From contig OY720346.1 in the NCBI GenBank assembly GCA_963082975.1, forward strand, positions 71,725,267-71,789,266: a stretch of 64,000 bases of DNA, written 5' to 3'. This stretch comes from Labia minor. Its lineage: Eukaryota > Arthropoda > Insecta > Dermaptera > Spongiphoridae. The position numbers were made by a program, and so were the translations under genes. How positions within the stretch are numbered: the first letter of the stretch is position 1; each line of letters starts with the position of its first letter. The notes under the pieces were generated by a model. It ran no database searches, was not told where the DNA came from, and saw only the letters and a list, made by a program, of their open reading frames with translations. Below are positions 1-64,000 of the stretch, piece by piece.

Positions 1-3000
1 AGGTCGTCCAAATACTAAAAGAAAAAATTTATGAAAATTTAGAGATCCGAGATATCGATTTGATTAGGAGAATGGGAAGGAAATCAGACAACAAGACCAG
101 ACCTATAATAATAACATTCATTGCTGCAAGAATGAGGGATTTAATTCTGAGAAGTAGTAAAAATTAAAAAGTTATCAAATCTATCTGACTGAAGATCTCT
201 CGAAAGAAGTGAGAGAAATCAGAAAGGAATTGATCCCGAAAATGATTGAAGCAAGGAATATGGGTAAGTTTGCCATCATCAAATATGATAAATTAATAAT
301 TAAGGAAAACTTCAAAATAGGAAAACATTCTGACGAAAATAAAAGAAAGAGACAATTGATGGAATCAACTTCAAGTCCAACAGACAGTACCACGGTCAAT
401 TCTACAAAAAAAAAAAGAAAAAAGAGAAGAAGGACAAATAACTAGTCATTACTCTGTTGACAGTAAGAATAATCGATCTAAGATAAATGATTATTTTGAA
501 AAAAATAATTCAATCAATAAAGAAAAAAATAGTCAGCCCGAATAGGAATTAAGAACCAGGCCAAGTACATCAAACAAAGCAGCAGCAGACCTCTACCACC
601 CAGAAAGTTTGGTCAACGAGGGTGAGTTGGACCATTTCCTCCCGAAATTAAATTCTCCAAAAATAAATATTTCTAAAATAGATATTCCTAAACTTATAAT
701 TAACAAGAAAAATTTAAATATAAATAATAATAGATTTTATAACCAAACATTAAGCCACTCATTAAAAGATTTAGTTAATAAAAATAAAACTCAATATAAA
801 AATAGTTCTAGTTTCAAAACTAAGAAAAAAGAAGATAAACACGATGAATTTAAAAATAAGAGGATAAAAGTTAAATTTAAAAATAAGAATTATAGTAATG
901 AAGGAGATATTAATAATAATGTTAAAATAAAAAAAAATATTACAGATAAAATAACAATGATACCTTCACCTAAAATTTTCAATAAAAAAAGTCAAATTAA
1001 TAAAAATAATAATATAAGGAAAAACAAAGAAAAATTATTAAAAATTGGTACACTAAATGTGCGCACTCTAAAGGGCGAGGAAAGAATGATCGAACTTGAA
1101 AATGCCTTAGAAGATACAGAATTAGATATATTAGGAATATGTGAGGTGCGAAGAAACGGGGAAAGGCTGATAGAAAGGAAAAGTGGTTTTGTTTTTTATC
1201 ATTTTGGTCAGGAGAGTGGCAGAAGGGGTGTTGGTTTCATGGTTAGGGAAAAAATAAAAAATAATGTCTTAGAATATAAAGGGTAGAAGACAGACAGAAT
1301 AGCACTTATGAAGATATGTAAAAATAATCATACGTTAACTTTAATACAAATATATGCACCAACTAGTGAAACGGATGAAAATATTTGTGACCAATATTAT
1401 GATACACTAAACAATGTTATAAGAGAAAACTGCCAAAGAAATTATAGAAATAAAATAATAATTATGGGGGACTGGAACAGTCAAATTGGAAAAAGACTAA
1501 AAGAAGAAAATCTAATAATGGGTCCATATGGTTATGGGAAATTAAATGAAAGAGGAGAAAAACCTATCAACTTCTGTCTGGAAAATAACTTGAGGATAGT
1601 AAATACCTACTATAAACGTAGAGCAGGTAAAAAATGGACTTGGTTGGCCCCTAACGGTATACACAAGACCAAGATTGATTTTATTCTAACGCCTAATTTG
1701 AATATTATTAAAAAATTTGAAATAAATGATAAATTCTCCTTCTCAACTGATCACAGACTATTAACGATTAATGTAGATTTAAAAATAATAAATAAAAGAC
1801 CCCATCCAAAAATGAATAAAAAATATTTCTTAAATTTTAATAAAATGAATATAGAAAAGCTAAATCAAGTTCAAAAGGAAATAGAATTAATAGATTACTC
1901 AGAGATACAGCAAGTGCAAAACCAATACAACTTAATAGAAAAAAATCTTAAAATTTTACAAAAAGATTCTGTAGAGAAATCAAATCAGGTTCCAAAAATT
2001 TCCGAAAACACTAAAAACTTAATTAAAAAAAGAAATAAATTAAAAAATATGAGGAATTCATTGAGTAATAAACTAGAACATAACCTTATGTGTAAAATGG
2101 TAAAATATAATATTAAAAATGATTTAAAAATATACAATGATAACTTAATAAAATCTATAATAGAACCACACACATCTATTAAAAAATTAAAAAAAGAAAT
2201 ATCAGTTGGAAAAACACTTATTACATCATTAAAAAATAAAAGTGAGCTTTTAGAAAATAATAGGATACACATACTAGAAATTGCTACTGAATTTTATAAA
2301 GAATTTTCCGACAAAAAAGAAAATTATAAAGAATATAAAATAACGAATGATCTCCAGGAAGATATTCCAGATTTCTTAGAAAGCGAATTAGAAGGGATAA
2401 TAAGAAAATTAAAACCCGAAAAAACACCAGGTATTGACACTATAAAAAACGAAATAATTAAAAACTCAATAAATCTAATTATAAAACCTTTAACGTTGGT
2501 ATTCAATAACATTTTGAAGAGTCAAATAATACCATACCAATGGAAAATATCGAATGTAATGATTTTAAATAAAAAAGGAGACCCAAAAGATATTAAAAAT
2601 TACCGACCAATAACAATATCATCAAGTGTTGGAAAAATATTTATGAAGCTTATTTATAATAGATTAGAAAAGCAAATGGCTTATAACCAATCAACGGAAC
2701 AAGCAGGATTCAAAAGTGGATTCTCAACTTGTGATCATCTTCATACTATAACTCAAATTATAGAAAAATCAAAGGAATATACCTAAGATGGAAATCTTTC
2801 TTGCCTTTATAGACTACGAAAAGGCATTCGATTCGATATACCAGGAATCCGTTTTTGAGGCATTGATATCTCAAGGAGTAAATCCACAATATGTGCAAAT
2901 TATTCAAGAAATTTATAAAGACTGTAAAGCCCGTATCATTCTAGAAAAGCCGGGAACGTTCTTCCCAGTTAGAAGAGGAGTTAAACAGGGGGACCCTCTT

Positions 3001-4011
3001 TCACCAATGCTTTTTAATTGTGTACTGGAAGAAATATTCAAAAGACTAGATTGGGAAAATAAAGGATTGAAAATACATGGTTCCTATTTAAATAACTTAA
3101 GATTCGCGGATGACGTTGTAATAATAGCAACATCAAGAAATCAAATAACAAAAATGATAAACCAATTAAATAAAGGAGGTAAAGAAATGGGACTAAGAAT
3201 TAATGTAAAGAAATCGTTAATTCTTTGCAACGGAGACCAAGAAGAAATAAAATTCGATACTAAAATACAGCCCATACCATGCAAAGACGAAACTATATAT
3301 CTGGGACAATTAACAAGTTTTGAAAACCAAACAACAAAAGAAATCAAAAGAAGAATTGCTCTAACATGGAAAAAATTTTGGTCCATGAAGTATATTTTAA
3401 AAAATAAAGAAATAGATCAGAGATCAAAAATAAAAATTTACAAGAAATGCATAACACCGGTTTTAATATATGGAGGGCAGACTTGGTCTCTTACTCTAAA
3501 AAATAAAAAAGATCTTGAAATTGCGCAACGAACAATGATCAGGAGCATACTATATCTGAGAAAGAAAGACAGAATAAATATGAACCAGATATATAAAAAG
3601 TTTAATATTGAAAATATCAATGTAATTATTAGAAGACTAAAATGCAAATGGGCGGGCCACATTTCAAGAATGAATAACCATCGATGGACCAAGGTTGCAA
3701 CTGAATGGCATCCCATGGAGAATAAAAGAAATAGGCGTAGACCCTCAAGAAGATGGTCAGATGATCTTGAAGAAGTCGCAGGCGTCGACTGGACTAGAGT
3801 AGCAAGACAGAGGTTGGCCTGGAGGAATCTGGGAGAGGCCTATGCCCGAAGGGGCCTGGTTCAATTTTAATATGAAGGAAAAAAAAAAAAAAAAAAATTT
3901 GCAGAATGTGTATTAAGTGTAAATAATGTTTAATTGTAAAATCTGTAAAAAATGTTTGTAATTATTTAATCATGAACCAATAAAGGCAATAATAATAATA
4001 ATAATAATAAT
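1..4011 (+). mobile_element. RTE/CFDP2-type LINE, 5' end outside window
   Basis: Non-LTR retrotransposon entered part-way through its coding region. It has an ORF1-like domain, an apurinic-type endonuclease of the kind annotated as craniofacial development protein 2-like, a reverse transcriptase and a C-terminal region. The 3' UTR is about 140 bp with an AATAAA near 3980, and it ends in an (AAT)n tail at about 3988-4011, typical of RTE/I-like tails rather than poly(A). Several frame breaks make it inactive. The clade assignment rests on the endonuclease type and the tail and needs a tree. Confidence 0.85.
3..3870 (+). pseudogene. LINE endonuclease-reverse transcriptase, broken reading frame
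   Basis: Once one long reading frame, now in pieces. Nt 3-165 and about 168-420 (another frame) encode a basic ORF1-like domain (RRMGRK, then LSKEVREIRKEL). From about 420 to 2786 a single frame runs with in-frame stops at 543 and 1284. It holds the endonuclease (LNVRTL near 1050, GDWN near 1470, DHRLL near 1750) and the N-terminal half of the RT (NYRPITISSSVGK near 2610). A frameshift at about 2784 moves the rest to the next frame, where AFIDYEKAFD, KQGDPLSP and FADDVVI (RT active site, about 3110) are intact, with a basic C-terminal tail. Breaks at about 165, 420, 543, 1284 and 2784 fit neutral decay. The conserved catalytic motifs suggest modest age. Confidence 0.85.
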
Positions 4012-4020
4012 TTATGTTTA

Positions 4021-4264
4021 CACACTATGAGCGGGGCGGGTATTTGTACCCGTTGCGGTGACTGCCACTTATAAGCGGGGCGGGTATTTATACCCGTTGC
4101 CTCTTATATAATATATATTTTCCCTTGTGTCACTTAAAATTACTTATTTTAAACGATAACTGATATATATCCCTCATATAAGTGGCAACGGGTATAATTA
4201 CCCGCCCCGCTTATAAGTGGCAGTCCCCGCAACGGGTACAAATACCAGCCCCGCTCATAGTGTG
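4021..4264. repeat. GC-rich foldback MITE with TTAA-like flanks
   Basis: About 90-bp imperfect inverted arms begin CACACTATGAGCGGGGC and end with its complement. Each arm holds two copies of a GGGTATTTRTACCC palindrome. Flanks are TTTA on the left and TTAA on the right, consistent with a TTAA target duplication with one mutation (piggyBac-like in inference only). No coding capacity. Confidence 0.7.
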
Positions 4265-4565
4265 TTAAGTAAATGTTATTATTGAATAGTAATTATTATA
4301 TTATATTTGTAAATAAATAATTTTTATTAATATAAGATTTTATAAATGTAATAATATATAGGATATTGTACTCATATTGTCTTCATAAAAAAAAAGTTAT
4401 TATTTTTAGACAAAATATATGCAGTAAATCATCAGTCAAATAAAAACCAAGCCGAATTGGAAACTATTTCTAGTGATTTGAACCTGGAAATAATAAAAAT
4501 TGGTCGCGTTTCTGGACCTCGCAGGGCATGCTGTAGCTTACGAGCACAGACCATCTAACAGACTG
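4265..4565. other. AT-rich spacer, no gene seen
   Basis: AT-rich sequence between two MITEs. From 4500 it turns less AT-rich (GGACCTCGCAGGGCATGC), possibly a remnant of an older element into which the next MITE inserted. Nothing coding is recognisable. Confidence 0.5.
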
Positions 4566-4776
4566 CTAAACTCTATTGTTCTCGATGAAACAAAGTTTTT
4601 GGCGATTGCTGGCAGTAACTAATTGAAAAAAAATCGGACTTGTGTGTTTGGTCTTTGCAAAGACCAAACAAATACCCACAACACACACACAAGCCCGATT
4701 TTTTATTATATTTTCGAATGCCAGCATAACCAGATGGCGCCAAAAACTTTGTTTCACGGAGAACAATAGAATTTAG
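4566..4776. repeat. 211-bp MITE with about 38-bp terminal inverted repeats
   Basis: The ends are near-perfect inverted repeats. The left end starts CTAAACTCTATTGTTCTC and continues to TTTTTGGCG; the right end is its complement, finishing AGAATTTAG. An inner inverted pair (AATCGG(A/G)CTTGTGTG) flanks a CTTTGCAAAG palindrome, so the whole element folds into a hairpin. No open frame of note. Confidence 0.75.
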
Positions 4777-5846
4777 GGGGCCTACGAGCAGTTACTGCTG
4801 TGTGGAGAGCATACCCACAGTTATATAAACATTTTTACAGTCCAAATCAAATTCTAAACTAAATTCTAACTAAAAGATTAGCCAGTACACATTTTATTGA
4901 ATTTTAGCTTTAATGATAGATATCGTAGAATAAATATCAATACTATCCAATGCGCTACAATCAAGAAAAATTACTATATCCAGTGGCGCAACCAGGATTT
5001 GATCCTGGGGGGTGGGGGGTATGACTAGCCGCTCCACCATCCTATGCCCCCCCCCCCCCCCGGGCTCTTTCAAAGACAAATTTTCATTAAGATTTTTTTT
5101 TATATTAAATATTTAAAAAAGTTTTGTAAATGAAACACTGATTTTACAAAATCTGGCAAAAAAATTTAATTTCGTATTTTATTTACTCATATTCACAGTT
5201 TTAGAAAGAAAATTTTTTTTCCAACTATAAGTAAATCAATTTAGCTTTCCTCATGGAATTCCGTTTGTTTTTTGTGGTGGGAGGTGGCACCAAAAAAGTA
5301 GGGAGAAATTTTTGTCGTCCCTTTTGGATGTAGCAAAACATTGAATTTTCCATAAGACATAATACATTTTTGTTTACAATTTTCTCATATGTTTGAAAGT
5401 TTTTCTTAGTTATTTCTTCTTTATTTTATAGTTTAGTTAATATATTTAATAATTATAAATAGTTTTTAATAATTTAATTTGTATTTAATATGAAATTATT
5501 TTTTATTAGATTCTAACTGAATTCTAAGTCCAGGTTAGGTTTACACCTGGGTTTAGGTTAGAGACAGGTTATAAATAGTTGTTATTTTATTTTAGTTTTT
5601 AAAAAATAATTATCATGGCATGTTCTGCATAATCATGCACGAAATATATCTTCATCTTATATCTCTCGTATAATTAAATTAAAATAATATTGAAAATAAG
5701 TAAAATAAAAAGAGTTGTAAAAATTGATAAACTCATAATTTTTATAATTAAATAAGTTTTAAAGAGGTCCATACATCCTATACCTATTATATAGTTATAA
5801 TATATAATTATATAAAACAAAATATTAATGTTTTTGTTTGATTTAG
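4777..5846. other. Intergenic or intronic AT-rich DNA with repeat debris
   Basis: No gene is recognised. It contains GC-rich debris at about 4982-5062 (CAGTGGCGCAACCAGGATTTG, a GATTTGATCC palindrome, runs of G and a C16 tract), resembling the end of an old DNA element, and otherwise AT-rich filler. The last bases (about 5836-5846) are the polypyrimidine tract and AG acceptor of the first transporter exon. Confidence 0.5.
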
Positions 5847-6058
5847 TCTTTCAAGCGGCTCCACCGAAACCTCCAAGTATGGCTCAGGCCAATCTTCTCC
5901 AAGAAGTAGATACCGTTCGTTTGGGTTATATTGAATCGCTCAAAAGAATGTTCACTGATAAAAATTATTTATTATTGCTAGTGGCGAATGGAATTAATGT
6001 AGGAGCATTCTATGCAGTGAGCACTTTGCTGAATCCAATTATACTGGGCCATTTTCAA
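5847..6058 (+). CDS. FLVCR: FLVCR-type (SLC49) transporter, exon 'n+1' (loop between TM6 and TM7, and TM7)
   Basis: This 212-bp exon is bounded by TTTAG acceptor and GTAAAT donor. It encodes the cytoplasmic linker and next membrane helix of a major-facilitator protein of the FLVCR/SLC49 family: PPKPPSMAQ, then MFTDKNYLLLL, then FYAVSTLLNPIIL. Family members carry heme or choline/ethanolamine across the plasma membrane or mitochondrial membranes. The exon needs one base from its predecessor (phase 1) and ends on a codon boundary. It joins perfectly in frame to the exon at 6475. Its natural predecessor by phase and protein order is the exon type found at 44177, which lies downstream here, so gene order is disturbed. 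Confidence 0.85.
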
Positions 6059-6474
6059 GTAAATTTTATTTATTTATTAATTTTCCCACATTAATAATTA
6101 ATATACAAATTACTCTTTATTTTTTAATGTTATAAATTCAACTTGCAAATTGTATTCTATGCGGGTGCATTTATTGCATCCTACAATTTACTGCATACTA
6201 CAATTTATTATGATTTAATTTTCTATACTATTGATGAATTGTTTTAAAATGAAATAAAAATAGAATGAAATTTGATTATTATACTAATTTTCAAATTAAT
6301 ATATAAATTATTAATTCTGATAAAAACTATTTTATAAACTATAATTCTCTAGAAAAATTTATTTTTTTATTCAAAATAATTAACATTTTAAGATTATTTT
6401 TAATTAATCTTTAATCTATCTAATAATAAACAAAAATTATATTATTTTTATTGAGATTTATTTTTTTTCCTTAG
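6059..6474 (+). other. Intron between transporter exons
   Basis: AT-rich 416-bp intron with GTAAAT donor and a pyrimidine-rich CCTTAG acceptor. A close copy, minus some bases, is at 58485-58893. Confidence 0.8.
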
Positions 6475-6578
6475 GAAGCAGAAGAAGATGCAGGAAGAAT
6501 AGGTCTAGTAATGGTACTTGCTGGTGTTGTAGCCTCAGTACTTGGTGGAATCGTCCTCGACAAAACACATATGTTTAA
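6475..6578 (+). CDS. FLVCR: FLVCR-type transporter, exon 'n+2' (TM8)
   Basis: This 104-bp exon encodes AEEDAGRIGLVMVLAGVV and on to GGIVLDKTHMFK, matching the glutamate/glycine-rich start and the small-residue membrane helix of the FLVCR family. The start is on a codon boundary and the end leaves two bases (AA), to be completed by a G. The exon at 45157 begins with exactly that G and continues the protein, so a 38.6-kb intron would restore the frame. The same 104 bp occurs without a difference at 58894-58997. Confidence 0.85.
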
Positions 6579-6674
6579 GTAAATTACAATGATATTCTAC
6601 GTTTCTATTTTACTTTTAATCTAAAAATTAAATAAATTCATAATTATTATCGAATATAGTTGATATCATTAACC

Positions 6675-6897
6675 CAGTGATTCTCAACCTTTTTTTTTTA
6701 CCGCGGCACACTTTTAACGATTTAAAAATTTGGCGGCACACAAAGAAAAAGATAACTGTAAAAGTGTACCATATTGAAAAAAAGTGGTCCCAAAAAGGGT
6801 TTACATTTTTTTAGAACCAAATTAAAGAAAATTAAAAAAAAAATCGGAAATGTTTAAGAGCCTCATAATCTCGAGGCACAGTGGTTGAGAATTACTG
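6675..6897 (+). mobile_element. hAT-type MITE with 8-bp target duplication
   Basis: It begins CAGTGATTCTCAACC and ends GGTTGAGAATTACTG, imperfect terminal inverted repeats. CATTAACC flanks both sides (6667-6674 and 6898-6905), the 8-bp duplication expected of hAT elements. It is non-coding. Related copies are at 42913 (reverse), 44483 and 59094 (truncated). Confidence 0.9.
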
Positions 6898-6905
6898 CAT
6901 TAACC

Positions 6906-7725
6906 TATCTTATCTTTCTTTTTTATATTGATCAAATCATTTAAGAAACTTTGAGTTTTTAAAAAAATATATATTTCAATTTTAATAATAATAATCAATA
7001 GTTCATATATTAAAACACCCGGCATCCTATGCTGCCAGCGGCATGAAGCTCTTCTTAATATAAAATTATTAACTTTATTCAAATCGTCGTAATAATTTTT
7101 CTTTTTCTTTTTTTCAATATTTAATAATAATAAAACAAAATTTATAAAAATGAAGTTAGTTACAAATCAATAATTTTGATTTTAATAATTGTAACTAACT
7201 TCATAATGTTACAGACATCACATACATACGACAGAAACACTGATGTAATGGTAAAATAAAAAGTAAGGACTCATAGTGGGAGCAAAAAACGTTCTATTTT
7301 CAGCAAACTATTTTTTTCCATATAAATTTTTATTTTTTCTTATTCTTACTAAAAAAAATATTAACGAACCCAAAAAAAAAAATTCTAACTGTAGATTAAG
7401 TGGGAGTTGTCGGGATATTAAAAAGAGGTGGAACTCGTTCCGGCTTTGAAAAAAGGTAAAGGAACGTCGTTCCCCTGCGTTCCCCTTCCAATACACCACT
7501 TGGCGGAAATTATTTATATATTGTATTACAATTTAAATTATTGTAAAAATTTGAAAACTTTTTAAATATTTTAAATAAACCTTTATATAAATATCATAAA
7601 TAATCAAATATATTATGCAATTTTTAAAATACCAAAAGAAAAATAGCTCCATTATTATAAAATTAAGGGCTCAAACCAACTCAAGTTTTGAAAAAAAAAT
7701 TTAATTTAAAAATTATATATTTAAT
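6906..7725 (+). other. Transporter intron remainder with an extra insertion
   Basis: It aligns with 44711-45096, the intron piece before the exon at 45157. Relative to that copy it carries extra DNA at about 7147-7575, including a perfect-looking inverted repeat (GAAGTTAGTTACAA at about 7152 against TTGTAACTAACTTC at about 7190) and a GC-richer part near 7425-7505. Similarity to the other copy stops at 7725, where repeat BR begins. Confidence 0.6.
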
Positions 7726-7739
7726 TGAACAATAATAAT

Positions 7740-9859
7740 AATAACAACATTAAAGTAAATATTTATAGAGGTGTCAAAAAAAAATTGATTTTTTTTTCTT
7801 ATAAAACCTCAAGAATTTTAATTTTTATAGAAAAACAAAACAAAAGAAAGATCATTTGTACAATTTAAGCTTGAAAAGATAAATTATTATAAAATAAAAA
7901 CGAAAAGACAAGTACGCATTTTACCATATATATAAATAAATATAATAATATATATATAAATTAAATAAATAATAAAAAAACGATTAAAATTAAACGTCCT
8001 TTTTTTCTTATTATTCTAAATAAAAACTTTTCAATATATATATATAGATATATAAATTGTTTTGTTATATATGAAATATTTTTATATCATTCCTAAGCTT
8101 GAATAAATGCTTTCGATTGTATAGATTATTTTAAAAAAATTAACCAAATATTAATTAAGAAAAACGTGTTTTATTTATTTATTTTACTTTTCTAATCCTT
8201 TGTTTCCATACCACAGAATATGAAAATATTCCTTATAATTATAAATTTTGTTTCAATCGATAATATTTTTAAAATTTTTTGTCTTAATTTATTTAAGTTA
8301 ATATTTGATATTAATCTGATAATTGTTACGTTAATTATATTTATTTTTTACACGCTTTTATTTTCGTTCAATATGTCTCTTATCAAAAAAAAGATACATT
8401 TTTTTTATTAGTCTTTTCGAAATATGGTCCTCCGGCCCGGAAGACATTTTGAAAATTGTATTTTGGCCCGCGCTTAAAAGTATTTTCCCAACCCTGTATG
8501 GGAAAAAGAAAAGGGCTGTATTTAGGGTTTTCCCGGAAACTATTTGATCCATGCTTGGACTTCAACGAACATTTAAAAAAAATTGGCAAAATAGAGTTAT
8601 GACCTTACCAACCCATTTTGCTATTCGTTTGTATGTAATAGATTATTATATTATATTAAATTTCAATTTATATATTATCTAAAATAATTTTTCAAGAAGC
8701 AAAATATTCAGGTATTTGAAAAATCCATGAAACAATTTATTTTTAACTTGATTCCTTGTTCATTAACAATTGAATTTTGTTTACTTGTAGAAGAATGAAA
8801 AAAGGACAAAGCAACAAAAAGGACTTTTTCAAAGCTTTTGTGTTTACTTGAAAAGAAGAGACAATAATAAGAAGAATAATAATACAACAAAAAGGATCTT
8901 GGCCAAAGATATTTCGGATGTGCTATTTTAGTTCAAGAAAAAAGATATTCAAGGGTTTTTTTTTGGTTGTGTCAAAAGTTGGAATAAGAATTTATTGAAA
9001 TTTGAAAATGTATTTAGAAAGTTCTAAAACATCTTATTTTAGCTGATCTTAATATTTTTAATTATTATAATATATTATTATAAATTATTAATTTAAAAAT
9101 CGAGAACAAAACATTCATGGGTTCTCTTTATTAAAAATATTCTTAATTATTTAAATTTTTACAAACATTTATTAATTTATTAGACTAAAATTGTAAGAGA
9201 AAGCATATAATATAATAAATATTATGTAGATATATTATATAAGGATATATTTTTATATTATATATAAAGAATATAGGAAAGGATATGAGATTGAATAAGG
9301 AAAATAAAATAAATTCACAAATTTAATTTTATAATATTTATTAATATTCACTGAATTATTATTATTAATATTAATTAAGATATACATTACAAATATTAAA
9401 TACAATCGCCATTTTTTAAATAAAACTTCAATAACTATATAATGTACAAGAATAGTATTTATTTTAATAGAGACATTATATTTATAATTTATGACTTAAA
9501 TAATAAAATAATTTTATAAATTATTTAAAATTATTTTTTAAATAATTTAATTTCAATAAAATAAAACAAAATTACAAAATGTTTATTTATTATTATTCTA
9601 CAATAATATCTTTTAAAAATTGTGCAATACTTACAAATATTAGAATAATATATTTATAATATATTTAACTTTAACAATAAATTTTTTTAATTTAAATACA
9701 AACATACAATGGTAATTTATTTAATTTTTTTTCATATTAAAGTAGTATTTATTTTCAATTATTAAAAACTATATTTAAATATTTTTATTATTATTATTAT
9801 ACAATATAAATCTTAAATATTAAAATAACTTATACTTTTATAACGATCATAAGAAATAT
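7740..9859. other. BR 3' flank, no gene seen
   Basis: AT-rich sequence downstream of the F-box/LRR gene. Short open frames here are low-complexity or poorly conserved between BR copies. The block at about 8410-8900 (starting near TTTTCGAAATATGGTCCTCC) is the best conserved part and the least AT-rich, but its frames break between copies. Confidence 0.5.
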
Positions 9860-11251
9860 TTATAAACATTTATTTTTAAATGAATAACGTTCGATAATAC
9901 TTGCAAAAGGTAACAACTCTTTAAAATTCTTATGAGTATCTCGAGCATACACATTAGAATCAAAGGGCCAATCCCTATTTTTTTCATCAGTGTATTTATT
10001 AATGTTCAATGTATGAACACGCAAGTTATTTTTAATTGTCCTAAAATCAATTTTTATATCTGTATAATCAAGAATTAATTGATATAATGTTTTACATTGA
10101 AAAAGGTATGGAAGTACTTCATTACATATTTTTCGACATCCATACAATGATAAAATATTTAATTTTTTTATTTTAAAGATATCCTCTAGATCAATAGAAA
10201 TTAAAAATTGACAGCATTCTAATCGGAGATCTGTTAAATTTTCAAACTTATTAAGCATTTTCAAGGCATTTTTCTGGACAAAATCGCAAAAAACTATTTT
10301 CAAATTTGTTAATGGTAACCTTTTTTTAAGAAACACTTTAACTAGTTGCTCTGTAAAGGATTCAATATGGAAAAGCATTACTTTTTTCAATTTACCTAAT
10401 GGTGCAATTTCAAAATAACTCCTGAGAATTTCTTCTGGGCCATTGTATGCAATCTGTAGATGTTCTAAATTTTCTAATTTTGACAAATAAGATGGCCAGG
10501 TATTATTATCACAATTAATATCGATTTCTAATTCTCTTAAATGAGAGAAGTTAGCTATTGATTTCAATGGTTCAATTGTTGTTATCAATAATTTCGGCAA
10601 ATTTAATGTTACAAGTTGGTTCATTTTCATTAATAATTTATTTATATTTTTATTACAATAATATTCAGATGGAAGACTAAACTTTTTTAAATTTGGAAAA
10701 AAATAATTAATACCCCATAGAAAAATATCATGATTTAGTTCGGGCCCTTGTATAATAATTTCCTCTACCTTATCGAAAATAGGATATGTTGGCGATTTAC
10801 CTTCTTCGACATCACTTGATAATTTTATTAGAAAATCTCGTATTTTATCTAATTTTATTTCGGAGTTAACATGAAAAACAATTTTTTTTATTCTTAGTAT
10901 GGATGAATGTTTTATAAACTTGATTAAAAATTCATAATTCATCACATTTACTTCAACAGTTTTTATTAAAAAATAGAATCGTTCAAAAAACTTAGCTAGG
11001 AAGGAATCCGAATCGGTGAAACAAATTGTAGGCGAGGAAGAAACAATTCCAGAATTGATAATCGCATCGTAATAATATGGATCTTCACTAAAATCAAGCA
11101 ATTGTTGTAATGTTGAATATTTAAGAATATTACCTACTAATTCTTGCGGTAATCTCCTCATATGTTGATGTAATTCTTGATCATAACTGAAATTTACAGT
11201 TGTTTCATTTACAGGAGACAGCTTCTGAACACACTGGTTGGTTTTTTCCAT
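9860..11251 (-). CDS. F-box/leucine-rich-repeat protein, copy 1
   Basis: 463-residue intronless protein from the ATG at 11251. Residues about 34-75 form an F-box-like segment (LPQELVGNILKYSTLQQLL), the part that docks on Skp1 in SCF ubiquitin ligases. From about 185 to 430 there are irregular leucine-rich repeats (FPNLKKFSLP, LRELEIDI, LENLEHLQIAY, LTNLKIVF, FENLTDLRLECC, KKLNILSLYGC) like FBXL proteins. The inferred role is substrate receptor of a ubiquitin ligase or a secreted mimic; the target is unknown. The frame extends upstream to 11317 but starts there with GTG after a stop, so the internal ATG is used. Two paralogues lie in this window. The open frame despite surrounding decay suggests selection or very recent copying. 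Confidence 0.8.
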   Translation of the reverse strand: MEKTNQCVQKLSPVNETTVNFSYDQELHQHMRRLPQELVGNILKYSTLQQLLDFSEDPYYYDAIINSGIVSSSPTICFTDSDSFLAKFFERFYFLIKTVEVNVMNYEFLIKFIKHSSILRIKKIVFHVNSEIKLDKIRDFLIKLSSDVEEGKSPTYPIFDKVEEIIIQGPELNHDIFLWGINYFFPNLKKFSLPSEYYCNKNINKLLMKMNQLVTLNLPKLLITTIEPLKSIANFSHLRELEIDINCDNNTWPSYLSKLENLEHLQIAYNGPEEILRSYFEIAPLGKLKKVMLFHIESFTEQLVKVFLKKRLPLTNLKIVFCDFVQKNALKMLNKFENLTDLRLECCQFLISIDLEDIFKIKKLNILSLYGCRKICNEVLPYLFQCKTLYQLILDYTDIKIDFRTIKNNLRVHTLNINKYTDEKNRDWPFDSNVYARDTHKNFKELLPFASIIERYSFKNKCL

Positions 11252-12407
11252 CTTTATAGATGGTATGATTAAAAAACAAAAAATAAAATCAAAAACAAAA
11301 CAAATTGGAAAGTACACTCAGTTAGCAAGCGTGCTAATGTTGACTTGGTGAGATGCAGAGAGCAAATGATAGCTGAAGGAAATGGAAGAGGCCGTTTATG
11401 TCGAAAAAAGGTGTGTCGGAACAGGCAACCAATCAGAAGACCCCTTAAGTAAAAATAAGAAGAGTGGGGTTCGAACCTTTTTTCTACCTCTCTATTGTAT
11501 TTGTTCAATATTTTGATTTTCTTATTTTTTTAGTCTCTCTTTGTAAAGATAAAATTATAACTTTCAAATGATTTTAAATGTAATTATTAAAAAATCAGGA
11601 ATTATAATTATTAAAAAAGTCAAAATTGTTCATCAAATAGCCTTTTTATCTATGTTCAAAAAATATATATAACATATATCTTTACTATCTCGCCAGAGAA
11701 TTCATCATTAATTTTAATGGTATAAAATATTCATAATTATCTTCAAAATGAAAATCTATCCTGAATTAAAATTGTATGCTTCCGAATCCGTTGAAAAAAA
11801 AATAATCGGAGCAAAACAAAAGGAGTTAGTTACTAAAAGTAATTAATCGCTAATTGTATTACAAGTAATTAAATATAATTCTCATATTGATGAAAAATCC
11901 ATAAAATAAATTAATCAAATATAACTTCTATTTATAAAGTGACAGCAAGTAGTAAATGAAGGATTTTTATGATTATTATTTCATAATTATGAATTAAAAT
12001 TAAGGATATTGTAATTAAACAAGTACGACAAAATAAATTCATAAAGTGTATTATCAAATATTTATTGAAAGTTTTAATATTCATTTAATAATATATTTCA
12101 AATAATATTTTTCGTTGTGTATGAAAGAATACATCCATAAACTTTGTCAGGCTTATAGAAAAAGTATTTGATTCTTTCAAGTCCATGAGAAAAACCTTAT
12201 TTTATAAAAAATGTTTATATTTATATTATTGTTAGTTTCTTTTAAAAATTGTATTTTGTTTAATTGAAAAGGAGAAACAATAATAATACAACAAAAGGCA
12301 AATTTATACCGGTTAGTTTATAAAGTCCTGAACTTGTAATGGGGAATGTGATAAAAGCTTCTTATTTTATGAAAATTCATTCAGTTTGGGCCAATTCTAA
12401 AAATATA
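11252..12407 (-). other. Conserved 5' flank of F-box/LRR gene in BR
   Basis: About 250 bp just upstream of the gene (to about 11520) is strongly conserved among the three copies and less AT-rich (for example CAAGTCAACATTAGCACGC on the minus strand). It is a candidate promoter/5' UTR. Open frames across it begin with non-ATG codons and are not supported as genes. The rest is AT-rich. Confidence 0.5.
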
Positions 12408-13146
12408 TCTTATCTTATTATGCTAGCTAAAATTGTATATATATTTCTATCTATATATAGCCATTGGTTTTCAAAAACCGCTCTAACGATTTTTTTCAAA
12501 TTTACACTAGATATAGTATTTATAAAGAAAAATTGAGTTTTATTGATCACATCTCTTGAAACATACAGCTTCATTATTTATTTCTTAATTTAAAATTATA
12601 TATGGAAAACGTCAAAATTGGCACCCATTTTTATTTTTTAACTGAAATTGTATTAATATTTTTTTTTATTTAAAATATTTTAAAATTTATTATTTAATTT
12701 CGAAATAAAATTAAAAATATTTATTTTTAATAAAATATATATAGATATTTATTAATCTCTCTCAAAAAAAAAAAATAAATAAAAAACAACAAATACTGCC
12801 TGCTAAGAGAGTAAAAAAATGTCAATTTTTTAGCTAAATATATATAGTCCAGAGGGTAGAGTGATCTCAGTATCGTTCTAGCCTCCGAAGAGTAAACTTC
12901 ATACTCATAACGGACCTCTCTACTAACGACACACCCCCAACTGAGCCAGAGGCCAGTAAGGCCTTGGAACCTCCAGCTATCGTAGGCATTGACTCTTTGA
13001 AACCAACTAGCCAATTAACTAGCTTCAAAAATAGAGCTCAAAAAATAATTAATATTAGAGATATCTCTAAAGAGTCTCTTAAAGAGATTATCTCTAAGTC
13101 TAATAAATATCCCTCCTGGCGGCCAGTTATTAAAAAAAAAACAAAT

Positions 13147-14555
13147 ATGTCTAACTCAATTTATAAAAAAAAAATTGATGAACTGAACAGAATTATTGTT
13201 TCTCTGAAAGAGCAAATAAAAAAACTCGAGTCAGAGAACAAAAATTCAATTCAAAACGACACTGGGTCTATTGAAACGTCAAACCCCTTTGAAATTCTCG
13301 CAAATGAGAAGATGCAAACCGACGTAGGCGAGGGATTCACCACGTTTTCTGGTAAAAGAACCCGAAATTCACCGATGAAAACATCTGCAAAAAAGGCGGC
13401 CAAGGAATCTCCGAGCCACCATCCGGTACCACCAACACTGCAATTACCTCATCAAGCCCATGAAGACATACAAAATGATGATGCGACTCCATCTCAACAA
13501 ATATCAAACTCCAGAGGTGGTAATTATAATAAACCCCCTCCAATAATTGTGAGTAACGAGGACTCTATCTTTCTCTTAAGACAATTAAGAGAAAGAAAGG
13601 CGAATTTCTATATAAATAAAAAGCCATTCAAATCCTCAATTTATATTGAGGATTTGGAGACTTATAAAAAATTCCTTAGTCATATTAGAGACCAAAAAAT
13701 CAAATTTTTCACATTTACCCCAAAGTGTGAAAAAAACATAACCCTTATTCTTAAAGGACTAAATAACGGCATAGATGAGGAAATGATTTCTGAGGAAATT
13801 GGCAATATTGATAAAAAAAAATAATAAAAATTGTCAAAATCCAAAGACTATCAACTCCCAAGTCTCGCAAAAATAACAGGATCCTCCCACACTTTTTAAT
13901 TCAATTCACACCCGATAGTAAAATCAGTGATATTACTTCTATTAATAAACTTTGCTATCACAAAGTTTATTGGGAAAAAATTCAAAAAAGCAAAGTGACC
14001 CAATGCTACAATTGCCAACGATACTCGCACACAGCGAGTAATTGCAATTTGGACTTCCGATGTGTAAAATGTGATAGTGTGCATTCCCCCGGGGAATGCA
14101 ATTTACTAGCCGAATCTCCTAAAATTGATATATATTGTGTTAACTGTAAAAGTAAAGGGCACCCAGCCTCTTATCACGGATGTCCTAAACGAATTGAAAT
14201 CAACCAGAAAATAATTGATAGACAATTAGAACAAAAAAACAATATTCAAAATAAACTAAATTCAATTAAAAGCTTAGTCAGCCCAAACACATCTTATGCA
14301 AGTAAAGTAGCAAATGATAACGTTAAAAAAGGCCACAAATCTAATGGCAATAATAACAATCACATTAATAATAACGATAATAATACTAACTCTAGTCAAT
14401 CTATCATAAATCCTGTTGTTAACAACGATCTTTCAGATTGGCTGCAACGAATCGAAGTAAATATGATCAAAATATTGAATGGCCTCCAAACCCACTCAGC
14501 TCAAATTAATAATATATCCCAAATATTAAATCTTTCACATTCAGACACGATCTAA
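13147..14555 (+). pseudogene. Jockey-type LINE ORF1 (gag-like), one frameshift
   Basis: First ATG at 13147. An N-terminal Lys/Glu-rich stretch likely to be coiled coil (residues about 5-40) is followed by a Ser/Pro-rich linker. A PRE_C2HC-like domain runs to 13822 (YIEDLETYKKFLSH, then ILKGLNNGIDEEMI). A frameshift in the A-rich run at about 13815-13826 moves the rest to another frame, where zinc knuckles remain (CYNCQRYSHTASNC, CVKCDSVH..C, CVNCKSKGHPASYHGC). The Asn-rich C-terminus ends at 14555. The family role is RNA binding in the retrotransposition particle. Confidence 0.8.
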
Positions 14556-14560
14556 ACTCT

Positions 14561-17500
14561 CACAATCTAAAAATTATTTCCTTAAATGTTAATTCCCTCA
14601 TTTCAATTCAAAAAAAAACTGACCTCTTACAAATTATCTCAACTCACAATCCGGATATTCTCATCCTATGCGAGACTAAGCTTAATGTTAAGCACCTTCT
14701 TGTATTTCCCAACTATTCGGTCGTGAGAACTGATCGAGGTGACACATTTGGAGGCGGAACCGCTATCTTAGTAAAAAAAAATATAAAATTCACGGAAATT
14801 ACTAAATTTAAATTAGTCAACAAATCTCTTGAATCCACTATTATCAAAATTAAACTTAATTCTACTGAAAATCTCTTTATAATATCAATATATAGTACAA
14901 ATAGGAATAACAGTAATTTTATTAAAGAAATTAACACAATCTTTGAATCACTAAATTTTTCGAATTATAAAAACTTCTTTATTATGGCAGGCGACTTTAA
15001 TGCAAAACATCGTCTCTGAAATAATAAATTAAATGATTTTAGAGGAAAAAGCCTTAGAAATTGGTTCACCGAAAACCAAATTAAATTCAGAATGAAATTC
15101 GTTTTTTCGGAATTTCCTTCGTATCCCAGATGCTCTTCATACCTGGATTAATATTCTTGGATTCGCGTCTCAATATTCTTAACTCATTGAATGAAAATCA
15201 ACTACCCACTATTAACTTTGATAGTGATCATCTTGGCTTATTAGCATTAATTAAAATAAATTTAACCCAACCCAAAAACTTTTTGATTGAGAAATTCAGT
15301 ACTAAATTTAATTTCAATAAAACCAACTGGAATCACTTCCAAGATCTTCTTAACAAAAATATTCCTCTGAACATATCCCAGACAAAAAATCTAAATAATG
15401 ATGAAATAGATAGCTCAATAGTTCTAATCGAAAACCACATACTGAAAGCTCTACACAAATCTACTCCGCCAATTAAATATCAAAATTCAGTTAATAAATA
15501 TTTAAATAATAAAATTAAAAAATTAAATAAAGCAAAAAGCTTCCTCGTTTCACAAATAAATAGTTTCTATAGAAAAAACTTAAATATAAATTCCACTGAA
15601 TTCAAAGAACTGAAACATCTACTTTCCCTTACGAGGCAAAAACTTTCCAAAGAATATTCGCTTGCAATAAACAGATATTGGAAAGACAAAATTGAAACTA
15701 TTCCGTTAAATGACTCCCTCGAGACCTTCCCTAAAATATAAATTCATTATTTAGAAATAAAAATAAAAACTCTTTCCCCAATAAAATAGAAATTGACAAA
15801 AACAATTCCGATTTAATAAGAATGGCAAATATTAACATTCTTAAACAAAACAAAAATTCATCTGGAAACTTTGAAATTTTTGACACAATAGATAAACTTA
15901 ACATAATAGCCTGCCACTTTTCCCTGACCCATAAACAAAACGAAGGCATGGGAAAACCAGGTCTCTCTAACATAATAAATTCCAAAGTTAACCTACTCAA
16001 GGAAAAAATAGTAAGAGACGCTCATAACAACAAAACAATAACCACTTTCTCCCATAACAATAAATCAACATTCCCTTCCCAACACCAAGACCCATTCTTA
16101 ACACAATTCAATGAAGTCAAAAATATTATCAGACATCTAAATAATAAAAAGTCGACAGGCCTGGACAAGATACCTAATTGTGCTTTAAAACGCCTGCCAA
16201 AGAAAATTATTAAAATATACACGATTATATTCAACAACGCACTTAACAATGGCTACTTTCCTGAAAAATGGAAAAAAGCCAATGTAATTGCTATCCCTAA
16301 AAAAGGTAAAAACCCCTCTTCTATGTCAAACCTTCGTCCGATCAGCCTATTATCTAATGTAGGTAAAATCCTTGAAGTGTTGATAAACAAAAGACTGGTC
16401 TCCGCTATGGAAAGTTTAAATTTTCTCCCAGAAACACAATTCGGGTTTCGCTTTAAACACTCAACAGTACATGCTATTTCGAAACTCACCTCCGATATTT
16501 GCTGGTCATTAAATAACAATGAAGTAGTTGCAGCTTGTCTGATCGACGTGGAAAAGGCCTTTGATACTGTATGCCGTGAAGGTCTTATTTACAAAATGAT
16601 AACAAAAGGTTTCGATGAAAACCTGATTAAATTCATTTGGAATATGATCGAAGGAAGATCTTTCGTTACATTTAACAATGACACTGTGTCTTCTATTCAA
16701 TGCCAAATCACAAATGGTTTACAACAGGGTACAATTAACTCGCCAGTATTATTCAACATATTTATTAGCGATATTCTCACTGCATATGGCCTGAACGAAA
16801 CAAAGGGTAAATATGGAATTTCCTTCGCAGACGATTTAATCATCTATCTGTCGGGCACAAAGTCTAAACAACTACAACATGATCTTGAAATATTAGTAGG
16901 CAAAATCTTTTCTTTTTATCATTCTTGGAAATTAAAAATTAATATCAATAAATGTGAAACTATTCTATTTAGGCCCCTAATTGCTAGATGTAATCATAAC
17001 ACAAAATTAAATTGGAAAAAATTTCAAATTAAAATTAAAGGACAAAATATTCCACACAAAAGCTTAGTCAGATACTTAGGAGTTTACTTAGACGAACGTC
17101 TTCTATTCAATAAACATGTCAAAATCCAATTAGATAAAGCTAGATCGGCTTTCATGGGTTTAAAAAAGTTATTCTTCTGTCCTTATCTAGACCCAAAATT
17201 AAAAATTTTATGTTATAGCTTATTTGTTCGACCAATAATTACATACGGATGTTGCATTTGGTTCAACCAAACAGCCTCGGTAATGGAATCAATAAGAAAA
17301 TTTGAAAGGAGTTGCCTAAGAGCATGTCTGGGTAAATACAGATCCCCTGAATCAGATTACAAAAAATATTTTAGTAACGAAATAATATACAACTTTTCTA
17401 ATTTAAACAGAATTGACATATTTATAATTAAATTAATCCGCAATTACTATAGTAAAATAATCAACATTCGAGAAAATAGCTTAATCTACGGGGTTTCAAA

Positions 17501-17768
17501 CCCTAATGATATGTACTTTAGGCGAACCCTAATTTCAGGCTTTATTCCACCTGAAGCATTCACCTATTTGGACGCAAATGGCTACATCCAGGACTCAAAT
17601 AAAATTCCAATTATGTATCATATATTTAGGAAAAGTACTGACCGAAGCATAACTTACGATCCCTTCTTAGATGGAAAAGATCAATATAGATTCTGGCGTT
17701 TCAATATGGCAATCTCAAAAAGAGATAAGAGTGATAATAAAAAAAAATACTGGTGGATTGAAAATTAA
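14561..17768 (+). pseudogene. Jockey-type LINE ORF2 (endonuclease and reverse transcriptase), broken
   Basis: The endonuclease starts near 14573 (LKIISLNVNSL, DILILCETKL, AGDFNAKH). A TGA at 15017 stands where Trp is expected after the GDFNAKH motif. Frameshifts follow at about 15145 and 15738. The RT is intact from 15822 to 17768: GLDKIPNCAL, LRPISLLSNVGK, CLIDVEKAFD, NGLQQGTINSP, SFADDLIIY, then a C-terminal domain ending IEN. It makes the target-primed copying enzyme of the element, now dead through at least three lesions. Confidence 0.85.
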
Positions 17769-18747
17769 TTGTAATTAGGGCTTTTCAATAAATTTATAAT
17801 ATAAGAATTTAATAGTGTATACTAAAGTGTAAAATATTGTAATAATTTATTAATTCTCTCAATCTTTCCACTCTTCCTATCCCACCCTTCATCTCCTTGC
17901 CTTCTGTAAATATATAAATCTTTCCCCTCTTGTAATGTTATTTTTAGGTTTTTTCCCAAAGCCAGTTTCCTAAAAAAAAAATTATATATAATTAAAAAAT
18001 TGTCACGTTTCTTTCATCTAATAAGATTGGAATGTACTTGCTTCTTTTGTAAATAATTTATTTGATTCTCTTTGAATAGTTATATAATTGGAATAAGTAA
18101 AATAAAAAAAATAATTATTAAATAATTTATAAGTAATAAACATGATCATAACATTCTGTTAAATATGTTTTTTTCTTACTTCTATTAACTCTTTGTTAAT
18201 TGCATCACTTAATCCCACTGTGTTTAGGGATTTATATTTATATATTGTAAAATTTATGTATCTTTTTTTTCTGGCTAATAAACACATTTTAAAAAAAAAA
18301 AAGAGGGTAGAGTGATGTTTTAACGAGTGGATTTCGACGGTTCGAAACTCGCCGGGTGAATCGTTATTTAAAAATGAAAATAATGAATTTGTTATTTTTT
18401 TTTCTTTTATCTATTGTTTACTTTTTAATAAATTAGTATTTTATATTTATTTATTCATTGTTCTTTTATTAATTAAGTTTTAGATAGTTTTATAATTTTT
18501 AATATTTTTTCAATAAAATATTATTTAATATATTTATTAATATTATTTTATTTATTATTGAGTACCCGAAGTTCCATTCATTTTAATCATGCAATGATGC
18601 AACATTTAATAATTGTAATTTTGTAATAAATTTCTATCTTGAAAATTGTTGCATATTATTCAGGATATTTTAAAAACAATTTCATTCTTTAATTAATATT
18701 CATTTTTTCTATAAGTCAGATATATTTCCAAATATTAAATAATTTTT

Positions 18748-19240
18748 GAAGTGAAAACTTCTTTAGCGGCCTTGAGCACTTTTGCGGGATGGGGAAAAAG
18801 TATAGAACTCGCGTGATCGTGACCAGCACCATGAAGCTAGCGCACATTACGTCTGCTTTCAAATTTCTTATAACAGAGCGCGAAATTTGAATTGTCATTA
18901 GAACTGTTTTATAAATTATCTCTAACATATAAATATATATTTATTATGTAAAGTTCATTTCATATATACATATATAATCAAAATTATACGAAATGAACTT
19001 CACATAATAAATATATATTTTATGTTAGAGATAAGAATTATAAAACAGTTCATATTGCAATATTTTAAACAAAGTTGTGTATTTATATATATATAAATAT
19101 AATTTACAAATTTGTTTAAAATATATGTTTAAAATAATATATAAGTTATATATATATACATGCATATGAAATTCATCTTTCTCGTGAAATAGCGCGAATT
19201 TCGTCTGTTTTAAAATTTCTTACGCAGAAGTTTTCACTTC
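18748..19240. mobile_element. Non-autonomous DNA element with GAAGTGAAAACTTC ends
   Basis: Both ends carry the 14-bp near-palindrome GAAGTGAAAACTTC in inverted orientation (18748 and ending 19240), with related internal blocks (ACGTCTGCTTTCAAATTTC against TTCGTCTGTTTTAAAATTTC). The middle is occupied by a separate foldback at 18901-19051. No coding sequence. Confidence 0.65.
18901..19051. repeat. 151-bp foldback nested in the preceding element
   Basis: Arms of about 60 bp start GAACTGTTTTATAA and end TTATAAAACAGTTC, with a short AT-rich centre. Almost entirely self-complementary; MITE-like. Confidence 0.75.
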
Positions 19241-19510
19241 TGTCGGCCAGTCCCACGACTGCCAATTTTGCTTTTTTAATTCCGAAAAGCTGCAAAGCAC
19301 GTTTTTTTTGTCTTTAGTTTGTTTTATAACCACTTGGGGGCGCTAAACAGTTTTTCAAAAAAACACTATAGAAAAAAAATATATGTACCTATATATTATA
19401 TATTTATGTATTATTGAGGAGCACAAGTTCATTCATTTTAATCAGATTGATGCAAATGTGTAACATTTAATAATTGTAATAAATAATTAAAGAATTGTGT
19501 ATCAATATTT

Positions 19511-19624
19511 TTTAAAGGGTAGAGCGAGAGCTCGGTGTCCCATGTATTAATATTACCAGCCAAATCCAATAATAATGATCATTTTTTTTAACTTAAGTAC
19601 CGAGCCGAGGCTCGGGGTCCCGGT
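19511..19624 (+). repeat. Short repeat T, copy 1
   Basis: About 110-bp unit from AAAGGGTAGAGCG to GGGGTCCCGGTAC, ending in a hairpin CCGAGCCGAGGCTCGG. Other copies are at 20531, 20771 and 37020 (split), with a partial one at 36545. It is usually preceded by the block CATTTTAATCAGATTGATG, which also ends repeat A, so it may be the 3' part of that family. Confidence 0.7.
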
Positions 19625-19626
19625 AC

Positions 19627-20530
19627 TCTTATCTTATTATGCTAGCTAAAATTGTATATATCTATCTATATATATTTCTATATATAGCCATTGGTTCTCA
19701 AAAACCGCTCTAACGATTTTTTTCAAATTCACACTAGATATAGTATTTATAAAGAAAAATTGAGTTTTATTGATCACATCTCTTGAAACATACAGCTTCA
19801 TTATTTATTTCTTAATTAAAAATTATATATGGGTGTGACGTCATTTGGAATTTTACTCCCGCCTTTTTTTAAAGGATATTGTATTAATATTTTTTTTATA
19901 TTTAAAATATTTTAAAATAAAATAAATTTCGAAATAAAATTAAAAATATTTATTTTTAATAAAATATATATATATATTTATTAATCTCTCTCAAAAAAAA
20001 AAATAACAACAAAATAAAAAATGGTTTGGTATTTGGTGTCGGAAGATGGTAAAAGGATTAGATAAATATGTCAGACCAGTGGCTATAGGCACAGTTTTGA
20101 AGAGTCAACTTCGCAGGATCGAAACCGGCGGAAAATAATTTTTTTTTTTTTTTTAATCTATTATTTTTTAATAAATTACTATTTTATATTTATTTATTCA
20201 TTGTTCTTTTATTAAATTTAAATATTTATAAATATTATTTATTATTTATCGATGACATATGACATTCATATTGAAATTTGACTCCCGCCTTTTTTTAAAA
20301 GATATATATTTTTTATATTTAAAATATTTTAAAATTGTTAATATTTTATAATTATAAATTACGATATATATTTATCATTCTTCCAATAAAAAAAAAATAT
20401 TCATGCACTTAGAAACATATCTAATAATACATATTTATGTATTATTGAGGACCCCAAGTTCCATTCATTTTAATCAGATTGATGCAATGATGCAACATTT
20501 AATAATTGTAATAAATAATTAAAGAATTGT
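19627..20530 (+). mobile_element. Helitron-family repeat A, copy 2
   Basis: It starts TCTTATCTTATTATGCTAGC directly against the T repeat, and includes a TGACGTCA at 19836 and a tRNA-like GGATCGAAACCGGCGG at about 20118. It runs to the CATTTTAATCAGATTGATG block. Non-coding. Confidence 0.6.
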
Positions 20531-20881
20531 ATATCAGCTCGGTGTCCCAAGTATTAATATTACCAGCCAAACCCAATATAATAATGAATTATTTTTTTTT
20601 AACTTAATTACCTAGCCGAGGCTCGGGGTCCCGGTGTGATCTTAATATATTGTCAGAATTAGATAAATAATGTAGAGAGAAAAATTATTTAAAAATAGAT
20701 ATTTATTTAAATGAAATAAAATTATTTAATTTACAGAATGAAAATGTCTATAATAATGTCTAAACATTTTTTCGAGCGACAGCTCGGTATCCCAGGTATT
20801 AATATTACCAGCCAAACCCAATAATAATGAATCATTTTTTTTAACTTAAGTACCGAGCCGAGGCTCGGGGTCCCGGTACTG
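20531..20881 (+). repeat. Short repeat T, copies 2 and 3
   Basis: Two partial copies of the T repeat (about 20531-20634 and 20771-20878), each with GCTCGGTRTCCCA...TACCAGCC and the GAGCCGAGGCTCGGGG hairpin, separated by AT-rich DNA. Confidence 0.65.
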
Positions 20882-21020
20882 AACAGTAATAATAATAACA
20901 ACATTTAAGTAAATATTGATACAGGTGTCAAAAAAAAATTGATTTTTTTTTCTTATAAAACCTCAAGAATTTTAATTTTTATAGAAAAACAAAACAAAAG
21001 AAAGATCATTTGTAAATTTT
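20881..21020. repeat. Truncated 5' fragment of repeat BR
   Basis: It starts TGAACAGTAATAATAATAAC and follows the beginning of BR for about 140 bp to AAAGATCATTTGTA, then stops. BR restarts at 21849 with overlapping content, so this is an extra truncated copy or a duplication made by the intervening insertion. Confidence 0.7.
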
Positions 21021-21485
21021 ATGTTTTTTTAATCCTTTTTTTTAAGGCAAACTTTCTTTATTATTACTTTTTCTAAATTTCGGAAGGCGAGGCTTGGAAG
21101 GGCTAATTTATGGGGAAAGGAGGAGGCCCTATTAAATATTCAATTGTTTTTTTTTAATGTAATTAATAATAAAAAAATAATTGAATATCGCGATTATTTT
21201 CTATAACTTTTTATTTTGAAATATACAATTTCATAATTTAAACTTTGATATATTTTAAATATTTTACTATATAGGTAGAATTAATTATTATTATAATATT
21301 TTTTAATTTTGATTGATCAAATATTCTTATTCTTTAGCTGACTTACAAATCCCATACTATCATTTTGCTTATTCTTATGGGTATTCTGCCCCAGTGTCGC
21401 CGCAAAAATTCTCTGGGAGATAAAAATATCTCGGTTTACATAAATAATAATATCATATCGCGTGAATAAAGCCAATATTATACAA
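21021..21485. other. AT-rich DNA, no gene seen
   Basis: Unassigned sequence between the BR fragment and the following Q repeat. It contains a purine-rich block near 21080-21130 (GAGGCTTGGAAGGGC). No credible reading frame or structural RNA is visible. Confidence 0.4.
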
Positions 21486-21848
21486 TTTTTACCGACCGAC
21501 GATAGTAAGGGATGTATTGTTTTCACACCAAATTTCACATTTGGAGATTTTTACATATCTCTTCGAATCATACATTTTGTATTGGTTTTATCCTCGGGAA
21601 AAATCATCTTCATTAATTTTTTCTTAATTTTAAATTATATGACGTCACCTAGCCCTTCATGACGTCACAGCCAGCTACTACTTATATATTATAAATATAA
21701 TAAAATTAAAAATATTTATGTTATATTTATATCTGTTTTTTATTGCATTAATAGATACATTTAAATTATTTGAAATTGTTTCTGTAGCTGGAAATTAATT
21801 TACTTCAAACCGTCGGTCGGTTCGGACCTGGCCACAGGTCAACTTATT
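21486..21848. mobile_element. Repeat Q, copy 1
   Basis: Runs from TTTTTACCGACCGACGATAG to GGCCACAGGTCAACTTATTT. It has a conserved middle with paired TGACGTCA palindromes 20 bp apart (21640 and 21660). Other copies are at 22468 (foldback), 45795, 50893 and 53048. Non-autonomous; superfamily not determined. Confidence 0.7.
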
Positions 21849-22467
21849 TATTCTTATAAAACCTCAAGAATTTTAATTTTTATAGAAAAACAAAACAAAA
21901 GAAAGATCATTTGTACACTTTAAGCTTGAAAAGATAAATTATTATAAAATAAAAACGAAAAGACAAGTACGCATTTTACCATATATATAAATAAATATAA
22001 TAATATATATATATATATATATATTAAAAAAATAATAAAAAAACGATTAAAATTGAACGTCCTCTTTTTCTTATTATTCTAAATAAAAACTTTTCAATAT
22101 ATATATATATATATAGGTATATAAATTGTTTTGTTATATATGAAATATTTTTATATCATTCCTAAGCTTGAATAAATGCTTTCTATTGCATAGATTATTT
22201 TAAAAAAATTAACCAAATATTAATTAAGAAAAACGTGTTTTATTTATTTATTTTTCTTTTCTAATCCTTTGTTTCTACACCACAGAAAATGAAAATATCC
22301 ATTATAATTATAAATTTTGTTTCAATAGAGAATATTTTTAATATTTTTTGTCTTAATTTATTTAAATTAATATTTGATATTAATGTGATAATTGTTACGT
22401 TAATTATATTTATTTTTTACACGCTTTTATTGGCTCTTATTTTGATTTTTCGTTCAATATGTCTCTT

Positions 22468-23507
22468 AAAATAAGTTGACCTGTGGCCAGGTCCGAACCG
22501 ACCGACGGTTTGAAGTAAATTAATTTTCAGCTACAGAAACAATTTCAAATAATTTTAATATATCTATTAATGTAATAAAAAACAGATATGGATAGAACAT
22601 AAATATTTTTAATTTTATTTTATTTATAATATATAGCTGAAATAGCCGGCGTTACCCGAGGCTGTGACGTCATGAAGGGCTGGGTGACGTCATATAATTT
22701 TAAATTAAGAAAAACATAATGAAGATGATTTTTCCCAAGGATAAAACCAATACATTCGTGGTGATATGTAAAAAAATCTCCACATGTGAAATTTGGTGTG
22801 AAAACAATACCTCCCTTACTATCGTCGGTCGGTAAAAATGTATCTTTTTTACCGACCGAAAATGTATCTTTTTTACCGACCGACGAAAGTAAGGGAGGTA
22901 TTGTTTTCACACCAAATTTCACATGTGGAGATTTTTACATATCTCCACGAATCATGCATTTTCTAAACAGAAAAAAGTATTTTTAGCATGATGTCTGTCC
23001 GTCCGTCCGTCCGTCCGTATAGATGTGTACAGCCTGAACGGCTCAACCGAGTTTGATGAAATTTGGTATATTTACTTAATGCATCAGTGGGATGAATTGA
23101 TCAACTTTTGGTGCAATTCCGGAAACCGGAAGTGGTAGTATTAGCGATCGACGATAGGAAGGGAAGGGTTATTTTCACACCAAATTTCACATGAGGAGAT
23201 TTTTTTATATATCACCACGAATCATGCACTTTGTATTGGTTTTATCCTCTGGAAAATCATATTTATTAGTTTTTTCTTGATTTAAAATTATATGACGTGT
23301 TCCAGCCTTGCATGACGTCACAGCCTGGTCTTGCATATATATTATAAATAAAATTAAAAATGTTTATATTTATTATTTATGTATCCATATCTGTTTTTTA
23401 TTACATTAATAGATATATGAAAATTATTTGAAATTGTTTCTGTAGATGGAAATTAATTTATTTCAAACCGTCGGTCGGTTCGGACCTGGCCACAGGTCAA
23501 CTTATTT
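22468..23507. mobile_element. Q foldback element inserted in BR copy 2
   Basis: Two head-to-head Q repeats form a large imperfect palindrome. The left end AAAATAAGTTGACCTGTGGC and right end GCCACAGGTCAACTTATTT are inverted, and the centre at about 22845-22875 has repeated TTTTACCGACCG. The right arm also contains a (GTCC)n run at about 22996-23018 and a block near 23040 (CGGCTCAACCGAGTTTGATG). BR copies 1 and 3 lack it, giving an approximate empty site. Confidence 0.75.
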
Positions 23508-24990
23508 TTATTAGTGTTTTCGAATTATGGTCCTCCGGCCCGGAAGACATTTTGAAAATTGTATTTTGGCCCGCGCTTAAAAGTATTTTCCCACCACTGT
23601 ATGGGAAAAAGAAAAGAACGCTGTATTTAGGGTTTTCCCGGAAATTATTCGATCCATGCTTGGACTTCAACGAACATTTAAAAAAAAATAATTGGCAAAA
23701 TAGAGTTATGGCCTTACCAACCCATTTTGCTATTCGTTTGTATGTAATAGATTATTATATTATATTAAATTTCAATTTATATATTATCTAAAATAATTTT
23801 TCAAGAAGCAAAATATTCAGGTATTTGAAAAATCTATGAAACAATTTATTTTTAACTTGGTTCCTTGTTCAATAACAATTGAATTTTGTTTACTTGTAGA
23901 AGAATGAAAAAAAGGAGAAAGCAACAAAAACGACTTTTTCAAAGCTTTTGTGTTTACTTGAAAAGAAGAGACAATAATAATAAGAATAATAATACAACAA
24001 AAAGGATCTTGGCCAAAGATACTTCGGATATGCTATTTTAGTTCAAGAAAAAAGATATTCAAGGGGTTTTTTTTTGGTTGTGACAAAAGTTGGAATAAGA
24101 ATTTATTGAAATTTTAAAATGTATTTAGAAAGTTCTAAAACATCTTATTTTAGCTGATCTGAATATTTTTAATTATTATAATATATTATTATAAATTATT
24201 AATTTAAAAATCGAGAACAAAACATTCAAGGGTTCTCTTTATTAAAAATATTCTTAATTATTTAAATTTTTACAAACTTGTATTAATTTATTAGACTAAA
24301 ATTGTAAGAGAAACCATATAATATAATAAATATTATGTAGATATATTATATAAGGATTTATTTTTATATTATATATAAAGAATATAGGAAAGGATATGAG
24401 ATTGAATAAGGAAAATAAAATAAATTCACAAATTTCATTTTATAATATTTATTAATATTCAATGAATTATTATTATTAATATTAATTAAGATATACATTA
24501 CAAATATTAAATACAATCGCCATTTTTTAAATAAAACATCAATTACTATATAATGAACAAGAATAGTATTTATTTTAATAGAGACATTATATTTATAATT
24601 TATGACTTAAATAATAAAATAATTTTAAAAATTATTTAAAATTATTTTTTAAATAATTTAATTTCAATAAAATAAAACAAAATTACAAAATGTTTATTAT
24701 TATTATTCTACAATAATATCTTTTAAAAATTGTGCAATACTTACAAATATTAGAATAATATATTTATAATATATTTAACTTTAACAATATTTTTTTTAAT
24801 TTAAATACAAACATACAATGGTAATTATTTAATTTTTTTTTATATTAAAGTAGTATTTATTTTCAATTATTAAAACGTATATTTAAATATTTTTAATATT
24901 ATGATTATACAATATAAAACTTAAATATGAAAATAACTTAAACTTTTATAACGATCATAAGAAATATTTATAAACATTTATTTTTAATAT

Positions 24991-26367
24991 TCAATAAATA
25001 AATGAATAACGTTCGATAATACTTGCACAAGGTAACAATTCTTTAAAATTCTTATGAGTATCTCGAGCATACACATTAGAATCCAAGGCCCAACCCCTAT
25101 TTTCTTCATCAGGGTATTCTTGTTTAATGTACAATGTATGAACACGCAAGTTATTTTTAATTCTTCTAAAATCAATTTTTATCTTTGTGCCATGAAGGTT
25201 TAATTGATAGAATGTTTTACATTGAAAAATGTATGGAAGTACTTCATTACATATTTTTTGACATCCCGCCAAAGATAAAATATTTAATTTTTTTATTTTA
25301 AAGATATCCTCTAGATCACTAGAAATTAATGAATGACAGCATTCTAATCGGAGGTCAGTTAAATTTTCAAACTTATTAAGCATTTTCAAGGCATTTTTCT
25401 GGAGATCTAGGCAAAAAATTATTTTCAAATTTGTTAATGGTAACCTTTTTTTAAGAAACACTTTAACTAGTTGCTCTGTAAAGGATTCCATTGTTAAAAA
25501 CGTTACTTTTTTCAATTTACCTAATGGTGCAATTTCAAAATAACTCCTCAGAATTTCCTCTGGGCCAGAATATATAATCTGTAGATGTTCTAAATTTTCT
25601 AATTTTGACAAATAAGATGGCCAGGTTTTATTATCAGAATCAAAAGCGATTTCTAATTCTCTTAAATTAGATAAGTTAACTATTGTTTCCAATGATTCAA
25701 TTGTTTTTATCCATAAATAAGGCAAATTTAATGTTTCCAGTTTGTTCATTTTCATAAATAATTTATAAGTTAAAAAACGTTCGTTTTGAATAATTAACTT
25801 TTTTAAATTTGGAAAACAATAATTAATATCACATAGAAAAATATAATGATCTTCTATGGACCATTTTATAATAATTTCCTCTACCTTATTGAAAATAGGA
25901 CAAGTTGGCGATTTACCTTCTTCGACATCACTTGATAATTTTATTAGAAAATCTCGTATTATATCTAAATTACTTATGGAGTAATTTTGAAAAACAATTT
26001 TTTTTAATCTAAGCATGGATGAATGTTTTATAAACTTGATGTAAAATTTATAATTCCACTCATTTACAACAACAGTTTTTATTAAAAAATAGAATCGTTC
26101 AAAAAACTTAGCGGGGAAGGAATCCGACTCGTCGGAAAATATTGTAGGTGAGGAAGAAACAATTCCAGAATTGATAATCGCATCGTAATAATATTGATTT
26201 TCACTAAAAAGAACCAATTGTTCAAATGTTGAATATTTCAGAATATTACCTACTAATTCTTGCGGTAATCTCCTCATATGTTGATGTAATTCTTGATCAC
26301 AACTGTAATTTACAGTTGTTTCATTTACTGGAGTCATCTTCTGAACACACTGGTTGTTTTTTTCCAT
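24991..26367 (-). CDS. F-box/leucine-rich-repeat protein, copy 2
   Basis: 458 residues from the ATG at 26367, in the same place within BR as copy 1. The F-box-like segment LPQELVGNILKYSTFEQLV lies at residues about 34-75, followed by leucine-rich repeats (FPNLKKLII, LRELEIAF, LEHLQIIYS, LTNLKIIFC, LTDLRLECCHS, LNILSLAGCQ). The N-terminal 60 residues are nearly the same as in copy 1, while the middle (about residues 120-230) differs much more. No stop or frameshift. A likely SCF-type substrate receptor by domain make-up; expression and target are unknown. The C-terminus ends ERYSFIY, shorter than copy 1 by a few residues. Confidence 0.8.
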   Translation of the reverse strand: MEKNNQCVQKMTPVNETTVNYSCDQELHQHMRRLPQELVGNILKYSTFEQLVLFSENQYYYDAIINSGIVSSSPTIFSDESDSFPAKFFERFYFLIKTVVVNEWNYKFYIKFIKHSSMLRLKKIVFQNYSISNLDIIRDFLIKLSSDVEEGKSPTCPIFNKVEEIIIKWSIEDHYIFLCDINYCFPNLKKLIIQNERFLTYKLFMKMNKLETLNLPYLWIKTIESLETIVNLSNLRELEIAFDSDNKTWPSYLSKLENLEHLQIIYSGPEEILRSYFEIAPLGKLKKVTFLTMESFTEQLVKVFLKKRLPLTNLKIIFCLDLQKNALKMLNKFENLTDLRLECCHSLISSDLEDIFKIKKLNILSLAGCQKICNEVLPYIFQCKTFYQLNLHGTKIKIDFRRIKNNLRVHTLYIKQEYPDEENRGWALDSNVYARDTHKNFKELLPCASIIERYSFIY

Positions 26368-27526
26368 CTTTATAGATGGTATGATTAAAAAACAAAAAAT
26401 AAAATCAAAAACAAAACAAATTGGAAAGTACACTCAGTCAGCAAGCGTGCTAATGTTGACTTGGTGAGATGCAGAGAGCAAATGATAGCTGAAAGAAATG
26501 GAAGAGGCCGTTTATGTCGAAAAAAGGTGTGTCGGAACAGGCAACCAATCAGAAGACCCCTTAAGTAAAAATAAGAAGAGTGGGGTTTGAACCTTTTGTC
26601 TACCTCTCTATTTTTTCAATATTTTGATTTTCTTATTTTTTTAGTCTCTCTTTGTAAAGATAAAATTATAACTTTCAAATGATTTTAAATGTAATTATTA
26701 AAAAATCAGGAATTATAATTATTAAAAAAGTCAAAATTGTTCATCAAATAGCCTTTTTTCCTAGGTTTAAAAAATGTACATAATATATATCTTTACTATA
26801 CAGAGAATTCATCATTAATTTTTTAATGGTATAAAATATTCATAATTATCTTCAAAATGAAAATCTATCCTAAATTCAAATTTTATGCTTCCGAATCCGT
26901 TGAAAAAAAAATAATCGGAGCAAAACAAAAGGAGTTAGTTACTAAAAGTAATTAATCGCTAATTGTATTGCAAGTAATTAAATATAATTCTCATATTGAT
27001 GAAAAATCCATAAAATAAATGAACCAAATATAACTTCTATTTATAAAGTGACAGCAAGTAGTAAATGATTATTATTTCATAATTATGAATTAAAATTAAG
27101 GATATTGTAATTAAACAAGTACGACAAAATAAATTCATAAAGTGTATTATCAAATATTTATTGAAAGTTTTAATATTCATTTAATAATATATTTCAAATA
27201 ATATTTTTCGTTTTGTATGAAAGAATACATCCATAAACTTTCTCAGGCTTATAGAAAAAGTATTTGATTCTTTCAAGTCCATGAGAAAAACCTTATTTTA
27301 TAAAAAAAATTTATATTGAAATTATTCTTAGTTTCTTTTAAAAATTGTATTTTGTTTTTAATTGAAAAGGACAAACAATAATAATACAACAAAAGGCAAA
27401 TTTATACCGGTTAGTTAATAAAGTCCCGAAATCGTAATGGGGAATGTGATAAAAGTTTTTATTTTATGAAAATTCACTCAGTTTGGGCCAATTCTAAAAA
27501 CTGAATATATATATACTTTTAGCCAC

Positions 27527-27768
27527 CACCCCACTCTTTGATTTTATTCGGTTCGGTTTGGATATAGGAAAATTATTTAATTAATTAATTTTTTAATCCA
27601 AACCAAAAAAAAACGAAGAGTGAGGTTAAAACATTATTATTTATTTAATTAAGTAACTTTTTAATTCAAACCTAAACAAAAAACCCGACTAGTGGGGTTA
27701 AAAAATTAATTAATTAAATAATTTTCCTATATCCAAACCGAACCGAAAAAAAACCGATGAACGGGGTG
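27527..27768. repeat. Foldback R, copy 1
   Basis: Arms of about 70 bp: CACCCCACTCTTTGATTTT with TTCGGTTCGGTTTGGATATA, and the complement ending CGGGGTG. A near-copy is at 57408-57649 in the same position relative to BR. Fragments are at about 42770-42830 and 43278-43330. MITE-like, non-coding. Confidence 0.75.
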
Positions 27769-27788
27769 TTGTAATATATATAATGCCA

Positions 27789-28499
27789 CCAATATCTTAT
27801 CTTATTATGCTAGCTAAAATTGTATGTATATATAGCCATTGGTTCTCAAAAACCGCTCTAACGATTTTTTTCAAATTTACACTAGATATAGTATCTATAA
27901 AGAAAAATTGAGTTTTATTGATCACATCTCTTGAAAAATTCATTTTCATTATTAATTTCTTAATTAAAAATTATATATGGAAAACGTCAAAATTGGCATC
28001 CATTTTTTAACTGAAATTGTATTAATATTTTTTTTTATTTAAAATATTTTAAAATTTATTTCGAAATAAAATTAAAAATATTTATTTTTAATAAAATATT
28101 TATTAATCTCTCTCAAAAAAAAAAAAACAAAAACAAAAACAAAAAAACATCTACGTCTGCTAAGAGATTAAAAAATGTCGTTTTCATCATCTAAGTATTA
28201 TTAGTCTAATGGGTAGAGCGACTGTCTGACAATTCAACTTCGCAGGATCGAAACCGGCGGAAAATAGTTTTTTTTTTTTTTTTAATCTATTATTTTTTAA
28301 TAAATTACTATTTTATATTTATTTATTCATTGTTCTTTTATTTTATTTTATTAATTAAGTTTTAGATAGTTTTATAATTTTTAATATTTCTTCACTAAAA
28401 TATCATTTAATATTTATTAATATTATTTATTTATTATTATTGAGTACCCGAAGTTCCATTCATTTTAATCAGATTGATGCAATGATGCAACATTTAATA
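27789..28499 (+). mobile_element. Helitron-family repeat A, copy 3, split by the LTR element
   Basis: It starts A|TCTTATCTTATTATGCTAGC, with a tRNA-like core at about 28205-28262 (TAATGGGTAGAGCG, GGATCGAAACC). It continues after the Gypsy insertion at 35589-35665 (AATATTGTAATAAATTTC). Copy 1 at about 18610-18690 gives the uninterrupted arrangement. Confidence 0.65.
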
Positions 28500-28503
28500 A
28501 TAG

Positions 28504-29253
28504 TGTAATATTTTAATTTATAAATATTTTTATATATTATATATAATATATAAAAATAAATATAAATCGATTTTTTAATTAATAATATTTCTAAAATAAT
28601 CGAGATTCGCAGAAGAGGGGAGTAAGGTGAACAAAGTACTTGAGGGGTCGATTGGTAGGTTCTGGGTGCGTGGAGGACATTCAAGGAGGAATCGTCTGTG
28701 AGTGCGGGCTTACCTGTGAGTGTGACCCTTTTCCCTTCCCCGCTGCACGTCTGGCCTATACTCAGAGGAGTGCGTATATATATTTGGTTTAAAAGTGATT
28801 ATTTGTGAAGTGTTACAATAAAATTTATATTATTTATCAAACAATATTAGATTAAGTGTTAATTAGAATTTATATTTATACTTATCAATTAATAAGTAAT
28901 ATAAATTCACAAGTTAAATAGTGTTAAGTGAAGACTAAAACTAAGTCAAGAAATCAAGTTAATTGGATTGGTGTTATAAATAAATAAGTTATTTTTATAG
29001 AATTAAACTATATTGTATTATATTAAGAGTAAATATTTATAGTTGTTAATTTTAGTAATATATTAGTTAATCAATTATTTGTATGTATAAAATATATTAA
29101 ATTAAGTGTATCATTTTAGTTATAAGGTTACAACTAAATGTTAATTTAAAATTTTATTAATTTTTTTATTATTAAATCAAATAATTTAATAATATGTACA
29201 TTAATAAAAGTTAGTGGTGTCTTAATTTAACAACAATATTTTCCCACATTACA
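28504..29253 (+). repeat. 5' LTR (750 bp)
   Basis: Begins TGTAATATTT and ends CACATTACA (TG...CA). Same length as the 3' LTR at 34839-35588; compared stretches match throughout. AT-rich, with a GC-richer block at about 28600-28760. Confidence 0.95.
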
Positions 29254-29255
29254 AA

Positions 29256-29273
29256 TGGTGTCAGAAGTGGGAT
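29256..29273 (+). promoter_or_regulatory. Primer-binding site (tRNA-Leu-like)
   Basis: TGGTGTCAGAAGTGGGAT two bases after the LTR. It is complementary to the CCA-terminated 3' end of a eukaryotic leucine tRNA, as recalled from general tRNA sequence knowledge. It primes minus-strand DNA synthesis. Confidence 0.75.
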
Positions 29274-29357
29274 CTTTGCAACAAGAAGTGTTAATAGAAC
29301 CCATCACAAAAAGTAAGTGCAATTAACTTTTATAACTTGTTATACCATTTAATCACA

Positions 29358-30332
29358 ATGCCGCCAAAAGTTGACCCTGAAACAGTCTCGGATGTATTAA
29401 ATGAATTGAAAGATCATCTTTCGAAAATAAGTATTCAATCAACTAGTACTATGTCTGCAGCTCCTGATTTGTCCCTACAAGCCCTCGTTCCATATTGGTC
29501 CGGTTCATCCGAGTCCGAACCTATTGAGTCATTTTTATTAAACTTTGATAGAGTTGCACAGTTAGGTGGATGGTCAATAGTTCAAAAGAAGCTTATTCTT
29601 CTAATGAAATTGAAGGATAGAGCAGCTTTGGGTATTAAAGATGAGTGGACATATGAGGAATTAAAACAAGAGTTAACTAAGAAATTTGAAAAACCTTCAT
29701 CTAAACTTTTATTGAAAAAGAAACTACTAAATCTATCACAAAACCCTGAGGAGAGTGTACGGGAGTTCGCAGATAGAATTATTAATGTTCAGAGTTTAGC
29801 ATCCAAGGAAGGAGTAAAGGAAGATGAAACAACTATGTTAGAAATTTTTCTATTAGGTTTAAGAGGAAAATTAGGAGTGGAGGTTAGATGTAGTTCACCC
29901 ACTACTTATGAAGAGGCGTTAGATAGAGCTATAAAAAGAGAGCGCGAATACAATGAAATTTCTCCTATAATGGGAGTAAGTGAAGCTTCTTATATAAATG
30001 AGCAGCAATGTATTTGTTGTGGCTTGAAGGACCATTGGATGGCCGATTGCAAGAGCCCAGTTGCAGTTGCTTTGTTAAAAACAAATGAACTTAGCAATAA
30101 CTGCCAAGTTACGGGTTTATCATCAATAAGATGTTTCAATTGCAATCAGGAAGGCCATGTAGCAAGAAACTGTAATAAAAAAAAACAGGTTGTGAGCGAT
30201 AAGCAATGTTTTATATGTGGGAGCCCAAGACATTTAGCTAAAGAGTGTTCTCGTAGATTTGATAGAAATTCTAATCGCATCCCTCGAGGTACTAACAATA
30301 ACCAACGATACCCAAAAGATCAGGGTCGTTAG
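29358..30332 (+). CDS. gag: Gypsy gag polyprotein
   Basis: 324 residues from the ATG at 29358. The N-terminal capsid-type region (SESEPIESFLLNFDRVAQL, KKFEKPSSKL, VREFADRI) is followed by three CCHC zinc knuckles at the C-terminus: CICCGLKDHWMADC, CFNCNQEGHVARNC and CFICGSPRHLAKEC. It forms the particle and binds genomic RNA. The stop at 30330 lies 13 bases after a CCCAAAA slippery heptamer, and the pol frame (-1) is open across it, so gag-pol is probably made by frameshifting. Confidence 0.9.
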   Translation: MPPKVDPETVSDVLNELKDHLSKISIQSTSTMSAAPDLSLQALVPYWSGSSESEPIESFLLNFDRVAQLGGWSIVQKKLILLMKLKDRAALGIKDEWTYEELKQELTKKFEKPSSKLLLKKKLLNLSQNPEESVREFADRIINVQSLASKEGVKEDETTMLEIFLLGLRGKLGVEVRCSSPTTYEEALDRAIKREREYNEISPIMGVSEASYINEQQCICCGLKDHWMADCKSPVAVALLKTNELSNNCQVTGLSSIRCFNCNQEGHVARNCNKKKQVVSDKQCFICGSPRHLAKECSRRFDRNSNRIPRGTNNNQRYPKDQGR

Positions 30333-30353
30333 GATTCCCTGACCGAACGACCC
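30311..30353 (+). promoter_or_regulatory. Probable -1 ribosomal frameshift signal
   Basis: CCCAAAA at 30311-30317 is in the correct register (C CCA AAA) for a -1 slip. After a 5-nt spacer, GGGTCGTT (30323-30330) pairs perfectly with AACGACCC (30346-30353). A competing 6-bp hairpin, TCAGGG/CCCTGA (30320-30325 with 30337-30342), overlaps it. The gag stop codon begins within the stem. Confidence 0.7.
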
Positions 30354-30421
30354 AAAATAAGGAGAACAGTAGACGAGTTCCGTCTGTTCTGAAAGGGAAA
30401 CCTGCAGGGGTCATACTGACA

Positions 30422-33400
30422 ATGTTATGCCAAGATAAAACCTATCATTTATTGGTGGATACAGGAGCAGATATTTCTATATTAAAAACTCCCATTGCGG
30501 GGGTGAAAATTCATCAATCAAATATAAAAGCTAAAGGGGTTAGTGGAGAAGTATTAGTGGTTAGAGGAGAACAAAATGTATTAGGTAAGATAGATAATGT
30601 GGATATCGAACATAGATTTCTAATTGCATCTATAGAAACACAACATGATGGACTCGTTGGACTGGATTTCCTAGAAGCGGTAGGAGCTGTTATCGACTGC
30701 ACTAACAGAGAAACCAAAATATCCAAAATAAAAACAAACCGTTCTCCTTATAACGAGACTGGGCAACAAGTATGTTTGATTGAAAAAGTAATTTTACCTC
30801 CTTGGAGTGAATTTGTTTGCTCCGGAAGGTTAACTAAGGGAAGGGGCAAGAATATTGCAGGTGACTATATTCTAGAGCCTCAAAACGAAACTCTTATTCC
30901 GATGAGAGTTGCACGGTCAGTAATCCGATTAAAGGATAATAAAATTCCAATCAAATTAATAAATACTAGTAATAGTAGCATTACTCTCCCCCGAGGTAAA
31001 GTAATCGGAACACTTAGTAATATAGCCGAAACATTAAGCGATTTTGGACCTGGTGAAGAAGAAGAAAACTTGAGAGATATTGCCAAGGAAAAATTGAAAC
31101 ACTTAAACAACGAAGAATATAGGACTATGATTAATCTCTTAGAAAAATATAATTCAATTACCTTTAATCAAAACCTTAAACAAGGTACCAACATCAACGT
31201 TTTTCACAACATAAGAACAGGCGATGCAAAGCCGATTTATAAGCGAGCCTATCCAATTCCATTTCATCTCAAAGAAGAGGTCAAAAGTCAAGTTTCAGAT
31301 ATGTTAGAAAATGGAATAATTAAACATTCGACGTCTCCATGGTCTGCTCCTGTTGTCCTGGTTCCAAAAAAAGATAATGGCGAAGGAGTTAAATATCGTT
31401 TTTGTACTGATTTCAGAGAATTGAACGCCGTAACGAAACCTGATGTTTATCCTTTACCTCGGATTCAAGAGACTCTTGAACAGTTAGGGAAGGCCTCTAT
31501 ATTTTCTACTATAGACTTGGCATCTGGATACCATCAAATACCAGTTGCCAAGGAAGATGTGGAAAAAACCGCCTTCTCTACTCCAGATGGACACTACGAA
31601 TATGTTCGATTGCCATTTGGATTATCTGGAGCACCCGCCACGTTCCAACGAACAATGGATTCCATTCTTGTTGGACTTAAAGGAACAGAATGTTTTGTCT
31701 ATTTAGACGATGTGATAGTCTTTAGTGAGACTTTTGGAGAGCATGTTCAACGTTTGGACAGACTCTTAAATACGTTAAGAATGGCTAACTTAAAAATAAA
31801 TATAAGAAAATGTGAGTTTGCTAAAAATAAAGTCAAATATTTAGGCCATATTGTGACGGATAAGGGCGTACAACCAGATCCTGAAACAGTTAAAGCAATT
31901 AAGGAGTACCCTCGACCTAAAACTGTGAGGCAAATCCGAGCCTTTTTGGGATTAGCAGGTTGGTACAGGCGTTTCATCCCTAGGTTTTCTGAAATAGCTA
32001 AACCTCTTCATAAGGTAACTGGAAAACATGCAAGGTATGAATGGAATGAAGAGCAGGAAACCGCCTTTACGTCATTACGACAACTAATACAATCAAAGTT
32101 AATTTTAGCATATCCGGATTTTAGCCTTCCTTTTATTTTAAATACAGATGCATCAGATGTCGGACTAGGAGCGGTCCTTTCTCAAATGCAATATGGAGAA
32201 GAAAGGCCCATTTGTTTTGCAAGCCGAACGCTTAGGAAAGCAGAGAAAAATTATACAACGACTGAAAAGGAATTGCTTGCTGTTGTATGGGCTACGCAGC
32301 AATTCCGTTGTTATATATATGGACGAACCTTCAGATTGATCACCGACCATTCTTCTTTAAGATGGATGCTAAACCTCAAAGATCCTTCGTCACGGATACA
32401 TAGATGGGCTTGGAAACTATCACAATACTCATATACCGTAGAACACCGTCCAGGAAAATTACACCATCATGCGGATGCCCTGAGTAGAGCCGTATTAGTT
32501 ACAGGGGTAGAAGTCGTTCCCCACTGGGATATATCTCATATCGCTCAAGAACAACTAAATGACACGTTCTGTCAGCGGATAATAAATGATCCCAACAGGG
32601 AGACTATTCAATATGAAACGCTGTGGTATGTAAAGCAGAAGGATAAATCCGATGAGAGATATTGGTACAAATTGTTGGTGCCCAAGAAATTTGTTCATTT
32701 TATCTTGGATACATATCACTCAGAACCATTAGGGGGTCATAGAGGAATTGAGTCCACATTAGAACGATTGAGAAAAAGATATGTCTGGGAATCTATGCGT
32801 CATGATATTGAAACGTTTGTTAAAAATTGTTCCTCTTGTGCTCAACGGAAGAGTCCAGTAAATTTATCCGCCCCGATCGGTCTCCCTTACGAATCAGTCA
32901 AACCAATGGAGATGATATCCCTAGATATCGTGGGACCTCTACCCTTAACAGACCGAAAAAATAAATTTTTATTAACAGCCATTGATCATTTCACTAAATA
33001 TGCCTCTGTAATTCCACTACCTGATCAATCTGCTAGGACTGTAGCCAAAGCATTTGTGGATCACATTATTTGCAGGTACGGTACACCTGAAAGGCTCCTT
33101 ACTGATCAAGGAAGAAATTTTATCTCAATCTTGATGTGCGAAGTTTGTAGATTTCTAAAAATAAAAAAAATTAATACTACAGCTTATCATCCTGAAAGTA
33201 ACGGAATGATTGAGAGGTTCCATCGAACACTGATAGAGCAGCTAGCTCATTTTGTTAAGGCAAGTGGTCGTGATTGGGATGAGTGGACTGCCATGGAGGT
33301 ATTTGCCTATAACAACACCCCTCATTCCTCTACTGGATTCTCACCTCAATTTTTATTTTTTGGAAGAGAGGCTGGTATGCCTAATGAACTTCCCCAACCT

Positions 33401-34777
33401 CCCTTGGGAACAGAAGAAGAATATTTACAAAAGTTGCGACAGGGAATGAATAAAATACATGAGGCAGTACTTAAACGTGAACAGAAGCAAAGAGAACGAA
33501 GAAACATATTAAGAAACAGAGGCAGAAAGGAAAGATCTTTTGTTAGAGGCGATTGGGTTTGGCTTTACGTTCCGTCTATTAAACCCTCAGAGGCAAAAAA
33601 ATTTCGGAAACCCTGGAAAGGACCTTTTCAGGTAATAGAGAAATTGTCAGAGCAAGTTTACGAAATAGAAACATCCCCAGATAATCGCTTAAGAGTTCAC
33701 ATCAACCGATTAAAACTCTCCACAATCAAGGGTAAATCTACTAGTCCGATTTCAGAGAAAAATGAAAACCTCTTTAGTCATCCGACTAATGAGCCTATTG
33801 GAGTCTGCATTGGTGCTGATTTGATTATGACCAAGGGCTTAGCTCTCGAAGTTAGAGAGAAGTTCAATGGATTAGACACTCTTAAAGCTCAACAACCCGA
33901 AGAGGGTAAAACCCTAAAATTAAATAGAGGAAGTAGAAAAATATACTACTTGGTTACCAAAACCCGAAGCCATGAAAGGTCAAATTATGGCAATCTTAAA
34001 AGAGCATGTGAGTCAATGCTCAAACATGCAGAAGAGTTAGGGGGTAGCCTGATAGGCCTCTCAAAAGAGGATTTAGTAACAGATAGACTACGTTGGAACG
34101 TAATTAAATCTATCCTTACTAAGTTATTAAAAAGATATTCCTCAAAAATAATTATATATATGAAACGGAATTCTGACGACAAAGAGAAAGAGTCTTCTAA
34201 TGAAATACTGAATTATGATCCAGCTATTGGAGGCAGAAGAACAGAGAGAATGGGTTGGAGGAATACAATGGAGTTTCTAGAGAGGGAAAAACCAATTGAC
34301 GTGGAACAGTTAGAGAAAGAACCTAATTCAGAGATGGAGATGGAAAGGGATAACGGGAGAGCAACCAGCGATGTTGATTCCTCCAGTTCAGAAATAGAAC
34401 CTCAGGACGAGCAGGTGTCATCATCGGAGCGAGAAAATAATAACTCCTATGATCACCCGGCTATTCTAGATTCGGAACAAGAGCCTAGAAGAGGTAAGAG
34501 ACGTGGTCGCCCTCCTAAGAGGAAAATATTTAATTTCCACAAACGGAAAATTATCCCAATAGGAGGTGAACCCTCTGAAACCCCAGCATTTTTGGAAACG
34601 GAAGATCATCAATACTCAGAGGAAGATGATCCAGGTACATTATCTGATTGTGTAATTCCACACCAAAGTGAATTGGGTAAAGATATTGTTCCCAGGAGAG
34701 GAAGAAGAGAGGGTCTAAGGAGCCAAACTTATTATAGTTCTCAAAGGCACCATTCCAAAGCAGTATTTTCTTATTAA
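30422..34777 (+). CDS. pol: Gypsy pol polyprotein with added macrodomain-like and AT-hook regions
   Basis: 1,451 residues counted from the ATG at 30422; the frame is open upstream to the frameshift site. Order: aspartic protease (DTGA, residues 13-16), reverse transcriptase (YLDDVIVF near 427), RNase H (NTDASDVGLG near 575), integrase zinc domain (H..H..C..C, 764-806), integrase core DDE (LDIVGP near 834, LTDQGRN near 893, HPESNGMIERFH near 930) and a GPY/F-like module (PWKGPF near 1067). Residues about 1114-1247 resemble TARG1/OARD1-class macrodomains: NENLFSHP, CIGADLIMTKGLA, IYYLVTKTR with K1180, and TDRLRW with D1221. An acidic tail with an AT-hook (RRGKRRGRPPKRK, about 1356-1368) follows. 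The extra domains have no counterpart in ordinary Gypsy pol. Confidence 0.93.
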   Translation: MLCQDKTYHLLVDTGADISILKTPIAGVKIHQSNIKAKGVSGEVLVVRGEQNVLGKIDNVDIEHRFLIASIETQHDGLVGLDFLEAVGAVIDCTNRETKISKIKTNRSPYNETGQQVCLIEKVILPPWSEFVCSGRLTKGRGKNIAGDYILEPQNETLIPMRVARSVIRLKDNKIPIKLINTSNSSITLPRGKVIGTLSNIAETLSDFGPGEEEENLRDIAKEKLKHLNNEEYRTMINLLEKYNSITFNQNLKQGTNINVFHNIRTGDAKPIYKRAYPIPFHLKEEVKSQVSDMLENGIIKHSTSPWSAPVVLVPKKDNGEGVKYRFCTDFRELNAVTKPDVYPLPRIQETLEQLGKASIFSTIDLASGYHQIPVAKEDVEKTAFSTPDGHYEYVRLPFGLSGAPATFQRTMDSILVGLKGTECFVYLDDVIVFSETFGEHVQRLDRLLNTLRMANLKINIRKCEFAKNKVKYLGHIVTDKGVQPDPETVKAIKEYPRPKTVRQIRAFLGLAGWYRRFIPRFSEIAKPLHKVTGKHARYEWNEEQETAFTSLRQLIQSKLILAYPDFSLPFILNTDASDVGLGAVLSQMQYGEERPICFASRTLRKAEKNYTTTEKELLAVVWATQQFRCYIYGRTFRLITDHSSLRWMLNLKDPSSRIHRWAWKLSQYSYTVEHRPGKLHHHADALSRAVLVTGVEVVPHWDISHIAQEQLNDTFCQRIINDPNRETIQYETLWYVKQKDKSDERYWYKLLVPKKFVHFILDTYHSEPLGGHRGIESTLERLRKRYVWESMRHDIETFVKNCSSCAQRKSPVNLSAPIGLPYESVKPMEMISLDIVGPLPLTDRKNKFLLTAIDHFTKYASVIPLPDQSARTVAKAFVDHIICRYGTPERLLTDQGRNFISILMCEVCRFLKIKKINTTAYHPESNGMIERFHRTLIEQLAHFVKASGRDWDEWTAMEVFAYNNTPHSSTGFSPQFLFFGREAGMPNELPQPPLGTEEEYLQKLRQGMNKIHEAVLKREQKQRERRNILRNRGRKERSFVRGDWVWLYVPSIKPSEAKKFRKPWKGPFQVIEKLSEQVYEIETSPDNRLRVHINRLKLSTIKGKSTSPISEKNENLFSHPTNEPIGVCIGADLIMTKGLALEVREKFNGLDTLKAQQPEEGKTLKLNRGSRKIYYLVTKTRSHERSNYGNLKRACESMLKHAEELGGSLIGLSKEDLVTDRLRWNVIKSILTKLLKRYSSKIIIYMKRNSDDKEKESSNEILNYDPAIGGRRTERMGWRNTMEFLEREKPIDVEQLEKEPNSEMEMERDNGRATSDVDSSSSEIEPQDEQVSSSERENNNSYDHPAILDSEQEPRRGKRRGRPPKRKIFNFHKRKIIPIGGEPSETPAFLETEDHQYSEEDDPGTLSDCVIPHQSELGKDIVPRRGRREGLRSQTYYSSQRHHSKAVFSY
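33761..34162 (+). other. Macrodomain-like region within pol (TARG1/OARD1 type)
   Basis: About 134 residues, close to the size of the stand-alone enzyme. Lys1180 and Asp1221 stand 41 residues apart, as do the catalytic Lys84 and Asp125 of human TARG1, each in the matching local context (YYLxTK; DRLxW). The glycine-rich ligand loops are changed: the family's MGAGIA-like segment reads MTKGLA, and the IGCGL-like loop before the Asp reads KEDLVT. Either ligand preference has shifted or binding is weakened. Family knowledge: these enzymes release ADP-ribose from acidic side chains. Confidence 0.75.
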
Positions 34778-34822
34778 AAATTTTCGGAAAAGATTTTAAC
34801 TAACTATAAGCTTAAATCTTTT

Positions 34823-34838
34823 TTAAAGGGAGGAATAG
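34823..34838 (+). promoter_or_regulatory. Polypurine tract
   Basis: TTAAAGGGAGGAATAG directly before the 3' LTR, purine-rich from 34825. Expected plus-strand primer. Confidence 0.8.
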
Positions 34839-35588
34839 TGTAATATTTTAATTTATAAATATTTTTATATATTATATATAATATATAAAAATAAATATAA
34901 ATCGATTTTTTAATTAATAATATTTCTAAAATAATCGAGATTCGCAGAAGAGGGGAGTAAGGTGAACAAAGTACTTGAGGGGTCGATTGGTAGGTTCTGG
35001 GTGCGTGGAGGACATTCAAGGAGGAATCGTCTGTGAGTGCGGGCTTACCTGTGAGTGTGACCCTTTTCCCTTCCCCGCTGCACGTCTGGCCTATACTCAG
35101 AGGAGTGCGTATATATATTTGGTTTAAAAGTGATTATTTGTGAAGTGTTACAATAAAATTTATATTATTTATCAAACAATATTAGATTAAGTGTTAATTA
35201 GAATTTATATTTATACTTATCAATTAATAAGTAATATAAATTCACAAGTTAAATAGTGTTAAGTGAAGACTAAAACTAAGTCAAGAAATCAAGTTAATTG
35301 GATTGGTGTTATAAATAAATAAGTTATTTTTATAGAATTAAACTATATTGTATTATATTAAGAGTAAATATTTATAGTTGTTAATTTTAGTAATATATTA
35401 GTTAATCAATTATTTGTATGTATAAAATATATTAAATTAAGTGTATCATTTTAGTTATAAGGTTACAACTAAATGTTAATTTAAAATTTTATTAATTTTT
35501 TTATTATTAAATCAAATAATTTAATAATATGTACATTAATAAAAGTTAGTGGTGTCTTAATTTAACAACAATATTTTCCCACATTACA
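34839..35588 (+). repeat. 3' LTR (750 bp)
   Basis: Direct repeat of 28504-29253; TGTAATATTT to CACATTACA, followed by the duplicated target ATAG. Confidence 0.95.
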
Positions 35589-35592
35589 ATAG

Positions 35593-36544
35593 TAATATTG
35601 TAATAAATTTCTATCTGGAAAATTGTTACATATTATTTAGGATATTTTAAAAACAATTTCTTTCTTTAATATATATATATATATATTCTTAAAATTGAAT
35701 TTGTTTAAATTTTAACACATATATTCAATAATATAAATATATATAAAATAATATTAAATTGTATATAATATGTGTGTGTAACGGGCGGACCATTTATTTT
35801 ATTTGTAATTATATTTAAACCTGGTGAACTCATCCACTGGAATTGGCTCCCAGGAGGTGCTGCTCAGATGGAGCCGGCCCAAACTAAAAGGGATTCCCCT
35901 AAAGATCTTAGCAGCCCTTGATAGACAGTCGTTGGAGTCGTTGTGGAACCATTGAGCTGATGAGATAGGGCATGGTACTCAATCCTTAAATTTATGTTTA
36001 TATGTTCCATGTTCTGAAATATTTGGTAAATTTATCTTTATTTTTGTTTTCTTTCTTTCTATTAAACCCGTTAACAATATACAAATATTTTGTGAAAGTT
36101 TTTTTTATCAACCCTTATTATCTTGACGCCCAAATTAAAGTTATATTCTTTATCAAATCATTATTATTTATTATTACAATTGTATATAAAAGAATATTTG
36201 AATTTGTTTAAATTTTAACACATTTATTCAATCAAGCCACCGCTTCTTATATATCTTATTATTTATATTATAATTATTAAATAAAATTAAAAATATTTGT
36301 TATACCGATATCTGTTTTCATTGCATGAACACATATATCCATACATTAAACTTTTTAAAAATTGTTTAAGATTAGCTTTCCCCTAACACACTATAAATAA
36401 AAAAAAAAAAAAAAAAAAATTATATTTAAGTTATATTAATTTTAATTAGATTGATGTAATGATCTAATATTAATATTGGTGTGAATGATTGTAATAATAT
36501 TGAATAATAAATGGTATTTGATACAATTTTGTTATTTATTTATG
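35593..36544. other. Repeat A remainder and unassigned DNA
   Basis: The first about 70 bp finish repeat A copy 3. A GC-richer block at about 35770-35965 (CTCCCAGGAGGTGCTGCTC, CGTTGGAGTCGTTGTGG) is unlike its surroundings and could be a SINE or the end of another element. The rest is AT-rich, with a poly(A) run at about 36400-36419. No gene seen. Confidence 0.45.
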
Positions 36545-37019
36545 AAAGGGTCGAGCGATAGCTCGGTGTTCGATGTATATATAATATAGGATCAATTATT
36601 TTATTTGATCAAGTAAATTAGAAAAGGTTTTTATATATTGAAATGAAAATCAATTTATTTTAATTTATTTGAAACATTTTAGGAAACAAATTTTTAATGG
36701 GTCATTTTAAGAAATCCAATTTTATCATTGTCTAAAATAAAAAAACAGAATATATTATTTTAAATTTTTTATGAATAATAAAATATTTTCAAAATGTCAA
36801 TTAAAATGACTAAATTATATTATTTTTTGTTTTTGTTAAAATTATTTATTACAACTATATTTTAAGAAAAAAAATGATTTGTAGGTTATATAAAAATTAA
36901 AATATGAATTTTTAGATAAATAATAAAAAGGAGATGTTTATATTTTTTTATTTTTAATTTTTAATAAATTTTCTTTTTTGATATGAGATTTTATTAAAAA
37001 ATTGTATATCAATATTTTT
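36545..37019. other. Partial T repeat and AT-rich DNA
   Basis: GGGTCGAGCGATAGCTCGG at about 36547 is the left half of repeat T only. The remainder is AT-rich without a recognisable gene. Confidence 0.5.
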
Positions 37020-37206
37020 TAAAGGGTCGAGCAATAGCTCGGTGTCCCAGGTATTAATATTACCAGCCAAATTCAATAATAATGAATCATTTTTTACTAT
37101 CTCACCAGAGATAGTATTGCGATCACGAAAATTTTCGATGTTGAGATTTTGATGTTTTTATACGTTTTGAAGGTTCCTGAATCATTTTCACTAAGGTTGA
37201 GAAAAA

Positions 37207-37269
<63 letters not shown>

Positions 37270-37773
37270 AGGCAAGATTACGCAAAAACGGTTTGAGCTA
37301 GAATGATGAAATTTGGTACATGGACATTATTCAAAATTCATAGTTTTCTATCAACTTTTGAGAAATGTAGCTCAACCGGAAGAGGGTCATTACCTACAAC
37401 GTTTTGATTTTTTTTCCTCTAAAGTGACCGTAAAAATAAAGATATATGTTTGATAATTTTTCACATGATTAATAATTGTATAAAACTGCTATATATAGAA
37501 TTTCAGCTTGATTGATTCGCTGAAATTACCAGAATTATTTTTTAACACTGCAAATCTCACGCGCCAACACGTGACGTGGTGCCATCAACAAAAAGCCAAA
37601 CATGCGCTGGTTTAATATTTATTATTTATTATTTATAATTTATAATTAATTAAATTTAATTTAAATATAATATATTATGTTATTTAATCCAATTCAAATT
37701 GCGAGATAGTCGAGTGGAGACACTCCAGCTAATTTTAACTTAAGTACCGAGCCGAGGCTCGGGGTCCCGGTAC
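37020..37773 (+). repeat. Short repeat T, copy 4, split by a microsatellite-bearing element
   Basis: The left half (AAAGGGTCGAGC... to about 37095) and right half (about 37733-37773, ending GGGGTCCCGGTAC) are separated by about 640 bp. The inserted DNA begins ACTATCTCACCAGAG and has the inverted GCGAGATAGT at 37701-37710, suggesting a short-TIR DNA element. Confidence 0.65.
37211..37266. repeat. (TG)n microsatellite
   Basis: An uninterrupted run of about 28 TG units inside the element described above. It sits just upstream of the block CAAAAACGGTTTGAGC / GATGAAATTTGGTAC, which also recurs in other repeats here. Confidence 0.95.
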
Positions 37774-38167
37774 TGGTTCCTTTAATACGTAAGTACCCTT
37801 TTTAGTTGTGAAATATAAAATATTGTAATTCGTGACATCTTACGCCATATTGTCTAACCAAACATTATTTTTAATACACTTTATTTAACTCACACTGTCC
37901 GGTTGTCCGGTTGTCCGTTTGTACGCGGCATTAAATAATCGATATTTCAACAACTTCCCGTCATTCAATCAACTTGAAATTTTGCATACGCGCTTGCTCC
38001 TACTAATACACGAATCAATTGAAAAATCCACTGAATTATTTATCTATTAGTGGTAATTAATTAACTAAACTTCATATGCGGAATATGGAATAGTTCACTG
38101 TTTCGATCATAGATGGCGATAGCAGTTCTAGAGGCGCTGAACACGACTAAAAAGTATAAAATAAATC
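37774..38167. other. Unassigned repeat-like DNA
   Basis: The first about 95 bp (TTCCTTTAATACGTAAGTACC onward) recur at about 57690-57785. Then comes a stretch with short tandem CCGGTTGT units near 37900 and a GC-richer end (GATGGCGATAGCAGTTC). No gene recognised. Confidence 0.45.
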
Positions 38168-38790
38168 TTATCTTATTATGCTAGCTAAAATTGTTTGTTT
38201 CTAACTGGGTTCTCAAAAACCGCTCTAACGATTTTTTTCAAATTCACACTAGATATAGTATTTATAAAGAAAAATTAAGTTTTATTGATCATATCTCTGG
38301 AAAAATACATTTTCATTATTTATTTCTTAATTTAAAATTATATATGGGTGACGTCAAAAGTGGCATCCATTTTTATTTTATTAACTGAAATTGTATTAAT
38401 ATTTTTTTTTATTTAAAATATTTTAATATTTATTATTTAATTTCGAAATAAAATTAAAAATATTTATTTTTAATAAAATATATATATATATTTATTATTC
38501 TCTCTCAAAAAAAAAAATAAACAAAAACAACAAATACGGTTTAGTAATTGGCTTGAATAGATAGTAAAAAAATGTCATTTTTATTATCTTAATATATTGG
38601 TCCAGTGGTTACAATGACTTTTGGCGAGTGGAGTTCGAAGAGTCGAAACTTGTCTCGAGCATCGATATTTAAAAATAATTAATTTGTTATTTTGTTTTTA
38701 ATCTATTTTTATGTTTATTTTTTAATAAATTATTATTTTGTAATATATTGGAAATATATTATCAGTGTGATACGTTGGAAATGGATTGTG
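38168..38790 (+). mobile_element. Helitron-family repeat A, copy 4
   Basis: A|TCTTATCTTATTATGCTAGC start, TGACGTCA at 38349, tRNA-like block at about 38600-38665 (CCAGTGGTTACAATGA, GAGTCGAAACTT). It matches the reconstructed copy 1 with the Jockey-type LINE removed. 3' end unclear. Confidence 0.65.
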
Positions 38791-39350
38791 ATTATTCACC
38801 CATCACGGGCCTCTGGTCTGGAATTTGCAAAGGTTTGCATCTCATAGAGAAATAATAGAAATAATAGAAATAAGAAATACTTAAGTTAAGAAAATGCACG
38901 TAAGTGGAAGTGAGATGAACGATAAGAGATGGAGGAGGGGGTGAGGAGAGACGGAGGAGATGGCCAGTGAAATGAGAATTGCGTGGGAACGTATTATCGC
39001 CAGTCACCCGTCCAAGGCCGCGAGTGGAGACTACATTTTTGCAAGGATTTGCATTTGATAGAAGAGCGACAGACGCCTAGGGGAGGAGGGAATGTGGGTG
39101 AGAAGGGTGAGAGGCGCGGCGGGGGAACTGCAGCGAGAAATCGGCGTTGGAGAGTCTTGGGGCAGAAGGTTACTGGGGTACGTAAGATGTAGACGCACAT
39201 TGATGCCATGGCGGAGGGAGCGAAGGGGATAGAGAGTATGGGGGTGTCTCTATGATATAAGGGGATGAATTATTGATAATTGTTTGTGAATGTTTGTGTT
39301 AATATTATTAATTCTATTGATGGTGAGTGGCCGGCCGGCATAATGTAAGT
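38791..39350. other. Purine-rich, GC-richer island of unknown origin
   Basis: Markedly less AT-rich than its surroundings and G/A-biased on the plus strand. It contains two related segments (TTTGCAAAGGTTTGCATCTC near 38823 and TTTGCAAGGATTTGCATTTG near 39038). Short open frames on both strands look like compositional by-products. No family recognised. Confidence 0.5.
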
Positions 39351-39414
39351 AGAATGAATTTGATTAAGTAACTTGTAACTAAATTGTATAAATTATAATG
39401 AAATGAATTCATAA

Positions 39415-39845
39415 TATGAAATTGATTAAATAAATGAATTAACTTGAATAAAATGTATTTAAATAAATTAATATGAAATGGATTAAATAAATGAATTAAC
39501 TTGAATAAATGTCTGTAAATAAATTAATATGAAATCGATTAAATAAATGAATTAACTTGAATAAAATGTATTTAAATAAATTAATATGAAATTGATTAAA
39601 TAAAGGAATTAACTTGAATAAAATGTATTTAAATAAATTAATATGAAATTGATTAAATAAATGAATTAACTTGAATAAATGTGTTTAAATAAATTAATAT
39701 GAAATCGATTAAATAAATGAATTAACTTGAATAAAATGTATTTAAATAAATTAATATGAAATTGATTAAATAAATGAATTAACTTGAAGAAAATGTATTT
39801 AAATAAATTAATATAAAATTAATTAAATGAACAAATTAAATAAAT
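39415..39845. repeat. 57-bp minisatellite, about 7.5 units
   Basis: Tandem unit of about 57 bp (GATTAAATAAATGAATTAAC at its start). Some units are 55 bp with AAATGT in place of AAAATGTA. The variants recur every third unit, hinting at a higher-order period of about 169 bp. Confidence 0.9.
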
Positions 39846-40626
39846 TGTATTTGAATAGATTAATGATTCGAACTTGGTTAATAATTGTAACTTAATTAAA
39901 TGAATAAACTAACTTAAGCTAAATGATGTTTTTAAATAACCAATTTGACACGATCGTCGTATCTAGGTGGCATGATCTCGTTCCTTCCTTCTAGTATTTA
40001 TACAAGTAAGTACGCGGCCCTTTACAAAAAGTACGCGGATCTTTAGAAAAAGTACGCGGCCTCTTACAATTTTATATTTATTTATTCATTGTTCTTTTAT
40101 TAAATTTAATATTTATTATAATATTATTTATTATTAATTTATATATGACGTCACAAATTACATTCACATTGAAATTTGACTCCCGCCTTTTTTTAAAGGA
40201 TATTGTATTAATATTTTTTTTATATTTAAAATATTTTAAAATTTTTTATTTAATTTCGAAATAAAATTAAAAATATATATTTTAATAATATTTAAGGTTG
40301 TTAAAGTTTATATTTAAACATTAAATATAACAAATTTATAATAAATTTTTAATTCTTAATTTTAAATTTAATTTTTTCTCTTCTTTTAGCCCAGATCTCC
40401 GGGTCAGTTCACGCCCATTCAAAGTCCACCCCTTTCCATTACACTTTTGTGACCAAACGTTATTCTTTTTTTTAAAATTTCCCCCTTCAATATCGCTACC
40501 ATATAAAAAAATCATTACAATATAAACTATGAATATAATAACAGAAGTGTATATCTCTATATATAATATATATATATTAAATAATTATTATAAATACATA
40601 TATAATATAACTTATATTATATATTA
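39846..40626. other. Repeat debris, no gene seen
   Basis: It holds a short tandem of AAGTACGCGG units (three, at about 40012-40068), a fragment of repeat A with TGACGTCA at 40146 and CTCCCGCC near 40181, and a C-rich block near 40390-40440. From about 40525 it is duplicated at 58028-58133. Confidence 0.5.
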
Positions 40627-42037
40627 CCAGCTGGTCAGAGCGCCTTCGGCGCTCTTCACAGCTGGACGGGGGCTCCGCCCCCTGTACCCCCGAGTGGTAC
40701 ATCGTATTTGGTTAAAAGTAGTAAAAGGTTTTCATCCATTTTGTTCCAACAGTATATTACATAAAACATTCATTTCTTTTTGTGTTCTTATTTAAAATAT
40801 ATTTTAATTTAATCAGTAAATTAATTATATATATTATTATTGTATATGTTATATCTATCTATTTATATAGCTCAAAGATAGTCGAAAGTTCTTGGCCACA
40901 TTTCTCCAAATGTCCCTATCCTGAGCCCTTGTCCTATCTCTCTTACGTCTCTTCCTATGCGTCCATGGTCTTGATTCCCTTTGATAATAATTTTGATGAG
41001 ATAAGCCTCTTTACTGCATGATAACAGGCGTTTCCCGATTGATACCTCGATTTAAATTGTATATTAAGATTTTGTATGTTAATACTGTTCCTCTTTGTCA
41101 CTAAATATTTTATCTTATCACTATTAATTTCAAACCTCCATTAATTTTTCCTCGCAATCTGTAATTGCAATTGCCGAATCTCTTATAATATTTAAGACGT
41201 CTGCTTAGCCTAACTTTTCAATTATTTTGTTTAATTGCATTTCGAGTGATTTTTTCCCAATTTGTGTAATCACATACTCACAACATGCAACATATAATTG
41301 GTCAAAGAATATGTATATATTTATAATTTTTATGTTTTATTTATATTTATAATTTAATTTTGTTTTTGTTTTCTTTTAATAAATAATTCTAATATTAAAA
41401 ATGCGTAGAGGACGTCTAAAAAATCATATTTTAATTTTTATATAACCAAGAAATCATTTTTCACTCATTTTCAATTGGCGTTTTGATATACAAATTTAAA
41501 GATTATATAAATAAGTAATTTTAATTTTGATCTCATAATTGGATTTCCTTTTTCATGTAAGTATATAATTAAGAGTGGAATTACAATATAATCAATAGCT
41601 AATATATAATATTAAAAATATATTTACGGATTCGTTCTATAATAAATTGATGTCATTTAATTCTCCTACTATGTATCGAATCGAATATAAAGATAAATCT
41701 TCTTTTAAACGTTGTGTGAAACAATTTCAAATAATTTAAATGTAAAACTATTAATGAAATTAAAAAATCAAATATATGAATATAATATAAATATTTTTAA
41801 TTTTATTTTAAGAATAGATATATATATCTCACAGGCGGTGGTTGTGACGTCATCCATATATTATAAATTTAAATTAAGAAGAACTAATAAAGATGTAGTT
41901 TTCCAGAGATGTGGTCAATAAAACTCAATTTTTCTTTATAAATACTATCTCTGTTGTGAATTTCAAAAAAATCGTTAGAGCGGTTTTTGAGAACAATGAA
42001 ACAGAGAAACAATTTTTACTCGTATAAGAAGATAAGA
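40627..42037 (-). mobile_element. Non-autonomous Helitron, copy 1
   Basis: On the minus strand it begins TCTTATCTTCTTATACGAG after a host A. It ends with a hairpin (AGAGCGCCGAAGGCGCTCT), a short spacer and CTGG, followed by a host T: the TC...hairpin-CTRR structure and A/T target of Helitrons, without target duplication. An unoccupied version of the same locus is at 58028-58485. The interior is AT-rich. Near 40890-41020 the minus strand reads RAQDRDIWRNV-like, a possible old LINE C-terminus. No helicase is encoded. Confidence 0.88.
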
Positions 42038-42912
42038 TAAATAAATTATATTAGTTACTGGAAATGATAGATATAGAAATTTTCATAAAATTTATTTTCA
42101 AAAAAGATCATTTGATTACGTTTTTATTTTTAATATAAATTTAATCGAATGATTTCAATACATTCAATGAAAATAAATCAATTATTAAATTAATTTTCTT
42201 GTTATTTTTGTTTTTGAATTTTTTCTACTTTTTGTTTTTGTATATAAATTGTATATAATTTTATTTATCCAGGGTCATTTAAAAGATATATATAGAAATT
42301 ATATAAATTGTTTTATTTTAATCAGAAAATATTATTGAACGGATATTGTAAAATTTTAATGAAAAGTTTTAGTTCGTTTCATATAAAAAAAACATTTGGA
42401 AACTCATTTAATAATGTGTTCCATTTAAATCCAAAACTCAAAACATTTCCAAACTTTTATAAGTAAACTTAAAGTTAATTCCACCACCTCTTAAAAAAAA
42501 TTAAATGATATGCCTCAAATTTCATAATTTATTTTTTTAATGGTAATTATATTGAATGGTCATCCAGTCATGGATTTTGATAAAACTTTACCAGTGAATT
42601 CCTTGTTTAATTGCAAAGAAACTTTCCATATGCAATATTTCTCGGTCTCTTCTAGTTTACGAGATAAAAAATTTTAAGTTTGACAGATTAGCTGGTAATG
42701 TGCAGCCATTAAGTAATGTTTTATTGACTAAATCACTAATTATTCACTTATTCTTAATTTTCGATTTTTTTCGGTTCGGTTTGGATATAGGTAAATTATT
42801 TAATCAATGAATTTTTTAATTTATGTATATCTCTACCGTACTGAAAAAAATCCCAGAAAATTAGAGGAGTCCTCTGATGTTCAAATTAATAAAACATGGT
42901 ATCTAAATAGAA
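42038..42912. other. AT-rich DNA duplicated at 58.1-58.5 kb
   Basis: 42038-42350 matches 58134-58485. Beyond that it is unassigned AT-rich sequence with a fragment of foldback R at about 42770-42830. No gene seen. Confidence 0.5.
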
Positions 42913-43035
42913 CAGTGATTCTCAACCACTGTGCCGCGAGATTATTACAAATGTTAAGATGCTCTTAAACATTTGCGACTTCTTTTTGATTTTTGGCTCT
43001 AAAAAAGAAAGGTAAAACGTTTTGGGACTAGACTC
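42913..43035 (-). mobile_element. hAT MITE fragment, reverse orientation
   Basis: CAGTGATTCTCAACCACTGTGCCGC at the left end is the complement of the right end of the MITE at 6675. The element is degraded and its other end is missing; a tRNA-derived SINE follows directly. Confidence 0.75.
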
Positions 43036-43039
43036 TTAA

Positions 43040-43262
43040 ACATTTCCATCTTTAATTTTCTGAATTTTATCAATTTTGTTCTTAAAAACAATAGACAAAC
43101 CTATCAAATAGCTTTTCCCCGATGTTGTTCCCGGAGACTGTGTTGACTCCGTCCCATAGACCCCAGTTAGGAAAATTCTCTTGCCAGGTCCGGGACTTGA
43201 ACCCGGAACCATGTGAATGTGAGGCAGGTCCGCTAACCACCCAATGCAAGAGGGCTTCACTA
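43040..43262 (-). mobile_element. tRNA-derived SINE
   Basis: Read on the minus strand from 43262: GGGTGGTTAGCGGACCTGCC (A-box-like) and, about 35 bp on, GGTTCCGGGTTCAAGTCCCG (B box), forming a tRNA-like head of about 75 bp. An unrelated body and an AT-rich tail toward 43040 follow. The acceptor stem does not pair well, so it is a SINE rather than a tRNA gene. Confidence 0.7.
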
Positions 43263-44176
43263 ATTTCCGATATATTTTTAGTTCGGTTTGGAGATTAAAT
43301 AAATAATTAATTAAATAATTTCCCTATATCTAAACCTGTGATTGTTTTCAAAAATTATCTTATTTTTAATTGAAATACTTACAAATTAATTTATTTGTTT
43401 GCTTTATGCGCATTTTAGTAGTTACACTAACATCATAAGCTGGTTTAAATTCAAAATTATTTTTTTTAAATATTTATTAAGTTCAATGTTTAAGTTAAAA
43501 ATGAACTACGATTTTTATGAATATCTTCATAATTATTTATTATTATTAACTTGTAAATAAAAAAATATTATTTATTATTAATCCTAAGACATTTTAGATA
43601 TAGGCATATTACATGATTATATTTTATTACCCATAAGGATATATGTCAGTTGCATATGACCAATATTTTTCTGACATTATATAAATTATCTAAGGATCAT
43701 TCTATCATCAGCCTCATTTTATTTTAATTTTATGTCTGAGCTTTCTCGAGAATGGATCAAATATTAACCTTTGGTCTACCCTACTTACCACACAGTTTTT
43801 AGGTGGATGACGTAAAGTTCACTTGATGCTTAATTTGTCACGAATCTGATAACAATCTCGGTTATTCGATTTTCTGATCAGCCATGATTTCTAACCAAAA
43901 AATGAACGATTAGGCTATTAAAACAAGGTCACCTTAAAATTGTGTTTCCTACAATTTGATCTTAAACTTTTGATAACAGAGGAGTATTCAAAGAAGCTTC
44001 CAAATCATTGTTCAAATTGTGTAAATTCTGAAAGAAAATATGTCGAAATGAATCTTCACTAGTTTATATGATTAACTAATAAAGGTCTAAAAATCAACAT
44101 TTATTATTATATTTGTTCCATTCTTATCTTCCCACTTTTATAAATAGAGAAGTAATTTTGTTATTTTAATTTTCAG
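43263..44176. other. AT-rich DNA upstream of transporter exon
   Basis: A fragment of foldback R lies at about 43278-43330. Otherwise there is no recognisable gene or repeat; no exon encoding TM1-TM3 of the transporter was found. The last bases are the TTTTCAG acceptor of the exon. Confidence 0.5.
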
Positions 44177-44378
44177 GTGTGGTTTGGTCCAGAAGAAGTA
44201 AGCACTGCCTGTTCTCTGGGTGTTTTTGGTAATCAATTGGGAATTGCTTTAGGATTTTTACTTCCACCGATGATTGTAGAAAATACTCCTGATCTAGAAG
44301 AAATGAGCCAACAAATACAAATTCTCAACTATATAATGGCCGCCGGACCTTCAGCACTATTACTCATTATTATATTCT
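44177..44378 (+). CDS. FLVCR: FLVCR-type transporter, exon 'n' (about TM4-TM6)
   Basis: This 202-bp exon after TTTTCAG reads [20 protein letters not shown], then [10 protein letters not shown], then a hydrophobic helix SALLLIIIF. It is the most diagnostic stretch of the FLVCR family. It starts on a codon boundary and leaves one base (T) at its GTAATA donor. That fits the exon at 5847 (needs one base), but does not fit the next exon in this locus (45157, needs two). Exons n+1 and n+2 are therefore missing between here and 45157. It could be a duplicated, non-functional exon inside a long intron or a deleted gene copy. Confidence 0.85.
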
Positions 44379-44482
44379 GTAATAATATTTGTATAAATAT
44401 TATTAAATTTAGTATATATAAAATTATCAAGACTAACCCAATTCTCTACCACTCCCCCCTTGTAAAAATGCATACTTTAAAG

Positions 44483-44702
44483 CAGTGATTCTCAACCTTT
44501 TTTTTACCGCGGCACACTATTAACGGTTTTAATATTTGGCGGCACACAAAGAAAAAGATAACTGTAAAAGTGTACCATATTGAAAAAAAGTGGTCCCAAA
44601 AAGGGTTTACATTTTTTTTAGAACCAAATTAAAGAAAATTAAAAAAAGTCGGAAATGTTTAAGAGCCTCATAATCTCGCGGCACAGTGGTTGAGAATTAC
44701 TG
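44483..44702 (+). mobile_element. hAT MITE with mismatched flanks
   Basis: Close copy of 6675-6897. The left flank is CTTTAAAG, the right flank CATTAACC. The right flank and the following about 385 bp match the sequence after the MITE at 6675, while the left flank does not. Confidence 0.85.
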
Positions 44703-45156
44703 CATTAACCTATCTTATCTTTCTTTTTTATATTGATCAAATCATTTAAGAAACTTTGAGTTTTTAAAAAAATATATATTTCAATTTTAATAATAATAAT
44801 CAATAGAGTTCATATATTAAAACAACCGGCATCCTATGCTGCCAGCGGCATAAAGCTCTTCTTAATATAAAATTATTAATTTTATTCAAATCGTCGTAAT
44901 TATTTTTCTTTTTCTTTTTTTCAATATTTAATAATAATAAAACCAAATTTATATAAATATCTTAAATATTAAAATATATTTTAAAATTATTAAAATATTA
45001 AAAGAAAAATAGCTCCATTAGTAGAAAATTGAGATTAAGGGCTCAAACCAACTCAAGTTTTGAAAAAAAAAAATTTAATTAAAAATTATATGTTTAATTT
45101 TAATATAAATATAATTTTTTTTTTCTAATCACTTTATATTATTTATTTGGTTTTAG
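44703..45156 (+). other. Transporter intron n+2 (second half)
   Basis: Corresponds to 6898-7725 without the extra insertion found there, then continues about 60 bp to the GGTTTTAG acceptor of the next exon. Confidence 0.7.
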
Positions 45157-45267
45157 GACTGTTTCATTGGTTGTCTACATCTTAGGAGGAATTTCTATTT
45201 TCGTCTTAGCCAACATCCTTTTTCTAAAAAATATTATTCTAGTCTATTTCTCTTGTGCGGCAATTGT
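45157..45267 (+). CDS. FLVCR: FLVCR-type transporter, exon 'n+3' (TM9-TM10)
   Basis: This 111-bp exon between TTTTAG and GTAAGT encodes TVSLVVYILGGISIFVLAN and LVYFSCAAIV, two membrane helices. The first base completes the Lys codon opened by exon n+2 (6475-6578 or its copy at 58894). The end leaves two bases that join in frame with the exon at 45525. Ordinary splice signals and an open frame suggest it may still be used. Confidence 0.85.
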
Positions 45268-45524
45268 GTAAGTAAAAACTATATAATTCATTAAATTCAA
45301 TTATTCCTATATTATTTTTTCAATTAATTTATTGAAAAATGTTTTTGTTTGTTATTTTGAATTTTAATTAATTATTTAACAATAAATAAATAGATAAATA
45401 ATATTTAAATGTCTTCATTGATATTCAAACATTTTAAGAGAATACTATTTATTTATTTAGTTAAACAAATATAATACTTTATCTATTATTTTCATATATT
45501 TTCTTTTTCTTTTGTTTTTTTTAG

Positions 45525-45726
45525 GTTTTTTATGTCCGGGTATATCGCTGTGGGCTATGAATTTGCTGCTGAATTAACGTATCCGATTTCAGCTGGAACT
45601 TCCACTTCAGCAATTAATGCTGGCTCAGAAACCTTTGGATGTATATTTACATTAATTGCAGGATGGTCACTTCAGGTTTATGGCGATTGGGCAACTAATC
45701 TAGGATTGTGTATTTCTTTAGGATTG
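45525..45726 (+). CDS. FLVCR: FLVCR-type transporter, exon 'n+4' (TM11-TM12)
   Basis: This 202-bp exon after TTTTTTAG encodes FFMSGYIAVGYEFAAELTYP, the family's signature, and then SAGTSTSAINAGSETFGCIF with a final helix to CISLGL. The GTAATC donor at 45727 implies at least one further exon for the cytoplasmic tail; none was found up to 46634. A Q repeat starts about 70 bp into the intron. Confidence 0.85.
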
Positions 45727-45794
45727 GTAATCCGAATTCAAGCTAATTTTTGCGTCTTCCTTAACAAAATTACATTAAACTTTTTATGAATTAT

Positions 45795-46197
45795 GAATTA
45801 TGAAATAAATATGATTTTCCCGAGGATAAAACCAATACAAAGTGCATGATTCGTGGTGATATATAAAAAAAATCTCCTCATGTGAAATTTGGTGTGAAAA
45901 TAACCCTTCCCTTCCTATCGCCGATCGCTAATACTACCACTTCCGGTTTCCGGATTTGCACCAAAAGTTGATCAATTCATCCCACTGATGCATTAAGTAA
46001 ATATACCAAATTTCATCAAAATCCGTTGAGCCGTTCAGGCTGTACACATCTATACGGACGGACAGACGGACGGACAGACATCATGCTAAAAATACTTTTT
46101 TCTGTTTAGAAAATGCATGATTCGTGGAGATATGTAAAAATCTCCACATGTGAAATTTGGTGTGAAAACAATACCTCCCTTAATCTCGTCGGTCGGT
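45795..46197. mobile_element. Repeat Q, copy 3 (truncated)
   Basis: GGATAAAACCAATACAAAGTG through the CGGACGGACAGACGG tandem to CGTCGGTCGGTAA. The end with the GGCCAGGTCC motif is missing. Lies in the intron after the last transporter exon found. Confidence 0.75.
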
Positions 46198-46634
46198 AAT
46201 TATTGATTTTGATTATAATATTATAGTATAGTAAATGAGAGATTAATTATTAATTTTATATAATTAACAAACCTTTCCAAAGTGGTAGGAATTTCTATTA
46301 AAAGAAATAAATTTTAAATTTCTTAAATATGTTTGTTAAATAACGCTGATATGAAGTGCCGAATTAACTATTTATTTATTGTAAATGGTTAATTATATAT
46401 TTTATAAATAATTATTATTAGATATTATGATTATGATAAGTACAGTGAATAGAAATCTAAATAATCAAATTGTTTCAATTTCAATATTTCATTTAAATTA
46501 CATAAAATCTTATATATATGTAAATGAAAGATAAACTGTAAAATTTAATATTATTCTTAAACATATTCTCCGAGTGCATAAGTTTTCTTCTTTCGATACA
46601 TTATATTTTTTTCACTATTCTATTAAATATTTTA
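46198..46634. other. AT-rich DNA, no gene seen
   Basis: Featureless AT-rich sequence between the Q repeat and the second Helitron; the expected last transporter exon was not recognised here. Confidence 0.5.
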
Positions 46635-48088
46635 CCAGCTGGTCAGAGCGCCTTCGGCGCTCTTCACAGCTGGACGGGGGCTCCGCCCCCTGTACCCCCG
46701 AGTGGTACATCGTATTTGGTTAAAAGTAGTAAAAGGTTTTCATCCATTTTGTTTCAATCATTATATTACATAAAACATTCATTTCTTTTTGTGTTCTTAT
46801 TTAAAATATATTTTAATTTAATCAGTAAATTAATTATATATATTATTATTGTATATGTTATATCTATCTATTTATATAACTCAAAGATACTCGAAAGTTC
46901 TTGGCTACATTTCTCCAAATGTCCCTATCCTGAGCCCTTGTCCCATCTCTCTTACGTCCCTTCCTATGCGTCCATGGTCTTTACTGCATGATAACAGGCG
47001 TTTCCCGATTGATACCTCCATTTAAATTCTTCTCAAATATTATTATCCTTCGTGATTATAAATATTTTTTCTTATCACTATTAATTTCAAACCTCCATTA
47101 ATTTTTCCTCGCCATTCAAATAATAACATACAAACAGAAAAGTAGGCGTGTTGATATAAAATATATACCTGTGACACCGAACTATCACTCGACCCTTTAA
47201 CCAATTTATACAATTTATTTTTATATACTTTAAAAATTTTACAATTTTTTAATTATTTATTATAATTGTTAAATGGAATTTCTAAAAATGACCCATTAAA
47301 AATTTGTTTCCTAAAATGTTTCAAAATAATTCAAAGAATATTTTGTTTATAAGTTTATTTTTTTAATATTTTATTTATAAAACACGAAAACATTTAAAAT
47401 TATATGAATAATTGATCTCATAATTGGATTTTTCATTTTCAATTGACGATTTGAATTCATAAAAGTAAGTATATAAGAATATAAGATATATTATGGGTGA
47501 ATTCAAAATGTATGAAGGGACACATAGATAGATATAACATTTACAATAATAATATATATAATTAATTTACTGATTAAATTAAAATGTATTTTAAATAAGA
47601 ACACAAAAACAAATAAATGTTTTATCTAATTGAATATTTGATATTGTTTGAATATTTAGTAAATAATATTTTATAATATTTACCGGAGTATAATAATTTG
47701 ATAACGTCATTTAATTCTCCTACTATATATCGAATCGAATATAAAGATAAATCTTCTTTTAAACGTTGTGTGAAACAATTTCAAATAATTTAAATGTAAA
47801 ACTATTAATGAAATTAAAAAATCAAATATATGAATATAATATAAATATTTTTAATTTTATTTTAAGAATAGATATATATATCTCACAGGCGGTGGTTGTG
47901 ACGTCATCCATATATTATAAATTTAAATTAAGAAGAACTAATAAAGTTTCGTGAGATGTGATCAATAAAACTCAATTTTTCTTTATAAATACTATCTCTG
48001 TTGTGAATTTCAAAAAAATCGTTAGAGCGGTTTTTGAGAACAATGAAACAAAGAAACAAACAATTTTTACTCGTATAAGAAGATAAGA
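46635..48088 (-). mobile_element. Non-autonomous Helitron, copy 2
   Basis: Same ends as 40627-42037: minus-strand TCTTATCTTCTTATACGAG after A, and the AGAGCGCCGAAGGCGCTCT hairpin plus CTGG before T. The first about 400 bp and last about 330 bp are close to copy 1; the middle differs. No coding capacity. Confidence 0.85.
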
Positions 48089-48722
48089 TTTATAAAATAT
48101 ATTATTTTATACATATGAAGGAAAAGTTATATTTGAAAAGTTTATACATATATAGAAATCCTTTTTAAAATTTCCAAAAAAATATGATTTAAATTTATTT
48201 CCATAAAAAAAGTGAAAATAATATGTATAAATTATACATTTTTTACTGGTATTGTAAAATTTAGAATTAATATTTTTATAATTTTATACCAATTGTTATT
48301 TCACCATAGTAATTTAAATTTGAAAAAATATGAAAAAGCTAATTTCTAAAATTTGCCTACAAGGAAATCAGATTTATTTTTGTTTATGTTCTTAGCGATT
48401 CAAAGCACAATTAAATGATCAAAATAGAACAGTATTTAAATAAATAAATAAATAAATAAATAAGATACCAAAGCTAATACAAACAGTATTACTGAGTAGT
48501 TATATATACACTTCTATTTCAGTTTTTATGTACAAGTCTTAATTATAAATCCAAAATCCAGCTACGGTTGTGTAATATAATTAACATTAATATAATTAAC
48601 ATTTAAATTTGTTTTTTTAAGTTTAAACATATAAAATATTACTTTTTAAGTCATAAAAAATATTTTTACTCTAATTAATAAATCACTTACTATTAAATTT
48701 AGTAAAAATATTTTTTATAAAT
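48089..48722. other. AT-rich DNA with short AATA microsatellite
   Basis: No gene seen. (AAAT)n run of about 6 units at 48437-48462. Confidence 0.5.
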
Positions 48723-48978
48723 TCGTTTACCTTTCAACCTCATGGACCCGGGTTTAAGACCGGAGGTGGGGGAAGGGTTAAGGGTATTTTTGATTGTAAG
48801 ATCTATCCATCCAGCCTAGGAAATTAAAATTGGAAATCTTTTAGAAATAAGATGTAGCGAACTCCGATCAAGAACATCAAGATAAAGGTTGAGAGGAATC
48901 ATTGTAGTGATCATACAACAACTCTACCCACTTAGCCTGGTGTCCACTTGATTGTTCTTTCATAAAATGTGGTATTTA
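48723..48978 (+). other. Possible SINE-like block
   Basis: GC-richer segment containing GACCCGGGTTTAAGACCGG (B-box-like) at about 48747, without a clear A box or tail. Assignment weak. Confidence 0.3.
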
Positions 48979-48988
48979 GAAATCAAAT

Positions 48989-50286
48989 TTTTTTTTTTTT
49001 TTTTTTTTTATATATATATTATTTCAGAAAATATACAATCTGCCTATTTTAATATAGGCAATAAGTAATTTTTATAAAAAATGAAATACAAACAATACAT
49101 ACATATCATTGGCAATACAATATCATGCCAAGCAACATAATTGCACTTAACACACACATATTAGTTTTAAATATTATACACTAAACACACACACTCATCC
49201 CGAACATTTCGTAAACACGCACTTCACTTTGTCACACATGAATGTCAAAATTTTCTATATTAGCGAGATCCAATATATCATATCTTTTTAATCTCTTGAT
49301 TGTATCATCCCAAACTAGTAATTTTTTAACTAACACATTTGGATGGTTTTCCATTTTTTTAATATACTTTTCACTTAGGATGTTTATTTCATCATTTAAG
49401 TTTTTAATTTCTAAGTCCCTTTGTATGAATCTAATTGGAACATACCACGGGGCTCTTACAAGATTTTTAAGTGTTTTGTTTTGAAAACTTTCAATTTTTT
49501 TTATGTTAGTTTTTGAGGCTGATCCCCAGAGTTGGATCCCATACATCAGTTTTGGTTTGATTATGGATTTGTATAGAAGAACTTTGCTTTCTAATCCTAG
49601 GCTAGAATGTCTCCCTAAAAGCCAATATAGTTTTCTATACTCTTCCCTTGAGTGGACAATTCTAGCTGAAATATGTTTTTTCCAAGTCAAGCGCCTATCT
49701 AGATGGATTCCTAGGTATTTTGCCTCATCTTTTTGCGGAATGATAGATTTATTCATGTATATTGGTGGGCATGTTTGCCTATTTAAGTTGTAGGTGACAA
49801 ATATAGATTTGGTTGCATTTATCTTTAACCGCCATCTTTTAAACCAAAGAGATAACATATCGAGATGAGTTTGAAGTCTTTCAGATACGACATTATGATT
49901 TACATTTGTTGAAATGATTGCAGTATCATCAGCGAAAGTTGCTACGTCATTATAAGGAGAGAGAGGCATGTCTATCATATATAATAGGAAAAGGGCTGGC
50001 CCTAGAATACTACCCTGAGGGACTCCTGCTCTAATTTGCATTAAGTTGGAGGAAGAACACCCATATTTAACAAAAAAGTGTCTATTCGATAGATAAGACT
50101 TTAATAATTGATAAAATGTGTCTGGTAAATAGTTTTTAATTTTATAAATTAACCCTGTGTGCCAAATTTTATCAAAAGCCTGTGTTATATCAAGATATAC
50201 TATTCCACAGTAAGATTTACTTTCAAATGCATCTTTAATTTTTTTAACTACCCTATGCACCTGTTCGATAGTAGAGTGTTCTTGAC
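48989..50286 (-). mobile_element. 5'-truncated Jockey-type LINE
   Basis: Flanked by the duplication GAAATCAAAT (48979-48988 and 50287-50296). The poly(A) tail appears as the T run at about 48989-49008. Only the C-terminal part of ORF2 was copied. Short truncated insertions like this are the usual product of target-primed reverse transcription. Confidence 0.9.
49232..50286 (-). pseudogene. Jockey-type reverse transcriptase fragment
   Basis: An open fragment from RQEHSTIEQVHR at the truncation point through YLDITQAFDKIWH, AGVPQGSILGPALF and FADDTAIIS to the C-terminal domain ending NFDIHV. No stop inside, so the insertion is young, but there is no promoter, endonuclease or start of the RT. Confidence 0.88.
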
Positions 50287-50296
50287 GAAATCAAAT

Positions 50297-50892
50297 AAAT
50301 AAACAAAAATGATTCATACCTGAATGCATTTTATTTTGATGTTTCTTGTTTGACACCGATAATTTTATCTCGCAAACATGCATTTAATTTTAATTTTAAA
50401 TCCATTTAAAATGAATATGCATTGATCTCTCAACTGATGTTTACTATATTCAACCCATCGATCTATTTTCAATGTTGTAAATAATTTTTTTTTTAATTTA
50501 ATTTAACATTTTTGATTGGCATTTGAAATATGATATGATATATATACTCGTATATGCCTATATAGGTATATCAATTAATAAAGAATTGCATATTTTTCCT
50601 TTCACGTGTAAATATCAAATTTTTTTCATTAGCATACTTAAAAAGAAAATTTTATTTATTTTCTTGTTTCGAAGATTTGAAAATATAAGGAGAGTTGCCA
50701 CCTCTCCGATAACACTTAATTTTAAGGTGTTATCTCTTGGTTTAAAAATTTATAGTTTAAAATTATTATAGTCGTGAAGAAAATAATGAACTTTAGAAGA
50801 TATCAAACAAGTATAGGACTATGGTACTCGATAAAATCTATATATATGAAATATTTATTTGTATATATATATATATTTTATATTTTTAAATT
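50297..50892. other. AT-rich DNA, no gene seen
   Basis: Unassigned AT-rich sequence between the truncated LINE and the next Q repeat. Confidence 0.5.
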
Positions 50893-51532
50893 TAAATAAG
50901 TTGACTTGTGGCCAGGTCCAAACCGACCGAAGGTTTGAAGTAAATTAATTTCCAGATACAGAAACAATTTCAAATAATTTTAATATATCTATTAATGTAA
51001 TAAAAAACAGATATGGATACATAAATAATAAATATTTTTAATTTTATTTTATTTATAATATATATATGCAAGACCAAGCTGTGACGTCATGAATGGCTGG
51101 ATGACGTCATATAATTTTAAATCAAGAAAAAACTAATAAATATGATTTTTCTCGAGGATAAAACCAATACAAAGTGCATGATTCGTGGTGATATGTAAAA
51201 AATCTCCTCATGTGAAATTTGGTGTGAAAATAACCCTTCCCTTCTATGCGTCGATTGGTAATACTACCACTTCCGGTTTCCGGATTTGCACCAAAAGTTG
51301 ATCAATTCATCCCACTGATGCATTAAGTAAATATACCAAATTTCATCAAAATCGGTTGAGCCGTTCAGGCTGTACACATCTATACGGACGGACAGACGGA
51401 CGGACAGACATCATGCTAAAAATACTTTTTTCTGTTAAGAAAATGCATGATTCGTGGAGATATGTAAAAATCTCCGCATGCGAAATTTGGTGTGAAAACA
51501 ATACCTCCTTTACTATCGTCGGTCGGTAAAAA
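50893..51532. mobile_element. Repeat Q, copy 4 (complete)
   Basis: Starts AAATAAGTTGACTTGTGGCC and ends GTCGGTCGGTAAAAA, with two TGACGTCA (51082, 51102) and the CGGACGGACAGACGG tandem. The most complete single Q copy here. Confidence 0.75.
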
Positions 51533-52936
51533 CTTGATGAGATTATGTGTAATGTTTAAATATGAGAGAATATTATGTGAGAACGTGATGCGTGATTGAT
51601 TGATTGATTCTTTCTGATTTTAACAAAAAGTAAAGAAAATTGGAAAAAATAATTTCTGTTGTTTCCTATGGATACTTGTTTGACATGTTATTTCATATAA
51701 TTCTATATTCTGTGTTCATTCTCCTTATATATTAAAACAAAATAAAAAGAAAAATAATACTTTTGTTATAACGTAGAAATTAACAGTCCAAATGAACAAT
51801 AATAATAATAACAACATTAAAGTAAATATTTATAGAGGTGATTGATTTTTTTTTTCTTATAAATCCCCAAGAATTTTAATTTTTATAGAAAAACAAAACA
51901 AAAGAAAAATCATTTGAAAAGATAAATTATTATAAAATAATAACGAAAAGACAAGTACGCATTTTACGATATATATAAATAAATATAATAATATATATAT
52001 ATATAAATTAAATAAATAATAAAAAAACGATTAAAATTGAACGTCCTCTTTTTCTTATTATTCTAAATAAAAACTTTTCAATATATATATATATATATAG
52101 GTATATAAATTGTTTTGTTATATATGAAATATTTTTATATCATTCCTAAGCTTGCATAAATGCTTTCTATTGCATAGATTATTTTAAAAAAATTAACCAA
52201 ATATTAATTAAGAAAAACGTGTTTTATTTATTTATTTTTCTTTTCTAATCCTTTGTTTCCACACCACAGAATATGAAAATATTCCTTATAATTATAAATT
52301 TTGTTTCAATCGATAATATTTTTAAAATTTTTTGTCTTAATTTATTTAAATTAATATTTGATATTAATGTGATAATTTTTTACGTTAATTGTATTTATTT
52401 TTTACACGCTTTTATTGGCTCTTAAAAAAAAAGATAAATATTTTTTATTAGTGTTTTCGAAATATGGTCCTCAAGCCCGGAAGACATTTTGAAAATTGTA
52501 TTTTGGCTCGCGCTTAAAAGTATTTTCCCAACCCTGTATGGGAAAAAGAAAAGGGCTGTATTTAGGGTTTTCCAGGAAATTATTCGATCCATGCTTGGAC
52601 TTCAACGAACATTTAAAAAAAAAATAATTGGCAAAATAGAGTTATGGCCTTACCAACCCATTTTGCTATTCGTTTTTATGTAATAGATTATTATATTATA
52701 TTAAATTTCAATTTATATATTATCTAAAATAATTTTTCAAGAAGCAAAATATTCAGGTATTTGAAAAATCTATGAAACAATTTATTTTTAACTTGGTTCC
52801 TTGTTCATTAACAATTGAATTTTGTTTGCTTGTAGAAGAATGAAAAAAAGGAGAAAGCAACAAAAACGACTTTTTCAAAGCTTTTGTGTTTACTTGAAAA
52901 GAAGAGACAATAATAATAATAATAATAATACAACAA

Positions 52937-53837
52937 TAAGCGGGAGTGTCCTCCCCTAGACTTTCCCGCATATAAATAGGTATAAAGAGTTGCGAATGAA
53001 TATTTAGAATGTAATAAAGTGCTACTTCCGGTTAACTGATATTTTAAATGTAAAAAAAAACAGATATGGATATAATATAAATATTTTTAATTTTATATTA
53101 TTTATAATATATAAGGGCTGGCTGTGACGTCATATAATTTTAAATTAAGAAAAAACTAATGAATATGATTTTTCTCGAGGATAAAACCAATACAAAGTGC
53201 ATAACACGTGGAGATATGCCTTCACGTGAAATTTGATATGAAAATAACCCTTCACTTCCTCTCTTCGATCTTCAATACTAGCACTTCCGGTTTCCGGATT
53301 TGCACCAAAAGTTGATCCATTCATCATACTGATGCATTAAGTAAATATACCAAATTTCATCAAAATCCGTTGAGCAGTTCAGGCTGTACACATCTATACG
53401 GACGGACGGACAGACATCATGCTAAAAATACTTTTTTCTGTTAAGAAAATGCATGATTCGTGGAGATATGTACCTAAAAATATCCATAGTTGAAATTTGG
53501 TGTGAAAACAATACCTCCCTTACTATCGTCGGTCGGTAAAAAGGAAACGCTACTTGTATAGGTAAAATGTCACTTCCGGTAGTCAGATCATGATGAAATT
53601 TGGTATCTGAATTTTTTTCATATTTTTAAATCTATATACAAAATATGAAGCAAATATCTCGAAGCAAACTGGTACTTTACTTGAAAGGTAAACGCAACCA
53701 TTGTAGGTAAAGTACCACTTCCGGTTAACCGATTTTGACGAAATTTTGATAGAAATCTACAAACTGTGAATAATATCGGTGTACCAAATTTCGAGGTCCT
53801 AGCTTGATTAGTTTTTGAGTAAATTTGCTTACAGACA

Positions 53838-53868
<31 letters not shown>

Positions 53869-54052
53869 CATACATACATACATACATACATACATACATA
53901 CATACATACATACATACACACACACAGACATAATTCCAAAAATGGTATTTTCCGACTCATGGAGGTCTAAAACGTCAAGATCTATCAAAATCTCGAAGTC
54001 GAAATTTTTGACGATTCCAATACTTCCCTTATACGAAGTATGCGGGAAAGTA
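52937..54052. mobile_element. Composite insertion in BR copy 3
   Basis: Left edge TAAGCGGGAGTG...ACTTTCCCGCATA, right edge TATGCGGGAAAGTA, inverted around CTTTCCCGCATA, with a possible TA duplication. It contains a Q fragment (about 53048-53541, TGACGTCA at 53125) and a segment with the (CATA)n microsatellite. Non-coding. Confidence 0.65.
53837..53929. repeat. (CATA)n microsatellite
   Basis: Nearly 20 units of CATA followed by a few CA units, inside the insertion above. The frames through it are low-complexity artefacts. Confidence 0.95.
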
Positions 54053-55163
54053 AAAAGGATCTTGGCCAAAGATACTTCGGATGTGCTATTTTAGTTCAAG
54101 AAAAAAGATATTCAAGGGTTTTTTTTTGGTTGTGACAAAAGTTGGAATGAGAATTTATTGAAATTTTAAAATGTATTTAGAAAGTTCTAAAACATCTTAT
54201 TTTAGCTGATCTTAATATTTTTAATTATTATAATATATTATTATATAAATTATTAATTTAAATATCGAGAACAATACATTCATGGGTTCTCTTTATTAAA
54301 AATATTCTTAATTATTTAAATTTGTACAAACTTGTATTAATTTATTAGACTAAAATTGTAAGAGAAACCATATAATATAATAAATATTATGTAGATATAT
54401 TATATAAGGATTTATTTTTATATTATATATAAAGAATATAGGAAAGGATATGAGATTGAATAAGGAAAATAAAATAAATTCACAAATTTCATTTTATAAT
54501 ATTTATTAATATTCAATGAATTATTATTATTAACATTAATTAAGATATACATTACAAATATTAAATACAATCGCCATTTTTTAAATAAAACATCAATTAC
54601 TATATAATGAACAAAAATAGTATTTATTTTAATAGTCATTATATTTATAATTTATGACTTAAATAATAAAATAATTTTAAAAATTATTTAAAATTATTTT
54701 TTAAATAATTTAATTTCAATAAAATAAAACAAAATTACAAAATGTTTATTTATTATTATCTACAATAATATCTTTTAAAAATTGTGCAATACAAATATTT
54801 TAGAATAATATATTTATAATATATATTTAACTTTAACATTATTTTTTTTTCATTTAAATACAAGCATACAATGGTAATTTATTTAATTTTTTATTATAAT
54901 AAAGTAGTATTTATTTTCAATTATTAAAAACTATATATAAGTATTTTTAATTTACATATTATAAAACATAAATCATATATATATTAAAATAACTTAAACT
55001 TTTATAACGATCATAAGAAATATTTATAAACATTTATTTTCAATACACTTACATTATAACCAAATATAAAAACCGATAAAAGGTAATATTGAAATCAATA
55101 GTCTACACTTTCAATAATACTTGCACAAGGTAACAATTTTTTCATAATCCGAAAGTCCCTCGA

Positions 55164-56405
55164 TTATACAAAGTAATTTTTGATTCTGCTAAAATTAATT
55201 TTTATCTTTGTGGCATCAAGATTTAATTGATAGAATGTTTTACATTGAAAAAGGTATGGAAGTACTTCATTACATATTGATTGACATCCAAACAAAGATA
55301 AAATATTTAATTTTTTTATTTTATGGATATCCTCTAGATCACTAGAAATTAATGAATGACAGCATTCTAATCGGAGGTCAGTTAAATTTTCAAACTTATT
55401 AAGCATTTTCAAGGCATTTTTCTGGACATCTTTGCAAAAAATTATTTTAAAATTTGTTAATGGTAACCTTTTTTTAAGAAACAATTTAACTAGTTGCTCT
55501 GTAAAGGATTCAATAAACAAAAGCATTACTTTTTTCAATTTTCGTAATGGTGCAATTTCAAAATAACTCCTGAGAATTTCTTCTGGGCCAGAATATCTAA
55601 TCTGTAGATGTTCTAAATTTTCTAATTTTGACAAATAAGATGGCCAGGTTTTATTATCAGAATGAAAAGCGATTTCTAATTCTCTTAAATTAGAGAAGTT
55701 AACTATTGATTGCAATGGTCCGATATTTTTTATCAATAATGTCGGCAAATTTAATGTTACAAGTTGGTTCATTTTCATTAATAATTTATTTATATTTTTA
55801 TTACAAAAATATTCAGATGGAAGACTTAACTTTTTTAAATTTGGAAAAAAATAATTAACAGCCCATGGAAAAATATCATGATTTAGTATGGGCCCTTTTA
55901 TAATAATTTCCTCTACCTTATTAAAAATAGGATAATTTGGCGATTTACCTTCTTGGACATCACTTGATAATTTTATTAGAAAATCTCGTATTATATCTAA
56001 TTTGGAAACATGAAAAACAATTTTTTTTATTCTTACCATGGATGAATGTTTTATAAACTTGATTAAAAATTTATAATTCATCTCATTTACAACAAAAGTT
56101 TTTATTAAAAAATAGAATCGTTCAAAAAACTTTGCGGGAAATGAATCGGAATCGTCGAAAAATATTGTAGGTGAGGAAGAAACAATTCCAGAATTGATAA
56201 TCGCATCGTAATAATATGAATCTTCACTAAAAACAAACAATTGTTGAAATGTTGAATATTTAAGAATATTACCTACTAATTCTTGCGGTAATCTCCTCAT
56301 ATGTTGATGTAATTCTTGATCACAACTGTAATTTACAGTTGTTTCATTTACAGGAGTCATCTTCTGAAAACAATCGTTGGTTTTTTTTATCTTTTTGGAT
56401 GGCAT
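55164..56405 (-). CDS. F-box/leucine-rich-repeat protein, copy 3 (shortened C-terminus)
   Basis: 413 residues. The F-box-like segment LPQELVGNILKYSTFQQLF is at about 39-80 and is followed by the same leucine-rich repeats as copies 1 and 2 (FPNLKKLSLP, LRELEIAF, LEHLQIRYS, LTNFKIIFC, LTDLRLECCHS, LNILSLFGCQ). It starts at MPSKK, six codons upstream-equivalent of the ATG used in copies 1 and 2, which is ATA here. It ends at RIKNYFV; the last about 50 residues of the other copies are lost by a break and scrambled sequence at about 55080-55170. It may be a decaying paralogue or a shorter functional form. Confidence 0.75.
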   Translation of the reverse strand: MPSKKIKKTNDCFQKMTPVNETTVNYSCDQELHQHMRRLPQELVGNILKYSTFQQLFVFSEDSYYYDAIINSGIVSSSPTIFFDDSDSFPAKFFERFYFLIKTFVVNEMNYKFLIKFIKHSSMVRIKKIVFHVSKLDIIRDFLIKLSSDVQEGKSPNYPIFNKVEEIIIKGPILNHDIFPWAVNYFFPNLKKLSLPSEYFCNKNINKLLMKMNQLVTLNLPTLLIKNIGPLQSIVNFSNLRELEIAFHSDNKTWPSYLSKLENLEHLQIRYSGPEEILRSYFEIAPLRKLKKVMLLFIESFTEQLVKLFLKKRLPLTNFKIIFCKDVQKNALKMLNKFENLTDLRLECCHSLISSDLEDIHKIKKLNILSLFGCQSICNEVLPYLFQCKTFYQLNLDATKIKINFSRIKNYFV

Positions 56406-57407
56406 GATTAAAAAACAAAAAATATATTAAAATCAAAAAAAAAATCAAATATGGAATTACACTCAGTTAGCAAGCGTGCTATTGTTGACTTGGTGAGATG
56501 GAGAGAGGAAATGATACCTGATGGAGGGTGCCATTTAATTCGAAAAAAGGTGTGTGGGAACAGGCAACCATTCAGAAGACCCCTTAAGTAAAAATAAGAA
56601 GAGTGGTGTTCGAACCTATTTTCTACCTCTCTATTGTATTTTTTCAATATTTTGATTTTCTTATTTTTTTTAACTTTGCAAATTTAAAATTATAACTTTC
56701 AAATGATTTTAAATGTAATTATTAAAAAATCAGGAATTATAATCATTAAAAAAAGTCAAAATTGTTAATCAAATAGCCTTTTTATCTATGTTCAAATAAT
56801 ATACATAACATATATCTTTACTATCTCGCCAGAGAATTCATCATTAATTTTTTAATGGTATAAATTATTCATATTTATCTTTAAAATGAAAATCTATCCA
56901 GAATTCAAATTTTATGCTTCCGAATCCGTTGAAAAAAAATTAATCGGGGCAATACAAAAGGAGTTAGTTACTAAAAGTAATTAATCGCTAATTGTATTAC
57001 TAGTAATTAAATATAATTCTCATATTGATGAAAAGTCCATAAAATAAATGAATCAAATTTAACTTCTATTTATAAAGTGCAGCAAGTAGTAAATGAAGGA
57101 TTTTTATGATTATTATTTCATAATTATAAATTAAAATTAAGGATATTGTAATTAAACAAGTACGACAAAATAAATTCATAAAGTGTATTATCAAATATTT
57201 ATTGAAAGTTTTAATATGCATTTAATAATATATTTCAAATAATGTTTTTCGTTCTGTATGAAAGAATACATACATAAAATTTATACCGGTTAGTTTATAA
57301 AATCCCGAAATCGTAATTGGGAATGTGATAAAAGTTTCTTTTTTTATGAAAATTCATTCAGTTTGGGCCAATTCTAAAAATATATACGTATATATACTTT
57401 TAGCTAA

Positions 57408-57649
57408 CACCCCACTCTTTGGATTTTTTCGGTTCGGTTTGGATATATTAAAATTATATAATTAATTAATTTTTTAATCCAAACCAAAAAAAAAACGAAG
57501 AGTGAGGTTAAAACATTATTATTTATTTAATTAATTAATTTTTAAATTCAAACCTAACCAAAAAAACCCGAATAGTGGGTTAAAAAATTAATTAATTATA
57601 TAATTTTCCTATATCCAAACCGAACCGAAAAAAACCGAAGTATGGGGTG
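57408..57649. repeat. Foldback R, copy 2
   Basis: CACCCCACTCTTTGG...TTCGGTTCGGTTTGG and its inverted complement ending ATGGGGTG. Same position after BR as the copy at 27527, so it was present before BR was copied or belongs to it. Confidence 0.75.
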
Positions 57650-58027
57650 TTGGGGAAAAGTAATATATATAATGCGATGAATAATGTTCCTTTAATACGT
57701 AAGTACCCTTTTTAGTTGTGAAATTTAAAATATTATAATTCGTGACATCTTACGACATATTGTCTAACCAAAAATTATTTTTCTGAGTATAGTAACTACT
57801 CAAATCAAACCTGTATTATATCCTACAGGCCTAATAAGTTATGATGATTATCACATTTACCATTACGATTTGGATATTTCCCAAATTTAATGGTGATTAT
57901 GATTATAAGTGCAAATTTCTTAAAATAAGAAACTTTTGTTACATTCCCCATTACGATTTCGGGACTTTATAAACTAACCGGTAAATTGATTATGTATAAT
58001 CACCAAATTTATCATTTTTATTGTAAG
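57650..58027. other. Repeat debris including an inverted BR-end fragment
   Basis: 57690-57785 matches 37778-37870. 57928-57985 (AAGAAACTTTTGTTAC to ACTAACCGG) is the inverted form of the BR end at 57287-57345. No gene seen. Confidence 0.6.
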
Positions 58028-58485
58028 ATATATAGTATGAATATAATAACAGTAGTGAATATCCATATATAATATATATATTAAATAATTATAATAATAA
58101 ATACATATATAATATAAGTTATATTATATATTATAAATAAATTATATTTTTTACTGGAAATGATAGATATAGAAATTTTCATAAAAGATCATTTGATTAC
58201 GTTTTTATTTTTAATATAAATTTAATCGAATGATTTCAATACATTCAATGAAAATAAATCAATTTCTAAATTAATTTTCTCGTTATTTTTGTTTTTGAAT
58301 TTTTTCTAATTTTTGGTTTTGTATATAAATTGTATGAATGATGTTTATTAAATGTATTTTGTATTTAAAAAAAAATATTTAAGTAACTATTATATTTTAG
58401 TCCACGGTCATTTAAAAGATATATATAGAAATTATATAAATTGTATTATTTTAATCATAAAATGTTATTGAACGAATATTTTAAA
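58028..58485 (+). other. Duplicated segment carrying the Helitron empty site
   Basis: Matches 40525-40626 joined directly to 42038-42350, with junction at 58133/58134 reading TATATATTA|TAAATAAATT. It shows the locus before the Helitron inserted. It ends exactly where the transporter intron copy starts. Confidence 0.85.
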
Positions 58486-58893
58486 AAGTAAATTTTATTT
58501 ATTTATTAATTTTCCCACTTTACTGATTAATATACAAATTAATGTTTAATTCAACTTGCAAATTGTATTCTATGAGGGTGCACCTATTGCATCCGCCAAG
58601 ATAAAGTTACTACAATTTATTATGATTAAATTTTCTATACTATTGATGAATTGTTTTAAAATGAAATAAAAATAGAATAAAATTTGATTATTATACTAAT
58701 TTTCAAATTAATATATAAATTATTAATTCTGATAAAAACTATTTTATAAACTATAATTCTCTAGAAAAATTTATTTTTTTATTCAAAATAATTAACATTT
58801 TAAGATTATTTTTAATTAATCTTTAATCTATCTAATAATAAACAAAAATTATATTATTTTTATTGAATTTTATTTTTTATTTTTTTTCCTTAG

Positions 58894-58997
58894 GAAGCAG
58901 AAGAAGATGCAGGAAGAATAGGTCTAGTAATGGTACTTGCTGGTGTTGTAGCCTCAGTACTTGGTGGAATCGTCCTCGACAAAACACATATGTTTAA
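58894..58997 (+). pseudogene. FLVCR: FLVCR-type exon 'n+2', second copy
   Basis: Same 104 bp as 6475-6578 with no difference seen, flanked by the same intron sequence on both sides (58485-58893 and 58998-59093). Neighbouring exons n+1 and n+3 are absent, and the R1-type LINE follows within about 120 bp, so it is probably a stranded duplicate rather than a used exon. The lack of divergence shows the duplication is recent or an assembly product. Confidence 0.75.
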
Positions 58998-59093
58998 GTA
59001 AATTACAATGATATTCTACCTTTATATTTTACTTTTAATCTAAAAATTAAATAAATTCATAGTTATTATCAAATATAGTTGATATCATTAACC

Positions 59094-59116
59094 CAGTGAT
59101 TCTCAACCTTTTTTTT
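59094..59116 (+). mobile_element. hAT MITE end, cut off by LINE
   Basis: CATTAACC (59086-59093) and then CAGTGATTCTCAACC plus T8, as in 6667-6697. The rest of the MITE is missing and new GC-richer sequence starts at 59117. Confidence 0.8.
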
Positions 59117-59602
59117 GAAGGAATGATGAGTTCGGTTGAACTGGGTGGACGTGCTGCTGATCGCTCTTGCCTTTTTGCGGGATATCTTTGGCCTTTTTGG
59201 TGGTGTCGCCTTGGTTGTTGCACCGTTTTGTTGAGCTCTTTGCGCTCTGTTCGACTGATTGATGGTGGGTCTCGTGCGACGAGGACTTGCGCCTGGGTAC
59301 GGACTTTTCTTCTGCCCGGAGCTCAAGTTATCGTAATTAACTATTGCTTAATCCTTCTTTAATAGGGATATTTTTGGATAGGAATTCGAGGTATTTATTA
59401 TATTTTGATCTTTTTTTTCGACTTCGGGTCATTCATCTTACTATACCCCTTCCATCGAACTGGGAGGTGGGCGTTCTTGTGAAAGAGGGGGTCCTGTGTC
59501 GGAGTGCTTGGGGGGAGCGGTGGGCGGTGCTCTGCATCTCCTTATCTATCGCTTCGCCCTGTCGCCTTGGTTGCGGGCTTCTTGGGGGTTCGTGGTTGGC
59601 TT

Positions 59603-59880
59603 GGTTGCCTATTTTATTTTATTTTGTTTTTGTTTTTTATTTGTCTTATCTGTTTGTTTACTTGTTTGCCTATTTATTTATTTATTTATCTATTTATTTA
59701 TTTATTTACCTATTTATTTATTTATTTACCTATTTATTTACCTATTTATTTATTTATTTGCCTATTTATTTATTTATTTGTTTATTTATTTGCCTATTTG
59801 TTTATTTATTTGTCTATTTGTTTGTTTGTGTGTTTGTCTGTCTGTTTGTTTTGTTTGTTTGTTTGTTTGTTTTTGTTCAT
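59603..59880 (+). repeat. TTTA/TTTG-type simple repeat in LINE 5' region
   Basis: About 280 bp of TATTTATT-, TGCCTATT- and TGTTTGTT-like units. It gives long open but low-complexity frames (YLFIYLF) in all three plus-strand frames, which should not be taken as a protein. Confidence 0.9.
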
Positions 59881-60247
59881 TTCTTTCTTTTGTTCTTCTA
59901 CTCTTTCTCTTCCCCAGGACGGGTACATATTGGTACTCCCGAGGTTGGCGGCTCGGGGTGTCCTAGCTGTGAGTGTGTGAGCGCCACCACTCTCTCATAC
60001 CGCAAATCACTATCTTCACCTCATCGACTCAGACAAGGCGCGGTCTGGGAACGTCGTGTCGATAGTGACCGGGGGCTTGCCTTTATTGGCCGGCCACGAG
60101 GAAGAAACCTCTATAAAAATCTGACAGAGTGTCATTAAAACCTCAAGGGCACCTGGGCCACCCTTGTGTAAATAAGACCCTTCTCTCCCGGAAAGGGCGT
60201 CACCCGGGAGAGCGACGTCTACATCGTCCCAACTCGTGGGAACAAAT

Positions 60248-61637
60248 ATGGAGTTTAAAAATTTAAAAAAAAACCAAAACAAAAATGAAGAAGATGACCC
60301 TTTCGCTAAGAGGAGCAAAATCCAGCGAACTCCTCCAACACCATCTATTGTAAATGAGAGGACTGCTGAAGAGCAACAGGAAAATGAGTGCATGACTCCT
60401 GTAACTGACGATCTACCCAAATCGTCTTCTCCGAAGCATGAGTTTATCTCGCAAATGCAACGGAAAGAGGACGAAATGATTCTTAAATGTCAGGAAATAA
60501 TCAAAAAGATGAAAGCAGCCACTAGGATACAAAAAAATATCTCACAACATGTGAAGACGGGTTTAATTGAATTGGAAGAAGCACTTGATGTTATAGGCTC
60601 TTGCAGAATCAGCTGGCGAAAAGCTGGGGCGGAACTGGAGAATAGAGTTGCAACCGCGGCTTCTACAAATGTAGAAGACAAGAGTCAAACACCTCATAAT
60701 CAAGGCAAAAGATTAAGGTCGAGTCCGGAGTCAGAACTTACTAATTCCTCGACAAAGAGACCTCGCGAGGAAAGAGGTGAATGGGAAACGGTCTCTTCAA
60801 GAAAAAAAAGAAACACTAAAATCATATCTCAGGAAAATGATAAAAATGAAAAGGAGCCGGATCCTAAGAAAACAAAACGGAAAAGAATTAAAAGAAAAAA
60901 AACCAAGAAATAGAGCTATCGTTGTCAACCCAACAACGGGATGCTCCTATTCCGATATGCTTCGTGCAGTCCGAAATGGCGTAACTCCTGAAGAGTCAGG
61001 AACTGATATTCGTCGGATCAGGATGACCGCACAGGGGGGTCTTCTCTTGGAACTGCTAGACACCAAGGACGAAAGCAAGTTCGAGCAGGCTATCAGAAAC
61101 GCCATTGGACAAAAAGGGGAAGTCCGATCACTTCTTCCCCGCGCAAAACTAGAGTTTTTCGACTTAGGTGCGCTGATCACCGAGGAGGAGGTGATACAAG
61201 CAATCAAACGCGAGTTTCCGGAGATAGAGCCTGCTTCAATCAGTGTTGCAATGTTGCCAACAAATACCCGCGGTCAAAAAAAGGCAATCGTCGAGCTCGA
61301 CGAAACTTTGGCCTTAAAGACTCTCGAAAAGAAAAACATAAAAATCGGTTGGATCTCATCAGCTATCAGAAGACGTATTGAAGTACTAAAATGCTTTAAA
61401 TGTCATGGCTATAACCACACACGACGGGATTGCAAAGGACCAGACCGCAGCAAAAATTGCTGGAAATGCGGTCAAATAGGACACTTGTCTTCAAACTGTC
61501 CGGTTCCTGACTGGAATTGTTTGCTATGTGCAGGAAAATTTGGTCCAAACCTCTCTAAGCATAAGCAGGGTTCTAAAGACTGTCAATGCTTTAGAGAGGC
61601 ATTGGCAGAAGCAAGAGTCAAGTTCCAAAATGGTTAG
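60248..61637 (+). pseudogene. R1-clade LINE ORF1 (gag-like), one frameshift
   Basis: ATG at 60248. The lysine-rich N-terminal part (nuclear-type basic stretch KRKRIKRKK) runs into a stop at 60911. The continuing frame is one base off and overlaps in the A-rich run at about 60893-60903, so a single A indel explains the break. Downstream: RNRAIVVNPTTGCSYSDM, a conserved R1-type middle domain, then three zinc knuckles CFKCHGYNHTRRDC, CWKCGQIGHLSSNC and CLLCAG...H...C. It binds RNA and directs the particle to the nucleus in this clade. Confidence 0.85.
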
Positions 61638-64000
61638 AATATTGCAGGGCAACCTACAGAGATGCCGAGCCGCAGATAGCCTCCTAACGCAGATGACTTT
61701 GGAAAAAAACGCTCAAGTTGTCGTGATTAGTGAACCATATAAAATTAAGGATGATCCAGCTTGGTATGTGGATGTCTCAGGCTATGCTGCGATCTGGAAT
61801 GCCGACGGTGGGGCTATACAAGTGCTTGCAACGGGATCTGGAGATGGCTTTGTGTAGATAGCGATGCGGGACATGACTCTCGTGAGCTGTTATTTCTCGC
61901 CGAATGACCCCATTCGAGAATTCCGGGAAAAGCTAGATAAACTGGAGGATGCCCTTCGCGCTCTGAATGGACCATTTGTTGTCGCCGGGGATTTTAACGC
62001 TAGGGCTTTGGAGTGGGGGATGCAGACTCAGAACTCAAGAGGAAAATATACCTTAGAGATGGCCTCTAGGCTAAATCTCTTGGTAATGAATAGGGGAATG
62101 ACACCTACTTACCGAAGAGCTGGTTTTGGAATGTCGATCCCAGACATTACTCTGATCTCTGAATGTCTGGCGCATAAGGTAGAGGGATGGAGGGTTCTAG
62201 AGGACTATACAGCCAGCGACCATAACTACATCCTGTTTGAAATTACAGATGAGAAACAAAAGCAAAGTGGTGGTGGTCGCCCTGCCCCTCGCTGGAACAC
62301 GTCAAAACTTGACGAGGACAAGCTGGTGGAGTCGTGGAGAGCTGAGTTAGCTGGAGTGACGCCGGAATCAGCTGAGCACATGGACCGTCACTCTCTGGAA
62401 CAAATGGTAGCGAAAATAATGAAAGTTCTATACAAGGCATGTGAATCATCGATGCCTTTACGCAAGCCGCCTGGTAGGAGACGCCAAACTTATTGGTGGA
62501 CTGATGAAATTTCGAGCTTAAGACGCACAGCTTTAGCTTCTAGGCGAAGAGCACAGCGGTCCAGAAACAAATCTGATGCACCAACTCTAGCTGCTGAATA
62601 CAAAATAGCCAAGAAGGCTCTCGCTAATGCGATCAAAGAGAGTAAGCGCCGAAGCTGGCGAAAACTCTGCGAGGAGGTAGATCACGATCCATGGGGAAAT
62701 CCCTATAAAATTGTGATGCGAAAGCTGAACCTCATGAACTCTTCTGGTAAAATGAACGCTCACACCATGCGAGGAATTGTCGAAACATTATTTCCTAGTC
62801 ACCCGGAAAGACCGGAAGAGATAGTCACTTCGATGGTTGGAGTTTTTCCAGTTTTCACAAATGAAGAACTGAAAACAGCGGTTGAATCGATGAAGAGTGG
62901 GAGGGCTCCTGGACCAGATGGGGTGCCAGTTGAGGCACTCAAAGTGATTGCCCGAAAAGAACCCGGGCCTCTTCTTGAAATGTACAATGCCTGCCTGGTA
63001 ACTGGAATCTTCCCCTCAAGATGGAAGACGGCTAAACTCGCTTTGATTCCTAAGGGGAAAGGAAATCCCGGTTCTCCTTCTGCATATCGGCCATTGTGTA
63101 TGCTTGACACATCAGGGAAGCTACTGGAAAAGTTGTTAAAACCTAGACTTCAGGAAGCAATAATAGCTGCTGGTGACCTTTCACATCGACAACACGGCTT
63201 TCGTAAAGGGTACTCCACGATGAGCGCCATCTCTAAAGTAGTTGATGCCGTCGAACAGGCTAGAAATATAGGATGTTCACAGAACACACCATTGGTGCTT
63301 CTGGTCACTCTGGACGTGCGTAATGCCTTCAATACAGCTAGATGGGTGGATATGATTCAAGCTCTGCGAGTTAACTTTGATGTTCCGGAGTATCTTCTAA
63401 GAATAATACGAGACTATCTTAGGGATCGCAACTTGACATATGAAACATCCGATGGAAAAGCTCGTAAGAGGATTACTGCAGGAGCTGCGCAAGGGTCTAT
63501 TCTCGGTCCGGACCTGTGGAATGTCACATATGATGGTTTACTTCGTCTTACCATGCCTGATGATGTGTTTCTAGTGGGCTACGCAGACGACACGGCCGCA
63601 GTTATAACAGCTCGAACTACGGAGCTAGCTCAACTCAAACTCAACATGACCATGAGAAGAGTTCGAGCCTGGATGGAAGATCACGGCTTGGAGCTCGCGA
63701 TGGCAAAGACGGAAATCGTGGTTATCACTCGGAAGAGAATTCCCACGGAAATATCAATGGTCGTCGACACTGAGCAGGTCCAGGCGAAGAAATCAATTAA
63801 GTATCTTGGTATGATTCTGGATGGCAAATTAACCTTCTGGAATCATATCAGGAATATCGCTGACAACGCGGCAAAGGCTGTGGCCTCTCTGTCGAGACTG
63901 ATGGCAAATACCGGTGGTCCTAGTCAGAGCAAGAGAAGACTGCTTATGGTGGCTGCCCAGTCGATGATGTTATATGGATCGGAGATTTGGGCTGTTGCCA
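61630..64000 (+). pseudogene. R1-clade LINE ORF2 (endonuclease and reverse transcriptase), one nonsense codon, runs off window
   Basis: ATG at 61630 overlaps the ORF1 stop (ATGGTTAG). Endonuclease: MVRILQGNLQRC, VVVISEPYK, VVAGDFNARALEW, YTASDHNYI. A TAG at 61855 interrupts it between GDGFV and IAMRDM; the same frame is then open to the window edge. RT: GRAPGPDGVPVEAL, AYRPLCMLDTSGK, HGFRKGYSTM, TLDVRNAFNTARW, AAQGSILGPDLWN, and YADDTAAV in place of the commoner FADD. Apart from the single stop it looks recently functional. Confidence 0.88.

What the first reader, a model, noticed from the sequence alone, without database searches (positions are those of the whole stretch)
33761..34162. Gypsy retrotransposon pol carries a TARG1/OARD1-like macrodomain after the integrase
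Residues about 1114-1247 of pol follow the layout of the ADP-ribosyl-glutamate hydrolase TARG1: NLF start, CIGAD...MTKGLA, IYYLVTK, DRLRW. The two catalytic residues sit at K1180 and D1221, 41 apart as in TARG1 (K84, D125). Glycine loops that hold ADP-ribose are altered (KEDLVT before the Asp). A mobile element encoding its own ADP-ribose eraser or reader could counter PARP-linked DNA-repair or antiviral responses at integration sites. I am not aware of a characterised case, so novelty is unverified.
Basis: partly seen in the sequence, partly recalled or inferred. Interest (0 to 1): 0.88.

Follow-up and report, generated by a model that had tools for sequence, protein, structure and literature searches.

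The report
ADP-ribose enzyme domain in a retrotransposon
A jumping gene in this genome carries, fused behind the enzyme that pastes it into DNA, a relative of the cell's TARG1 enzyme, which normally removes ADP-ribose tags; related jumping genes in the same genome carry it too and keep its two key residues, which suggests that it is used.

The parts
28504..29253 (+). 5' LTR, 750 bp, TGTAAT...ATTACA
   Evidence: no mismatch to the 3' LTR over the whole length
34839..35588 (+). 3' LTR, 750 bp
28500..28503 (+). left copy of the 4-bp target site duplication ATAG (right copy 35589-35592)
   Evidence: 4-bp duplications in 5 of the 6 copies of the family with both ends read (11 looked at, window included)
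29256..29273 (+). primer binding site TGGTGTCAGAAGTGGGAT
   Evidence: sequence after the LTR; that it fits a tRNA-Leu 3' end is recalled, not tested
29337..30332 (+). gag: capsid region and two CCHC zinc knuckles
   Evidence: Pfam Retrotrans_gag 2.5e-8, zf-CCHC 1.3e-7
30422..34777 (+). pol, 1451 aa from ATG (frame open from 30302, overlapping gag in the -1 frame)
31457..32425 (+). reverse transcriptase and RNase H
   Evidence: RVT_1 1.7e-31, RT_RNaseH 1.2e-39
32678..33715 (+). integrase: H2C2 zinc domain, rve core, GPY/F-type C-terminal module
   Evidence: Integrase_H2C2 3.8e-20, rve 3.2e-13, Integrase_p58_C 1.6e-9
33749..34159 (+). TARG1-type macrodomain (P0002 residues 9-145)
33959..33961 (+). 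Lys1180, equivalent of TARG1 Lys84
34061..34084 (+). replaced phosphate-binding loop SKEDLVTD ending in Asp1221, equivalent of TARG1 Asp125
34208..34486 (+). acidic low-complexity linker
34487..34549 (+). AT-hook-like basic motif RRGKRRGRPPKRKIFNFHKRK; similar ends in family C and, weaker, L085, and as RKRGRPKK in macro-less relatives
   Evidence: found by pattern and by eye, no Pfam match
34825..34838 (+). polypurine tract before the 3' LTR
   Evidence: read by eye

Best explanation
The element belongs to a clade of Ty3/Gypsy retrotransposons whose pol took up a cellular TARG1 gene, most simply once, between the integrase GPY/F module and an older AT-hook-like C-terminus, and has kept it since. 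Made as part of pol, the domain stays on or near the integrase and acts where the cDNA is joined to the chromosome. In family C, whose active site looks complete, and in family B, which is nearly so, it most likely removes mono-ADP-ribose esters that host PARPs place on the integrase, on nearby chromatin or on phosphorylated DNA ends at the integration gap. In the window's family the Lys/Asp pair remains but the phosphate-binding loop has been replaced, so turnover is probably weak or changed and binding may be what is left. Shown: domain identity, place, spread in this genome, Lys/Asp pair, constraint. Inferred: single capture, association with integrase, ADP-ribose as ligand, place and time of action. 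Identity alone I would put near 0.98; the confidence below is for the whole statement.
Against: No activity or binding was measured. In this family the loop glycines, the GD pair and the MGAG loop are all changed; G128E in SCO6735, in the equivalent loop, cost activity (section read). Family B lacks the GD aspartate and L085 has an altered first loop. The macro tree does not put family A with the others (long branch 3.2), though one clade is not rejected (p-AU 0.384). The dN/dS pairs are not independent, counts are small, and 3 of the 11 tested are not significant. All pol-fused relatives come from one genome; searches found none elsewhere. Whether the domain stays on mature integrase is unknown.
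Confidence: 0.5

Rival explanations
1. One reading: the domain, with the acidic linker and AT-hook-like end, fixes the integrase to chromatin (ADP-ribosylated proteins or DNA, or another ligand), as the chromodomain does at the same place in chromoviruses. Catalysis is not needed.
For: Same place, right after the GPY/F module. In family A the catalytic setting is degraded while dN/dS over the domain stays below 1 (0.14-0.57, 4 pairs). AT-hook-like motif next to it in A, C and, weaker, L085.
Against: Lys and Asp are kept in every family read and the whole GCG loop in three, which a pure reader would not need. The AT-hook-like end is not found in B and also occurs without the domain. Only 6 insertion sites were read at both ends; AT content 81% against 72% for the window, one of the twelve sides being internal sequence and no wider control made.
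Confidence: 0.3
2. Counter-defence in the cytoplasm: the domain strips ADP-ribose put on capsid, RNA or cDNA by antiviral PARPs, like viral macrodomains.
For: Viral macrodomains act this way (recalled; PMC5288732 and PMC7925111 seen only as a search listing with the start of the abstract). A C-type relative (L124) has a Baculo_F envelope-like ORF nearby.
Against: The domain is fused behind integrase rather than free; no antiviral PARP of this host was looked for.
Confidence: 0.15
3. Passenger: a captured domain that is only tolerated as a spacer, with no ADP-ribose function.
For: Active-site loops lost in the window's family. In a few pairs the domain's dN/dS is not below that of the tail (for example L072/L074 and L065/L068).
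Against: dN/dS 0.13-0.57 over the domain; Lys/Asp kept in the families although macro identity between them is only 21-42%; GCG loop of B, C and L085 kept.
Confidence: 0.05

Closest known systems
TARG1/OARD1/C6orf130, ALC1-like class of macrodomain hydrolases
   Same: Gap-free alignment over 137 residues, fold, Lys84/Asp125 pair
   Different: Inside pol behind integrase; GD, MGAG and GCGL loops replaced in the window's family
Fish epsilon-like endogenous retroviruses with macro domain ORFs (Basta et al. 2009, seen only as cited in a passage of PMC4977317)
   Same: A retroelement carrying a macro domain gene
   Different: There described as additional ORFs in retroviruses; here an in-frame extension of a Gypsy pol. 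Which macro class the fish ORFs belong to is not known to me from any call
Chromoviruses (Gypsy elements with a chromodomain at the C-terminus of integrase; start of the abstract of PMC3605345 in a listing)
   Same: A cellular domain appended after the integrase
   Different: No chromodomain match; a macrodomain instead
DarG antitoxin and SCO6735
   Same: ALC1-like macrodomain fold; both act on ADP-ribosylated DNA
Bdelloid LTR retrotransposons with captured enzyme ORF3s (passages of PMC5408684)
   Same: Enzyme genes gained by LTR elements
   Different: GDSL esterase and DEDDy exonuclease as ORF3; the term macro does not occur in its text

Membership tests
TARG1-type macrodomain | significant sequence similarity over the whole domain | tested here: met
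   E=3e-18, 137 residues, no gap
TARG1-type macrodomain | macro fold | tested here: met
TARG1-type macrodomain | catalytic Lys84 and Asp125 | tested here: met
   K1180, D1221
TARG1-type macrodomain | phosphate-binding loop PRIGCGLD | tested here: not met
   SKEDLVTD in the window's family; PRIGCGSD, PRLGCGMD and TRLGCGQD in families B, C and L085
TARG1-type macrodomain | hydrolysis of ADP-ribose esters | not testable with these tools
   needs protein
Pfam Macro (PF01661) | score above the gathering cut-off | tested here: not met
   no match for P0002; a TARG1 gets 27.2 bits against a cut-off of 22, L085 19.8 bits
Ty3/Gypsy LTR retrotransposon | order PR-RT-RNase H-integrase with GPY/F module | tested here: met
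   (protease matches just below their cut-offs)
Ty3/Gypsy LTR retrotransposon | LTRs, TG/CA ends, short target duplication | tested here: met
Chromovirus | chromodomain after integrase | tested here: not met
   no chromodomain in 33422-34777 at E<=1
Errantivirus-like (with env) | env gene after pol | tested here: not met
   pol ends at 34777 and the 3' LTR begins at 34839; a Baculo_F ORF was seen near the C-type copy L124

The most novel reading that the evidence does not exclude
A whole Gypsy clade carries an integrase-tethered de-ADP-ribosylating enzyme that cleans ADP-ribose from the integrase or from the DNA ends at the strand-transfer gap, so that host PARP tagging does not block repair of the new insertion; in the window's family it has turned into a binder with a rebuilt phosphate loop.
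Probability: 0.25. Interest if true: 0.92.

Novelty: new variant of a known kind. Interest (0 to 1): 0.8.

Why it matters
It would give mobile elements a direct hand in ADP-ribose signalling, a main branch of the response to DNA breaks, and it offers natural integrase-macrodomain fusions with intact and altered active sites in sister families. That makes the question whether PARP tagging limits integration testable with ordinary biochemistry.

Tried and rejected
Protein searches with a 900-residue pol piece (168 residues scored) and with P0002 alone found no relative (0 of 275 and 0 of 57 candidates at E<=0.01); only the two-row profile with a TARG1 row reached 854 relatives, 120 listed. Viral contigs with P0002: none of 4 stretches; with A2: 43 loci, whose matching ORFs are short (141-188 aa) and TARG1-like. 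Genome contigs: none of 49 stretches. An IMG/VR contig with a related integrase (L001) gave no macrodomain match (best E 6.0). The single-sequence fold was poor (pLDDT 42.7) and was not used for fold searches. Assembly accident and single-copy capture are rejected by the copy counts. Decay after insertion is rejected for this copy by identical LTRs and an open frame, and because all 20 family-A loci L002-L021 share the DLVTD ending (19 of 20 SKEDLVTD, L014 SKKDLVTD). TTAGG telomere repeats: 0 found, so the host group stays open. Genome searches with L085 and P0066 did not complete, so further families may be missed. Ten paper searches were made: on the fusion, 36 and 66 on other points. Four of them asked for all terms together (28, 37, 63, 117: 0, 0, 0 and 7 papers); 13, 29 and 99 matched 642, 120 and 423 papers, of which only 20, 20 and 15 were listed; 17 listed all 7. 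No Gypsy pol-macrodomain fusion was seen in those listings; the one precedent is in PMC4977317, and a hit (PMC11642819) turned out on passages to concern a flavi-like virus polyprotein. Absence beyond this is not claimed.

Full report

Element. The LTRs share every base over 750 bp, start TGTAAT and end ATTACA. Of 11 copies looked at (window included), 6 had both ends found and 5 of these show a 4-bp target duplication; the sixth, L017, runs into internal sequence on one side. Gag and pol overlap by 31 bases in the -1 frame. There is no room for env between pol and the 3' LTR. GC3 of the domain (0.32) is that of the rest of the element (0.28-0.33).

Spread. The own genome (604 Mb, 71 contigs, unnamed) gives 117 matches to the domain: 27 rows of this family (81-100% identity over the matched stretch, one fragment 74%; some rows are halves of one copy, about 25 places), 31 rows at 28% (family B; 18 of 31 in frames of 1526-1527 aa), 57 rows at 24-27% (family C; mostly frames of 1628-1662 aa), L083, and the host TARG1. 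Counts are lower bounds. B and C were assigned by score and frame length; 8 of the 31 B rows and 13 of the 57 C rows were fetched and read, and further C-type copies (L086, L087) and L085 came. In the copies scanned, B and C are Gypsy: zinc knuckles, protease, RT, RNase H and integrase before the domain (L094 with L065, L095 with L075). L085 has integrase directly upstream but in another frame, and RT further up in broken frames, so it is a single decayed copy of a further family. L083 is a fragment with a short integrase end before the domain. The host TARG1 lies at C2:49803555-49804026 in two exon-like pieces, the longer 48% identical to a vertebrate TARG1.

Active site. In 46 element loci with both columns read (the window copy is L004; many are near-identical), Lys is kept in 45 and Asp in 46; the miss, L087, has its domain split over two frames there. 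The loop is PRIGCGSD in B, PRLGCGMD in C, TRLGCGQD in L085, PRLGCRRD in L083 and SKEDLVTD in A. In A, 0 of 7 well-kept TARG1 columns of this loop survive, against 27 of 50 elsewhere. Gly128 of SCO6735, in the equivalent loop, matters for activity (section read). So A keeps the Lys/Asp pair but not the phosphate grip; C looks complete; B has lost the GD aspartate and the KP proline; L085 has an altered first loop.

Constraint. NG86 dN/dS over the domain: A 0.14-0.57 (4 pairs), B 0.23-0.40 (4 pairs) and C 0.13-0.53 (7 pairs); part upstream 0.09-0.29 (13 pairs); tail 0.20-1.05 (14 pairs). In 8 of the 11 pairs the domain has fewer amino-acid changes than chance (binomial p<0.05); 3 do not reach this. 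Pairs share branches, counts are small, and in L072/L074 and L065/L068 the domain is no tighter than the tail. On the whole the domain behaves more like the integrase part than like the linker.

History. With the window's integrase as query, 121 of 1733 candidates were scored. The nearest rows outside the family (45-56%) belong to families B, C and L085 or to fragments; not each was checked for the domain. The next rows (37-39%; 8 rows, frames of 1396 and 1439 aa and one of 650) were read in 5 of 8: their pol ends soon after the integrase with RKRGRPKK and no macrodomain match was found (best E 1.1). Of two fragments nearer in, L125 has a partial match (5e-12) and L124 a weak one (0.19, or 4.8e-6 with a profile that includes the families). 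Integrases labelled macro-bearing (L124 and L125 counted among them) form one side of a 100/100 branch against these five (midpoint root, and the tool warns of long branches that meet). The AT-hook-like end occurs with the domain (A, C, a weaker form in L085; not found in B) and without it, so insertion of the domain and linker before an older C-terminus is the simplest account. The macro tree puts B, C, L083 and L085 together (99/98) and A apart on a long branch; one clade is not rejected (p-AU 0.384).

Mechanism. Shown: identity, place, spread in this genome, Lys/Asp pair, constraint. Inferred: that the ligand is ADP-ribose, that the domain works with integrase, and when. TARG1 hydrolyses O-acyl-ADPr, protein mono-ADP-ribose and ADPr-phosphoesters at nucleic acid ends (passages of PMC7050489), and integration leaves gaps and ends that PARPs attend (recalled). 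An eraser on the integration complex fits C and B best; for A a binder or slow enzyme is as likely.

Prior work. PMC4977317 (passages) cites Basta et al. 2009 for macro domain ORFs in fish epsilon-like retroviruses; that paper is not held. No Gypsy integrase fusion was seen in the listings of eight searches on it (named under Tried and rejected). Hence new variant of a known kind.

Noticed in passing
9860-11317, 24991-26433, 55164-56405 (minus strand): Three leucine-rich-repeat ORFs 78-82% identical to each other, spread over 46 kb: a local gene family of unknown role.
   Followed up: partly
L124:1936-3414, and the 3' part of the L074 frame: A C-type relative has a Baculo_F envelope-like ORF (E 4.8e-22), and in L074 the pol tail frame runs on into sequence that reads alike: some of the clade may be retrovirus-like. 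Described only.
   Followed up: partly
L022-L064: 43 IMG/VR contigs encode TARG1-like proteins in short ORFs (141-188 aa), all with the GCGL loop (the search patterns themselves asked for IGCGL or a YYL.TK-type stretch).
   Followed up: partly
L117 and L118 (copy L017): The 3' LTR of this copy is followed by a primer-binding-site-like sequence instead of flank, as in a tandem of two elements sharing an LTR.
   Followed up: no
window 609-3870, 15822-17768, 49232-50260, 61864-63999: Reverse transcriptase ORFs, the first and last with endonuclease matches, so probably non-LTR elements.
   Followed up: no
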